A stretch of 64,000 nucleotides of DNA from contig NC_079886.1 in NCBI RefSeq assembly GCF_029227915.1, forward strand, positions 11,863,501 through 11,927,500. The letters run 5' to 3'. Every line of letters starts with the position of its first letter. Positions within the stretch are counted from its first letter, which is position 1. The notes under the pieces are model-generated. The model was not told where the DNA came from. It searched no databases and was given only the letters and a program-made list of their open reading frames with translations. The stretch comes from Hydractinia symbiolongicarpus. Its lineage: Eukaryota; Cnidaria; Hydrozoa; Anthoathecata; Hydractiniidae. The translations under genes were made by a program, and so were the position numbers. Positions 1 to 64,000 of this stretch are shown piece by piece.

Positions 1-1
1 G

Positions 2-430
2 AAGAACCCTGTGTTCAAAGAAGAAGAAAGAATTACATCTGTCCTGAAAGAGTTAAAAGTGAAGGGAAAAATCAGTGAACAGCTTTATGATAAACTAAAG
101 CCAATAGGAAGTCAACCACCTAGAATCTACGGACTTGCTAAAGTACACAAAAATAACACACCAATTTTATCGATGCCAGGTTCTCTATATTACAAACTAG
201 CAAACCAGGTAGCAAAGTGGCTGTCAGTAGTAGATGAATGCAACATCAATTCTTCCACGAAACAAATATCCGATCTAATTACACATCTCCAACTTGCAGA
301 AAATGAGGAACTTGTGAGTTTTGACGTCACATCCCTATATACAAATGTACCACTGAACGAAGCAATTGATGATTGTACCAGTCTTTTTTATTCTGGAAAA
401 TACTCCAGTAGATCGAGAAACTTTTCATAA
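2..430 (+). pseudogene. PLE reverse transcriptase, N-terminal part
   Basis: This is the fingers and palm start of a Penelope-type reverse transcriptase, which copies the element's RNA into DNA at a nick. The sequence PPRIYGLAKVHK and the palm motif FDVTSLYTNVPL, containing the first catalytic Asp, are typical of the family. The frame is open from base 2; the first apparent start codon is a GTG at 11, so no real start is visible. The frame is lost near 390-410, where homology passes to the frame starting before 366. One small indel would explain this. The part upstream of base 1 is missing. Confidence 0.85.
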
Positions 431-1511
431 ATTAACCTTACTATGTAGTAGCAATGTAGTTATGTCGACTCATGATGGATATTACCAACAAGTCGATGGA
501 TTGGCAATGGGGAGCCCACCAGCTCCAATGCTTGCTAATGGTTGGCTCAGTAAATTTGACGATATTATCAAGGGAGATGCAGATTTATTCGCGAGATATA
601 TGGACGATATTATCAGAAATATCAACAAAGATAAGATCCAGGAAAAGTTGAATGAGATTAATAATATTCACCCATCACTAAAGTTTACTATCGAGCGTGA
701 AAACAATGGAGAAATTGCATTTCTAGACATGTCTATAAAAAGAACACACGGAAACTTTGTCTCAAAGTGGTATACAAAACCAACTAACACTGGTTTAACA
801 CTAAATTTCCACGCCCTTGCACCAAAACAATCCAAGAGATCGGTTGTGTCTGGACTTGTACATAGAGTCTATAGAGCTTGTAGCAGTTGGGAAACATTTC
901 ATGAAAGTCTGAAAAAGGCTAAAGGAATTCTAGATAACAACCAATATCCCGCTGAATTCTACGACCCCATTATTTCAGACACATTGAGAAAAATCATTGA
1001 AAAGCCGATTCCACAAACTGATCAGGACGAAAAAGAAAAAGAAAAAGAAGAAGAGGAAACAGAAGAAAAATTGTTATTTATTCAGTATCGTGGTAAAGTT
1101 TCGGATAATTTCAAACGAACGCTTAACAACATCAAAGCTCCGTGCAGAATTATATTCACGCTAAATAAACTGAAAAGCTGTCTACCATCACTAAAGCCAA
1201 CAGTCGAAAAATCTTTGAAAAGTGGCGTAGTATATAAATTTTCATGTCCAAGATGTTCGTCTTGCTATGTCGGTCAAACAAGCCGTCATTTGATATGTCG
1301 TTTCAAAGAACATCGACGAAATGGCCCGGTTGCGGATCATTGGAAAGAATGCGAACGTGAATTGTCGATTGATGACGTAACGATCTTGTGCTCAAACTCA
1401 AAATCAACGTATCATTTAATGACTTTAGAGGCTCTTTTCATCAATCAATTGAAACCATCTTTGAATACAAAGGATGAATATAGATTCAGGCCGCTGGTGA
1501 TTAAATTTTAA
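366..1511 (+). pseudogene. PLE reverse transcriptase C-terminal part plus GIY-YIG endonuclease
   Basis: This continues the polymerase in a new frame. It shows motif B (GLAMGSPPAPMLAN), motif C (ARYMDDII, the catalytic YMDD box), and the following AFLDMSIKR block. A Lys/Glu-rich linker of about 20 residues (1030-1075) leads to a GIY-YIG domain near 1205-1480: VVYKFSC, CYVGQT, an Arg in RFKEH, a candidate Glu, and the end motif EALFINQLKPSLN. The Cys-x2-Cys pair between GIY and YIG is typical of PLE endonucleases. The frame is intact from about 400 to the stop, so the copy is quite young, with one visible break between the two halves. Confidence 0.88.
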
Positions 1512-1739
1512 TTATGACGTGGGTAATTACGATTTAATTATCATCAGCTTTTTTCTGATTTGTGTACAGTGTATGATGCTATGTATGATATGTATGATAA
1601 AAAACTTTATTATTTTAATGTTTTTAACAGTTTTTACTGAATATGTTTTATATTTTAGACCTGAAGATGGAATAAGTTTCCGAAATATATTGTTTAATAA
1701 ATATAATCATTGTTGGTCATTTTGATTGCAATATTACAT

Positions 1740-2800
1740 GGAACCACAATGTTTCTGACTTATTCATTATTGAGAATATCTCTTTGTTGATATCTTTTTG
1801 TGATAGGATGCTCTTAAGAGAATACTGAATTAATCTTCACGGTTAGCCAGCTTGGCATTTTAAATATTTTCCAAGCAGAATGATAACAATAAATAGATGT
1901 ATATATCAATAAAAAATCGATTTTTGAACAGCAGCACAATTTTGATGAGCTCTAAAAAGTGCGAATTTATGAAACTAATTTTGGTCCAAAATCCCCAAAA
2001 TAATTTCCTCAAAAAATTATTCCCGAAACATTTTTTTCTCAAGGTAGAAATACTTTGCTGTTGGTAAAGTCGTATACCAAGTCTTTCTAAACTATTAAGG
2101 CGGTAATACATTAAATCGAGAAAACAGATCACATGTAGACTTGTCAATTTCAATTTTCAAACCAGCATAATGCTTTTGATAAAATTTTTGAATTATTTAT
2201 GTTTTAAACAGAAAAAACCTTGTTTTTGTATATCTGTGTGTGTAAATTAAATGTGAGCTTGTTGAGTAAAAAATAAAAAAGCTGCAAGGCGTTTTAAAAA
2301 CATGTCATTAAGAAAAGAAAAAACAGAATTTATCAGTAATGGGTGGCTTTTTGGAAATGTTAAGGCCACAAATGTAAAAGAAAAAGTACTTCCAATACTT
2401 TTCTGAAGCCTTTTTCACCCAATATAACTGCAAGCAGTGAGTCCACCATATATGAATTCAGTTTCAGTTAAGTATTGTTTAAATACAGCAAAATCTTTGT
2501 CATCATATAAAAGCAGTAATGCAGACACAGATATGAAATTTAAATTTCTGCCTAGCTACTTTCAGTCAGGCACCTAGAATGATACGAACATTTGAAAATT
2601 ATGTAGCCACATTTGCACATTAGAGAACCAACGAAGTGCTATGTTCAGATGGGCAAATCATTTACTAATTTCCAAGTTTCCCCTGGCTACAAGTTTTGCA
2701 ACCCAGTGCTTGCTAGTCAACAAATTCAGTGAAATACACATAACTAAATTGCTTGAATTTCTTCAAGTAACCAGCAGCCTAAATAACATTATTGTATATT
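1740..2800. other. Noncoding, no recognised feature
   Basis: AT-rich sequence with several short open frames that have no recognisable motif on either strand. I see no RNA gene or repeat with a partner elsewhere in the window, apart from weak similarity near 2530-2590 to 44085-44140. Confidence 0.5.
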
Positions 2801-3110
2801 TATACATTTACACAAAACAATCAAGGGCAATATAAGTTTGTGTGTTGCGAGGAGAGGAATCAAAACAAACTCGTCGCACGTATCTGTGACGTAAAACGCC
2901 GATCTCGCTTAGCTCTGCAAGGTTATATATAAAACTTTGGTACATTGAGACAAATCTCATTAAATATTACACACAGAAATACTGTGTATTGGAGGGTCAC
3001 GTGACGAGGCCTCCTCCAGGGCCATGTTCGTATCGACGTGCCGAGGTCAGAATAGATAAAAGATGCCCTGGGGACGAGGTTGGACCGAAGGCTATCGCTC
3101 GTTGAAGGTT
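2800..3110 (+). repeat. Dispersed repeat, copy A (partners near 44.2 and 46.6 kb)
   Basis: The block from CAATCAAGGGCAATATA to the run CACGTGACGAGGCCT and the following GTTCGT segment recurs in diverged form at about 44168-44430, and again in the duplicated unit at about 46581-46843. Order and orientation are the same. The shared parts include TGACGTAAAA, CGCAAGGTTATATA and GTCACGTGACGAGGCC. It looks like an old interspersed repeat of unknown class; no terminal repeats or coding motif were found. Bases 3110-3260 continue as GC-richer sequence containing CACGTGAC and GTGACGTCAC. Confidence 0.65.
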
Positions 3111-3264
3111 TTGCGCATGCGTTGAAAAAAGATCACGTGACTTTTTTTACTCATTTGAGGCATGATGAAATCTGTGACGTCACAGGGGGTATCGAGGGAC
3201 CGTTTTCTAATAAGGGTTTGACCGTCGAAAACACAAAACTTACTCATCATGCCTCCCTACATAG

Positions 3265-4140
3265 TAGTTCCTTTAACATCTCGTTCAATAATTTATATGC
3301 AGCATCTGGACCTCTATATGTTTTAGTTGTTTGCTATATTTGTCATCATATCTACATACTACCTGTTATGAAATTGTTGTGCTTCCTTACTTATATTTTG
3401 TTTTATTTCTTTAGATCTATATACTGTACTACTAACATATACTCCAGTTCTTTATGTTGAATAAAGCCATTGTTTTGGTTCATTACTGTTATCACTTTCA
3501 TGACACTACCTTATATCCATATTCACAATCTACATCCTTCTGGTATGCCTCAGTATATGATTTCTTATTTTCTGGTGCGCATCCATGGATCTTCTCCGAA
3601 ATGGCTTCAAAATCTCATATATTACAAATGGTGCTTCTAATTGTTTATGATAGTTTGAGAATTTTAATATGGTAACACCCTTTTCTGGCATTTTTATAGC
3701 TTGTTTACCATTGATGACAATACAGTTTTAGTATAAAAACATAGAACACAGTAATTTGAATTTTTAAAAGTCACAATTTGCATTATTCTATATCTATAAC
3801 CGCTGAAACAAAAAGTCCAAAAAAATTAGCATGTGCAGCAATAAAGATAATAAAAATAAAAGAGAAAAAAAGCCCTGGGATTGAAGTTGCTCACAATCTG
3901 CATTATACAGAACGTTTAATAATATAAGCAGGTCCAACAACAAAATAAAAATAAAATAAAAATGCAAAAGGTCTAACATAATCAACAACGGTTATGTAAA
4001 AAGCTGAATCTGCTAAAGCTATATACTTGCTTTGCCATGCCTGAAGTAAACCAGGGGAAATAGTATACCAGACATAAGAAAAATCGTTAAGTCACACAAA
4101 AAAGATTATTGCAAAGTCAGCAAAGACCCGCATAAACACA
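3265..4140. other. Noncoding, no recognised feature
   Basis: Only short motif-free open frames are present. Nothing supports a gene, RNA or mobile element here. Confidence 0.45.
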
Positions 4141-4144
4141 CAAA

Positions 4145-4760
4145 AATGTTATTTTCAGAATTTTATTTGAATTTTGATGACGTCAGCAACCCATCCACTA
4201 AAAAAAATAGAATTTTGTTTTCACGTTGCCTCTATTGTGGAGAGCTTAAAGCACTGATCAAGAAAAAGTATATGATCATGTGCTTTTAATGAGCAGTTAA
4301 TAAGATATAAGGGTTCAAATATTTTGCTGACGTCAGCAATGGTCCGTCAAAACCAAAAATTTTTTTTTAAAAATTTATATACCTGTTGCCTTCATTTTAT
4401 AGATCTTGAAACGCTGATCAAGAAAATGTATAGCAGAGATAATTGATGACGTCATCAACCCATCTATTCAGAAACGGATTTGGGGACCTAGGTTTGGGAA
4501 ACTTACCTAAATTAGTCCCAGGTGGTCCCTAGTTACCCACGCGGTGAAAAATCATTGACGTCACCACAAAGTTTTAAATGCACGGTAATGGCTTCACTAA
4601 TCTTAATTAACTTTCCTTTGACGTCAATACTATTTTAACGTTAAAGTTTGATAAATTGCAGAACCGTTTTATGGGCGATGTTCTACAGACTTTTACAGAC
4701 AGATCAAAGAAAGTAGTGAAGATAATATCTAATTTGCAAAAGTCACAGTCAGACAGACGG
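4145..4760 (+). repeat. GACGTCA-bearing dispersed repeat, copy 1
   Basis: This stretch matches 34175-34810 in opposite orientation. Both copies share, in the same order, GTTGCCTnnATT, AGCTT or GATCTTGAAACGCTGATCA, GATATAAGGGTT, GCTGACGTCAGCAA, TGATGACGTCATCAAC, an AAACGGATTTGGGGA block, and GGTGGTCCCTAGTTACCC followed by CGCGGTGAAAAATCA. The sites spaced along the repeat are palindromic TGACGTCA cores, which resemble cyclic-AMP response elements. A further partial unit with CGTGGAAAAATCCACTTAG begins near 4765 and runs to about 4880. No coding capacity is seen. Confidence 0.75.
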
Positions 4761-4984
4761 AACTGGCGTATTATTATATAGACTAGTCGATAAGGCCCGT
4801 GGAAAAATCCACTTAGGCAAAAGGCCAATGAAAAATAGGTTGCTTCAGATGTTTTGCTGACGTCAGTAGTGCATATACAAAAAAAAAAAATGTTCTTAAA
4901 ATCTTACACAAAATGTCAAATGTCAAATTGCATTAAATCTTCCACACAAATCTTACATAAAATCAAAAAGAACAGCTTGCAAGG

Positions 4985-5075
4985 CGACATCGACACTCAC
5001 AACACCAATACTCACAAAACCGACAGTAAGAACACCAACAGTCACAACACCGACAGTGACAACACGGATAATAAC
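4985..5075 (+). repeat. Short degenerate tandem repeat (AACACCGACAGT-like)
   Basis: About five imperfect units of ACAACACCGACAGTGAC-like sequence, roughly 15-18 bp apart, give a Thr/Asn/Asp/Ser-rich translation. I read it as a small minisatellite rather than a coding region. Confidence 0.5.
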
Positions 5076-5825
5076 AATGTCAGAAATAACGCATCTAAAA
5101 TATGTACATCTTATAAGTGATTATGCTGAAAACCCTCGGTATTTTATTCTGAAATGTCAAAAAGGGGGCCTGCAAGAGTTAGCACTAATCAACAAATATA
5201 AGTTCTTTACACATTTTAAATATTGTCTTTCCCTTGGCCAGAATTCTTACACAAAAATATGAAAAATCCATATAGTTTCGAAAACATCAAATTTAAATCT
5301 AGAAAAATCAGTCATTTCGGTTGGATACCATCCTCTCTCACAAAAATTTACACAAAATGTAAAAATCAACCAGTTAAGAATACATGGTCGTTCAGCATAT
5401 ATATTTTTATGGTAATATTTTAAACCTAAATGTGAAAAAATCAATGAGCAAAGAATAAACTTGAATCAACAAAGATCATTATTTTGGAAACATTGTATAC
5501 AGTTCGTAAACAGAAGTTTACACAAAATGTAAAACAGATCGGTTTTTGAGAAACACATCAAATCAACAAAAATAATTTCATTCAGCATGTCGTATATTAC
5601 CATTACCCATCATTCTTCCACAAAAAGGTTGTGAAACACATCAAAATTTAGAAAAATCAGTCACTTCAGGACATACGGTCATCGCCCATTAGATTACAAA
5701 ATCAGAAACAAAACAATAATAAATAACTTAACACACTCACTTTAAATTTTAAACTTAAAATTCGTTCCACTTGTCATATTGCATGTGGTCCCCCTTGTAA
5801 AGTGCACAGGTAATGTGAAAAAAAT

Positions 5826-6164
5826 TATAGATGAATTTCAGTGTGACGTCATTTGTTTACTTTTTAGCGGTAAGCTCCTTGGCTCTGGCTTTTGCGTGGC
5901 AGGAAAAAAGATGCTAGGATTTGGTGAAGAAAGGTCTTTTACTGTTGATTTTTTCTAACGGGGACATCGTTGAGGTTATAAACTATTATCGAGTGTAAGT
6001 TGATGGCTTCTGATTTATTTGAATTCATTAAGAATGCCTCGTTTGAAGAAATGAACTGATAATTACTTTGCTTCACCTAGCACCCCAATCTTTTACCCTG
6101 GCACAAAAATGCGAAACCTGAAAGAGCTTACCACTGAAAACGTAAACAACGGAATTCATCTATA
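5826..6164. mobile_element. MITE-like element with imperfect inverted ends
   Basis: The left end TATAGATGAATTTC and the segment TTGTTTAC...GCGGTAAGCTC reappear as an imperfect reverse complement at 6126-6164 (GAGCTTACCACTG...GAATTCATCTATA). Each arm is about 45-50 bp and the whole unit 339 bp. No coding region lies inside. I could not identify a target-site duplication, so the superfamily is unknown. Confidence 0.6.
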
Positions 6165-6719
6165 CTCTATGGGCATAAAAATACATCCTACTATCCTGCA
6201 AAAGTTCAAGTTTTTAAAAGATTTTGTAGCTAGCTAGCTATAGCTTGTTACATCATAATTCGTGCTCATAAAAGAAGAGAAATTTGGAAACTATAGTAGT
6301 TAGCTATAGATAATAGACCATTTCGGAGATTATGCGCCATTATGGATTTTCTAAGCCCATTGATGCAAGTTGAACTTTGGACTTCACGTTTTATTCAGTC
6401 TTTTCCTTAACGGACGTGCTGGCGGCAGGACAGTTTTGCTTTTTGTTATCTGTTTTTATGTTTGTGATACTAATTTTATGATATATATTTTGAAAGATAC
6501 TTTTATTATGCACTTATTTGTACTTTTATTTTCTTTTTGTACAATGAAGGCAACTTAATATATCCTAAAAATCTTTAAACTAGCTAGCTAGCGAGGTCTC
6601 CCAAAAATGCTTTTAGGACACTGTACTGTAGCTAGCTATAAGTCTGTAATTAGTAATTAATGCTTGATTAAAGGTAATTTCATTTTATATTTAGATGTTT
6701 AAAATTGTGTATTATAAAG
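6165..6719. other. Noncoding with TAGC-type microsatellite stretches
   Basis: TAGCTAGCTAGC runs occur at about 6230 and 6580. The open frames here are short and motif-free. Confidence 0.45.
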
Positions 6720-7165
6720 ATATTGGCATTGGATTTTAAACTTCTTTGTAAGTCGGTTAATTTCTTCCTGTGGATTCATCGAACGCTCTACATCATCGGC
6801 TTGTTGATCTGCATCCTCCAAATGTTTTCCATAAATCAATAAGTCTGCTAAACTAATTGCTGTATTCTTAAATGCGTGTTTACGAATTTTGCTGTTATGA
6901 GTAGATAACACAATTTGTTGTTTAAGCTCTTTGTCCAAATTTGTTGCAAAGTCACATTTATTCGCCTGCTGTTTCAACCGTATGTAAAACTGATGAATGT
7001 TTTCGTCGGGTTGTTGTTTTAGTTTTCTAAATGTATACACTTCATAATCGATGTTTTTCTTAGGTGGAAAATATCCATCAAATATTGTAATGGCGTTTGC
7101 AAACGCTTCATCTGTACCTGGTACTAAAAGATTGTCGTATATGTCATACGCCTCTTCTTTTGGAA
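6720..7165 (-). pseudogene. Ty3/Gypsy-type gag fragment
   Basis: Read on the minus strand, an open stretch begins just after a TAA near 7170. It includes FPPKKNIDYEVYTFR, then QQPDENIHQFYIRLK and a basic NKCDF segment. This is the usual signature of the retrotransposon gag core, which forms the virus-like particle of Ty3/Gypsy elements (a Phe/Tyr, then Gln-x2-Glu, then Phe-x2-Arg-Leu). About 145 residues remain and end near 6720. There is no zinc knuckle, protease or polymerase next to it, so this is an orphan fragment. No ATG precedes the conserved part. Confidence 0.7.
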
Positions 7166-7473
7166 AAGGCTGTTACGCCTATGCGCATGTGTGGCATGGT
7201 TTACCTGTACTAAGGAGTCAGCCCACTGTGACAATTAATTTTTAAACTTTTCCTGTAATCACGCCTGTACGAATGTACAACACTGTTTACCTGGGCTAAC
7301 CGCTCAGCTCGGTGTCCGGATTAATCTTTTAACTTTCACAATACTTCTAATGTTAAATGCAGTTAGCTAGGTAACTACATCTTTTATTATGTACCTGAAA
7401 ACGTTTTCTGCAAATAAAATTGAGCAATTGTTTTAGTTAGACCAGTAACGACAAGCTGTTCCCTGTGTCTTAA

Positions 7474-8036
7474 CCCTATTCGGTCCGGGGTTTTTCGAAC
7501 ATACTATGCCACTATCTGCTTAAAATATAATTACTTTTGTTCTAGAGCGAATTTTTACATTCTGTTTGAAGTTTCTGAAAGCTAAATAAAAGTTATTTAA
7601 CATATCTTCCGGTTTTTACATGGATCGGATGAAAAATTGCCAAAAATTGCCCGAAAATCCGTTTTTTTTCGATTTTCGGGTAAAATCCGACAAAATCGGG
7701 AAATCGGATTAGTCACGTGTTCAAATTATTCAAAATGATCCTTCTTGATGAAACAAAGTTGTGTTGCAAGTTTCAAGTTCTAAGGATAATCCTAGCAGGA
7801 GTTATTATATTTTCCCCATTATAAGGATTTCATAGAGATTTTTAGGGGTAGTTTCGAGTAATGGCCAATATCAAAGCTTCTGAAAGGTATGGGACCTAAA
7901 CAATTAGCATGCAGGTGTCTAATAGATAAATGTTGAAACTCAGTAAGTATCATAGCCATATAACAAAGCAATCAGGAGTTATTAAAAAAAAACCGTCAGG
8001 GGGGGCGGAATCCGCCCCCCCCCGGACCGAATAGGG
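7474..8036. mobile_element. TTAA-flanked MITE, piggyBac-type
   Basis: The element is 563 bp. It begins with CCCTATTCGGTCCGGGG and ends with the exact reverse complement, and it is flanked on both sides by TTAA (7470-7473 and 8037-8040). A TTAA target duplication with terminal repeats starting CCC is characteristic of the piggyBac superfamily. No transposase is encoded, so it must have been moved in trans. The interior carries a GGGGGGCGGAATCCGCCCCC palindrome next to the right end. Confidence 0.85.
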
Positions 8037-8102
8037 TTAATTTAAACCGAAGTTGCAATGATGTTTATTGAAAAAGGGTATACGCCTGTTCAACTCTGTT
8101 TA

Positions 8103-8147
8103 ACCATAGAGATATAATAAAATAAATATATATTATATCTCTATGGT
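8103..8147. repeat. Perfect short palindrome (ACCATAGAGATATAAT arms)
   Basis: Arms of 16 bp are separated by 13 bp of A/T. It sits inside one copy of the 7.2-8.5 kb repeat. A related CATAGAGATAATATCTCTATG palindrome occurs at about 41090-41110, so this may be a very small foldback element. Confidence 0.7.
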
Positions 8148-8614
8148 GTAACTGTACTAAGGGCTTAGCCCAGTAAACAACAGACTGTTTTTTGGAAAAG
8201 GCTGTTACGCCTCTATGCGCCTGTACTAAGGGGTCAGCCCACAGTAACATTTTTTTAACTTTCTTGGTAATCACCGGTGTACGGATATGCAACACTGTTT
8301 ACCTGTACTAAGCGCTCAGCTTTGTGTTAGTAATGGACTGTTTCTTGTGTATTTATTTAAACAGAGTCTTCGAGAAAGTTTTTTTCAAAAGGGGATTATC
8401 CCTATACGCCTGTACAACACCGTTTAACTGTACTAAGATAGGAATTGGGACTGTCACATCAGGGCAAATGCACCCTTATGTGAATAATACTTTTGTCGTG
8501 TCAGTTACGGAAATATAAGTTATCTCCGTATCCGAAACGGTAGGTTAGCTGCGCCGTGGACCTAATAAATCGAGTTTTTTTGTACTTGCTCTAGATACTA
8601 AAATATCTTTAAAT

Positions 8615-8875
8615 TTACAAAAGACGGGAATTTTTTACATGTTTTAATAAATACTGCAGTACTTGAATGTAATATTGATGTGAAAGCTTTAAACTGTATA
8701 CACCAGATTTTAATTCTAAACATGCATCTTTCTGTTTCACATACTCTTCAATAGTTTTGTCCCCATGAGTAAACAGACACTTAATTTCCAGATTGCCATG
8801 TTCAAAGTAGGAGCATTGCACCATTCCATCTACACTAGCACGAAGTATATGTTTCTCCTGATGGATTCTGTACAT
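8615..8875 (-). pseudogene. YqaJ / lambda-exonuclease-like nuclease fragment
   Basis: An 86-residue frame starting with a true ATG at 8875 shows the nuclease core in order: ASVDGMVQC (catalytic Asp), GNLEIKC (the Glu-x-Lys pair), an acidic helix with DACLELK, and HQYYIQVLQY, matching the usual His-x-Tyr-Tyr-x-Gln-Val-Gln end. Proteins of this family resect DNA ends, and in invertebrate genomes similar domains often sit in mobile or virus-like elements. The N-terminal part and any partner gene are missing nearby. The normal final Gln-Val-Gln appears as Gln-Val-Leu-Gln. Assignment rests on motif order recalled from the family. Confidence 0.6.
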
Positions 8876-9130
8876 TTAAATTTTTTGTGAAGTTTGCGGT
8901 TTGAGGCTATGTATCTTTTACGAGCATATTGTTCATGCTCGGCTCCCCAAAACAAAGTCGGTGCACAAATCGGTTTGTTATAACCCAAAATTTTGCAATC
9001 AAATTATCAACAGATGATTGTGACTGTTTTGAGGGCAAACGGCTTCACTCACCTGAACAAATATAATTAATGTGGCCAAAGAACAATAGAATTTACCAAT
9101 CAAAAAGCAATCAGAAAGATCGTCTGAGAT

Positions 9131-9193
9131 GACCCAGTGTAATTTTTCTTAACTATTCCGATTTCCTGGTGCTAAGAAAAATTGTACTGGGTC
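9131..9193. repeat. Hairpin with GACCCAGT arms
   Basis: GACCCAGTGTAATTTTTCTT and its near reverse complement (CTAAGAAAAATTGTACTGGGTC) are separated by about 18 bp. The right arm plus TCTCCTGG recurs in diverged form at 18672-18710, suggesting a dispersed end sequence. Confidence 0.6.
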
Positions 9194-10620
9194 TCCTGGC
9201 TAGAATCGCGTATACAATTTTAAAAGGGCAATTAGGCTGGGATTAAAAATAAAAACTAAGACAAAGCTAAAACTTCAATAATGTTATTTTCTTTCTTGGA
9301 GAAATTTGTATGCAAGCGCTGCATCAATTCTTTCCAGGTAAAATCTCCACATAAAAAACACGTTTAAATATGCCAGAGAAAAGGAGTTGTTGTGATGGGG
9401 TTGTTGTAGTCGATATGCCGAAGCCCTATTCAAAGCGAATGTTCACAACTGTAATAGGTCGATGCGAGTACCTTATGTGATATATGGTGACCTTTAATCC
9501 ATCACACAAAGTACCAACACCACAGCAATGCGGATTTTGTATCCACATCGAAGGTCTAATAAAATAGAAGCCAATTCTCTATCGCTGAGACAATGCTGCA
9601 GTGGTCTTCTTTAAAACTGTAGAGCAAGTAGCAAAAACAATATACGAAAACCACCTGAAACTTGTAAATTCACTAAAAATGACTAAATACGATTGGAAAA
9701 GATATTAGGGTGAAGGCTGTCACATTTAAGGGTCAGCCAATGCATTCAATACGTATAACCAATGAAGACGGTGTAGTATGTAACAGACACCTCAACAATA
9801 GATTGAAAGGAATAATACAACACACAAATCTGCTATATATGTAACGAACCAGTAAAAAATCCATCCATGAGGAAAAGATCACGACCACATCGCGGAAATG
9901 TTTAGAGGGCCAGCAAGTGCAATGTAAACTATAAAATACCATCATTCATACCAGTTATATTCCACAACCTGCAATGACATGACTCTCACTTATTCATAAA
10001 TAAATTGGGAGAAATAGAAGGAGGCATAAACTGCACCCCAATGAGAGAGAAGAGTACATCTCGTTCTCAAAAAAATGCCTGTTGAAAACAAATACATCGA
10101 ATTAAGATTTATAGACAGTTTCAAGTACATAGCATCATCCCTGGACAAACTATTTATCAACCTAACCGAACACAAAATAATTTTAAGACACTATGAAGGC
10201 AGTGCTGCAACCACAATTCTAATATTTTGGGAGGCAAGGCGCCCTGGGTGTGAAATTTTTAAATTTTACATCTCTAGATTGGCAGAAAATTCCCTTCCAG
10301 ACGTCAACGATCTCGTGGTTCAATATTAAAAATCACGATTAATGTTTTGATATTTTTGTAATTTGGAAAAGCTGCATTGTTTAATTGGCATGAAAATTTA
10401 GATAAAAATTTCCATTAGAAACCAAAAGGTAGAAAGAGATACTTATTTACATTACACGACTACAATAATATAAAAAATGATAAGAACACTAGAAATTTTA
10501 AGAGTGCTGCCACTTTTTAGAAAACTTACATCGCATTTAGACTTTTTAAAATAACTGCTAACCCCCTTAAAACATTTAGTGATTTTTATAATAATGGTTT
10601 ATGAGAAGGATCCTTATTGC
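9194..10620. other. No recognised gene
   Basis: Several open frames of 60-84 codons occur on both strands, but I recognise none. A pyrimidine-rich tract of TTTCT/TTTC units follows at 10625-10765 and is low-complexity DNA, not coding. Confidence 0.5.
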
Positions 10621-10624
10621 TAGA

Positions 10625-10765
10625 CGAATTTCTCTCTGTTTTTTTTTTCATTTCTCTTTGTTTCTCTTGGTTTTTCTCTCTGTCTCTTTTTCACTCTTCC
10701 TTTCCTTTATTCCTTTCTTTTTCTTTCTCTCTTTCTTTCTTTCTTCTTTTGGTAGAAAAATTATT
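10625..10765 (+). repeat. Polypyrimidine microsatellite-like tract
   Basis: About 140 bp of almost pure C/T with TTTCT and TTCTTTCT units. It lies immediately upstream of the Polinton polymerase relic. Confidence 0.8.
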
Positions 10766-10840
10766 GGGGAGGAGGGAGAGAGAGCTGTGCTCCCTGCCTC
10801 CCCCCGGCGGTTACGGCACTGGAAGGTAAGCAGCTGGACT

Positions 10841-11650
10841 TATAAAAAGGAAAGGTGTTTATCCATACGATTGCATGGATAGCTTCGATTGATTAAACGA
10901 GATGCCATTGCCACACATCGAAGAGTTTTATAATAGAGTTTATAGAATCGGAAAACCCATAACCGAGGAAGATTATCAGCATGCAAAGAACGTATAGGAA
11001 ACATTTATCATCACGAACATCGGTGAATATCACAACCTATATCTAAAATCCGTCTTACTTCTAGCTGACGTATTCGATAACTTCCGAAAGATATGCATGG
11101 AAAACTACGAATTAGATCCATCTTAGGGTTACACAGCACCTATAGGTTATCGTGAGACGCTCTACACAAATCCACATCGGTAGAACCAGTTCTCCTATCC
11201 GACGTTGATATGATAATGTTTTTTGAAAATTCAATACTTGTCCATGATATCAAACAGATACTCAAAGGAAAACAACAAGTACCTCATGGACTGCGATGAA
11301 GAAAAATCATCAAAATATCCAATGTATCTGGACGCAAACAATGTATACGTATAGGCTATATCAGAACCACTATAAATAGAAATATTTAAATGGATGAAGG
11401 AACACGAACTACAGAACAAAAACTTCAACAGCAAGGATGAGGGGCATATGTTGGAGGTTAATCTTCGAATACCAAGAAGAACTCCTTCACAATGATTATC
11501 CACTGGCTCCGCAAAGAATAAAAGTAAACAAGATAGAAAAGGTAAACCCAATTCTGCGATCGAAAACGAAGTACATTTTCACTACAAGAGCCTAAAACAA
11601 AAAAATACGAAACTAAGGACAAAAGCAATAGCGAGCTTGAAAAAGAAAAT
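10841..11650 (+). pseudogene. Polinton/Maverick protein-primed DNA polymerase B relic
   Basis: Translation in shifting plus-strand frames gives the characteristic blocks of the Polinton family-B polymerase, which replicates these large virus-like transposons from a protein primer. Blocks seen in order are GVYPYDCMDSFD near 10855, [52 protein letters not shown] near 11200, YPMYLDANNVYV near 11320 (the palm DxxxLY-type Asp site) and NDYPLAPQRIKVN near 11500. At least five stops or frameshifts interrupt it. Only the middle of the normally over 1,000-residue protein is left. No neighbouring Polinton genes were seen here, although a capsid relic lies at 37.7-40.2 kb. Confidence 0.8.
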
Positions 11651-11779
11651 AAAAACTCGGGGTATGAGAGTTTGTTAAAATATGCCAAGACTAAAGTTGA
11701 TTTTCCTGTCGCTTATGGAGTCAATATGTTGTCGTCGGATATGTTGGTCAGGCTTGGTGATGCTGAGGGTTGCAATTAT

Positions 11780-12307
11780 AGTACCAAAGTTGTGTAGGTT
11801 ACTATGAGGGTTGGGAAGTGTTTTGTGCGCGGACGGTACACAAGAAAGCAGACGCAACTATGCGAACACACGGGGGCGGTAGAATAAAATACGGTACATC
11901 GGTCGGTCTAGTACAGTATGATGATGACGTTTCATAGCTTAAATACGAAACAGAAAAAATACAAAGATACAAAAAGATAAACATAACATAAATAAATACA
12001 AATATAGCCTGTGTCGATAGACATACTAATACACGTACAAAATAAAACATGAAACACTAACTATTGCGTCGTTTACTGCGCTTGCTTCCTTTTTGCTGCT
12101 TGAAGAAACTCTTTACGTTAAGATTTCAATCAAGAACAACGACATTTTCGATTCTCACTTTTACCACACGCTTGTCCTATTCGTACGGAGATTAGAAGAC
12201 AATGTGAAAAGTGCGCGAAAAAACTATAAAAACCCAATTAAAATTAATGTGACGTGACGGGTCTCCATCTCCGAGACGGATCTTCATCGTTTATGTTCAA
12301 AACACTC
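11780..12307 (-). repeat. Candidate 3' LTR of the BEL/Pao element
   Basis: Just downstream (minus strand) of the integrase C-terminus is a purine tract GGTGGGGAG followed by TGTTTTGAACATAAACG, the expected start of an LTR beginning with TG. A triplicated ACGTCGTTTATGT unit lies just inside the element at 12406-12437. I could not find a matching LTR beyond 18.47 kb, so the boundary and the call are tentative. Confidence 0.35.
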
Positions 12308-12587
12308 CCCACCAGTGAGTACTCGTCTACGAACGACTGTCCATCTAGTAACGCCTTATTTGATATAATTGATTAACTTGCTTAAGTCGGACTCGTTAAA
12401 GATGTACGTCGTTTATGTACGTCGTTTATGTACGTCATTCCGATTTCTTCATCATCGCTTTGCAATATCGTTTGGCCAAGATTTATCATCGAATTTTACA
12501 ACGTCGTTGTTGTTTCTTCACGAATTATGTACACCTATAAGGAACACAATTTACCGTCGTATGTAAAGCATAGTTCAGGTGACATTT

Positions 12588-13235
12588 TCATTTAGCACTG
12601 CGTTCCAGTAACGCAAGTGAACGGATGGGACGAATGTAATTTCCATCAGCAGTTTTTACTTCTGCAACCCTGTTGATGCCATCGCTGCCAGGAAAGATTT
12701 TCGCAATGCGTCCCAGCGGCCAATGATTTTTCAAGACGTTCTGGTGTCTAACTATCACGAGATCTCCTTCCTTAATTTGGTCGTCGTTTGTATTCCATTT
12801 AGCACGTGTTGTCAAAGAAGGCAGGTATTTCTTTCTCCATCTATTCCAAAACATATTTGAAGCAGCCTGTACGGCTCTCCATCTTTTACGATCGTCGAGG
12901 TCTGTAAATACAGAATCTACAGGTGTATTTTGCGACGCTCTTCCAATGAGAAAATGATTTGGCGTTAGTGCTTGGTAGTCATCTGCGTCACTGCTGATAG
13001 AAGTCAACGGTCGGCTATTGTTGGTTGCTTCTACTTCAGTCAAGAATGTACGTAACTCTTCTTCGGTGAAAGCGCGATCACGAACTATCGCTTTCAACGC
13101 TCGTTTAGTGATTTTTACCATAGATTTCATCGCTCCATTCATCCATGGTGAAAATGGTGGGTTGAACTTCCATTCGATACTATTCTTTGTTAACTCTTTT
13201 CGAAGTTTTGTCTCATTCAGATTCGTTACCAGCTC
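12588..13235 (-). pseudogene. BEL/Pao integrase C-terminal part, catalytic Glu replaced
   Basis: After the frameshift, homology resumes with ADRELRELV and runs to SPWMNGAMKSMVKITKRA, ATNNSRPLTSIS, ALTPNHFLIGR, RWRAVQAASNMFWNRW and the DUF5641-like end WPLGRIAKIFPG. In active members the sequence at MNGAMKSMV reads Gly-x-Trp-Glu, where Glu is the third catalytic residue. Here it is Met-Lys, so even without the frameshift the core would be inactive. The frame ends at a normal stop at 12588, the natural C-terminus of the polyprotein. Confidence 0.88.
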
Positions 13236-13237
13236 TC

Positions 13238-13990
13238 TTAGTTCACGATCTGCGCCACGAAGTTGGTTCCGTTGTCGCTGGTGATTGTTTTTGGGTTTCC
13301 TCTTCTTGAGATAAAACGTCGAAGTGCAAGAATGAAACTATCTGTCGATAAATCTCCAGCTAGCTCAATATGAAGGGCACGTGACGTCATGCAGGTAAAC
13401 AATGCTCCATACCTTTTCACGGTTCGAGATGAAGCTCTTGTCCTCTTACTTCTCTTGACAATCATTGGACCAAAGTAATCTACTCCTGATCGATTAAATG
13501 GTGGTTCACCTACAGAAAGTCGATCGATTGGTAGATCTCCCATAAGTGGTGACATTGGCTTGACTTTCTTTGATTTGCAGTATGTACATACATTTATCAA
13601 ATTCTTCACATAGGATTTTCCAGTCGGAATCCAAATATTTTGTCTTGATAGTGCTAGTGTGGCGTTTTGTCCAACATGGAAGTTTGTATGATGAATGTGT
13701 TGAATTATGAGTCGTGCAATGTGGTGTTTCGGCGAGATTATCACTTGGTGCTTCGATTCAAATGGTATATCGATTAAACCAATTCTTCCTCCAACACGAA
13801 TCAAATTGTTTTGCATCATTGGTCTCAAAGCTACAAGTGGTGAACTTTTTGGTAGTTCCTTGTGTGATTGTAGGATTTCGAATACTGATGGGTAGGATTC
13901 TTGTTGTGAGATGCTATACAACTGTAACTTTGTTGCTTCAATTTTATCAACGGTCAGGTAATCAAATTTTTCACGTTCAGATCCTCCCCT
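13238..13990 (-). pseudogene. BEL/Pao integrase, zinc-binding and core domains
   Basis: The frame (about 13985-13238) begins with FDYLTVDKIEA, then an HHCC zinc-binding module (HHIARLIIQHIHH and VCTYCKSKK), then the catalytic core with the first Asp in SGVDYFGPM and the second in ITSDNGTNFV. Integrase joins the cDNA to the host chromosome. A frameshift at about 13243 throws the frame into a stop immediately after the second Asp; the rest continues in the frame of 12588-13142. The MYSISQQ start at 13921 is a TTG codon. Confidence 0.9.
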
Positions 13991-13993
13991 TTT

Positions 13994-14728
13994 TCACAAA
14001 AAATTTTGTTTTAATTTGATAATCCACGCAATGTGGCGACAGAGTTTTTGCCCATCGGAATAACTTTCCCATTTGATAAAGGATGTTTTCTCTGGTATTG
14101 CATTACTAGTTGACTGAAAGTTGGTAATATCTGCGTCTTCTTCACTTTGAATGACATTTTGGTTTTGGTCTGGCCAATTGCATTCTTCTTCGATTAAAAA
14201 CGATGGACCGGTTAACCATCTGGAATTCTCGGTCGATGATAGTGGTACATATCTTGTAGCATTGTCTGCTGGGTTTAGAGTTCCTGGCACAAAACGCCAC
14301 GAATTGACGTCAGTCGTAGTACGAATTTCATTGATGCGATTCATAACGAATACTGGAAATTTTTGGTTTTCATTCGAGATATATTTCAAAACTATTTGTG
14401 AATCTGTCCAAAATTTGGTACTGAGGTCCATGGGAAGACTACTCACTATTGATTCTCTCATTCTTGTAGCCAAGACAGCAGCTTGTAATTCTAATTTTGG
14501 TATTGTGAGAGATTTCGGATTCAACGGTGCGGCTCTGGATTTTCCCATCACGAATGTTACATTGACGGTATGCGTATCTTGAATACGTAGATATGCGACA
14601 GCACCATATGCATTAATTGAAGCGTCGGAAAAAATATGTAGTTGAATCAACTGATTATTGGATTGTAGTTTGAGCCATCGAGGAATGCTGATCGATGTTA
14701 TTTTCTCCAGTTCACTTCTCCAGCTCAA
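13994..14728 (-). pseudogene. BEL/Pao RNase H domain
   Basis: This continues the reverse-transcriptase frame past the stop at 14783. The catalytic carboxylates are all present: Asp in HIFSDASINAYGAV, Glu in IPKLELQAAV, Asp in FWTDSQIVLKYI and Asp in NPADNATR. RNase H removes the RNA strand during cDNA synthesis. The start at 14728 is a TTG within the polyprotein, so it is not a real initiation site. The frame ends at 13994 by a frameshift in an A-rich run, and the next block continues in a different frame toward integrase. Confidence 0.9.
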
Positions 14729-14782
14729 CCACCTTGTTTTTAATTCGGTTGGTATTTCTTCATCCCAGTCTATTTTGGATTT

Positions 14783-16170
14783 CTACAAAGATTGGATGAA
14801 AAGTTTTCCTTCTAGAATGAATGGTGTTAAGATGCCAAGTGGATCAAATATTGAACTTGTTAAACTTAATATACCTCTTTTAATTTCAGCTGATGGCTTG
14901 TTGACAACTTTGAATGTGAAATAGTCAGTATTCGGATTCCATAACATACCAAGTACTCTTTCAGTCGGTAATTTGTTTAGGTCTAGATTGACGTTGATTA
15001 CGGTTTCGGTATTTGGAAAACACTTAAGAATTTCACAAGAATTTGAAAGCCATTTTGTAAACCGAAAGCCACAACTTTTTAATGCTTCAGTCACGGTTTT
15101 TGCAATCGATACGGCTTCGTCTACCGTTTTCATGGAGTCTAGATAATCATCCATGTAAAACTTTTTCGTGATAGCGTCTACGATTTCGCAATCGTGATCG
15201 ATACTAGTTTGTCGAAGAGCGTAATTCGCGCAACAAGGTGAGTCTACTTTACCAAACAAATGTACTTGCATGGCAAAATCATCAATGCTGTCGCTGGTGT
15301 TTTATCGCCAAACGAAACGAAGAGCATCTTGTTCTATCCTTGATACTTTGACCTAATGAAACATTTTTTCTATGTCAGCCATAATTGCGTAACGATAGGT
15401 ACGGAATGTGAGTAATACAGATACTAGGTTGTTCAGCAAGTCTGGGCCGGGCAACAAGTGGTCGTTTAATGAAATACCTTTGTACTTTGCAGCTGCGTCA
15501 AAGACTACACGAACTTTTCCGGGCTTGTTAGGATGGACAACACCATGATGTGGTATGTAGTTGGTGATATCGGATGTTTGGTTTTTCTCAAAGTCTGAAA
15601 GCTTTCTCGCATGTCCAAGAGCGATATATTCCTTGACTTGTAATCTGTAATTTTCTGCTAAAATTGATTGTTTGCTCAGTTTTTTTTCGTTAGATTTCAG
15701 ACGTTGGATTGCTAATTCCCTGTTGTATGGTAATTTTGGTTTCTCATCTTTCCACAATAAACCTACTTCAAAATGACCGTCTTTCATTTTCGTGGTTGAC
15801 TTAAGTATGTGTAACGCATGTTTTTCGTCTTTTGTTAGTAGGTCTGGATGGAGTGGAGGCTTTGTTCCATATAACTCGATTTCCCAAAATCTTTCTACTG
15901 CTTTAGTAAGATCATCCGTATCAGTTTCTAATCGATTAATATTGGTAAATATGTTTTTATTTTTCCCACCAAATAGGATCCAACCAAGTTGCGTTTTAAC
16001 AGCTACTGGTTCGTTGTGTTTTCCTACTCGATAATCGTGTTGAATATGAAGTGATGGTGTATCGATTCCAATAAGTACTGTTACTCTGTCGTCGTTTAAG
16101 GTTGGTATATCGATGCTTTTAAATGAACATGTTTTTCTTTTAAATCTGTGATGTTTCGTTTTTTAGTAGG
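14783..16170 (-). pseudogene. BEL/Pao protease end and reverse transcriptase
   Basis: A single minus-strand frame runs from about 16170 to 14783 and is broken only by in-frame TAG (15353) and TAA (about 15302) codons. Both fit a single C-to-T change of a Gln codon. It carries VLIGIDTPSLH and KTQLGWILFGG (the protease-RT junction blocks), VRVVFDAAAKYKGISLNDHL, palm motif A MADIEKMFH, and motif C KKFYMDDYLDS near 15155. The connection domain follows, with GFRFTKWLSN, LPTERVLGMLW and SIFDPLGILTP. A third stop (TAG) at 14783-14785 separates it from RNase H, again in the same frame. The enzyme would have made the element's cDNA. Confidence 0.9.
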
Positions 16171-16260
16171 AGTGTTAAGATCTGGTACAACCCATGCTTT
16201 TTCGATTCTGATTTCTTCTTTTAGATTGGTAGGGTGAACATTAAATGATACGATTTTTGA

Positions 16261-16875
16261 TTAAAACGTCTGTGAATTCGATAGGATCGTCGATACTCTC
16301 AACGGTTGCTCCTTCCCACCTAATCCGAGTTTCCGCGCTTTTTCTTCGCAAATTAAGGTGCTATCTGATCCACTATCTAAAATAGCGTTGGTTGTTACTG
16401 ATTTGTTGTTATGAGTTACGGTAACCGGGTTAACTTGAAGATAGGTGTCAGTTGTGGTACGAGATCGAGTGATTCTTGCCTCAGGTTCATTCTTTGTATC
16501 TTCATTTTCATTTTGTTGTGGCGGTCCTAAATGCAGCAGGGTGTGGTGACGTTTTCCACATTTATCTTCTCGACACCTCTTCTTAGATTTACATTCTTTT
16601 ATTTTGTGAGAAGGTGAAAGACAATTGAAGCAAAGTCCCTTTTCTAAAACGAACTTCCTACGATCTGCCACCGGTTTTGATTCGAATTCTCTGCACTTAA
16701 AAACAAAATGATTTTCTGAACAAATCCAACACTTCGTACTGCGTTCACTACCTGCACCTGTTGCAAATGTTCTCACTCTTCTCTCATCCTTTCCATTTTT
16801 AATCTTATTCTGTTCCTGATCTGCGATTAATTTGCTATTGGATTGAATTGCTCTAATAACTTCCCACTTAACCAT
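16261..16875 (-). pseudogene. BEL/Pao zinc knuckles and start of protease
   Basis: This picks up gag after the frameshift at about 16870 (VIRAIQSNSKLIADQEQ). It contains a degenerate and a canonical CCHC-type knuckle (CWICSENHFVFKC and CFNCLSPSHKIKEC) and a third Cys/His group ending in HHTLLHL. These bind the element's RNA. From about 16400 the aspartic protease begins, with the active-site motif AILDSGSDSTLI, where Asp-Ser-Gly is catalytic. The frame stops at 16261 while protease-like sequence continues in another frame (KAWVVPDLN near 16200). The open frame begins with an ATG, but this lies inside the polyprotein and is not a natural start. Confidence 0.85.
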
Positions 16876-18464
16876 TTCTCAAAGTCAATCAAATTAATGC
16901 TATTCTCACTCGTAATTTTGCCTTTCGAAAATTTGTAAAACTGATTGCGAAAGTGGTGAGGTAATCTAGCTACAGCCTTTGCTAAATTCTCAGTTGAATT
17001 AATAGCAGATTTGTAGCCCATGGAGATTAGCCAAGTATTATTAGAATTAAGAAGTTGCTGATATCGACGGAGAGATGTTCTGTCGCGAGGTGGTATTTGA
17101 GGAAGATCAAGAACGTTTTTTAATTTAAAGTATGATACAACAACAGGATTACCGAAGTCACGTTTCAATGCTTTTAATGCAGATGCGTAAAATATGCCAC
17201 TTGCACCAATCGATAACACCGTCTTCTTAGCCTCACCGTCCAATACACTAATCAACCTCTCCATCCTTGTGTTATCGTCAAAGGAAACCTTCAGGTGTAC
17301 TCTAGATTTAAAGTTTTCCACAAACTCTGGCCATTTATTAGGTGAACCATCGAACCTAAACAGATCAATAACTGGTAGATTCCTTGATTCATACTCCCAA
17401 CGAAGTACCCTAGCGGTAGTTATCGCATTTGCATCTTCTATAATGGTTTCTTGTCCTTCAATAAGATCGTCAATAAATTTATCAATCGGTTGATAACGAG
17501 ATTTATTGATATTTTTCGGATTATTGAAGACATTGTTTTCGACATCTTTTAGTTCTGAACGGTTCGTTTGAGATTTATCCTGATTTAAACATGGAAGTAA
17601 TTTAGTCTGATCTTTATATGAATGTTGATTGACTGACGAAGATGCATCAGACGGTATATAATCGATGTTGAAGAAGTGACGGCTTTTTATTGAATGGTTT
17701 GATGAAGACGAAGAATGTGGTTTAGAATAATATTTGTTGATGTCACTAGGAATAACTAAAGTAGTGTCGTTTTTAGGATGTTGTAGAGATGATACGTCTA
17801 TCTGAGATGAAATATTTCTCTCTTCTCTGTCAATTCTGCTATCTAATATTCGAAGGTTTTCGGTGGTTGGTACATAATAAGACGAGCTTTTCCTCTCTCT
17901 AAATATTAATGGCTGTGTAATTTGCGATCTAACGGACATATCTTCTGAAGCAACATGTTCTTCTATTATACTCTCTCTTAATCTGGCGATTTCAGCTTTA
18001 TCTTTCACTACGTTCAACCTTTCTACTATTTCGTCTCTCTCTAGCATTTTCTTTTGCTCCAATATTTTAAGCTCTATCTCGCTCTTCCGTTCTAATAAAT
18101 TTAATTCCCTTTTTAGCTTTTCCTCCGCAAGTTTCGCCTGTAACTGAGCCTCAGCAGATTCAGTCTTCCTCTGTAGGAGCAAGTTTAAAGATGATGTCGA
18201 TTGGGACTTACTATGATGGCTTTTTTGACTGCTGCGAGAAGAGTGATGATATAAACTGGAATGCCTGGAAGATCTAAAATGATTTGAAGGTGGTCGATGC
18301 GACGACGAGCGGTGACGTGAGTCCTGACTTATGGCATTATCAATTTCTAATTTATCATCAGCGTTAGAATGTTTAAAATATTTCTCACAAGGATTGATAT
18401 ACTTGGCATGCAGGTGGGGAAGAGATTCTATATGAAAGCGCTGTGTATGTGAAAATTAAAAATA
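16827..18464 (-). pseudogene. BEL/Pao gag: coiled coil plus capsid-like core
   Basis: Gag builds the virus-like particle. The minus-strand frame is open from about 18464 without an ATG, and the in-frame codon at 18182 is TTG, so the true start is lost or upstream. Ser/His-rich sequence (to about 18190) leads into a 70-residue coiled coil of Glu/Lys/Leu heptads (18180-17960). A Ser/Asn-rich linker follows, then the conserved core from about 17370: LPVIDLFRFDGSPNKWPEF, then MERLISVLDGEAKKTV and a FGNPVVVSYFKLK block. These match the DUF1759 region of BEL/Pao gag. The frame ends in LSGKLLEQF because of a one-base change in a G run near 16870; homology continues in the next frame. Confidence 0.85.
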
Positions 18465-18465
18465 T

Positions 18466-19610
18466 TTTGTATAAGAGTTTGGGATGGTCGTGTATTTATT
18501 CTTTGAATGTTAGTATTGCAGACGGTAATGAAGATAAAATTAGCATGAACTATCCCATACAGGTTGTTTTGCACTTAGGGAAAAAATCGGGGTGAATTGA
18601 AAATGTATGGGAATAAGTTACTGCCTACGAGAAGTCTGCGGAGGCCGCGTGACAACTTAGGGAGTAGGGAGCGAGGATACTTGGTAAGAAAAATTATGCT
18701 GGATCTCCTGGTTATAGTCATGAAATAAAATCACGATCTTAGTCGATGATTGAGCTATGAAGGTCAAAATTTTAGGTGCCTTGGTGAATTTGGTGCCTTT
18801 TTCACAAGTTTGCTTTATAATTGGAATTCATGTTGTTACAAATTCGATGGATACCTTTAGTGATCAGTTTTGTAGGTGGTTACATGATGTTTTCTACCCT
18901 ACTGTTGCTCGTTTACTCTATTTGGCAGAAAATTTGTGAGGAAGGCAAAGGCGTTTATTTGAATGCTTATTTGTTAGCTGGACTATATATATTTAGCAGT
19001 ATAGCACTTTTATGCAGCATAGCTGGTGTCATTGAGTATGGATGACACGAATACAAAATGCTTTATTCTATTGCAACCCTTTGTTTACAATGATCCACAT
19101 GCTTTGCTTACAAGCGTCTCTATAATTTTAGCCCCGTCTGTCTGTCTCTACGCAAAATGGTACCACTGTAACTAGACACACAAAATGCGATGTATAAAGG
19201 ACGGACAAACATGTGGATTTATCCACTGGCCACTGAATAGTCTTGCTGCATCAGACCGTGTAGCGCGCGTGCGGCATGTTTATAATAATAACTGTATTCT
19301 ATCTGTCTGTCCGCAAAAGAATGTTGAAAATAGAGATACTCGTGAGTACTGTTTAGTTAAAAAGAAATTTACTGGTTATCTTTCTTCCTTCTTTATAGGT
19401 TCAACCTTAGACGAAATATTCCTACCACATCAATAAGCTTCTTACCAACACCACTCAAGATAGCGGTGTCGGCAATATGTACCCCCGAATAAGCCGTTAA
19501 CCATGATTTGATCAACTAACATTATGCTACCTCGACTCAATCGCAATAAGCTTCAAGCGCTATCAATATACCGTACGCCGATTGGTAAACTAGAAAAGAA
19601 ATTCAGTTGG
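18466..19610. other. No recognised gene
   Basis: There are two short hydrophobic open frames (18757-18939 and 18821-19045) with no known motif. Near 18672 lies a sequence shared with the hairpin at 9131-9193. No 5' LTR of the BEL/Pao element could be seen. Confidence 0.5.
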
Positions 19611-20115
19611 TGAGCTAGCGGAGAATATTGGTTAATGAACTAGCGGAGAAAATATTGGTTGGTAAACTAGAGGAGAATATTAGTTGGTGAACTAGAGAAG
19701 AATATTGATTAGTGAACTAGAGGAGAATACTGATTTGTGAACTAGAGAAAAATATTGGCTGGTGAACTAGAGATAAGAATATTAGATGGTGAAGTAGAGA
19801 AAAATATTGATTGATGAACTAGCAGACAATATTGGTTGATGAACTAGCAGACAATATTGGTTGGTGAACTAGCAGACAATATTGGTTGGTGAACTAGAGG
19901 AGAATACTGGTTGGTGAACTAGCAGACAATATTGGTTGGTGAACTAGAGGAGAATACTGGTTGGTGAACTAGCAGACAATATTGGTTGGTGAACTAGAGG
20001 AGAATACTGGTTGGTGAACTAGCAGACAATATTGGTTGGTGAACTAGAGGAGAATACTGGTTGGTGAACTAGCAGACAATATTGGTTGGTGAAATAGAGA
20101 AGAATATTGGTTAAT
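19611..20115. repeat. 25-bp minisatellite, ~20 units with 50-bp higher order
   Basis: Twenty units of about 25 bp start with GAACTAG and end with TATTGGTTGGT or close variants. Units 1-8 are diverged. From about 19811 two variants, GAACTAGCAGACAATATT and GAACTAGAGGAGAATACT, alternate in nearly perfect 50-bp pairs for four cycles. This pattern indicates recent amplification of a dimer at the right side of an older array. Confidence 0.95.
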
Positions 20116-22260
20116 GAACTAAAAAAAAAAATTTATAAAGGACTTTTTCACTTAATATATCGCTTCTGAAAATTAAATCCTATCCGTAACATAAAAAATC
20201 TAGGCCATAAAAATTTAACAAGAGTCGACATAAAAAAGTATTCAATTGTCCCAAACGAGTACTGACACTTGTGTCTTCTGTGTATAGGAAATTCGAGTAG
20301 CATTTTGGTAGCAGGTCTTTCACTTTATAAAAATTAAGAAAAAAGTAACAAGAAGCTAAAACACACTGTATCAAATTGGTGCATCCTTTGACCCCACAAT
20401 ACAGGACTCGATGACGTTAAGACCGGGTCTGTGAAATACACGTTTATCATCTTTTACAAAATTAGGAATTTCAGTTTTAATAATTCAATCATGTAACAAC
20501 GAAAAAATATAACTCGTTCATATTTTGGTCAGCAAAGCTTCTTCTTTTTTAAAAAAGGTAACCTCGCTTTCAGAATCCTTCTCGTATAAGCACGGTGAGC
20601 TCCAGAAATAGAGTCACTCAAAATGGCATGTTTTTGAAAAGCGCCGAAGATTTGTTGAGTTAGTGAGGAAAAAATACATAAATTGGTAAGTTGACATGAT
20701 TATCTTACAAAATGGCCCATAAGTTCGCACATAGATACAGACACAAATTATGGGGACATTGCTCGTAAACCGGATAAATAACCTTATTTTACAGTTTAAA
20801 ATTATTTTCAAAGAAAATGTATTATGGGCCAGATAAATTTGTCCCACAGTGCAGAGGGTCCCCATAAGTCGTATACACAGTCTCCGTATTATCATAGAGA
20901 TTAAAATGCTTTCGCCGTAACATTTATGCCACCAAAATAGCACTTTCCGATGTATGATTTAGGTCTTTTCATTTTTAAAAAGTCAGAAAGCTATTTTGTG
21001 ATCAGAATAGCTTCAGGAAAATGTCACTTTTTGCATAATTAATTGTGTGAAAGAAATTTAAGTGCGTCGGGAATATGGGGCGAAAATTTCTTCTGTTACG
21101 GTACCATTGTTCAAGATTATAAGTTTTCGAATGACAAAAATTTACAAAATTAAATTGCGTTATTTTTTATCTTCGAATATTAAAGGGAGCGGTAACAAAG
21201 TGAAATTTTGCTCACACATGTAGTGTAAAAACACTAATCAGGCCCCAGCACTTGAAAGCTGGAGGAAAAAGGCGATTGATTACTACGTGAAGTAAGCCAA
21301 GGGTGGTCGTTGTAATACCTAGTAAGCAAGGTTGCTAGCTTCATTTGTTTCTTCTAAAACAACCAAGGATGTTTAATAAAAAGGCAAGCGCTTGCTAAAT
21401 GCTACCAAGTGCTACAACAACTTCATCCCCAGGAATGAAGTTGTTGTAGCACTTGTAGCCCTTTTGATATTGAGACAGAAAAAATTTGTTAAGATTGATT
21501 TTCACGAAGCGAAATGTATCAATGTTGTGTAGTTTTGTTTGTCTTGATTTTGCTGCAAAATAACCACTTCGTCGTAAAGTATAAACAGTTCTTACGTTTT
21601 AGCGGCAAAAACATTTCGCTGTAAAAACTCAAGCAATCAAAACGCCATCTTCAGGGTTCATTATTACGAAAAAACACACAATAATAAGTTACTGACTTGT
21701 TTTTAATACCCAAAAGAGTGCTAACATTCACTATTTAGTGCATTTCAATTCATTACTTGAAATCCCCTTTAGTCGTCAAGTAAGGACAAAGATAGAGCTA
21801 CTATTGGCAATTAAGATTTATCTTCCGTTACACAGATGGTCAAGACTGCAAATATTTATATGAATGATAGAAATAGGTTGATGTTTACCCTATTCTATCA
21901 GAGGTTTAAATAACCCTATTACAACCGCTGTCCACCGATGGACAGAGCGCAATGCTTTTTTGGAAGCTTTGGAGCGTTTGTTTTCAAGCGATTTCTGCAT
22001 AAAGAAAAGATTGAAAGATTTTTTATGAAAGAATTAGATAATAAGAGATGCATTACCTAAATCCTGACGAATGAACATTTATGTAAAAATATGACAGCTA
22101 CTCATCTAAGATTCAAGGTGGAACTGCCGGAAAATACGCTTAGTTGTAAATGAAATATCTCGACCTATCTTGTTATATTCCAAACATTGGGCTGATAAGA
22201 TCTTAATGTATCTGGAAAATACAGGAAAATAATATTAAAATGATCATAAAAGCTTGGTTG
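20116..22260. other. No recognised gene; one hairpin at 21401-21459
   Basis: Mostly AT-rich sequence with motif-free open frames. At 21401-21459 a palindrome with GTGCTACAACAACTTCAT arms and a loop of about 9 bp is present; it may be a small foldback element. Confidence 0.5.
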
Positions 22261-22261
22261 A

Positions 22262-22530
22262 AATTATTATTAGTATTATTCCAAATATTTATACAGGATA
22301 TAGCCACTTCAGTGTTTGAAACACTGTTATTAATGTTGGTCCTGTGTTCGGAATGTATACATTAAGTATACACCGGCATTGCCTACCCAATTTCCCTTAC
22401 ATGGCACGGGTTGACCCTTAGCTGTAGTAAAGACACCTGCTAAGCATGCCCGCGCTGTGGACTGAGCCACGGACCTTGTGATTACGAAGCGAACTCCATA
22501 ACCACAAGGCCACGCTTTCAGTGAATTTAA
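22262..22530 (-). mobile_element. tRNA-derived SINE, copy 1
   Basis: This is the reverse complement of the 57167-57425 copy, with roughly 80-85% identity by eye. The tRNA-like head (22455-22528) carries both internal RNA polymerase III promoter boxes: TGGCCTTGTGGTTATGG (A box) and a B box diverged from GGTTCGGTCC. The body contains GTGTCTTTAC, AATTGGGTAGG, AATGTATACATTC and GAAGTGGCTATATCCTGT, and ends in a degenerate ATT/AAT-rich tail. Confidence 0.85.
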
Positions 22531-22624
22531 CTATGCGCGCTGCGGATCACTTTATTCGTAGACATTTGTCAATATGGACATAGTTATAAGAAGAAAAAGA
22601 TGAATAGGGTGGCCCGAGTGCGAG

Positions 22625-23230
22625 GGGATGATAAAATCAAGGAAATCGCTGCTTAGGCCTAAAGACTATTTCTGCCATGAGGATTTGGATGCTATTTTGG
22701 CTGTAATAGAAGAAAATATTCCCGAGCAAGAAACAGTTTTACTTTAGAGGTTGATGGAATACTTGAGGAAATAGATGTCGTTCCTGCTTCGAATTATCAC
22801 TGTGACAACTGAGAAAAAAGCATGCAAGAGTCAACGTGGTCCTTTTCTTGCATGTGTAAAACCATAAAAAGAACTCCAGAAGAGCAGTTACATCCTGCAT
22901 AAAAAGTTCATGCTAGTGCACGCAAGCTATCCGGAGATAAATGTTATTTATAAAAAATCCGTAAGGAATTTGAAGGATACATTGTTTCTCTTCACGAAGC
23001 CAATGAATATTACGATGTAATGCGCAATACAATTTCTGAGTTTAAGGGAAATGCTGAAAAGTTTTACCCACAGTTTTACAAAAGTATATCGGGTAGATTC
23101 ATTTACAAAAACGTTTGTGGAAGAAGTTCAGTTCTCCTTGGCTATGAGGTATGTGCTAGCCTATCTCACTGACTCAGTTGTGCAAGAATGTGTCGTTCAG
23201 TTTTCTTCACCAACATAGACTGATAAAGCA
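22625..23230 (+). pseudogene. Relic of the P-like element's zinc-finger partner gene
   Basis: Plus-strand translations in several frames parallel the minus-strand gene at 54898-56151. They show an acidic start (DYFCHEDLDAILAVIEENI, compare DFLFEDDFEAVLACLEADE), a decayed C2H2-like finger with a CKSQRG core near 22820 (compare CKSKGG), and KFYPQFYKSISGRF with a following SSVLLGYE block near 23050-23150. Many stops and frameshifts interrupt it, so it is dead. Its 3' end faces the minus-strand transposase relic at 23820-24540, as in the better copy. Function unknown. Confidence 0.65.
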
Positions 23231-23282
23231 AACATATCAAATATTTGAGTGAATATGTGTTTTCAACACTTTAGGACACTTA

Positions 23283-23696
23283 AGGCTAAAATACACGGTA
23301 AGTTTAAACGGACCGTTTAAATGTAAGATAAAAAAAACTTTTTTCGGTTTTATAAGTTTTTTTAAAAGTTGGACATGTTCAACTTTTGCTAAGTTTTTTC
23401 TATTGAAATTAACAGAATGATTAATGAGCTATTGTTTAAACTAAAGATTTGAGCATATTTTTTCAATTTCTAATCATACCGCTTTTTTTCTTCAAACATT
23501 TACCTTGCTGCTGCTATAACAATACCCGCCACGGAATTTTTACGTGTTTTCCTTTGGTATTCATTGTAAAAAGAGAGTTTTTTTAAAAAACTTATACGAT
23601 TTATCTTAATGTGTAGACAGGTATATTACCTGCAACGAAACTAGTTTTTTTCTTACAACTAAACGGTCCGTTTAAACTTACCGTGTACTTTAGCCT
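23283..23696. mobile_element. MITE with TTA target duplication, PIF/Harbinger-like
   Basis: The 414-bp element starts with AGGCTAAAATACACGG and ends with the near-exact reverse complement. The imperfect inverted ends reach about 45 bp and include GGTAAGTTTAAACGGACC. It is flanked by TTA on both sides (23280-23282 and 23697-23699). A 3-bp TWA duplication suggests the PIF/Harbinger superfamily. It lies between the two convergent genes of the P-like relic and has no coding capacity. Confidence 0.8.
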
Positions 23697-23819
23697 TTAG
23701 ACGTTCTAAAACAACTCGGTCTTCAAAGTTTAAACTTGCTATTGGCTGAAAAGCAGACAGTTGAACGAAATTTTGACAGTGATGTTTTGTAAAAGGCAAA
23801 AGATCGTGCAGGTCATCAT

Positions 23820-24540
23820 TGCAGGATAGCGATAGGTCGAAATAGTTTGGATGTGCGAATTGTATTATTATCATACCTAAAGTCATGAATAATGGAAATT
23901 ATCGAACGAAAGGGGCATTACTTGTAGCAGAATTATTTACAACTTTCAATGGATTAACATTGCTTCTGACTAAGAATACTAAGACATGTGTAGCTATTTC
24001 AGCAGGCTTTTGTAGTGCGCTATTGTTCAATTCTGTGTCGCCAAGATACACAAAACCAATCGGATCCCCAGTGTGCTTGTCCTACACAAAAATTCTCTTG
24101 AATTTGACAAGATGGTTGAACCACGCTGGGGTCGGATATAATTTTTGTAGTCACGTAAACGCATGCCACTTGGTAAGATTAAAAAACCGCTGCCACTTTT
24201 CTCGTCATATCTGATGTCATCGTAAACTGCTGGTGATTAAGCTGCTAAGGCGAGACAATACCGGATAATCATCACATCTTTTTTTGAAGATAACAAGTAC
24301 TTTAAAAATTTTCTTAAAAGGGGAAATTTCACTTTTTTCCGCTTGACACATAATATCAGAAAGATCTTGTCAAATATTAACAGGTACAAGCATAGATTTA
24401 CTTTATTACTCAAATCATCCCTGACGAATAGTTTAACACGCATCAGTGAAGTTAATGTTAATGGCACTTTGGTTTTGCAGGTATATCCATGTTGGATAAT
24501 TTCCTTTTCGAGTTCCAAACTTTTTTTTTTCGTTTGGAAT
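23820..24540 (-). pseudogene. P-element-like transposase relic
   Basis: Minus-strand blocks match the 52-55 kb transposase in order: LELEKEIIQHGY (coiled coil), VMIIRYCLALAA, GFLILPSGMRLRDYKNYI (compare GVLVLPSQRTLRDYRNYI), GDPIGFVYLGD and ATHVLVFLVRSNVNPLKVV. After a deletion removing most of the catalytic middle, RYDNNTIRTSKLF is seen at about 23850 (compare [12 protein letters not shown]). The THAP DNA-binding domain was not found. Stops and frameshifts are numerous. The gene faces the zinc-finger partner relic to its left, giving the same convergent layout as the 51.5-56.4 kb element. Confidence 0.7.
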
Positions 24541-25899
24541 TAGAAAAAACAAATGGTTAGGTGATGATACTTCGTTTACAACAATGGTGAAGATAAAGAT
24601 GGTGGTATAGTGAAAATTTTAGCAACAATGTGATTTGGGAAAATACCAGAAGATTTTGGTTGTAATCCAGAAAATAACTAAGAACTTACAAAAGAATACA
24701 AATTGAATAGGGTGACTATCTTTTTTCTTATAAATATGACATGGAACTGTTGTATTCTGAATTGAGAGCCTTGTTGGATAGAAAGGCGTTATCAGTACAA
24801 GCTAAGATTGTTACCCATTGAAAACATCGATTGACAAGAGAGGCAACAGACAATTACTAGGAACGCGACAACTAGTGTTAAGTTACAATAGCCTGTCAGT
24901 TGTTATTCGTATTTGGAATTTTACCAGAATGGGTAAACGGTAGCAAATTATTGGATGGCGAAAGAGGTATAAACTATAGTCTGTTTTCAACATAGATGTT
25001 TTGATTTTCCGTGTCACTAATACCTTTTTAAGATCTAAGGCATAAAATTCCACTCTTTTAATCCTTCATAAACCATTGTTGCACCTCTCAGAGATACTAT
25101 CCTAAATGCCTTAGAGGCTGTTATGCCCCACTTTGTAATAATTGCCCCACTTTGTAATATCTGCCCCACTTTGTAATACCTGCCCCACTTTGTAATTCAT
25201 CGTTGCCCCACTTTGTAATTTTCGGAGCTGCCCCACTTTGTAATAATGTCTTGCCCCACTTTGAAACTTTCGATTTTTCGCATGCTGACCAATATGCAAT
25301 TTTTATGACGTCATCTTTTGTTATGTTATCGGTGTTCTGGATGCTCTCTCTTGTTATTTGCAATGAAACGCGTATCACACGTTAGTAGAATGATTACTTT
25401 TAATTTTTATTAGCAAGCATTGTAACATTACATGCACTGGCTTTCTTTTTGTGAAAAAATGTACTAGCTGAAGTGTTTTCATACCATAACATAACAGAAA
25501 TATAATACAAACAGTAGGTAATGTGTTTTTTGCATAACGTAACATAAGAAATAAACTTGTAGCAATCTTAACATAACATGCAGACTAATCAGTTCGAGGA
25601 TTTCAACCTCAAACTGTCACCTCGGGTATATCTACAAATCAAACTCAGGTAAAAAAGCACTACTTCTAAATAGAATGAAAGAAAGATAAAAAATGTGAAC
25701 AAAGATACGACAATTTCTACCTGCGTGATTTATTGGAAGCAATTTACTTGTCAAAAAACATTAGAACATAAACGAAGACTATCGAAAATAAAAGCTGGAA
25801 TGAATAAAAGACTAAAAATCACTTCTTCGATTTCCACACAATGTTTTCTATTATATACCAACCATAGGCCAGCAGTTGTAAATTTAGCCATGCCGTGTT

Positions 25900-26256
25900 C
25901 TATTTCGGATAGTTCAGGATGATCTTCAGCTCTACCATTCCAGAGAATGAGCCGGCACTTTTTACAATCCTTTGCATTCCCACCCGGATTAAATTTGATG
26001 CTATTCTAGCTTTTTTTAATGGAAGGATCTTTTTATACGGTACGTAAACTCTTGGCAAAAATTTGCGTAATTTTTCGGAATCACAAACAATTCTCCAAAA
26101 TTTACATACGTTTCGCAAGTGTGCATATGTGGCAACGATATGCGAGCCCCAATTGTAATCGCTGCATTGCAATACTAACATCAAGATCGTTTCTATAATT
26201 TCTGGTGACAAATCATCGAAGTTGAAAACTAGAGGGCGAGGTTTTCTTCCCCATGC
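25900..26256 (-). CDS. Cargo gene exon 2: F-box-like domain
   Basis: After a 44-bp intron (26300-26257, GTAGGT...AAATGTAAAG) the frame continues in phase with exon 1 as AWGRKPRPLVFNFDDL. Then comes LSPEIIETILMLVL, a gap, and YAHLRNVCKFWRIVCDS, which resembles an F-box (Leu-Pro/Ser-x-Glu-Ile-x2-Ile-Leu...Val-Cys-x2-Trp). F-box proteins couple substrates to SCF ubiquitin ligases. A basic tail leads to a stop at 25900. The joint of this domain to the preceding region is unusual and could be an exon captured by the transposon. The domain call rests on pattern only. Confidence 0.5.
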   Translation of the reverse strand, partial: AWGRKPRPLVFNFDDLSPEIIETILMLVLQCSDYNWGSHIVATYAHLRNVCKFWRIVCDSEKLRKFLPRVYVPYKKILPLKKARIASNLIRVGMQRIVKSAGSFSGMVELKIILNYPK

Positions 26257-26300
26257 CTTTACATTTAATTTAAAATGATCACAGTATGAAGAAAACCTAC

Positions 26301-26750
26301 CTCATTTGCGGTGACTGGTTGAGGAACTGCTTTGTTGCTGAATTTCACAGTAAATTTTTTAAACTCAGCATCATTTGATGTTATACTGAGAATTTTTCTG
26401 CCACTGATTCCCGCATATCCGTTCGCAGCTCCGTTCCTTAGTTTTTTATATCCAGCGGATTTACTTTTTTTGAATGTTTTCGCTACCACTTTATTTAATT
26501 CACTTTTTTTCAAAACTCGTTTACCGTTTACTCGTTTAAAAAATTAATCCATTCGAATCTACTTTCAGATCATTTTTTAATCTCCAGTATTTGATGTACG
26601 CGCTTCTGTGAGTGGCAGTCCTGTCTTTCACTGGGATTTTGGATTGTCCATCGTTCATTATCAACTCTGCTATTACCTCATACTCGTCCAAAAAACCAAG
26701 TTTATTTGATGCAAGTAATAAATTATCTTTTATGCTAATAATATGCTATA
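26301..26750 (-). CDS. Cargo gene exon 1: integrase-N-terminal-like region (frameshifted)
   Basis: The minus strand is open from about 26750 (KLGFLDEYEVIAEL, VKDRTATHRSAYIKYWRLKN) to about 26550, where a T6 run shifts the frame. It then continues as RVNGKRVLKKSELNKVVAK, GYKKLRNGAANGYAGISGRK and KFSNKAVPQPVTANE. It ends at a donor, GTAGGT at 26300. From memory, the blocks Gly-Tyr-Lys-Lys, Tyr-Ala-Gly-Ile-Ser-x-Arg and Phe-x-Asn-Lys-Ala resemble the region preceding integrase cores in some invertebrate element proteins. No core domain follows here. No ATG was found, so an upstream exon is likely. Function not known. Confidence 0.5.
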
Positions 26751-27360
26751 AACCTCTCTATAACCTACTACAATACAACTAACTTTATCTACTAAAATGC
26801 TACTAACTTTATCAAAACTCACAACAGCTTGATGATTATTATTCAGAAGTTATTTCATTGTTTTGACACCTTGATAATAATGGTGATGCGTGTCGATGCA
26901 GAACTCATGAGAGAATGCTAGCTGGTGATGATAAAATTTTCGAAAATACAAATACAAAACAACATAACACTTTTACTCATTTTTTACTTTTTTACTTTTA
27001 CTTGTTTTCTGAGTTTTCTTTTTTCCAAAAAAAAATCCAACTGCAGCTATAATATTTTAATATACTTTATCACGTGTACAATGTACCTGCAAGCATATAT
27101 TCACTTTATCATTTTTACTAACTTCCAATTTGAGTAGCCTTTCAGTGTGCTTCGTTTTGAATTTATATCGCGCAACCTCCTTCTAAAGCTATTGATAAAT
27201 AAAATAAACCAAAAATTACAAAGTGGGGCAAGACATTATTACAAAGTGGGGCAGCTCCGAAAATTACAAAGTGGGGCAACGATGAATTACAAAGTGGGGC
27301 AGGTATTACAAAGTGGGGCAAGATAATTACAAAGTGGGCCAGGTATTACAAAGTGGGGCA

Positions 27361-28797
27361 AGATAATTGCAAATATCGCGCAATAGTTTTACCAAAGAAA
27401 TGAAAACTTTGCATTAGCTGCCTCAGTTTACCAGCCCTTTGCCAAAAATGTATGAAATGGAATTTATGTAGGCAACTGCGGCAACATTAGCAAAAAAATG
27501 CACCACATTGTTTTTCCTCAAGTTTATCTGATATTATACATAATCGAAGTGGCAACGTTAGGTGGAATACGAAATTTCGTCAAACTCAAAACAAAATAAT
27601 CGATTGAGCATTGTTACCACCATGTTGGTCCTCACTCATTCTCAATTTGACACGCTCTATGTTGCAAGAGTATGGAAATCGTCCATACAATCGATTACTG
27701 ATTCACACCCTGTCAACATGGTTGGACAGCAGAATACTGAATTGAGTGGGTGGATGAGATTTTCCTAGCAGAGCTTGAATATCTCGATATAAGTGAAACA
27801 TATTACATATGCTGAAAGTGATGAGAAAGACGATTCGTATATATGGTACCATAACGATTATACCTATCACGTTCTTGTTTATATTCTTTTTTTTATATAT
27901 ATATACTAAAGGTTTTAGATTTGTCTGAGTGTTAAATGAGTAGCTTCCTATGTTGTATACTATACCAAACCCTTTCTTGTTTTATAGATTGAGATACACT
28001 ATTTAAAGAATCTCAATTGATACCATAATGCTATTTTTACCCCTTGGAAATAACTACTACATCTTGTTTTCGGTACGCATAACAGTCATCAGCACGATCA
28101 AAAAACAAATGAAGTCTAAAACTCGTATATCAGAACGATTTGTATATTAAAAAATACATGTTAATTACGAAGGTATTGTCAAAAAATATGAGAACTTATC
28201 CTGACAACCAAATTTTGGCACGGCCTTAGACTTTGATAAGTCCCAATACATAGTTTGGAACAAATTAGAAGCCTATTAGATACAGTGGAACAACACAATA
28301 TGTATATAATTTTAACAAATTTTAATAACCTCCCGGATTTGAGCCCCTGTTTCTGGTGACCTTGATAGAGCAAAAACCATCCATTTTCTTCATGTACAGA
28401 GATTGGCCTCTTAGTTCCTTGGTTATTACGCACGTCTATAGGCAACTTTAGGAACTCCTCAAACTTATGCGGGGAAAAATTATTATGGCCTTATTTTTGA
28501 GGTTTCGACCTCTATTCGAACAATTTAATCCCGCAAAATTATACTTTTTAGAGCAAATCGCAAAAGTAAGTCCGCCAAAAAAAGACAAGTTTTAAATCAC
28601 TAAAATAAGTTTTGCATTTTATAAAAATAACTATTTATAGCGCAAAATTTTTAAAAAAGTTTTTGAAGACAATGGTATTTCGTTGCGCAGAAACACTTTT
28701 TCGTGTTCTCACTTTTCTCAGGAAATATTAAAACTGCAATGTTAACTTTTTTTCTTAGTGAGAGCAACAAATAGCAGAATTAATTCCGTATTATGCC
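27361..28797. other. No recognised gene
   Basis: Short motif-free frames only (for example 27562-27768 and 28179-28445 on opposite strands). AT-rich sequence with CGCAAAA-rich stretches near 28540-28650 may be an old MITE. Confidence 0.45.
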
Positions 28798-28801
28798 TTA
28801 A

Positions 28802-29706
28802 AGGAGAGGCGAACTGCGCTGCGGCACGGTTGCTGAATAAAAGTTTATGATAAGTGTTGATTTTAAAGACCAGACTGATTGGCTTGCTCGCCTGCTCCAT
28901 AAACTATAACTATAAACCATACATCATTTTGTTTACATTTTTGTGAGTGCGAATTTTTTATAATTGAGTATTTTTACGCAATTGTCAAACGGGTGGCTAA
29001 ATTGAAAAACAATGGGATATATTTCTCTTTTTCGTGATGGTCACGGGGTCAATGTACACAAAGTGATTTAATAAGAAAAATTTGAAGATCAAAATGGCAA
29101 AAATGTTGAGCAACATATTTTTATTATTTTGTACTACTTAACTTGCCAATAAAATAGCGAGTAAAGATAAAGAAAGTAAAAAACCAAGGAAGAAAAATGA
29201 AGCCACCATATTGCACGTTCGATTTCTTATTGAAGGTTTCCGGTCTGTATATTTTTTCAAATTTGGCGCCATCTCATGATAACAAACTTTATCGTCCGAA
29301 GTTGGTGGTAGTATGTTGTGGAAAAGAGACTCAAAACATAAAAAAATATTGTTGTTGGTTATTACAGATATTTCTTTAGTTCAAAGAAATTTAAACAAAG
29401 GTTATAAAAAGCTGTTACTACTATAGTACGTAAAATATTCCTGGTTATCTCAAGTAAAAGATGTTATTTTTGATGTTTACTAAAAAGTACATTTAAAACC
29501 TACTTATTTTCATCCCATACAGCCATGGAATTTCTGTAAAAATGTTGTTAGAAAGATATATAGGTAGTTAGTCGTGAAATATAGTTTTATACTTGGTATT
29601 ATAGTAGTTATCTTAGCAGATTTTAGGATTCAGAAATCTATATATATTTTTCTCTCGCTTAAAATTTATTTTCTGGCTACTGGCTATTTTCTTGTTCGCC
29701 TCTCCT
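28802..29706. mobile_element. TTAA-flanked MITE, 905 bp
   Basis: The ends are AGGAGAGGCGAAC and its perfect reverse complement, directly flanked by TTAA on both sides (28798-28801 and 29707-29710). TTAA duplication points to piggyBac-type transposition, but the terminal sequence differs from the 7474-8036 element, so it is a separate family. No transposase is encoded. Confidence 0.75.
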
Positions 29707-29943
29707 TTAAAAGCTTTCTACTTGCAAATATTTGTTTCGAAAAATAATCATTTCAGGCATTTTCCTTAGCCCAAATGCAGAAATTTCCCTGACCTAATTT
29801 AATTTTTATGCGAATACAATTTTTTGATAAACTGGTGCCACTCTAACAGCTACTCTTAGCATGACTAACGTTCAGTTTTCGACACATTAGGGACAACTAC
29901 AAATACAAGAAAGCTTTCAAAACGTTGTAAAATCGAATATGTC

Positions 29944-30400
29944 TTATGATACGCAACTTAAATTATACATAAAGACTTTTGTCCGTGATTTATTTGCGAC
30001 GTACCTTAACACACAGACAACAAGAAGGTCGCTGAAAAACACACTCCATATATGGTCATCATTCTCAGATACGGGTTCTTGCAAAAACATATTACGAATA
30101 AGCCTACCATCTTTGTTATCGTAAAAACCAATCATATACCTGTTGACCATATTCGGCAGTTTGATGACGTTTGTATAAAGTACAGTCAAAATATCCAAAC
30201 ATTCGTCATAATCAATAGAATGGATAATTTCCGAATGTAGGTACTCAGCTTCAATGTAGTTTACTGTTTTAACAGAACAACCATATCTGGAGCATTTCGG
30301 ATTCTCCTCTAAAGATGATAGCGTAGATGTGAATGTAATCTCAAATAAAGTTGTCATTTCATTCTTCCCGTTGTAAATTTCAGAACCGATCTTCAAGAAA
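29944..30400 (-). CDS. DCAF17: DCAF17, exon 2 (C-terminal)
   Basis: This is the last exon of the DCAF17 homologue. The acceptor is the pyrimidine-rich TGATTTTGCTTTAGAG ending at 30401. Joined to the exon 1 end in phase 2, the frame passes without a break from ...HDKI into TFLKIGSEI. The exon carries SIDYDECLDILTVLY, LIRNMFLQEPV and VFMYNLS, which line up with the vertebrate C-terminal blocks (IVDYEDELDLL and VFSCYVYQM). It ends with TAA at 29944-29946. A candidate polyadenylation signal ATTAAA lies at 29803-29798 (minus strand). There is no frameshift. DCAF17 is a substrate-receptor candidate of the DDB1-CUL4 ubiquitin ligase. Confidence 0.85.
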
Positions 30401-31600
30401 CTCTAAAGCAAAATCAATAAGGGTTATTTTCAAAAATATAAAATAAACCGTAATAAGAAGCAACAAGTGAAAAATCATTTTATGTACTTAACCTTAATAT
30501 TTTGGAGGCAAGAAATGTTGCACAGATACCTTGTTCGAACAACGATTGCAAACAACACATATGAAAAATTGTCTATCTTAAATTGATTCTTCGAACAAGC
30601 GAAATGTAATTGTATCCGTTGTACTGTGTAAACATGTTCGTAAAATTAAATTTGCAACTGCTTCACTTGCTAATAGTCCAGCAGCTTTTAACAGAACTTT
30701 AGGTGCAATTTACTACATAAGGTTTGACCTTTAAAATAGGTTGGTAATATTATAAACAATAAAAATCACATGGTTATGGCAGACCCCTTAAAGACCATGT
30801 TTAGGACTTCAATTTAACCCAATAGGCTACAAACTCCAAATTTTGTACAAGCATTCTTTATCATAGTGGAGTGTGATTGGTCATAAAGTTGATAAAAAAG
30901 TGGGTCTCTGGGCATAGTCAGATTGCCTTTTGCCGCATACCTCTATTTTATATACCTTTTAGAGGGTGAGAATCACAGTGACTATAAGACACAAACTTAA
31001 TATTTGTGTTCTATACTACTTATGTAATGAATGTGTCCCAATAGCAGACCAGACCCCTCACTAAAATCTAAGCTAGGACTCGAATTAGAACTCATAAGGT
31101 GCATACACAAATGTGATTTGGCACTAAGCAAACCAAAATTTACGGTCTCTTGACCAATCAAACAATAGTTAGCGATATCTAATATTCTGAAAGCATGTAA
31201 TAAAATATAAATACATACAACAGTTTAGAACAGCATGATGGGTGTTATTCAACATCAGCATTAACAGACGAGAAATGTCATTCACTTACAATACTCTAGG
31301 AGCTGAAAGCAGTCTCGTATAATAGTCCAAGTGATTAAAAAAAATACTGCCCTTTTTTTATTCATGGTCAGATTTCCGCCATTATGGCGCAAAGGTCAAT
31401 TTTAATTATTTATTTTTAAAAAAAAGTATCTTGTGACCCCTCATTTATTGGCGAATTTTATGCTGAATCAGACAAAATTATACTGACATAGGGTAAAAAT
31501 GGAGTGTTTAAAAGTTACAACTAAATGAATTTAGATATAACTCTTTGTTGTCAAAACAAGATTTATATATTTCGTCAATTACATCCATATCAAAAACGTC
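30401..31600. other. Start of the DCAF17 intron as seen from the 3' end; no gene
   Basis: AT-rich sequence without recognisable domains. The related phrases GCAGACCCCTTA near 30780 and GACCAGACCCCTC near 31045 suggest weak internal duplication. Confidence 0.45.
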
Positions 31601-31609
31601 ATAACTACT

Positions 31610-32588
31610 TTCATGTACTTGATGGGTTAGTACAATTATCTCCACAATTACAATATTTACAACATTGAAATTGCAACTGCCTCCATCTACAAACGAGGTC
31701 AAGTGCACATTTCTTGCAAAAACAAGTGAACGGAAAATTATCTGAAAGATTTTGCTCAGAAGAAATAATTGGCTCCAGGATGCCTTCGTCATTTTCTGCT
31801 ATCCGTAATCTGTTGGAACCAGATGTACTTAATCACTTTCAAATGGTGCGTTATATTGATGTGGTGATAGACCGTGAGACCATGATTAAGATTCCGCCTA
31901 TTCATGCTTACATTTGAGAAATAAACACTCTGCTACGATACCATTTGTTAAAATCGTCCAGCTTTTCATCAGAGCTTCTGCCTCCAAGCTAAATAGGTGT
32001 TTCCTCACGCACATTTTGTCACAACCACTCTATGAACGTTTCTGAAAATAGCAAAAAGAACTACATTCAACCAAAGCTTGCTGCTAAAATTTAAATTTCA
32101 GTCGGTTCATATAAAAATTTAATAGTCAAAAAATATGGATAACAAAGGAGATTTCCATATGTACTTTAAAATTGGGTTTTGTTGGATGATGATGACCAGA
32201 AGCTTTCGACCTCAATAGGCATATGCTGATTATAGTTTGATATTGATACATCGACAGATTTTTCTCGTCTGGCTCGTTCTTTTTCTTTGATGGTTCTTTG
32301 AAGATAGAGATCGAACGCGATGTCTATTCTTGACGCATTTTTCCCTACAAGTGTGAATATGTTCCACATATGGCTGAACATATTTTCATATATCCTAAAT
32401 TTTAACTTTTTAATTGGAACCTTTCTTGAGTATACCATGAAGTCGAAAATAATCATGTTTTTTTGTCCATCGTTTAGGACACATTCTGGGCAGCTGTTTG
32501 CTAACTTTTCTTTATTTCCTGCGATAAGTCGGATTTCACTGCTTTCCCCATAAATCCATCCTTGAATAGGTAATAAGGAATCTTGCAT
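31610..32588 (-). pseudogene. Relic of a widespread invertebrate hypothetical family (Cys-rich C-terminus)
   Basis: Minus-strand remains start with an ATG at 32588 (LLPIQGWIYGESSEIRLIAG). They contain NASRIDIAFDLYLQRTIKE, ERARREKSV and ESFWSSSSNKTQF, stopping at 32166. After a broken middle (CVRKHLFSLEAEALMKSW near 31960), a Cys-rich end appears near 31720-31620 (TCFCKKCAL, then CCKYCNCGDNCTN). From memory, the Arg-Ile-Asp-x-x-Phe-Asp-x-Tyr plus Glu-Arg-x-Arg-Arg pattern followed by a Ser-Ser-Asn-Lys-Thr block and a Cys-rich tail marks a large family of uncharacterised proteins in cnidarians and other animals. Function unknown. It lies within the DCAF17 intron, in the same orientation. Confidence 0.5.
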
Positions 32589-32862
32589 CGCTCAAATTTT
32601 TTTAGTAACCGAAATTTCAAAACAATTCAATAGAAAGTTGCAATGTTAAACGGGCTCTTCTTTGCATATGCAATGATATCTGATATAGCCTTTTGATCCC
32701 GTTAATGACAGATGTTGAAAACTAGAAATGAGTGGAGAATTCGTTATTATAATGGAGTTTGCATGGGGCTTGGAGGAAATCTATGAATTTAGCGTTCTCG
32801 TGTTTAATTAGATTACATTTGCAAAGAGCTTCTTTCCTTTTGGAAAAGCCAATTAGTATATG

Positions 32863-33017
32863 TAATCGCACGTTTACGAGTGCAATTAGGAAATAATCGA
32901 ACGAGTATTTTTTTTTCTGCTTTTAATTTTCCGAGTCTGTTAGGACGAGGATAAATGTAAAAATGAAAAAAAATACGAGTTCGATTATTTCCAATTGCAC
33001 GAGTAAACGTTTGATTA
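32863..33017. repeat. Foldback element with ~50-bp arms
   Basis: TAATCGCACGTTTACGAGTG and the following AATTAGGAAATAATCGAACG, up to a T-run, are mirrored at 32968-33017 with few mismatches. The spacer is about 50 bp. Related ATTGCACTC phrases follow at 33420-33500. Confidence 0.75.
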
Positions 33018-34174
33018 CGAGCTAATCACACAATGAACTATTTTTGTAAGATTAGCACAGGATATCAATTTCAATGTTTTGATTTTTTTATTACCCGATT
33101 TATAATTAGTTCGATTCATTGTAAAGATATCTTTTTTTTGACTTATCATAAAACGCGAGAAAATAAATATTTATGGGTATGAATCCAAAAGCAACAGTAA
33201 TTATTTTAAACGATAAGTAAACATATACAACAGTAAAAATATAATCTTATCACAACACAAAATTAAAACTATGAAATATGTTTACTTCATTCCTCCTCTG
33301 AGGAAGAATAAATGATCAGTCTTTTTTTCTTCTTTTTTTTGGTTCGTGGGAAGTGGTTGTCAATGAAACATTTGTGCAGTTATTAAATAATATAATTCTT
33401 AAATTATCGGCGCTCCTTAAAGAGTGCAGTTAAGATTCTAGAGTGCAATTAAGAAATAATTGCACTCCGCAGAGCGCAATTACGATATAATTTGCACTGT
33501 AGAAGAAGCGCCAACAAGAAAAATAGGTCATCATGTGATTATTTAGTTTATTACATTGTTTTTCTAATGCCATATACATGGGAATACCGCTTCCCCTTCT
33601 CGTTATCTGGAAAACCACAAAATATCACCATCCAAGAATGCTTCGTGCAATACAGGGTTTGTTGTTGCGATAGAAAGATAATCCTCGTAGTACATGGGTA
33701 TCATTCTTTGTAATTTACTCTGCCAAAAGCAAAGAGTAACGGTATGGAACGACAAACTACTGAGAGATAGGGAGATAGAGATAGAGACTCCAGTCAGATT
33801 CTCGGAATGATGCTGTGAGATCTCTCAGGACCGAGTACGTACGTAAAAACATGTCCAAAATTTTTGGAGACATTGTTTTTTCCCCCATGAAATCATTTCT
33901 ACCTTTATCTATTCGTTCAGCATGAAAATAGAATTAATCTTGCCAGTTGCCTTGTTAAGCGACTGTTGTGTTTGCACGCCTTCCGCAGCTCAAATAGGAG
34001 TTTTAAATGCACTACGACACCCCTTCGCAGGACACTCTTTGTATCAGTTTTATTAGGAATTGAAGAGGTTATTCTGCGTGTCTGTTTGTAACAGGCAAAG
34101 TGGATATCGTCATTTTCCTTTGATGTCGCCAAAAAACTTATGTCTAATATGTTAAAATTTCTGACGTTACGGCG
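33018..34174. other. No recognised gene
   Basis: The open frame 33917-34189 (minus) overlaps the start of the repeat at 34175 and shows no known domain. GAGATAGGGAGATAGAGA simple sequence lies near 33765. Confidence 0.45.
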
Positions 34175-34810
34175 CGACGTCAATAGCACTACTTTAACGT
34201 CAATATCCTATATTAAATTAACGAAGCCATTACAGTGCACCTAAAACTTAGACGCCAAATAACTTGGAAACGAGGTGGTGACGTGATGATTTTTCACCGC
34301 GTGGGTAACTAGGGACCACCTATGACTAGTTTAGGTAATTTTCCCAAACCCGGTTCCCCAAATCCGTTTCGGAATGGACGAGTTGATGACGTCATCAAAA
34401 AACATTCAAACCTTAATATCTCTACAACCGTTTGTCAAAAGTACATATTCCCATAAATTTTCTTGATCAGCGTTTCAAGATCTATACGATGAAAGCAACA
34501 GGTATACAAATTTCTTAAAATAGTTTTTTTGCATATTTGTTCGTTTCTGGTGACGTCAGCAAATATTTTTAAACCCTTATATCTCCTTAGGCGTTTGTCC
34601 AAAACAAATGATTCGATACATTATTTTAATCAGCTATTCAAGCTCTACACAATAGAAGCAACAAGTAAACAAAATTTGAAGAAAAAATATTTTGTCTCGT
34701 GACAGGTCCTTGCTGACGTTATCACAATTTAAATAACGGTTATTTTTTACTGTTATCCTATCTAAGTGGATTTTCCACGGGCTTTATCAACTAGTAACAG
34801 TAATAATAAA
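34175..34810 (-). repeat. GACGTCA-bearing dispersed repeat, copy 2
   Basis: This is the reverse-orientation partner of the 4145-4760 copy, with the same ordered blocks. The most similar part is about 34270-34400 (CACCGCGTGGGTAACTAGGG, TTGATGACGTCATCAA). Its end carries CTAAGTGGATTTTCCACGGG followed by CTTTATCAACTAGTAACAGT, corresponding to the unit beginning at 4765. It lies in the DCAF17 intron. Confidence 0.75.
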
Positions 34811-36447
34811 ATTTTTTAAGTTAATGCATCTATCTTTTGTGTGGTTGAATCCCATTGGCCATCGTCCAGTTCTCCTGAGCTAACATCTTGAAACTTCTGG
34901 ACTTTTTCAAATTCCGTTTTTGGTCAGCGCCGTCAGATGGCTGATCTTCCATTTCAGTTTGCCTTTTTGTGTTCGTGTGTTATTCTGTCCGTCCCTAGTC
35001 AGCTTCCCGACCACCTTATTACCGCCTACCTAATCCAAAGGCCGTTTTCCACTCATCAGCCAATCAGGATGCACGAATCATGAGTTTTCAGAACCAAACG
35101 ACATTTTAAAAGAAAGAAACTGATCTGATCAGATCTGAAATACAGCTAAAATATAAATAAAACCAAATATATTTCCGGTTTTGGCTGTCTGACTGGTAGT
35201 TACGTCTCCGTACACTGAAGATCTCACTGGTTTTGTTGTTCGTTGACCATTTTCAAGGCAAGTTATTCTACTTTTCTATTTATTGTTTTATAGCTAGCTA
35301 GCTATTAGGTAGCTACCGTTAATGCATTTAGGTATTCCCAAACCTCAACAGGTTTCTAATTTTTGCCAGTCGCACTGCATTTAATAAGCTAGCTAGCTAT
35401 ATATTAACTGAAATATAGCTAGTTAATGACCTAAAGCCAACATCAATAAAATGTTCGGTTTGTGTCATTTTTGCATAATGAAAATGTGGTGGGCGGGCAA
35501 AAAAATTTGCCATCTTCGTTTAGGGTAGGCATCCATATGCTCACATTGCCAAACTAAGCGTTGATTCGACGTTACTTTGAAAACCCCTACCCCCACCCCC
35601 TGTCAATAGTATCAGGCCATGGCCGTTGCAACAGAGGTAGGTTTAGTCATGATGTTTCAATCGAAGTACGCTCTGCCATCATGACGGAAGTACATTCTGA
35701 CCAAATGTAGTTTGTTTGATGCTACATGGAAGGTCCCCCTTTCTTCCGCTCGTAAACAGACAAGATCCGGGCACTGTAAAATACGATCGTTTTATCAAAT
35801 ATATCTCTCCTGTATCTGGGCCCAAAGCGATATTTTTTTTCTGCCATGGATATTAACGTCGAAAAGAACCAACCCCATCCCCAACGTCGAATCGACACTT
35901 TGAAAGCATTTTCACAAAATAAAATAAAATAATCACAAATGCAAAACTTCTACATATATAAATATAGATTCAGTAGACACTAATTCTCCATGCCTTCGTG
36001 CGCCTGTTGCCATAGATGTAAAAATTGCATAATATTGCACAATATATATATATTCACGCTGAAATAACTGGGCATTTTTCCTGCAATTACAGCAGGAATA
36101 AATTGTGGAGGATTTTGCAACTTTAGAATCTAAAAGTTAACGATCCGCAAAAATTAATTTCTGTCAAAAACTTGAAAATTGGCCTTTGGCAAAAATAATT
36201 CCATTTTTAAGATTTTAAATATTATTTGCCAATTTCGACTTTTTGTCCCAATTTGCAAAAAGACTATGTGGTGGATATTTCAAAAACAAAGCTTTTCATA
36301 GCCGATTTAAAATTTTGGTACTGGACCGTAGAATTTATCGGTAAAAATACATTAAAAGCCATCAGATTTTTTGTCTGCCATATTTAAAATAATGAAGTTC
36401 TTGGTGAAAATCTGCTTCGCTCCTAATGCAATGTATAATGCGTGTAA
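34811..36447. other. No recognised gene; TAGC microsatellites
   Basis: TAGCTAGCTAGC runs near 35293 and 35385. Open frame 35712-35903 has no recognisable motif. Confidence 0.45.
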
Positions 36448-36583
36448 GTCATATTAAAGAAGAACTACTTTGTTCATCACTAACATACTGCCAAGCAGTG
36501 AGCGGGATTCGATCCCCGGTCCCCAGAACTGGGAGCCGCTTGGCAGCATGTTAGTGATGAACAAAGTAGTTCTTCAATATGAC
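36448..36583. repeat. 136-bp foldback with tRNA T-arm-like centre
   Basis: Arms of about 50 bp begin GTCATATTAAAGAAGAACTA (right arm lacks three bases) and run through CTTTGTTCATCACTAACAT and CTGCCAAGC. The central loop, read on the minus strand, contains GGGGATCGAATCCCGCT, a good match to a tRNA T arm / polymerase III B box. It may be a foldback built from a SINE end. Confidence 0.75.
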
Positions 36584-37204
36584 TATTTTTTCTCTTTAAT
36601 ACGGTCTTGATATATTTAGTAGCATTATCCTCAATTTACTTTATGGGGTATTAATTTGGATTGTGAAATCAAAAATGGAGCTTTTGATGGTCCCTAATTT
36701 TCGCAAATTTTCCTTCTTGCAAAAGTTTCTTCCCTTTGTTTACAAAATATTGTGTAATTTTTTTTCCTTCTTTTCTTATAGGTCAAGCGAAAGAACAACG
36801 GTTTACTTGGTTACTTGTTTAGACACGTTTACTTTGTTACTATTTAATCTCTTGTCAGACTTGGACACTACCTTGATCTTACAATATACTTTTACATATA
36901 TATAACTTATAGAATAGATTTTTTTTACAATAAAAAATAATATATATAAAAAATATATATAGCTAGCTATATAATTTTACTGTTCTACTTTGTTGTATTT
37001 TTACGATCTAGGCATATCGCATTGCTATTGGAACTTTCGGTTCAACCACTCAGCTCAGTTCAGAACTACTGTTTCTGAAGAAATTTTCTCTCTCTTAAGG
37101 CCAGCTCCATTCTGTTCAATTTTTGTGTAAATATTACTTTGGCTTTTCTAATAGCTAGTGACGTTTAGTCCAACCCCGGGCCTGTCAACTCAGATAAAAT
37201 AGTA

Positions 37205-37516
37205 ATGAACTCATTTCATCAAGGTCATTCTAGATTTGGAGAATCAGCGGGTAGCCAATGCGTGTGCAATGCTTTGTGGGCCATCTGTTACCCTTCTATT
37301 GCGTCTGTGCGTTACTGGACTGAATGGGATCTTGATCTTATTTTTACACTAGGGAATGTTCTTTACGTCAGCCTAGGTTACACCAGTCAATATCTTGCTT
37401 TAGACGAACTGCCCAATTCAATCGCAACTGAAAACGGGAATATTCAAATTGAAAAGTCAGATTCCTATTTATTTGAACTTTTGAGAAATAGTACTTCCTT
37501 TCTCCGTGCCCAGTAA
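37205..37516 (+). pseudogene. C76-like cysteine peptidase N-terminal fragment
   Basis: A 103-residue frame starts at an ATG (37205) and contains HQGHSRFGESAGSQCVCNAL, then WTEWDLDLIFTLGNVLYVSLG and ALDELPNSI. The Gly-x-Gln-Cys motif followed by Asn, and the Asp-Leu-Asp-x-Ile-x2-x-Gly block, resemble the papain-like peptidase module (C76 type, a deubiquitinase fold) found in uncharacterised element-borne proteins of fish and invertebrates. The nucleophile would be the Cys after Gln. The catalytic His/Asp part is absent because the frame ends at 37516. No helicase or partner gene follows. Family assignment is from memory. Confidence 0.45.
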
Positions 37517-37739
37517 TATGCCAATTATCTCACGCTATCTCGCAGTGGAAACCAAGCATAAGAAGTGAGACGATGGGTAGATGGGTGCAGAATAATGAGG
37601 GTAAATGCACATCGTGTGATAAAATTTAGTTTCGGTTTGAGCAGGCTCCTTGTAGCGGTATAAGATGGGACTGCTGAACATTTTGGTCCAAAAGTTGGAA
37701 CACGTGAAGATTCGTAACAAACATTTTAATACAAAAGAG

Positions 37740-38635
37740 TTGAGAATAATTCACCTTTCATATTAATCTGTGCATCCATATACAAAAGCAAATATGCATT
37801 CATCTTTCCTATATCCACAACTGTCTTGTCTATCTGCAAAGTAACGCCTTCTGCAGCATTCTCCACCCGTCTACCACTTACATGAAGCTTAGTTCTAAAA
37901 TCAATTCACAACGCAAACTTACTCGCATAAAACCACCCATATGCATTACTCCCAATAACATTTCCTTCTGCACATTTCCACACTGCTGCAATGGACCACT
38001 AGTAAAATGTTTTTCACCTCTTTCCACTGATGATAGGTTCTAAGATCCGAACTAAACAATTAATTCGGATGACCCTCTACTGTCCCGCTCACCTTATTAA
38101 CCTTAGGATTGTTAAACTTTTCACTATCTCTACCATACCCATCGTTCTCTTCAAACAAAATCCATATACCTTTCAACAATCTAGAGGGTGTATTAAAACC
38201 AAAATTCCAACCACTAGCAGCCTTTTCAACAACCAACGTCCTATGTCAGCACTATCGTATAATATAGCAGTATCGGTATAGTTCATCCTAACCTCGTTTG
38301 CCAACCCTCATTAATAACAACTTCATATTCCCAATTAATCCCATCAATCGTATACGGAGCATTCTTATCCGTACTCACAATAACACTCGCATAATCATTA
38401 AACGCTAATTCGTAAGTTATTCCATATTGATAGAAGGGCATAGTACTCTCAAGCAACTAAATATCTAGTGGAATACATAACATACCTCCAAACACTTTAC
38501 CAAAATGATTCTCCTTCTCATTCGTCTTAACAGCATCCTTTGCACCCACCCTCACTTCCTTAGATTCCCACTACATATACCCTGACGAACCCTATCATCC
38601 CTCTGTCTACTTGTCATCCACAAATCACTTACCTT
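37740..38635 (-). pseudogene. Polinton major capsid protein relic, main part
   Basis: Minus-strand translation in shifting frames gives blocks of the Polinton double-jelly-roll capsid: RVGAKDAVKTNEKE, GMLCIPLDI, FYQYGITYELAFNDYASV, INWEYEVVINEG, LLKGIWILFEENDGYG, KFNNPKVNKVSGTVEGHP and, after breaks, VTLQIDKTVVDIGKMNAYLL. At least five frame changes or stops make it non-functional. The gene is cut at 38635 by a pogo/Tigger-like transposon, and its N-terminal part lies beyond that element at 40016-40200. Polintons are large virus-like transposons; this piece may share its origin with the polymerase relic at 10.8 kb or be independent. Confidence 0.7.
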
Positions 38636-40015
38636 TGGGATAAGTTTTCGCGGAGATTAAAATTCGCGGATATCGCGGATTTGGATACTATCCGCGAAGA
38701 TATGTCCCTTCAAAAATTTGGAAACAGACCATCCGCGAAAATTTGTCCCCGCGAAAATTTGAAAAAATTGCTCGATCCGCGAAATTATAAATTTATGTTT
38801 TTCTTTGTTTTCACCATCTCGTCGCGGTTTCTTGAATGGAACAGCAGACGAATCTTTACTCTTTTTCTTTTTTGTCGCATTTGGCAGGGAACTCGCATCG
38901 CAAGAATTATTCAAAATTGACCCAAGGATCTTTGATATTCAAAAAACTCACTCCAGTAACGCAGATAAAGCTTGCAAAAGGATCAAAGAAGTTCTCAAGC
39001 CGTACATAGAAAGAGTTATTAAAGAAGAAGAAAAATTTAAAATTTACCACTTGATCAAAAAGCCTTAGTCAATATGGATGTCTTTAATGGACAAATGACG
39101 AAAGAAGTCTTGGACCTGTATGAGAAAGAAAATATCGAAATCGTCTGAGTTCCTGCTAATATGACGCACTTACTCCAACCTCTGGATTTGACCGTAAATG
39201 GTTACGCAAAGGAGCACACACGTAAAAGGTCTAACGATTGGTATACCGCTCAGATTGGTCTGCAACCAGATGAAGGTAAATCGCTGCCAGACATCACCGT
39301 CCCATTGCATCTTACCTGCTTCTAGTTTAATGGATGGTGGATTTATACAATGATATGACGAAAGGTGGCAATAATGTTATTAAAAACGCCTGGAAAGCAG
39401 CAGGTATGACTGAAGCGCTTGAAACTGGTGTAGGTCTCCAATCACTCGACCCTTTCCAGGATATCGATCCTTTGTTCCCAGCTTCTAATGCAAATGATCA
39501 ACCGAATTACAGTTCTCTTCCCTGCCTTACCGATGAACAATTGAAAGTTGCTTACACCCCACGAAGTGAAATAGTAGTGGATGAATCAGATGAAGAATAA
39601 AAATATGAACCGATCTCTGGAGATGAAGATGATGTCGACTTCTCTCGTACCCCGTTTGACGCTTTTGATTAACGATTAAGATTCGTTTCGTTTTTTATCT
39701 AATTGTGTTTATTTTACCTGACGTTATAGTTGTGTTGAAAGAGCTTTGAACTAAAATGCAAAATTACGCTTTGTCTTGGTCGGTGTAGAACTGACTGGTG
39801 TAACGAGGGTCGATGAGACAGTGCCATTCAGCCCGAACACTTTTGACAACTTATTTTTCCTGTTTTAAAAATTGCTATTATGACATCATCCGCGGAGTTA
39901 AGTCCCCGCGAAAAATTAGAACATCCCTCATTCGCGAAAATAAGTCTCCGCGATATGCTACAATTTTGCGGATAAGCTCAACCGCCAGATTAAATCCCCG
40001 CGAAAATTTATCCCA
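38636..40015 (+). mobile_element. pogo/Tigger-like DNA transposon, decayed
   Basis: The ends TGGGATAAGTTTTCGCGGAG and the reverse complement of ...CCCCGCGAAAATTTATCCCA form a terminal inverted repeat of about 28 bp. Subterminal CCGCGAAAAT repeats occur on both sides (38640-38780 and 39885-40010). A DDE transposase relic lies inside. The flanks read TA on one side and AA on the other, in line with a mutated TA target duplication. It is inserted in a Polinton capsid relic. Confidence 0.8.
38890..39670 (+). pseudogene. pogo/Tigger-like DDE transposase relic
   Basis: Plus-strand blocks in order are KRIKEVLKPYIERVIKEEEK (about 38970-39030), LVNMDVFNGQMTKEVLDLY, an in-frame TGA, VPANMTHLLQPLDLTVNG near 39160 and KRSNDWYTAQIG. 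After a frame change these are followed by VDLYNDMTKGGNNVIKNAW, GLQSLDPFQDIDP and an acidic end VVDESDEE. The sequence around MDVFNGQM supplies the second catalytic Asp of the DDE/D triad, and HLLQPLDL the third. The N-terminal DNA-binding part and first Asp are missing. Several stops and frameshifts show the copy is inactive. Confidence 0.75.
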
Positions 40016-40200
40016 TAAAAGTAACACATCAACTTATCAAAATCGTCAATAGATACAAGTTCATGTGACTCTACTTTAACGACGACTTTCTTAACAATTG
40101 CCCTGCCCAAACTATTAACAATGATTGCATCATTATTGAACGATAACCTTGAGGTACAACAACACCATCATCGTTGGTCGATTGGGAAACCTAACTGTCA
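40016..40200 (-). pseudogene. Polinton major capsid relic, N-terminal part
   Basis: On the minus strand, blocks include IVNSLGRAIVKKVVVKVE and ESHELVSIDDFDKLMCY, matching the N-terminal strands of Polinton capsid proteins. The reading frame reaches the Tigger-like element at 40015 right after LMCY and resumes at 38635 with SDLWMTSRQRDD. Sequence further upstream (to about 40430) may be additional Polinton DNA but I could not match it. Confidence 0.65.
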
Positions 40201-40235
40201 AAAGTTGATTCTGGTCAATCGTGCTTGGATTATAT

Positions 40236-42204
40236 TACCAATATATCCTGTCGAAAAAATTTAATTCCGCGCGGTCTTTTAAGACTTCTCGTAGGCCAAC
40301 CTCATACCAGGGGCTTTTACCTTTTTGACATCAAGGCCGGCGGCGAAAAAACCCCTAGTTGTAATGCGATTGGTTTACATCCGACATTGAACGATACGAA
40401 GATTTCTGACTATGAAAAATGTTAAAAAAGATTGAATAAAAAAAACGGTGAGCCAAACAGTAAATCAGATGTTATTTTGGCAGATTTCCATTGTTGACAT
40501 TTTGAATGAAAATAAAGGTTCATTCTAAAGCTTTTTAAAAAACATGACTTGGTAATTTAGCTGGATGAGAAAAGACATGTAGCTAGCTAGCTATCTTGCT
40601 AAGCTATTACTACATAAAAATAAATCTTTTCTTTTATTCATTTTTACTTAAAAAATCAAGTGCTCGTCCAAAAGTGTAGTTTTAGTCAGATCACCTAAAT
40701 GCATTTTCAAATTTTAAGCAACTGTTAACAAGTTTAAAATTTTGTTGGTCTGTCATTAGCTAGACACATCACGCTTGTGCAAAATTTGACCACAACAGTC
40801 ACACCTAACTAGCTAGAAAAATGTCGCGTTTCGAAACAAAATTTATGTCTGAAAACATCACAAAAAGGATTTAAAACCGAGAACGTACGAACTAAAGAAA
40901 AAGAAAAAAAAATTAGCTAGGGGCCATTCAATAATGATGTAACGCTTGAGGTTGGGATAATGATCATTTTTGTTTCGCACTGTTACGAAAATTTAGGGGT
41001 GGGGTTGGGTGGAAGGGCAGAGGTATTTTGTTATGTAACAAATAATTTTTATGGGTAAGTGGTATTAAATTTGTAACGATGCATTATAACATAGAGATAA
41101 TATCTCTATGATTATAAGGTAAAAATGTCTTAGGTCAGGCATTAAATTGCTAAGGCCTTTCTTGATCACAAGATTCTTAGCTGGTTGTATTTAGCACCTA
41201 GCACCTTTATTTTACCAACACAGTGTTTTATCATGTTAAAGCACATTATATTGCTGTTATTGCTATATTGCTTCTGGAAAATATTTCGCCATAGTTCAAC
41301 TGGGAATGTTGCCACCTGATGGAAAGGAAAGGGTTGTAGCGTAGCATGTATCCTAACAAAATTAGCTCTATCTAATCACACGTTAATAAATAATGCTTCT
41401 TAAAAGATCTTATCACTATAAAATATAGTACAATAACTTGGTTTGAAATAAAACGTTCTAAATTTAAGCGTCCAAAAACATCAACAACCAAAATACATCG
41501 CGAAGAACGAGGACTCAATCAAGTTGTTTTACTAGCCGCAGGAACAGTAACAAGGAGACAAATCATAAATTATTCATAGTACCAAATATACTAGTATAAA
41601 AAGCAGCTTATACCAGGATCTTGTTTAGCCGTCAAGCGCTAGCGGCTTTGACATAGGCAACAAACCCTAGGGACAAAGATGGGTAGAAATTTATTCCTAT
41701 GCATTTTCTATTCACCCAAAATGCAAAAAAACCTCTATCCGAATCTCTTCCCCACCTGCATGCCAAGTATATCAATCACTACTTCTCACACCATTGACTA
41801 AATTATCACAACTATTCAATTCTTCCAATCTAAATGACAAGTCCTTACAAGATCACAAAGCTATGGAATGTGAGGGCTCTGTAGTGTATAATTTGTTGAC
41901 ATTTTAATTTGTCTTGGTGTTATTTAGTTTCTTTATTTAATTAATTCACAGTTAATGACTGTATATGCCTGTATATGCTGTGAGTGATGTAAGTGTTGGT
42001 GAGATAAAATATGGCTGGACCAGTCGATTACATGGTAAATATATTGTGTTATTACATTGTAAAACTTCATATTGGAAATTATAGCAAATAACGTATATTT
42101 CTTGTCGTTCCTGTTCACAATATGGGGAAATTTGGGTATGTCGGGCCTCCTTCGTCAGCCTTTTAGGCAAGTAATGTGTTGATACAAGTGATTGTTGAAA
42201 CGTA
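40236..42204. other. No intact gene; small repeats
   Basis: Contains TAGCTAGC runs near 40580, a CATAGAGATAATATCTCTATG palindrome near 41092, and at 41744-41780 a 37-bp exact match to the BEL/Pao gag 5' end (18396-18432, opposite strand). Confidence 0.5.
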
Positions 42205-42690
42205 CCTGACGCTCAGGGCGTGTATACATGTCTTCACCATATTTTCTGACGCTCATTGAGGTGCGGCATCTCAATCAGCAGCACTTAAATAGGAAACATG
42301 CACCTGACGCTCAGGGATGTCGATGCACCTGACGCTAAGGGCATCTCAATAAAAATACCAGTAATTAGCATGTGCCTGACGCTCAGGACATGTCGATGCG
42401 CCTGACACTCAGGGCATCTCTAGTAGTCATCATGTGAATAGGAAACATGCACCTGACGCTCAGGATATGAATAAAAACATCATTATTCTCTAATACACAA
42501 CGGAAGAAAACACCATAATTAGCATGTGCCTAACGCTCAGGACATGTCGATGCATCTGACGCTCAGTGCATCTCATCTGTATCATGTACCCGACGCTCAG
42601 GGCATGAAGACGCCTATAATGCGTGTCCTGACGCTCAGGATACGCATTATATATTGGGGCATATCCTGACGCTCAGGATATGCATTTTGA
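42205..42690. repeat. Cluster of twelve CCTGACGCTCAGG hairpins
   Basis: Twelve units of CCTGA-CGC-TCAGG (some with one or two changes) occur at irregular spacing of 25-75 bp. Each core is flanked by arms that are complementary to each other but differ between units: GATGC/GCATC, CATGT/ACATG, GCATAT/ATATGC and, at 42617-42651, ATAATGCGTG/TACGCATTAT. The best unit is a 35-nt hairpin with a 16-bp stem and a CGC loop. No long open frame covers the cluster. Confidence 0.95.
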
Positions 42691-42749
42691 GCATATGACA
42701 AATCACGAAGGAGGCACCTTCATTCATACCCATTCCCCAAAAATTTTCC

Positions 42750-45162
42750 ATAAATAATCTACGCATACTGAACGTGTTGTATTTACTCATTCCAATAGAA
42801 ATACATTGTTTCTATCAAATTGTGGTATTATTCTGGAACCCAAAGCAATTAAATGGAGCTAAACTGCAAGTTTTGCTCATGTTAATTGTGGTGACAGAAG
42901 TACAGTTCTTTAGCATTGTGGTTAGTATATATTAGGTTTACCTAAGTCATTGAAAATATCATGTAGAACCTGGCACAGTGGGGGTGGTTTCTACATATAG
43001 ACCTGATCTTAAAGATTGCCAGAGACAGTAGTCTCACTTGCCTGTAAAGGAACTGGGCCCTACCCAGGCCTTGATTATTAATGGTTGCATATAAAAACCC
43101 AACACCCCACAGTGCACAAGTTCTTCAGATGCACCTTACAGTTTGCAGTTAGGCCTTGATTATTAATGGTTGTATATAAAAACCCAACACCCCACACTGC
43201 ACAAGTTCTTCAGATGTACCTTACAGCTTCCCACCAGCCCAGCCTTTTTTATAAATTTTTTATAAATGCAGTGAATCGAAATCGAATTATCATGGGCATC
43301 TCCAATGCAACTAAAGACAACTGCATCACAGCTGTTATGGGAGCGTGCTGCACAACACAACTAGACAAATTGCTTCTGCCCCAAGGTTTCCCTGGCATCA
43401 TTTTGGCAAATACTAATCACTCCAACTCGGCTCCTTCAACTTCCGCAACCTAACCCCAGTAACTTGATAACAATACGTCATAGCACCTTTATACTCACTA
43501 AAATCATTCCTAGCCTCTCGCAGAAGCAATCATCATCGCTATTCCAGTCGCCATTTCCTTAAAAACAAAAAAAATCCAATTTCTCCACCGACCAACAAAA
43601 CCAACGCTGTGACGTGATTATCCGATACATGGTTACTATTAATCTCAATATTAGTCTCCTCAATCCTTATAGGAACCCCCGCAAGCTTAGTACTAAAAAA
43701 CCCTTAACAACACCAAGCCTGACAATATCCCATGGCAACATATGACTCATAAGCCACAGAAAAATCAATTTTTTTTTCAGGCATATTTCAACAAACTCTC
43801 ACAGTTGGGTCTGTCCCATCTTATGACACAGTATTTAAATGCGCGAGAGTTCTTTGTCAATAGTTGGGCCTATCCCATATCTTATGACACACTTTCTAAA
43901 ACTGGAAAAGTCCTTTGTGTAGGGTCTGTCCCATCTGATGACACGGTTTTTAAAAGCGCGAGAGTCTTTTTCAATAGTTGGACGTGTATTAACTTAAGAC
44001 CAATTACATACATTTGTCCTAGGTTGGAGCGGGCCCGTCAATAGATTGACTATCAAAAAAAATACATAAAAAATGTTAATATGAAGTTAGATTTCTGTCT
44101 AGCTACCTTTAGTCAGGCACTTAGAATCATATGACAATTTCAAAATTATGTTTATATATTTGGAAAACAATCAAGAGCAATATACACGGCAGTCTGTCTG
44201 CTGAGTGTATGATAGAAATCCAAAAAAAAAACTCGCCGCACATATTTGTGACGTAAAATGCCGAGCTCGCTTGCCTCCGCAAGGTTATATACAAGACAAA
44301 TGCATCAAATATTACATCCAGAAAACTGTGCATCTAGAGTCACGTGACGAGGCCTTCTCCAGGGCTATGTTCGTCTCGCCGTCCCAAAAGCAGAAAACAG
44401 GCGCTAGAAACGAGGTTGAAAGCTATCACTAGAAATCAGTTAAGGCTCAGGTACACTTAAAAATTTTTTTCTTCGAAATATGTCTAAAACTAGTGTTTCA
44501 CGAGTGTTTTAAAAATTTTTTTTACTATTTCGAAATTAGTAGTCTTTCCGCATATTTAATCATGAATAAAGAGAAAAGTTGTATCCATGTCTACGACCGC
44601 TTCTTTTTTTTGAAAAAGAGTGGAATTAAAAAAAACAAGAAGCCCTGGGGGCTCTAAGAATTTCCGCTCGCTACCAAAATATTTGACAACAACCTACTAA
44701 TTCGTTGTGTTATCGTGCCAAACATTCGAAGGGGTTTGGTGCATGAACCTCTGAAGATAAAGCACGCAAGTGACATTATATCTTACAACAAACGCAAAAA
44801 AAAAGAAACGTGTTATAATAAACTCACATTTTAAAAGAAATTGCTAACAAAAATACAGCCTATCATTCATGGTTGAAAGTCTTGCGATTGAAACGTTTAT
44901 GGTCTTAAACGGCATTTAGTTGACAAAAAATCAATATTTTGATGTGACCATTATGTTCAACATACTTTTTTTATTAACTTTGCTAAATTTTGTTGTTAAT
45001 TCTTGGACCAATTTTGGCCTAAAAGGACATTTAAGGTGGCAAAAAAACAAAATTTTAATGTCACCATCATGTTCAGCATACTTTTTTTGTTAACTGTATC
45101 AAATTTTGTCAAAAATAAAGTAGTTTTAATTTTTCGACCAATTTTGGCCTAAAATGACATTT
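42750..45162. repeat. 2,413-bp tandem duplication, copy 1
   Basis: All positions I compared are identical to 45163-47575, including five open frames of 64-100 codons on both strands. Inside are an 82-bp direct repeat (43075-43215, with ATATAAAAACCCAACACCCC), three ~65-bp units with TCTGTCCCATCTTATGACAC (43802-43985) and a copy of the dispersed repeat seen at 2800-3110. None of the frames resembles a known protein. Confidence 0.95.
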
Positions 45163-47575
45163 ATAAATAATCTACGCATACTGAACGTGTTGTATTTACT
45201 CATTCCAATAGAAATACATTGTTTCTATCAAATTGTGGTATTATTCTGGAACCCAAAGCAATTAAATGGAGCTAAACTGCAAGTTTTGCTCATGTTAATT
45301 GTGGTGACAGAAGTACAGTTCTTTAGCATTGTGGTTAGTATATATTAGGTTTACCTAAGTCATTGAAAATATCATGTAGAACCTGGCACAGTGGGGGTGG
45401 TTTCTACATATAGACCTGATCTTAAAGATTGCCAGAGACAGTAGTCTCACTTGCCTGTAAAGGAACTGGGCCCTACCCAGGCCTTGATTATTAATGGTTG
45501 CATATAAAAACCCAACACCCCACAGTGCACAAGTTCTTCAGATGCACCTTACAGTTTGCAGTTAGGCCTTGATTATTAATGGTTGTATATAAAAACCCAA
45601 CACCCCACACTGCACAAGTTCTTCAGATGTACCTTACAGCTTCCCACCAGCCCAGCCTTTTTTATAAATTTTTTATAAATGCAGTGAATCGAAATCGAAT
45701 TATCATGGGCATCTCCAATGCAACTAAAGACAACTGCATCACAGCTGTTATGGGAGCGTGCTGCACAACACAACTAGACAAATTGCTTCTGCCCCAAGGT
45801 TTCCCTGGCATCATTTTGGCAAATACTAATCACTCCAACTCGGCTCCTTCAACTTCCGCAACCTAACCCCAGTAACTTGATAACAATACGTCATAGCACC
45901 TTTATACTCACTAAAATCATTCCTAGCCTCTCGCAGAAGCAATCATCATCGCTATTCCAGTCGCCATTTCCTTAAAAACAAAAAAAATCCAATTTCTCCA
46001 CCGACCAACAAAACCAACGCTGTGACGTGATTATCCGATACATGGTTACTATTAATCTCAATATTAGTCTCCTCAATCCTTATAGGAACCCCCGCAAGCT
46101 TAGTACTAAAAAACCCTTAACAACACCAAGCCTGACAATATCCCATGGCAACATATGACTCATAAGCCACAGAAAAATCAATTTTTTTTTCAGGCATATT
46201 TCAACAAACTCTCACAGTTGGGTCTGTCCCATCTTATGACACAGTATTTAAATGCGCGAGAGTTCTTTGTCAATAGTTGGGCCTATCCCATATCTTATGA
46301 CACACTTTCTAAAACTGGAAAAGTCCTTTGTGTAGGGTCTGTCCCATCTGATGACACGGTTTTTAAAAGCGCGAGAGTCTTTTTCAATAGTTGGACGTGT
46401 ATTAACTTAAGACCAATTACATACATTTGTCCTAGGTTGGAGCGGGCCCGTCAATAGATTGACTATCAAAAAAAATACATAAAAAATGTTAATATGAAGT
46501 TAGATTTCTGTCTAGCTACCTTTAGTCAGGCACTTAGAATCATATGACAATTTCAAAATTATGTTTATATATTTGGAAAACAATCAAGAGCAATATACAC
46601 GGCAGTCTGTCTGCTGAGTGTATGATAGAAATCCAAAAAAAAAACTCGCCGCACATATTTGTGACGTAAAATGCCGAGCTCGCTTGCCTCCGCAAGGTTA
46701 TATACAAGACAAATGCATCAAATATTACATCCAGAAAACTGTGCATCTAGAGTCACGTGACGAGGCCTTCTCCAGGGCTATGTTCGTCTCGCCGTCCCAA
46801 AAGCAGAAAACAGGCGCTAGAAACGAGGTTGAAAGCTATCACTAGAAATCAGTTAAGGCTCAGGTACACTTAAAAATTTTTTTCTTCGAAATATGTCTAA
46901 AACTAGTGTTTCACGAGTGTTTTAAAAATTTTTTTTACTATTTCGAAATTAGTAGTCTTTCCGCATATTTAATCATGAATAAAGAGAAAAGTTGTATCCA
47001 TGTCTACGACCGCTTCTTTTTTTTGAAAAAGAGTGGAATTAAAAAAAACAAGAAGCCCTGGGGGCTCTAAGAATTTCCGCTCGCTACCAAAATATTTGAC
47101 AACAACCTACTAATTCGTTGTGTTATCGTGCCAAACATTCGAAGGGGTTTGGTGCATGAACCTCTGAAGATAAAGCACGCAAGTGACATTATATCTTACA
47201 ACAAACGCAAAAAAAAAGAAACGTGTTATAATAAACTCACATTTTAAAAGAAATTGCTAACAAAAATACAGCCTATCATTCATGGTTGAAAGTCTTGCGA
47301 TTGAAACGTTTATGGTCTTAAACGGCATTTAGTTGACAAAAAATCAATATTTTGATGTGACCATTATGTTCAACATACTTTTTTTATTAACTTTGCTAAA
47401 TTTTGTTGTTAATTCTTGGACCAATTTTGGCCTAAAAGGACATTTAAGGTGGCAAAAAAACAAAATTTTAATGTCACCATCATGTTCAGCATACTTTTTT
47501 TGTTAACTGTATCAAATTTTGTCAAAAATAAAGTAGTTTTAATTTTTCGACCAATTTTGGCCTAAAATGACATTT
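45163..47575. repeat. 2,413-bp tandem duplication, copy 2
   Basis: Direct, head-to-tail copy of 42750-45162. The junction falls within a ~122-bp satellite: copy 1 stops after GGCCTAAAATGACATTT and copy 2 starts with ATAAATAATCTACGC, with only an A/AT microhomology. The identity suggests a very recent event or an assembly artefact. Confidence 0.95.
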
Positions 47576-47950
47576 ATGGTGGCAAATAACCAAAATTTTA
47601 ATGTCATCATCATGTTCAGCATACTTTTGTTGTTAACTGTACCAAATTTTGTCAAAAATAAAGTAGTTTTAATTTTTGGACCAATTTTGGCCTAAAATGA
47701 CATTTAGGTAACAAGAAATCAAAATTTTGGTGTCACCATTATGTTCAGCATACTTTATTTGTTAACTGTACCAAATTTTGTCAAAAATAAAGTAGTTTTA
47801 ATTTTTGGACCAATTTTGGCCTAAAATGACATTTAGGTAACAAGAAATCAAAAATTTGGTGTCACCATTATGTTCAGCATACTTTTTTTGTTAACTGTGC
47901 CAAATTTTGTCGAAAACAAATACGAATTTTGGCCTGAAACGTCATTTAGA
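47340..47950. repeat. ~122-bp satellite, about five units
   Basis: Units share CAATTTTGGCCTAAAATGAC, ATGTTCAGCATACTTT, TTGTTAACTGTACCAAATTT and TGTCAAAAATAAAGTAG. About two units are also present at the right end of duplication copy 1 (44930-45162). Confidence 0.9.
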
Positions 47951-49290
47951 TGACTTCCCAGTACTTAGGGAGCTTGACCATTTGGGTCAGGGTTAGTAAG
48001 TTAGTCCCAAGGTTATACCAATACTATCCTCCTCTCAGAGGAACGTGAAATCCCAGGGTCGATTTTTTCTCAAAAAATGCTCCGAAAGAAAAAAACGACG
48101 GTTTTAAAGAATTTCCTACGCCTTCGGGCGCGGAAATTCAAAAAGGAACGAAAACGCAAACGGGCTATTTGGATGAAGTCATGGCTGCAAAGAGAGCAGT
48201 TTAATGCATACCATACAATCTTAAATAAATTGAAAAATATCTTCGTATGGACGAAGACTCATTCAAGGTATTGCGGTATTAGTAAAAGTGAAGAAAATTT
48301 GATTTATGGTTAAAATGAGTTACTTTGACCGTTAAATTTTTATTTAGAAAGTGCTTGAAAGAATATGCCCCGCAATAACTTAAAACACGGCACGTCTTCA
48401 CAAGCCAATTAGTCCATAAGAAATGTTAGCTGTCACTTTGAGATATCTAGATACCGGGAAATTTTGTTCGCGTGCGCATCGTCGTAGGTATTATCCATCT
48501 TTATCTCAAAAAAATGCACAAAAATTCCTTATATGTTGTCAGCACCTTTGAACTTCTTACGAAATGTTGAAAATTCTACAAATCGGTTTGTTCTGAAATA
48601 CCTGTGAAAAATTCACACCATGTCTCGAAATTAATTTCAGAGCAATTCGAAATACTTTCAAAAACTTTCAAAATGATTTAAAATATTTAAAAAATATTTC
48701 TGAAATGAAAATTTCAGACAGTTTTGAAATAAAAATTTACTGTAGAGTAAATGTTTCTTTCGAGTGGAAGTGCATTTATTAAAAAAAAAAAAAATATTGG
48801 CTAGCAAAGCTACTTTCTATGGCATGGAAGTTTTGTATATCGTAAAGGTAAATATTTGGAAGTTAGTACTTTAAAAGTTTTAGTTAAATTTTCGTTTTTA
48901 CCATTCTCTTTTTTTTTTTGTCTTCTTTCATTTTCAACTTTATATGCGGCGTACAACTATTGGTACTATTGGTACAATTGGTTTTAATAAGTTGTGCTAA
49001 GAATGCCAGAGATCCTTCGTTAATTAACTCCATAATAAACAATATTTAGTTTGAATATCTCCATAGTGTTGGAACTACATTAACAGATGTATTTTTTAAT
49101 CGAACGGAAACAAATAATTATTTCGCACACACTTATTTTTTCAAATTAAATGCTTGTGGAATACATTTTCGTGCAAAAAAAAAACACTTTTGTGCAGAGA
49201 ATAAACGAATGATGATAAATGTCGTTGCATCGAGAGTTGAGACAGCAATTTCTATCATGTAAATATCTTTAAAAAGTAAAACCCACTTAC
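47951..49290. other. 5' part of the DCAF17 intron; no gene
   Basis: Open frame 48077-48313 is basic and low in complexity. AAAATTTCAGA-like repeats occur near 48600-48740. No domain recognised. Confidence 0.5.
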
Positions 49291-50393
49291 GTTATTTTGT
49301 CATGTGCAACGGTTAGTATTCTTCCCGAATTATCAGCATGAAAAAACGCCCGCCTGTCGTCAATCGAGGCTTCGTTATCAGACCCACCCCACCAAGACGC
49401 AATCTTTTTTCCACTTGATACATCGCGTACGAAGAAACTGGTGCTTTTACTTTTGTTGATTAAACACGTCCAGGGATATCCACCAAAAGATAAACCATTC
49501 AGGTTCTTCCACTTTCCACCGTCGATTTTGTAACAAGGCGTAGGCACTGCACTCACTTTTATATTTACTGGCAAGCCGCAAGGAGGGACGCCGATTTCGC
49601 CTTTCACATTGGGTATACTGAAAATATCCAGGGTGTCCGTCGTATTCAAGCATTCGCCGATGGCAAAATCTCTCACACAATATGCCTTGATAACCTTATC
49701 TAAATCGTAAAACCGAAACGATGAATTTAAAGACAATACCAAAAGTCCACAAGTTACATACGCATCTGTTAATTTACCAAACATAGTCTCTGTTACCGCA
49801 ATTATTCCAACAAATCGTAACGGCGCAACAAGAAAAATACCAATAAAAAATACAATGTCACCGTTACGCGTCGCGGGGAAGCGTTTCGACCTGGTAACGA
49901 TACGTTCGAACTCTCTATCGTAGTATAAACGATCAAATTTATATTTATTGGACAGGAAAACCTTCTTTGATTAGTTCCACGTTTCTTTCTGCACCAGATA
50001 CTTAATTATATAAGAGTCCGACGTCAGAGCGTACAAACACTCTCTATAACATTCGTCAACCAATTTCTTTTCCTCGTGTAAATCAGTTACAGGACTTTGG
50101 TAGCGTACCATGTCTTTAATCCGCCATTTTGAATTAGTCTCGTTTGTAGGTTTCGGCATGTTTGTTTTCATAAAATGCGGGACACCGTTGCAGTAACAAC
50201 CTTGGAACCAATATTTATAATTTGATATGTACAAGTTTCCATCGTACTGCAGTGCTGGCTCGTTATGACCTGACCAACAAGTTTTATATTCTCTATAATT
50301 TGATTCGATTATGCTTCTACAGATACTTCTTCGCTTACACACACTATTTTGTTCTCTTTCCTGCAAAACCTGAATAATATTGTTCGACCTCAT
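49291..50393 (-). CDS. DCAF17: DCAF17, exon 1, with in-frame stop at codon 141
   Basis: The first in-frame ATG is at 50393. The upstream frame stays open to a TGA near 50445, and the TTG at 50417 is not a likely start. The exon holds YDGNLYISNYKYWFQG near residue 50, YALTSDSYIIKYL before residue 141, and beyond it KVFLSNKYKFDRLYYD, MFGKLTDAYVTCGLLVLS, VPPCGLPVNIKV, LSFGGYPWTCLINK and FFHADNSGRILTV, in the same order as vertebrate DCAF17. It ends at a good donor, GTAAGTGGG (49290). Codon 141 (49973-49971) is TAA, although similarity continues on both sides in the same frame. So the locus is a recent pseudogene, a null allele or carries a base error. Exons 1 and 2 total 519 codons plus stop. 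Confidence 0.85.
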
Positions 50394-51030
50394 GCCACGT
50401 AAAAAGTTAGAAACCAATGTATCTTGTGCGACATCTCTCCCGATATTTCATATTTGATGGAGGTTAACTAAACATAAATCATATAACTAGCACACATTTT
50501 TTATTTCCAACTATTTTTTTATTTTTGGTTTAAAGTTAACTGAGAAGTTACGAAGTGTAGTATTCAAAAGTTTGTTAGCATGATCAAGTCTTAACATTCA
50601 CGTTTATATTTTCGTAGTTTGTTATTAAGAAATAACTTATTGGCAAATTGGTTATTATAGGTTGTTCGTTGTTATACCTTTTATATAATTTTCATAAACG
50701 CAATCCACCACTAAAGCGTAGTACAAACGTTTGTCATGGTTAGAAATTAATTAACTCTCACAATTACACTGAATCCATACCCCACAACATAAATTTATAA
50801 TTTTACCATACTTACAATAAAGGTGGTTACCATGAGATTTTCAGACCAGACGAAATTTCATGACCTTTTCCATGACCGCTGGAATGATAATGGCTTGTGG
50901 CCACACTGTCTTAGATTCAAATCTTAACTCTGCTTCGCATTTGTAAATCTGCGTAATAAATGTTTATAATGCTGCAAATCAATTCTGTTTTATAGAGATC
51001 CTAATTGCAGGAATGTTCTACTTATGATCA
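50394..51030. other. Upstream region of DCAF17
   Basis: AT-rich, with no clear promoter motif. The likely transcription start lies here, but I cannot place it. Confidence 0.35.
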
Positions 51031-51327
51031 CCTTAGGGATAAACTATTTGCGGAAATTTTTTTTGCTAAACTTGTAAAATTTTCCGTCTGTCGTTTCTCA
51101 TTTGAAAATACTTTATTCCTGAGAGCTTTATTGGAAAAATACTATTTAAATTTTACTAAAATTCTTGCCACAAAAATTACCGAATCTTCAACATTCGCAA
51201 AAATAAAATCTGCAAAAATATATTCCGCAAAATGAAGCATTTCGAGACCTCTTATCCCTAAAAAAAATTTCAAAAACAATTTTTTCCGCAAATAATTTGT
51301 AATTTGTACAATTTGTACCCTAAGGTA
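51031..51327. mobile_element. MITE-like element with CCTTAGGG ends
   Basis: CCTTAGGGATAAACTATTTG with following CGGAAATTTTTTT is mirrored, with an internal duplication, by CCGCAAATAATTTG...ACCCTAAGG at the right and by TTATCCCTAAAAAAAATTTC at 51252. The interior is rich in CGCAAAA. No coding region; superfamily unknown. Confidence 0.55.
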
Positions 51328-51628
51328 GAATTTAACGCAATCAATTCAATGCAATAATGTATGCATGAGAACGTACTCACAAATGGAGGGTTACATATTT
51401 TCCACATCTAGTGTTCTTACAGCAATGCAAAATGACAGAAATGTCATGCTCGCCCCCACTACTTAAAGGACCATAATATGCTAAAGGCCAGGATACACTT
51501 GTATAATATCATTAAGGACCTGATACACTTGTATAATATCACAGAAATATACCTTATAATATCAATATAATTTCTTAAAATATGTTTAAAATAGGGTTAT
51601 AAATTTTTATAATTTCTTATAATATGTA

Positions 51629-51906
51629 TAATTTTAACACTTGGCATGTGCGTCATAACCTCGTAATTTGCTGCATGGCTATAATATTTGAATAAAATCA
51701 AACGAGTTAAATTTTATTATTATTGTTGGTGATCTGGTTTCGAATGCCTTTTTTTTGTGCGACAATAGATCTATTATCTGCTAGCGTTGTTGTGGAACCC
51801 AGATCACCAACAATATTATTAAAATCAAACTCGCTTGATTTTATTCGAATATTATAGCCATGCAGCAAATTATGAGGTTATGACGCACATGCCAGATGTT
51901 GAAATC
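51629..51906. mobile_element. Foldback element nested in the left terminal repeat
   Basis: Arms of about 105 bp (TGGCATGTGCGTCATAACCT... mirrored by ...AGGTTATGACGCACATGCCA) surround about 60 bp. The matching right terminal repeat lacks this insert, so it entered after or during the spread of the P-like element. The arms end in ATTTTAACA/TGTTGAAAT, which coincides with the host TIR sequence. Confidence 0.8.
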
Positions 51907-52112
51907 ATAGTTACTCGAAAAACCCTGGTTAGGAAGAGCGGCACTTCAAAGGGCGTATCCTTTTGATGCGGTTATCAAACTATCACGTGACAATATCGGT
52001 GCACGCAAAATTATATTTGGTAGCGAAATTGTAAACATACTTGTAAACTTGCTATTTTCTGAGAATTTAATTGTCTTTTTAATAATTAAATAATCATGTT
52101 TCCAAGAATTTT

Positions 52113-52400
52113 ATGATGCCTGGGGCAAATTGTTGTATCGTTGGTTGTGGGAGTAGTAGAAGGCTTGGAGGAATAGGCATATTTAAGGTGCCAAAAGCAA
52201 TTAATGAGAATTATAAGAAGTGGAGGGAGGATTGGCTTAATGTGGTTATGAAGTCGAGAGTTGTGGATCAATTATTTAAAAAACAAATAGAGAATGACAC
52301 AGTGTATACACAGTGTATACATGTATTTTAAAAGTGAATATATTGATATCTGTAAGTTTCACTTTAAAGAATTTTACAAAACAATTTGCTAGCTAGCTTA
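52113..52400 (+). pseudogene. THAP domain exon of the P-like transposase
   Basis: From the ATG at 52113 the frame gives NCCIVGCGSSRRLGG, GIFKVPKAINENYKKWREDW and, after a frame change near 52315, IDICKFHF. The Cys-x2-4-Cys...Trp...Cys-x2-His spacing and the Val-Pro pair are those of a THAP (C2CH) zinc finger, the DNA-binding domain of P-element and THAP9-type transposases, which binds the element's ends. A repeated GTGTATACACAGTGTATACA at 52301-52320 coincides with the frame break. An intron follows, ending at the acceptor TTTACTTTTTAG before 52453. Confidence 0.75.
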
Positions 52401-52452
52401 GCTAGCTAATAAGCCATGTCATGAATATATATTGATTTTTTTTACTTTTTAG

Positions 52453-54859
52453 TTCCATCAGAGAAGGGGCCTGCTAAGAAAAGGTTAATTTTTGGAGCTT
52501 TACCTGAGTTAAACTTGCCGAAGAAAAGCTGTGAAGTTCAATCAACTGATAAAAGAAAACCTCCAGCTGAAAGACTTCTAACAACTGCAAAGAAAGTTGC
52601 TAGTAACGATTACTACTACGAATCATATCAACAGTTATGTGATAGACTTGTAAAGTTGAAAACTTTAGCTCATTGGAAAATTGATATTGACATCTATAAA
52701 ACTGTTATGAAAATATATGATGCCCAGTTTGTTATCCCGAAGTTTGAGATTCAAATTGATGGTAGTATGGGATTTTCTATAGCTGTGTATGGTTGGTTTT
52801 TACCAGAGCATCATCAAATTTATACAGAAAACAAAAGATGCATTCGCAATGTTAATATTTTAGATTTAGCGAACCATGTTGAAAAGGCTAAAATTTGCAT
52901 TGGAGTACCTGATAATTCAGGTGGACTGTTGTCCCATGCAATTCCAATATTTACCGACCCACATATTGATGACAAACCATATAAATGCAAACAGTTTAAC
53001 CGCACTCTTGATTGCTTTTTGTTGTGTGCAAGTGATGTATGTTATACATGTTCAAATTTTATCAAAGCACAGGAAAAATCTGCACAGGCTAAAAGTAGGA
53101 GGTTAGCTGAACCTGCAAAAGACAAAGCACCAGTTTCTTTTACATCACCACTGAGACTGAAGTTGAAACTTCAAAATCAACGATTGAGATGTCAACAGTT
53201 AGAAAGTCAAATTAAGGACATGCAGTCTTCTCTTGAAAAAGCTAGTGTTCATGTCAATCAAGATATGAGTGATGATTTTATTAACATATTTAGTGGAGCC
53301 ACTCCAGACCAAGTGACCCATTTATGAATCTATTCTGGCAGCAGCAACAGAAGCTTTTTACAGCATCAAAGTCAGGCCGCAAATTCCATCCAATGATAAT
53401 ACGGTTTTGCTTGTCATTGGCAGCAAAGTCACCGTCCTGTTATGAAGAGCTTCGCAATAGTGGTGTTTTAGTGCTTCCAAGTCAACGTACCTTAAGAGAC
53501 TACCGCAATTACATCACACCAAATTCAGGATTTAATCACAAAGTTATACAAGAATTAATTCGACAAACTAACGATTATTTTGATGTAGAGCGATACGTTG
53601 TCATTCTTTTTGACGAAATGAAAATACGAGCTGACTTGGTTTTCAATAAAACGTCTGGAGAATTAATCGGCTTTACAGATTTGGGGGATCCTGTGTGGAA
53701 CTTCAGTCAGTTAGAAAGAACAACCTTGCCACACATGTGTTAGCATTTTTGTTAAGAGGACTTTGCACCAACCTAAAGTTTTGTTTTGGCTTTTTTACCA
53801 CAAAAAATGTTATTTCAACCCAAATTATGTCTTTGTTTTGGGAAGCAGTTTTTCTTCTGGAGAAAACATGCAATTTATGGGTCATAGCAACCACTTCGGA
53901 TGGGGCATCTGCTAATCGAAGTTTTTACCGTATGCACAAACAAATTGATGGCGGTTGTGATACTGATGTTTGTTATCGTACAATTAATATTTGGGTTCCA
54001 CAAAGATTTATATACTTCATATCTGATGCACCACATCTCATAAGACAGCCAGAAACTGTCTACATCACTCAGCATACACCAATGATCGTAAAAGTACCCG
54101 CCTTATGTGGAATGATAATTTGATGTTGTTATGGGAACATATTTCAAGAGTTTATTATATGGATTCCCAAAATGAGTTAAAGATTTTGCCGAAAATTCAC
54201 ATGGAACATGTCAAGCTTACCCCACACTCATTAATGCGTGTAAATTTGGCTGCACAGGTACTAAGCTCGTCCATGGCTATTGCGCTCCATCATGTTGGTG
54301 GTCACGATTTCAGTGCCACTGCTATGTTTTGTCAAATGCTTGATAGCTTTTTTGATTGTTTGAATGTCAGAAGCATATCAGAACACCGAAACAAAAGAAA
54401 ACCAAATCTTGCTCCTTATACATCATGCAATGATACCAGATTTCAATGGTTAATAGATGAATTTTTAGCCTATTTTGCAGCTTGGAAAGAGAGTATTTTA
54501 AACCGACAAGGTGTTTTCCTCTGGATGATCGTAACAAAATGTTTATTTCCTGGCAAACATACGAAGGCCTAAAAATAACCACATATTCCATAATTGAAGT
54601 GACAAAATTTTTGTTAAGTGAAGGAATGGAATATGTCCTAACAGAACGTTTTTGTCAGGATACCATAAAGGAGTATTTTGGAAATCAACGCAAGTTTGGA
54701 CGACGTTGCGATAATCCTAATGTCCGGGAATTTGGGTACAATGACAATACCATTAGAATACAAAGAAGTGTTTCTTGTGATAGTGGAAATACAAAAGGAC
54801 GTTATGACCATACTAAAAATTGGGTTAATGTTACAGATGAAAAATTACAGAAGCGATAG
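52453..54859 (+). pseudogene. P-element-like (THAP9-type) transposase body
   Basis: After the acceptor at 52452 the protein continues VPSEKGPAKKRLIFGALPEL. A central region and a coiled coil (LKLKLQNQRLRCQQLESQI) precede the catalytic part: SGVLVLPSQRTLRDYRNYI, ILFDEMKIRADLVFNKTSG (first catalytic Asp), IATTSDGASANRSFYRMH (second Asp) and YFISDAPHLIR. The later part has [36 protein letters not shown] and [15 protein letters not shown], which are hallmark P/THAP9 blocks. Frames change at about 53315, 53700, 54110 and 54500, so no functional enzyme is made. The decay is light, since each segment is long and clear. Insertion normally generates 8-bp duplications in P elements. Confidence 0.85.
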
Positions 54860-54897
54860 TTATATTATTATATATGTGCAGAATTTTTAGTCAATTT

Positions 54898-56151
54898 CTA
54901 ACCCATATTTTCGTTTTGTTTAGAGCACGACTGCTTGATACCTTTTCGCAAGCCTTTAGATTTTGAAGTAAATTGTTCTTTTTTTTTATATTCTTCAAGC
55001 AACTGTTTCGCTTTTGAATATGATCGTACTCTAACATAGAGTGATATAATACTGAACAGTGTGTCTTTTGCTACGTCACTATCAATTTCAGCCTCACTGC
55101 TGTTTAAAAGAGTTTCGCAAGAGGTTATTATGGTGGAATTTGCTAATGCTTCTTTTAAAATTTGTTCTATATCTATATTTTTAATTCCAGCACTTGATGT
55201 GTGAGTTCTAAAATAAGTCTCTACAACAGTCAGGATATCTTCAGCTGGTGGTGAAATTTTCCACAATCCTCCTCGATTTATTTTATCAAAATAAGACTCA
55301 ACACTGTCATTTTCGTTACATCGTCCTGCTAAAAGGAATGATATTGCCATTTGACTATTTTTGGTGTTCCAAGTGCTGGAGTTTTTGATTTTTTTATACA
55401 GCTTTTTAAACACGTATCCGCCAATGTATATAAGACCATGTCGCTCATTCTGGGAAAGTACAAATGGTGTTTCAATAATGGAATTGGCAGCATTATTATT
55501 GTTTAACTTCTTTCTCTGTGCGATTAATTTATCTACAAGCTTTGTCAAAACTAAGGTTGATGCATCACGGCTCAGTCCTTCAAAATACATTGGTGCTTTT
55601 ATAACAATATCAGAGTACATATTGCCGTATAATTTTTCCATATTACCAGTTTTGTTAAACTTTTGAAATGTTGGAGATACCATAGTATATAAGTCACTAT
55701 TTACACTATCATTGTTTATTGTAAAGTTTTTTAATTCCGTTTTAATCGATGGAGGATAACACATGTTTTCAGAAGCAGTGTTTTTAATTTCTTGTAACAA
55801 GTGCAATAAAATATCCTGGCTTCTACTTCAACTGTCGTACTTTTATTATGACTGGTCGTTCTATGTCTCTTCAGTCCACCTTTACTTTTACATTTCTTGG
55901 GACAATCTGGACATGAAAATACTCCAGCTTCAACCTGTAAAAAAATAGGCTTTATTAATACTGAATATTGACGGTCTTGCTAGCTAGCTAGCTGCAACTT
56001 TAAAATTGCAATTTTACTGAAAAATAGGATATACACCACTAACATTTTTGGCAGTATCAATGAGATCTCCCTCAAACTGTTCATCAGCCTCCAGACATGC
56101 CAAAACAGCTTCGAAGTCGTCTTCAAATAAAAAATCAGAACTGGCAGCCAT
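54898..56151 (-). pseudogene. C2H2 zinc-finger partner gene of the P-like element
   Basis: Two exons on the minus strand. Exon 1 (56151-56044) starts at ATG and encodes 36 acidic residues (ASSDFLFEDDFEAVLACLE), ending at donor GTTAGT. Exon 2 starts at 55934 after TTTTTTTACAG, in phase, with a C2H2 finger (FSCPDCPKKCKSKGGLKRH then TTSH). A one-base shift at about 55820-55850 separates the finger from a 300-residue frame (55806-54898) with LSQNERHGLIYIGGYVFKKL, MAISFLLAGR, RGGLWKISPPAEDIL and LYVRVRSYSKAKQLLEEY. Similar proteins occur, from memory, as uncharacterised genes in cnidarians. The role is unknown; location between the terminal repeats and a second convergent copy at 22.6-24.5 kb tie it to transposition or its control. 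Confidence 0.75.
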
Positions 56152-56443
56152 ATTTTCTTTTTTCCCGCTAGAGCTTTGTTTTGATTCTGTGCACCGTAAT
56201 GTTTGTCTCGCCTACTCAAAATTAGGCGTTTAATATAAAGCCAAGATACGCGCTAACCCTTTGAAGTTTGCCGCTCTTCCCAACCAGGGTTTTTCGAGTA
56301 ACTATGTTGAAATTAAACATATTATAACTATATTATAAGAAATTATAAGAAATTATAACCCTATTTTAAACATATTTTAAGAAATTATATTGATATTATA
56401 AGGTATATTTCAGTGATATTATACAAGTATATCCGGTCCTTAA

Positions 56444-57166
56444 GAAGTTATAAATAAAATATAATAACTAAATCGAAATTCTATTCGTTATTGCGTGAAC
56501 AAAGATAAATTAAATTTTAATATTCTGAAACTGTGGTCGCTACTACATGCGCCTAAGAAAAGTTTATTGTCTTTACAATCATCGTCTTTAGGTCTCCATC
56601 GTAACCGTTTAATCATTAATGTTGGGCATAAACTACAATTTTTGTTAAGGAAAAATGAATAACCTTCGCCTAAAGAACAATCAGGTGCATTTCAAAAAGG
56701 CACATTGCCGAACACAGTGAATTTGAGCTATTGAAGACATAATTGCTTTCAGCCAATCATAATTTCTTACGTGCGAAAAGTTACATAATGGATTATATTC
56801 CAACAAATTCACGGGGTCAACAACGAGACGAAAATATTATCAGGGTGTCAATTGGCTGCTTGTCAAGGGCTTCTTTTGCTTAATTCTTGCTACAACATAA
56901 GTAACATACACAACTAGGTACAAACAAGGCAATGGAAAGAGGCCTATATATGGCAGTTTTAAACATTCAAACTTGTGGCGGGCGAAGTATTGAAAGGCTG
57001 CAACTCGGTCACGTTTTCCTTAAAGAGCGTCTAACTTTCGGCTGAGTGTCCTTTATTGAAACTTTTTCAGCCAAAAATGATCTTTTGCGTTTTTCAACAA
57101 AATGGGAAAAAAATGGTTAGACGATCTTTAGGATTGGAAAAAATAAATTAGTAAGTTATCTTGTGG
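56444..57166. other. No recognised gene
   Basis: AT-rich flank between the P-like element and the SINE. No motif found. Confidence 0.5.
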
Positions 57167-57425
57167 CGCGTGGCCTTGTGGTTATGGAGTTCGCTTTGCA
57201 ATCACAAGGACCGTGGTTCGGTCCACAGCGCAGGCATGTTTAGCAAGTGTCTTTACCACAGCTACAGGTCAACCCATGCCATGCGAGGGAAATTGGGTAG
57301 GTAATACCGGTGTATTCTTAATGTATACATTCTGAACACAGGACCCACATTGATAACAGTCTCTCTAACACTGAAGTGGCTATATCCTGTCTAAATATTA
57401 GGACTAATAATAATAATACAACACA
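57167..57425 (+). mobile_element. tRNA-derived SINE, copy 2
   Basis: The tRNA-like head has an A box (TGGCCTTGTGGTTATGG at 57171-57187) and a B box (GGTTCGGTCC at 57215-57224) with about 28 bp between them, the correct pol III spacing. The body matches 22262-22530 in reverse, and the tail is an (AAT)n run at about 57403-57418. SINEs of this kind are transcribed by RNA polymerase III and moved by a partner LINE. Confidence 0.88.
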
Positions 57426-58576
57426 CCTTTCCCGAATTTCATAAATTATAATAATTATGACGTCATCCAAAATTTTATAATGGTTCTGTGCAATTCAAAT
57501 AAGGATATTCAGATAGGATATTAAATTATCATGACAAAAATGAAGTTTATAGAGCAATATAATATTCTGGTTGGACTTTATTTAGATTTGAAGAAAATAA
57601 TTATTCTGAAAACGAGGCTATTCTTGGAAAGCTTGGCTATATAAAGAGTTTGACCGTAAGTTTTAGCTCGGAATTGAAGCACTTAACGAACAGAAATATT
57701 TGGGAAATTAGGTAATTTGTTCTACCTTTTACTAAGGAACTTCGGGATAAGAATCGTTTTTAATATCGACCGCTTTAATTGAGTTTGGCATAATTAGGAA
57801 ATTCGGGAGTGGTCTTTTTGAAGGTGGTTTTAGTAATTTAGGTTTACATTACATTGTTTTGATAATCTATACGCAATTATATTGTCGAAATCTCAGACTG
57901 AACGTTCTTCTAAGCTAGGTTGCTATATAAAAAATAACGTTTTTACACGATGAGACAATTTATCAGGATTTTCAAGGTTTCTTGTTTGGTGAATGCATAT
58001 TTGAGGTCAATTTGGCCAAAAAACATAAACCGTACAACTTTACTATCTATCGTAAAGGGCTGTTCTAACTATTTTAAAGAAAGTTGTTTTGACCCTTCTA
58101 TTATCCATATAAGAGAACCGGGCTCAGAAGAAAAAGCTTTCACCTACTGCCATCCCAACAATATTTTCGCATAAGGATAAGCTAAAAGAGCGGGAAACAT
58201 GAACTAGCAGAAGGAAGAGAAAAGAGCATGAAGCGGTATAAACAACCTTCGTTAGATCTGGGAATAGTTTACTTTGAAAAACTTTAAATGGTAACGAAAA
58301 TAAAAAGTTGCTTTGTCGGTCTCGCTCGAAACATACTATTTTCATTTTTTTGTCATATTGATTTAGGGCAAGCTGTAGTAGTGTTGAAGCATGTCGTGCA
58401 CTATGGTAATGATCACATTGGGACGCACGATGGTGATATTGTTGTGTTGGCAGTCTGAACGCTGCGTCTGAAGTAGATGCGACAACAACTGTGAAGCAAC
58501 CTGAGAATGGAAAAGGCTTCAATGCGAAGAGCAACCTTCCAGCAGTGGCTATAAAGAAGGGTGATGCTGAAGTGAG
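57426..58576. other. No recognised gene; may include a 5' LTR
   Basis: Open frames 57950-58174 and 58124-58534 show no known domain. The sequence just left of 58577 may be the 5' LTR of the second BEL/Pao copy, because a primer-binding-site-like TGGCTCCAGATCCCTTCG follows, but I see no second LTR to compare. Confidence 0.35.
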
Positions 58577-58653
58577 AAGTGGCTCCAGATCCCTTCGTGT
58601 CCACTATAAGGGAGATCAAATTGACTGAAAAGGGATTGTCGTACTAAATTGCA

Positions 58654-59955
58654 GTGTTGACAGAACGAACGGATGAGTGGTATAATCACATCTGCACTTG
58701 TATCAGCACTGTGGAACTCCAGATGATCAACGACAACCTGGAGAAGTATCTCGTATCTTCTAAAAAATTACAAAAATGTTTGAACGAAGACGAAGTGGAG
58801 TCAGAAAGAGCAGCCTCGCCTGAAGTGGATAAGCGAGTAACGGATGTGAAAACTAACGCCTTGGTGCGGATCAAGCGCAGAGAGCGAAGTGGAGGTGCAT
58901 TGTCTTAAAGTTCTGGTGGTACTTCACGCAGTTGCAGCTCGTCAAACTGAAGTTCAAAAATGGCTGAAAGAATTGCGGAAGAAGCAGCAAACATGGAAGC
59001 CTCCCATGCAGATGGCGGATCGCAGATTGAAGTAGTGAAGATTCTAGCGAAGCAGCATAACGCTCCAGAAGTCAACATCGACTACCTTAGTGGTGGTCCA
59101 CTGGAGTACAAATAATTCTTGTCCACTTTCAAAGTGGTTGTTGAGAAGAAAATGTTTGATCTGCGTAGCAGATGGTTCGCCGGATTCAATTCACGAAGGG
59201 AGAGGCGACAGAGCTGGTGCATCCTACCATTCAAAAGGACCCACACTCCGGTTATCGATTAGCGAAGGAGCTGTTGCACGCAAGATTTGGTGAGGCTTAC
59301 AGAATACTTGCAGCTTGCAGAAAAGAATTAGGTAATATAAAACCAATCAAGTTTGGAGACTAAGCACAAAGGACTCTGCCGTTTCGTGTAGAAAACAAAC
59401 ACGCTGGGAAAAGAATACTGGAACGTGCTGAATTCTCCTGAAAATTTGTGCACGATTATGTCCAAATTGCCAGGAAACACAAGGGAAATGTGGAATCGCA
59501 GAGCAATGATGGTGAGGAAAAACAACGTTCAAAAAGCTGCGCTATCAGTCCAACAGGTGTTGGACTTCGTCGATTTTGAAACAACTTTGGCAAATGATCC
59601 TTTGTTCAGCAAAGAAGCTGTATCTGAGATAAATTCCAACGCTCCTTCTGAAGGTGAACGACGTGGTAGAAATAACATCAGAACGTACGCATCGAATGTT
59701 GAAATTTATCCGTTCTGTCTGAAGAAACATGATTTAGACAACAATGATTCTTTTAAAAACCGGAAGTTGAGTGACTGCATCACGTTTCTGATGAATAAAG
59801 ACTGTGTTATGGTAGCCTTCCATCTGGTCACGTGGCTCAGAGTTGCAGAAGAAAGAAACGTTGGAAAACGTGCAAATTGTAAAATCCTACCAGTCTTCAT
59901 GGTGTCCAGCCGAATCAGACGAGGAATTCTAGAGGAAACGAAAAAAAGCAACTGA
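58654..59955 (+). pseudogene. BEL/Pao gag relic (copy 2)
   Basis: From about 58657 the frame gives a coiled-coil-like start (VELQMINDNLEKYL). Then come YLSGGPLEYK near 59085, KVVVEKKMFDLRSRW, GEATELVHPTIQKDPHSGY near 59190 and KLPGNTREMWNRRAMMVRK near 59470. FVDFETTLANDPLFSKEAV near 59570 leads to a Cys/His remnant IYPFCLKKHDLDN. These match the DUF1759-type gag core of BEL/Pao elements in order. Four or more frame changes and several stops are present. The first ATG candidates are not reliable because the 5' end is decayed. Confidence 0.8.
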
Positions 59956-60479
59956 GCCGATAAGAAAACAGGTACTTGTGACGTCATCTTGGGCAAGTTA
60001 TTTGCGTGCTATCAATGGTATCGACGCAGGATTTCAAGTAAAATCATGGACGTCAGAGAATAAAAAATGGATACGATTGCCGATCACTTTTAGTAAAAGC
60101 AGCATGTTTATCAACGATGATGTTGTGCCAACGTTGATTAAAAAAAAAGGTTTAAATAATCCTAATCGTTTAGCTGTTGAGTGACAAACAAGATGTCCAG
60201 ATTGACATTCTAGTTGGAGGAAACTGTCGAGCAGTCTTGGAGATAGTACCTTCGCAGAATGACTGACCGTATGCATAGAGGTCAATTTTGGGTCGGTGTG
60301 TTGTTGGGCCAATGTCAACGATGGTTGGCGTCAACGTCAAAAAAAGAACGTAAAGCTTGTGGAAAATCGTTGGATGGCAGAAAAAATGTCAAAAAATGCG
60401 CAGTTTTACCAAGATTACAAAGTCTTCATGTAGAATGTGATGCAGAACAGATACGCAAGGAAGGTCACTAACGTTTATC

Positions 60480-61320
60480 CGCATCATAGAGTGTACATCC
60501 GACCAAACCTGGAAATATCCGTGTTGTGTTCGATTGTAGTTCGGAATTTCATGGACACTCCCTCAACAACGAATTGCTTTCTGGTCCATATCTGACAAAT
60601 CAAACCAGATTTCGTCAAGAAGTTGCGTTCATGGCAGATGTGGAAGCTATGTTTTATCAATTTAGAATACATCCACATCAACGGGGGAGCGTGCAGTTTT
60701 TATGGTGGCCTGATGGCCACTTGAACAGCGAATTTCGTTGAACTTTGTCACCAAGCTGCAGAATTAGGCTTTACGCAAATCAGCAGTCGACATGAAGCAT
60801 TGAGTGCTGAAGCTGCATTCACAGTTAGATAGTTTCTACGTAGATGATTGCTTAAATCGAAATCAAATTTTAATTTAACAATTGAGTTGATCAAGAAAGT
60901 TGTGGAAATGTGCAAGTATGGTGGATTTAAGCTGACTAAATTTATCAGCAACAACATGGAAGTTCTTCGCAGCATTCCAGACGAGGAAAGACGTAAGGGA
61001 GCAAAAGACTGTGACTTGTCTCTTAGACAGATGCCGTTGGAAAAAGCCCTGGGTGTACATTGGCGCTACTAGAATGCTACGTTATCCTTCAGAATAAATT
61101 TGAAGGACAAGCCATCAACACGCAGAGGGTTACTGGCAACAATCAGTTCTATACATGATCAACTTAGCTTGGCGTCCCCGTATCTGCTGAAAGGAAAACA
61201 TATTCTCCAACAGTTATGTAAAATGGATATTTTAAGGGATGAAATAATGCCTGAAAGTACAAAATTATTATTCGCTCAGGGAGCGATCAACATCTCGAGA
61301 TGCTTCAAACCAAAGGATTT
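60480..61320 (+). pseudogene. BEL/Pao reverse transcriptase relic (copy 2)
   Basis: Blocks are NIRVVFDCSSEFHGHSLNNE (split by a frame change near 60520), LLSGPYLTNQTRF, EVAFMADVEAMFYQFRIHPH near 60640 (palm motif A with its Asp) and FLWWPDGHL. The YMDD region is ruined. Then GGFKLTKFISNNMEVLRSIP, MPLEKALGVHW, LLATISSIHDQLSLASPYLL and ISRCFKPKDF follow. A protease-like stretch lies at about 59990-60190 (WASYLRAINGIDAGF and LPITFSKSSMF). The homology stops abruptly where the LINE starts. Confidence 0.8.
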
Positions 61321-61322
61321 TT

Positions 61323-62600
61323 TGAAAGAGTGATTGATAAGTTACTTAGAGAAAGAATTGATACAGATAAGATGCAATTTGGTTTTGTTCCAGGGCGTGG
61401 CACTACAGATGCAATATTTTACTCCAACAGCTTCAGGAAAAGTATTTAGGAAAAGGAAAGAATCTCTATTTTGCCTTTGTAGATTTAGAGAAAGCTTTTG
61501 ATAGAGTGCCACATAAAGTTATTTGGTGGGCTATGAGAAAATTAGGTGTGGATGAGTGGCTAGTTACGATGGTACAGTCTATGTACAGCAATGCTAGAAG
61601 TCGTGTCAGGATTAACGATTCACTTAGTGATGAATTTAGTGTAAATGTTGGTGTACATCAGGGTTCTGTCCTTTGTTGTTTATTCTAGTCTTAGAAGCGC
61701 TGTCGATGGAGTTCAAAACAGGTTGTCCATGGGAGTTATTGCATGCAGATGATTTGGTTCTCATAGCAGAGTCGATGGAAGAACTAGTTGAAAAGTTTGA
61801 GAAGTGGAAGAAAGGACTAGAAGAGAAAGGGCTAAATGTAAGTCTAAAGTCATGATTAGTAGCATTGCAGCCAAGTGTGACCTTGTAGTTGGAAAGTGGC
61901 CTTGTGGAGTTTGCAGGAAAGGGGTTGGTAGTAACTCAATTTTTTGTCAGACTTGCAAGCATTGGGTACATAAGAAGTGCAGTAGTATTAGTGGAAGGTT
62001 AAGAGCTGACATTCAGTTTGTATGCAAGCGTTGCAAAGGTGAGATTATAGAGAATGAAGTATTTCCAGCTTTAATGATTGTACAACAGTGGCTCGTTAGG
62101 AATAGTTGAGAACTTCTGTTACTTAGGTGATATGTTGGGCAGTGAATGGGGTGTTGGAAGAAGTGTTACTTGCAGGATAGGTTCTGCTTGGAAAAAGTTC
62201 AGAGAGTTACTTCCTTTGTTGACTAGCAGAGTCCTGTCAATTGAGGCAAAAGGTAAGTTGTATGAGGCCTGTGTAAGAAGTGTTATGTTTTACGGTAGTG
62301 AGACATGGGCAGTGAAGCAGGAAGATCTTGACCGTTTAGAAAGGAATGATATGAGAATGTTTAGGTGGATGTGTAACGCCAGTCTGAGAGACAGAAAGAG
62401 TTCAGATGAGCTAAGAAGCAGGCTAAGTCTCCGTAGAATTAAAGATGTTATCGAGATAAGAAGATTGAACTGGCTGGGGCACTTGGAAAGAATGGAGGAG
62501 GATAATTGGGTAAGAAAGTGTAGAGACTTGATAGTTCCTGGGGCAAAGCCCAGAGGCAGAAGGGGAAGACTTGGCAGGAGGTTATATGGACAGACTTGAT
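61323..62600 (+). pseudogene. LINE reverse transcriptase with Cys/His (PHD-like) insert
   Basis: Blocks in order are FFERVIDKLLRERID, KMQFGFVPGRGTTDAIF, FAFVDLEKAFDRVPHKV (palm motif A) near 61480, VNVGVHQGSVL (motif B) and WELLHADDLVLIAES (motif C) near 61735. In motif C the usual Tyr-Ala-Asp-Asp is His-Ala-Asp-Asp. A Cys/His module (CGVCRKGVGSNSIFCQTC, then HWVHKKCSS and CKRC) follows at 61900-62040; its spacing resembles a PHD finger. The end has FCYLGDMLGSEWG, GSETWAVKQEDLDRLERND and LNWLGHLERMEEDNW. Frames change near 61430, 61680, 61860 and 62090, so it is inactive. The endonuclease domain is absent. Confidence 0.85.
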
Positions 62601-62725
62601 ACAGAGGAAGTTGAGTTTAGATCTAACACAGTTTAGATCAGATTGGAAGAGGGTCATTAATATACCCGTCCAACCCATGCTAGCATGGAAAACGGACGTT
62701 AAGCCGAGAATGATGATGATGATGT
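61323..62725 (+). mobile_element. 5'-truncated LINE (non-LTR retrotransposon)
   Basis: Only the second half of the polymerase and the 3' tail remain. The 3' end reads CCAACCCATGCTAGCATGG, AAAACGGACGTTAAGCC, then (GAT)n at about 62705-62725, a common end for this LINE type in invertebrates. The 5' truncation and insertion into the BEL/Pao copy at about 61323 are typical of target-primed reverse transcription. Confidence 0.85.
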
Positions 62726-64000
62726 TTGTGACAGTATGTGTTGGTGCGCAGATGTGTAGAGAATTTTGTAGCTAGTATGTTTTCAATTGGATTTATATTG
62801 TTTTTATATTTCTCGTTTGCTTGAAATTCGATGATGAGACCGAAACAGACAATGAATGCAAAGAAGTGGTTGGTGAAGGCGGTAAGGTTTTAGATGAAGA
62901 CGAGGATAAAGACGATGACATGGTAGAAACGATTCTTGGTTATTGAAATCTGAAAGATAATTAACTCCTATGTATACGGAGTTGTCGCACTCGAGGGCTA
63001 AAATATGCTGATATCGGCAGCAAAAATCTGAAAATCATAAGGCAGAACCACATTTTTTCAAAATTACCCAGGATTCCTTGACGTTGTCCAATATATTGGC
63101 TAGCGCTGAAACTTGTGAACGGGACGCGGTTGGAAGCTAAGGAATCGTTGCTTGAAACTGAAGACATGCAAAGAAATGCCATGAGTAGTGCAAGGGAAAT
63201 AAGAGGAAGCCTTAAGTACTTTTTTTTATTAGATTTACAAGAATTTGAAGTACCCCACAATGAGAAATAAAATACAGAAACGCCTCTCTAATGTCTGATG
63301 ATGAGGGATGGTCACATCTGAATAATATTTATTTTGTGATTTAATGGCTACCTAGCTGTTACTAGCTGCCAGCACTCCAGGGACACATTTGTTATTAAAT
63401 AATTAAGTGATAAAGTACAAGAGCTAAATATATTATTTTTATGTAGCTAGCTACACAAAAGATTTTTCAAGGCATTCTGTCATTTTAAATAAAGATAACC
63501 AGCTAGCTATGCAAGGCATTGCATGTTGGTTAAATATGTAGTCACGACAAATTGTTTGAATTAATTTAATTAATCCTGAGAATCACTTTGAATGTTTTCT
63601 GTACACATGGCTTGTCAAAATTGATATGCTGTCAAACATCAAACTGTTTTAAAAACATATAATACTAAGTTTCAAGTCATTATTTAAATTTCAACTGAAG
63701 TATTAGGACTTTTACTTAGTATAGTTTTAGCATAGTTTTTCATACCGCTGACACCAAAAGGGCTGCAGGGACTAATCGTTTTGAAATTAATTTATAATAT
63801 TTTAATAACAAACTTTTTCTCTTTATGTGTTTTTATTTTCCTGCAAAAGTTGTTGCATAGCTTATGTATATGGCATTAGGATAAGGACGAAAAAGTTACT
63901 GTGGGACATGGTTTTTAAACCTTAAACATCTCCAGCGAGAAATTTGAAAACTAATTAATGACAAAATCGCAAGTTTATCTTAAAAAAAATTAATTTTTGT
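62726..64000. other. No recognised gene
   Basis: A short acidic frame lies at about 62822-62945 (DEDEDKDDDMVETILGY) with no known relative. TAGCTAGCTACAC-type microsatellite occurs near 63440 and 63500. The rest is AT-rich with no supported feature. Confidence 0.45.

Follow-up and report, generated by a model that had tools for sequence, protein, structure and literature searches.

A dispersed hairpin array in a Hydractinia DCAF17 intron lies in a tyrosine-recombinase retrotransposon with split direct repeats and may act as a fold in cis

We find that an array of twelve hairpins, located in a 64,000-nucleotide stretch of the Hydractinia symbiolongicarpus genome (the window), almost certainly forms the central part of repeat B in a tyrosine-recombinase (YR) retrotransposon that has the layout A1-[gag-RT-YR]-B1-A2-B2. 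To the reading that joins this identity with a role of the hairpins as a cis-acting folded element, we assign a probability of about 0.8. The functional part taken by itself, namely that the hairpins are maintained as a selected fold acting in cis, is close to an even call on the sequence comparisons given below. The membership of the array in a YR retrotransposon had been overlooked in the preliminary description of this DNA.

Results

The window contains twelve hairpins with a constant core

The core search confirms the twelve hairpins with the core CCTGA-CGC-TCAGG that had been described earlier. Eleven cores with at most two mismatches from CCTGACGCTCAGG lie at 42205-42677 of the window, where 0.24 are expected in a shuffled window, and a twelfth, at 42245, has three mismatches. 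No further core with at most two mismatches was found in the window beyond 42205-42677. The arms flanking the cores were also said to be complementary within each unit. This holds for 8 of the 12 units, in which at least four of five arm pairs are Watson-Crick, and the other four are weaker: the units with cores at 42205 and 42452 have three arm pairs and one wobble each, that at 42245 has two pairs, and that at 42303 has one. When the right arms are redealt among the 12 units, a mean of 4.1 units are paired and 28 of 5,000 deals reach 8; random places in the window, given the same arm-pair score, yield a mean of 0.5 and a maximum of 4 (2,000 trials).

The preliminary description missed a 1-nt bulge 5' of the core, which 6 of the 8 paired units need; the continuous (unbulged) units are those at 42627 and 42665. 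The long stem placed at 42617-42651 is real (Table 1). Folded as DNA, the array stretch exceeds 100 of 100 shuffles (z −6.25), and as RNA it exceeds 100 of 100 on both strands (z −6.75 and −5.16). A search of the whole window against Rfam returned 0 matches at the gathering score.

Table 1. Positions of the element copy in the window, of the complete C8 copy and of the loci of a probably non-autonomous subfamily
Feature	Position	Strand	Basis or remark
Last YR codons and TAG stop (41882-41884)	41847-41884	+	homology to the C5 and C11 copies starts here
Repeat B1: entry block, array, tail ending CTGGAACCCAAAGCAATTAA	42134-42852	+	block mapping
B1 entry block	42134-42200	+	block mapping
Hairpin array, 12 units	42199-42686	+	core search, arm pairing
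Core starts	42205, 42245, 42303, 42328, 42375, 42401, 42452, 42529, 42555, 42589, 42627, 42665
Longest hairpin unit	42615-42651	+	17-nt arms 42615-42631/42635-42651, 94% complementary, no bulge
B1 tail	42674-42852	+	block mapping
Repeat A2, 299 bp, abutting the end of B1	42853-43151	+	94% identity to C10 copy A
Terminal hairpin of A	42853-42881	+	arms changed yet complementary in sister families
Remnant of the block between A2 and B2 in C8	43267-43407	+	block mapping; no B2 array after it
Duplicated B tail end (2,413-bp tandem duplication)	45163-45265	+	block mapping
Duplicated A repeat	45266-45564	+
Duplicated remnant of the post-A block	45680-45820	+
C8 copy, A1 (coordinates of its region)	3829-4127
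C8 copy, B1	7894-8804
C8 copy, A2	8805-9103
C8 copy, B2	9434-10344
Subfamily locus	C10:437967-441642
Subfamily locus	C12:11379047-11382723
Subfamily locus	C12:17137607-17143930
Subfamily locus	C12:24399018-24402481
Subfamily locus	C2:15163500-15169000
Subfamily locus	C8:2026279-2029734

The window holds a truncated copy of the element within a DCAF17 intron

Comparison with other copies shows the window to hold a truncated copy of the element, made up of the YR end, B1 with the array, and A2, inside the DCAF17 intron. Upstream of the equivalent of position 41847, the C5 and C11 copies continue as a YR frame. The limits of B1 in the window were set from the C8 copy, and the start of A is sharp in other loci, supporting the boundary of A2. 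Within A2, an 85-bp tandem pair at 43066-43226 (96% alike) repeats part of A.

The location in a DCAF17 intron, proposed earlier, is borne out, as DCAF17 matches flank the array on both sides, on the minus strand: the frame at 49287-49784 matches above the Pfam cut-off, and the matches at 49971-50417 and 29944-30396 are below it. No homologues were found in the DCAF17 exon search. The recent duplication reported next to the array is also present, as a 2,413-bp tandem duplication within 42750-47577 with 100% identical copies, followed by 129-bp tandem repeats to 47920; it copied the B tail and A2 and left the array out. This duplication is separate from the array, and is either a recent event or an assembly artefact.

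Coding copies point to a YR retrotransposon with split direct repeats

The H. symbiolongicarpus assembly (480.9 Mb, 76 contigs) contains 820 exact cores and 0 matches to a reversed pattern used as a control, and the core places are clustered among the 100 listed. A DNA search of the assembly with 42110-42770 gave at least 74 matches (40 of 197 candidates scored). The unit sample used below comprises 41 merged regions (141 kb), including that of the window; since these regions derive from the core places at the head of the list and from the strongest DNA matches, the sample leans to well-kept arrays. Element copies have sharp ends, ATGGAGCTAAACTGC on the left and CTGGAACCCAAAGCAATTAA on the right, and at several loci there is an upstream module ending in a long frame.

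The layout is seen in the C8 copy, the one complete copy examined, in which A1 equals A2 at 299 of 299 positions and B1 matches B2 at 909 of 911. Both B1 and B2 carry the same array, with 19 cores of at most two mismatches in each. In the C5 copy, the array is preceded by an A repeat (298 bp, identical to the A of a short copy), RT (PF00078, E 3.3e-14), a zinc knuckle (0.0018, below cut-off) and the YR frame. The Pfam matches of the YR frame stay under the curated cut-offs (PF02899, E 0.0054; PF00589, E 0.15), and a profile of 30 YR members matches Cre recombinase (2.6e-6 for the whole sequence, with the best stretch in the N-terminal half). In the alignment of these 30 members, R178, H288 and Y322 are invariant and R291 is nearly so. 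With the RT frame running on to 319 and the YR frame beginning at 214, the two overlap and leave no space for an intervening methyltransferase. The 106-aa stretch after RT has no Pfam matches, and we take it to have the look of an RNase H. C5 is embedded in a 22-bp tandem repeat, and no target duplication was seen there. Altogether, we regard the assignment to a YR element with split direct repeats as secure, and the name "Ngaro-like" as one that rests on layout, not on a tree.

Other candidates were rejected. The inner inverted repeat GCCTCCTTCGT/ACGAAGGAGGC suggested a MITE, but its blocks fall within B, and a host structured RNA is at odds with the dispersal of the array together with the element. 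A DIRS1-like element, with inverted terminal repeats and an internal complementary region, does not fit the C8 copy, whose repeats are direct and split.

Short copies running from A to B number 13 among the 41 regions (863-1737 bp), and two of them share their flanks, so that they represent 12 insertions. The middle block, which lies between A2 and B2 in C8, is kept in 8 of the 13; the other 5 match A over ~275-300 bp and then continue without all or most of this block. Inspection of the 13 by eye revealed no obvious target duplication. Such short copies may have arisen by A1-A2 recombination, as solo LTRs do, or may have been mobilised in trans. Reversed hairpin units stand beside forward ones at four loci (three each in L010 and L012, one each in L015 and L018), which indicates that part of B is inverted there.

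Arms change between unit types and remain paired

The preliminary description would have been contradicted by an array that is unique and neither conserved nor transcribed, or by other copies whose arms fail to pair more often than chance. Instead, besides the many cores in the genome, the sample yielded 538 units, of which, with a 1-nt left bulge allowed, 334 pair at five of five arm positions and 420 at four or more. Of the 420 well-paired units, 388 have a purine (A or G) as the bulge. Common arms are CATGT/ACATG, GATGC/GCATC, CATAC/GTATG and CATGC/GCATG, and the continuous types have GCATAT/ATATGC.

To quantify covariation, we used the 187 distinct units. Their arms pair in 75% of cells, compared with 65% when redealt (maximum 67.5% in 500), and cells with a double change number 115, compared with 59 when redealt (maximum 78). 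Controls in which the arms are slid pair in 26-52% of cells, the 52% belonging to the +2 slide; the +3 slide gives 128 double-change cells, yet its pairing is just 35%. The double changes are mostly between ~4 unit types, and consequently independent compensatory events are few.

No signal of a preferred strand emerged. The wobble-strand test on the 187 distinct units gave 85 G-U and 68 A-C, and stem substitutions in 116 distinct variant units gave 48 and 40, without strand bias. Since strand bias is absent, selection at the RNA level is not singled out over DNA. The preliminary description had offered a structured RNA, a cruciform-forming binding array or a palindrome-amplifying process; selection for a fold finds some support, and these counts do not favour RNA.

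Units recur in blocks, of which some are 177 bp long and hold five hairpins and others measure 201 bp; growth of the array is in part tandem duplication of these blocks and not palindrome creation. When we aligned 31 of the 177-bp monomers (22 distinct, drawn from 14 loci), the per-site deviation came to 0.070 for spacers, 0.024 for arms, 0.0145 for the core stem, 0.024 for the loop and 0.118 for the bulge; the difference between arms and spacers has a p of 0.007 with columns permuted as if independent, and the search for units via their cores favours conservation of the core, not of the arms. In the 201-bp monomers (4 distinct), the spacers, at 0.006, are not above the stems (arm 0.000, core 0.015). 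Judged by eye, conservation across 30 aligned segments of the last part of B did not separate stems from spacers.

A subfamily that is probably non-autonomous retains the array

At six loci (Table 1), the hairpin monomer lies ahead of decayed YR pieces that never match YR residues 216-311; because of this missing stretch, the subfamily is probably non-autonomous. The monomer has five units in five loci and four recognised units in C12_11379. In 4 of the 6 loci, YR matches are also found upstream of the monomer, which places it inside the YR gene. The C8 copy of this subfamily is young, as judged from its near-identical A1/A2 and B1/B2 pairs, and retains 19 units in both B1 and B2. As read from the sequence, it probably moved in trans with both arrays retained.

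Sister families hold other repeats in the centre of B

A search of the genome with the YR gave 125 matches, of which 20 loci were taken. The four sister loci that were read and have a B frame (L063, L070, L073 and L075) all start like GGGGAAATTTGGGG, with a CGTCAGCC-like block following in three of them; L076, on reading, has no B frame. A loose match to the start of B was found in 17 of the 17 sister loci run. The terminal hairpin of A, with arms changed yet complementary, was found in 5 of 18 sister loci (L063, L067, L070, L073 and L074).

The centres of B in the sister families hold different repeats. Folding of the B centres covered the focal C5 copy (L061) and 17 sisters, which leaves out L062 and L076 of the 20 loci. 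The focal centre has z scores of −11.6 (+) and −7.8 (−), and the 17 sisters, many of which are near-copies, range from −0.5 to −2.8 (+) and from +0.1 to −3.4 (−). The A2 junction placed automatically in these runs was wrong for L061 and, judging from L070, for L068, L070-L072 and L077, so that values for the inner part of A2 are disregarded. Since the sister centres exceed their shuffles just slightly, elements of this kind do not generally require a dense array. A count of unbulged stems of at least 8, which misses bulged units and served only to show the A hairpin, gave 2 in L061 and was not clearly raised in most of the 20 loci.

At L073, L074 and L078, units chosen by eye have a GGAG/CTCC core with the outer arms AATCAC/GTGATT or CACTAC/GTAGTG. 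There are three units per locus (two identical), and 9 of 9 fold below all 100 mononucleotide shuffles. These units are a second, small case of a constant core with changed arms.

Discussion

A proposed selected fold and its alternatives

We propose that the hairpins would form a cis-acting folded element towards the 3' end of the element transcript or of its single-stranded cDNA, and that the fold would be kept since the element's Gag, RT or YR, or its replication, needs it. The recognised part may be the constant core, the CGC loop and the purine bulge, with arms that need merely to pair; the step from the fold to a bound protein is one that we infer. We favour a selected fold for two reasons: the bulge holds its position although the arms differ, and within the 177-bp monomers the arms are better preserved than the spacers. 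Retention of both arrays by the C8 copy of the probably non-autonomous subfamily also speaks for it. The earlier suggestion of selection for a folded structure is likewise supported by covariation across unit types, by the higher conservation of arms than of spacers and by the small parallel in a sister family. As a further and doubtful extension, the bulged hairpins of B1 and B2 could form a multivalent cis signal by which Gag, RT or YR finds its own RNA or cDNA. Cores would then be swapped between families (CCTGA-CGC-TCAGG in one, GGAG/CTCC in the other), as if signal and binding protein had co-evolved and kept the families apart.

The main rival of the selected fold is that the array is a by-product of mutation, not selection: B would be a tolerant spacer in which fold-back copying during reverse transcription or replication makes palindromes and slippage multiplies them. 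Unit number does turn over quickly relative to sequence, as three copies whose best aligned stretches are 98-99% identical carry 17, 18 and 22 units, and compensated change is seen in just 1 of 24 varying pairs of the aligned 177-bp monomers. The other repeats at the same place in sister families, the two continuous units at the array end, which resemble fold-back products, and the monomer that landed inside the YR gene of a subfamily also agree with this explanation. However, fold-back copying should erase bulges, whereas the 1-nt bulge is fixed in place across four arm types and is mostly a purine; in addition, mutation would have to account for arms that deviate less than the spacers of the same monomer. 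We consider a by-product possible, if somewhat unlikely.

It is quite improbable that the units are double-stranded DNA sites, that is, dyad-symmetric binding sites of the YR with an accessory or resolution role. The element does encode a Cre-like YR, the units are inverted repeats, and strand bias is absent. However, the one-sided extra base would shift the half-sites out of phase, and arms that vary with pairing kept are the opposite of what a sequence-reading protein demands.

The chance that the hairpins are central repeats of a rolling-circle element (Helentron/HINE), which was the first class considered, is next to nil: this class was given up once the upstream module turned out to code for YR and RT in copies with the same ends, and in C8 the head-to-tail joint connects B1 with A2 of split direct repeats. 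The resemblance lay in the terminal hairpin, the TTAATTG/CAATTAA asymmetric inverted repeat and the lack of a visible target duplication, together with head-to-tail joints and central repeats, as HINEs are characterised in the portions of PMC4067079 and PMC7492417 available to us. HINE/DINE-1 elements, which are non-autonomous Helentrons, are also alike in their short non-coding copies and in the variability of their central repeats; they are unlike in that the coding relatives in Hydractinia belong to the YR retrotransposons and not to the Rep/helicase elements. A paper reportedly deals with a Helitron subfamily in Hydractinia.

Relation to known YR elements

The split-direct-repeat layout is that of Ngaro-like elements, according to the available portions of PMC9210276 and PMC4157794. 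As far as the same portion of PMC9210276 describes the Xenopus Ngaro-like element DIRS-53_XT, it shares with the Hydractinia element the order A1-ORFs-B1-A2-B2, in which the YR precedes the inner pair, and Ngaro-like elements likewise have a gag-like frame, RT and YR, with no methyltransferase room between RT and YR. The two differ in the length of B, which is 152 bp in DIRS-53_XT, as given in that portion, and 911 bp in C8, owing to the hairpin array; C8 also has ~330 bp between A2 and B2, unlike DIRS-53_XT as described there. A further difference from Ngaro-like elements is that the ~250 bp between the YR stop and B1 in C5, the single copy to which this applies, leave no room for a hydrolase frame. 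PAT-like elements share split direct repeats and a YR with the Hydractinia element, but they belong to a methyltransferase-bearing group, and the Hydractinia element has no methyltransferase. A derived Pat1-like lineage without methyltransferase is mentioned in the part of PMC4157794 available to us, and kinship with PAT is possible from the sequence features.

In the open-licence literature, we found no published account of hairpin arrays in Ngaro split repeats, and in the main text of PMC11067881 neither DIRS nor Ngaro is mentioned. Understanding of YR retrotransposons is poor, and we came across little about cis signals within the split repeats of these elements. Hundreds of hairpins with differing yet pairing arms, together with the different core of a sister family in the same frame, offer a direct way to test the fold of B, for which the roles tested could be packaging, reverse transcription or recombination. 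They also advise caution, in that hairpin arrays scattered over an animal genome may represent fragments of YR elements and not host RNAs.

Other features of the window

Several other repeats and element-like frames are found in the window. The frames at 11-1511 resemble a Penelope-like element, with a weak match to RVT_1 (0.00096, below cut-off) at 366-1511. On the minus strand, we take the retroelement frames at 12588-18182 to resemble BEL/Pao, and 12588-13142 matches DUF5641 (PF18701, 2.1e-32). The frames at 52515-55806 have, as we assume, a resemblance to a P-element-type transposase; two pieces from them gave no Pfam matches at 0.001. Tandem repeats include a 25-bp repeat of ~21 copies at 19582-20121, and short repeats of TGCCCCACTTTGTAATAAC at 25124-25272 and 27206-27373, which are in inverted orientation ~2 kb apart.
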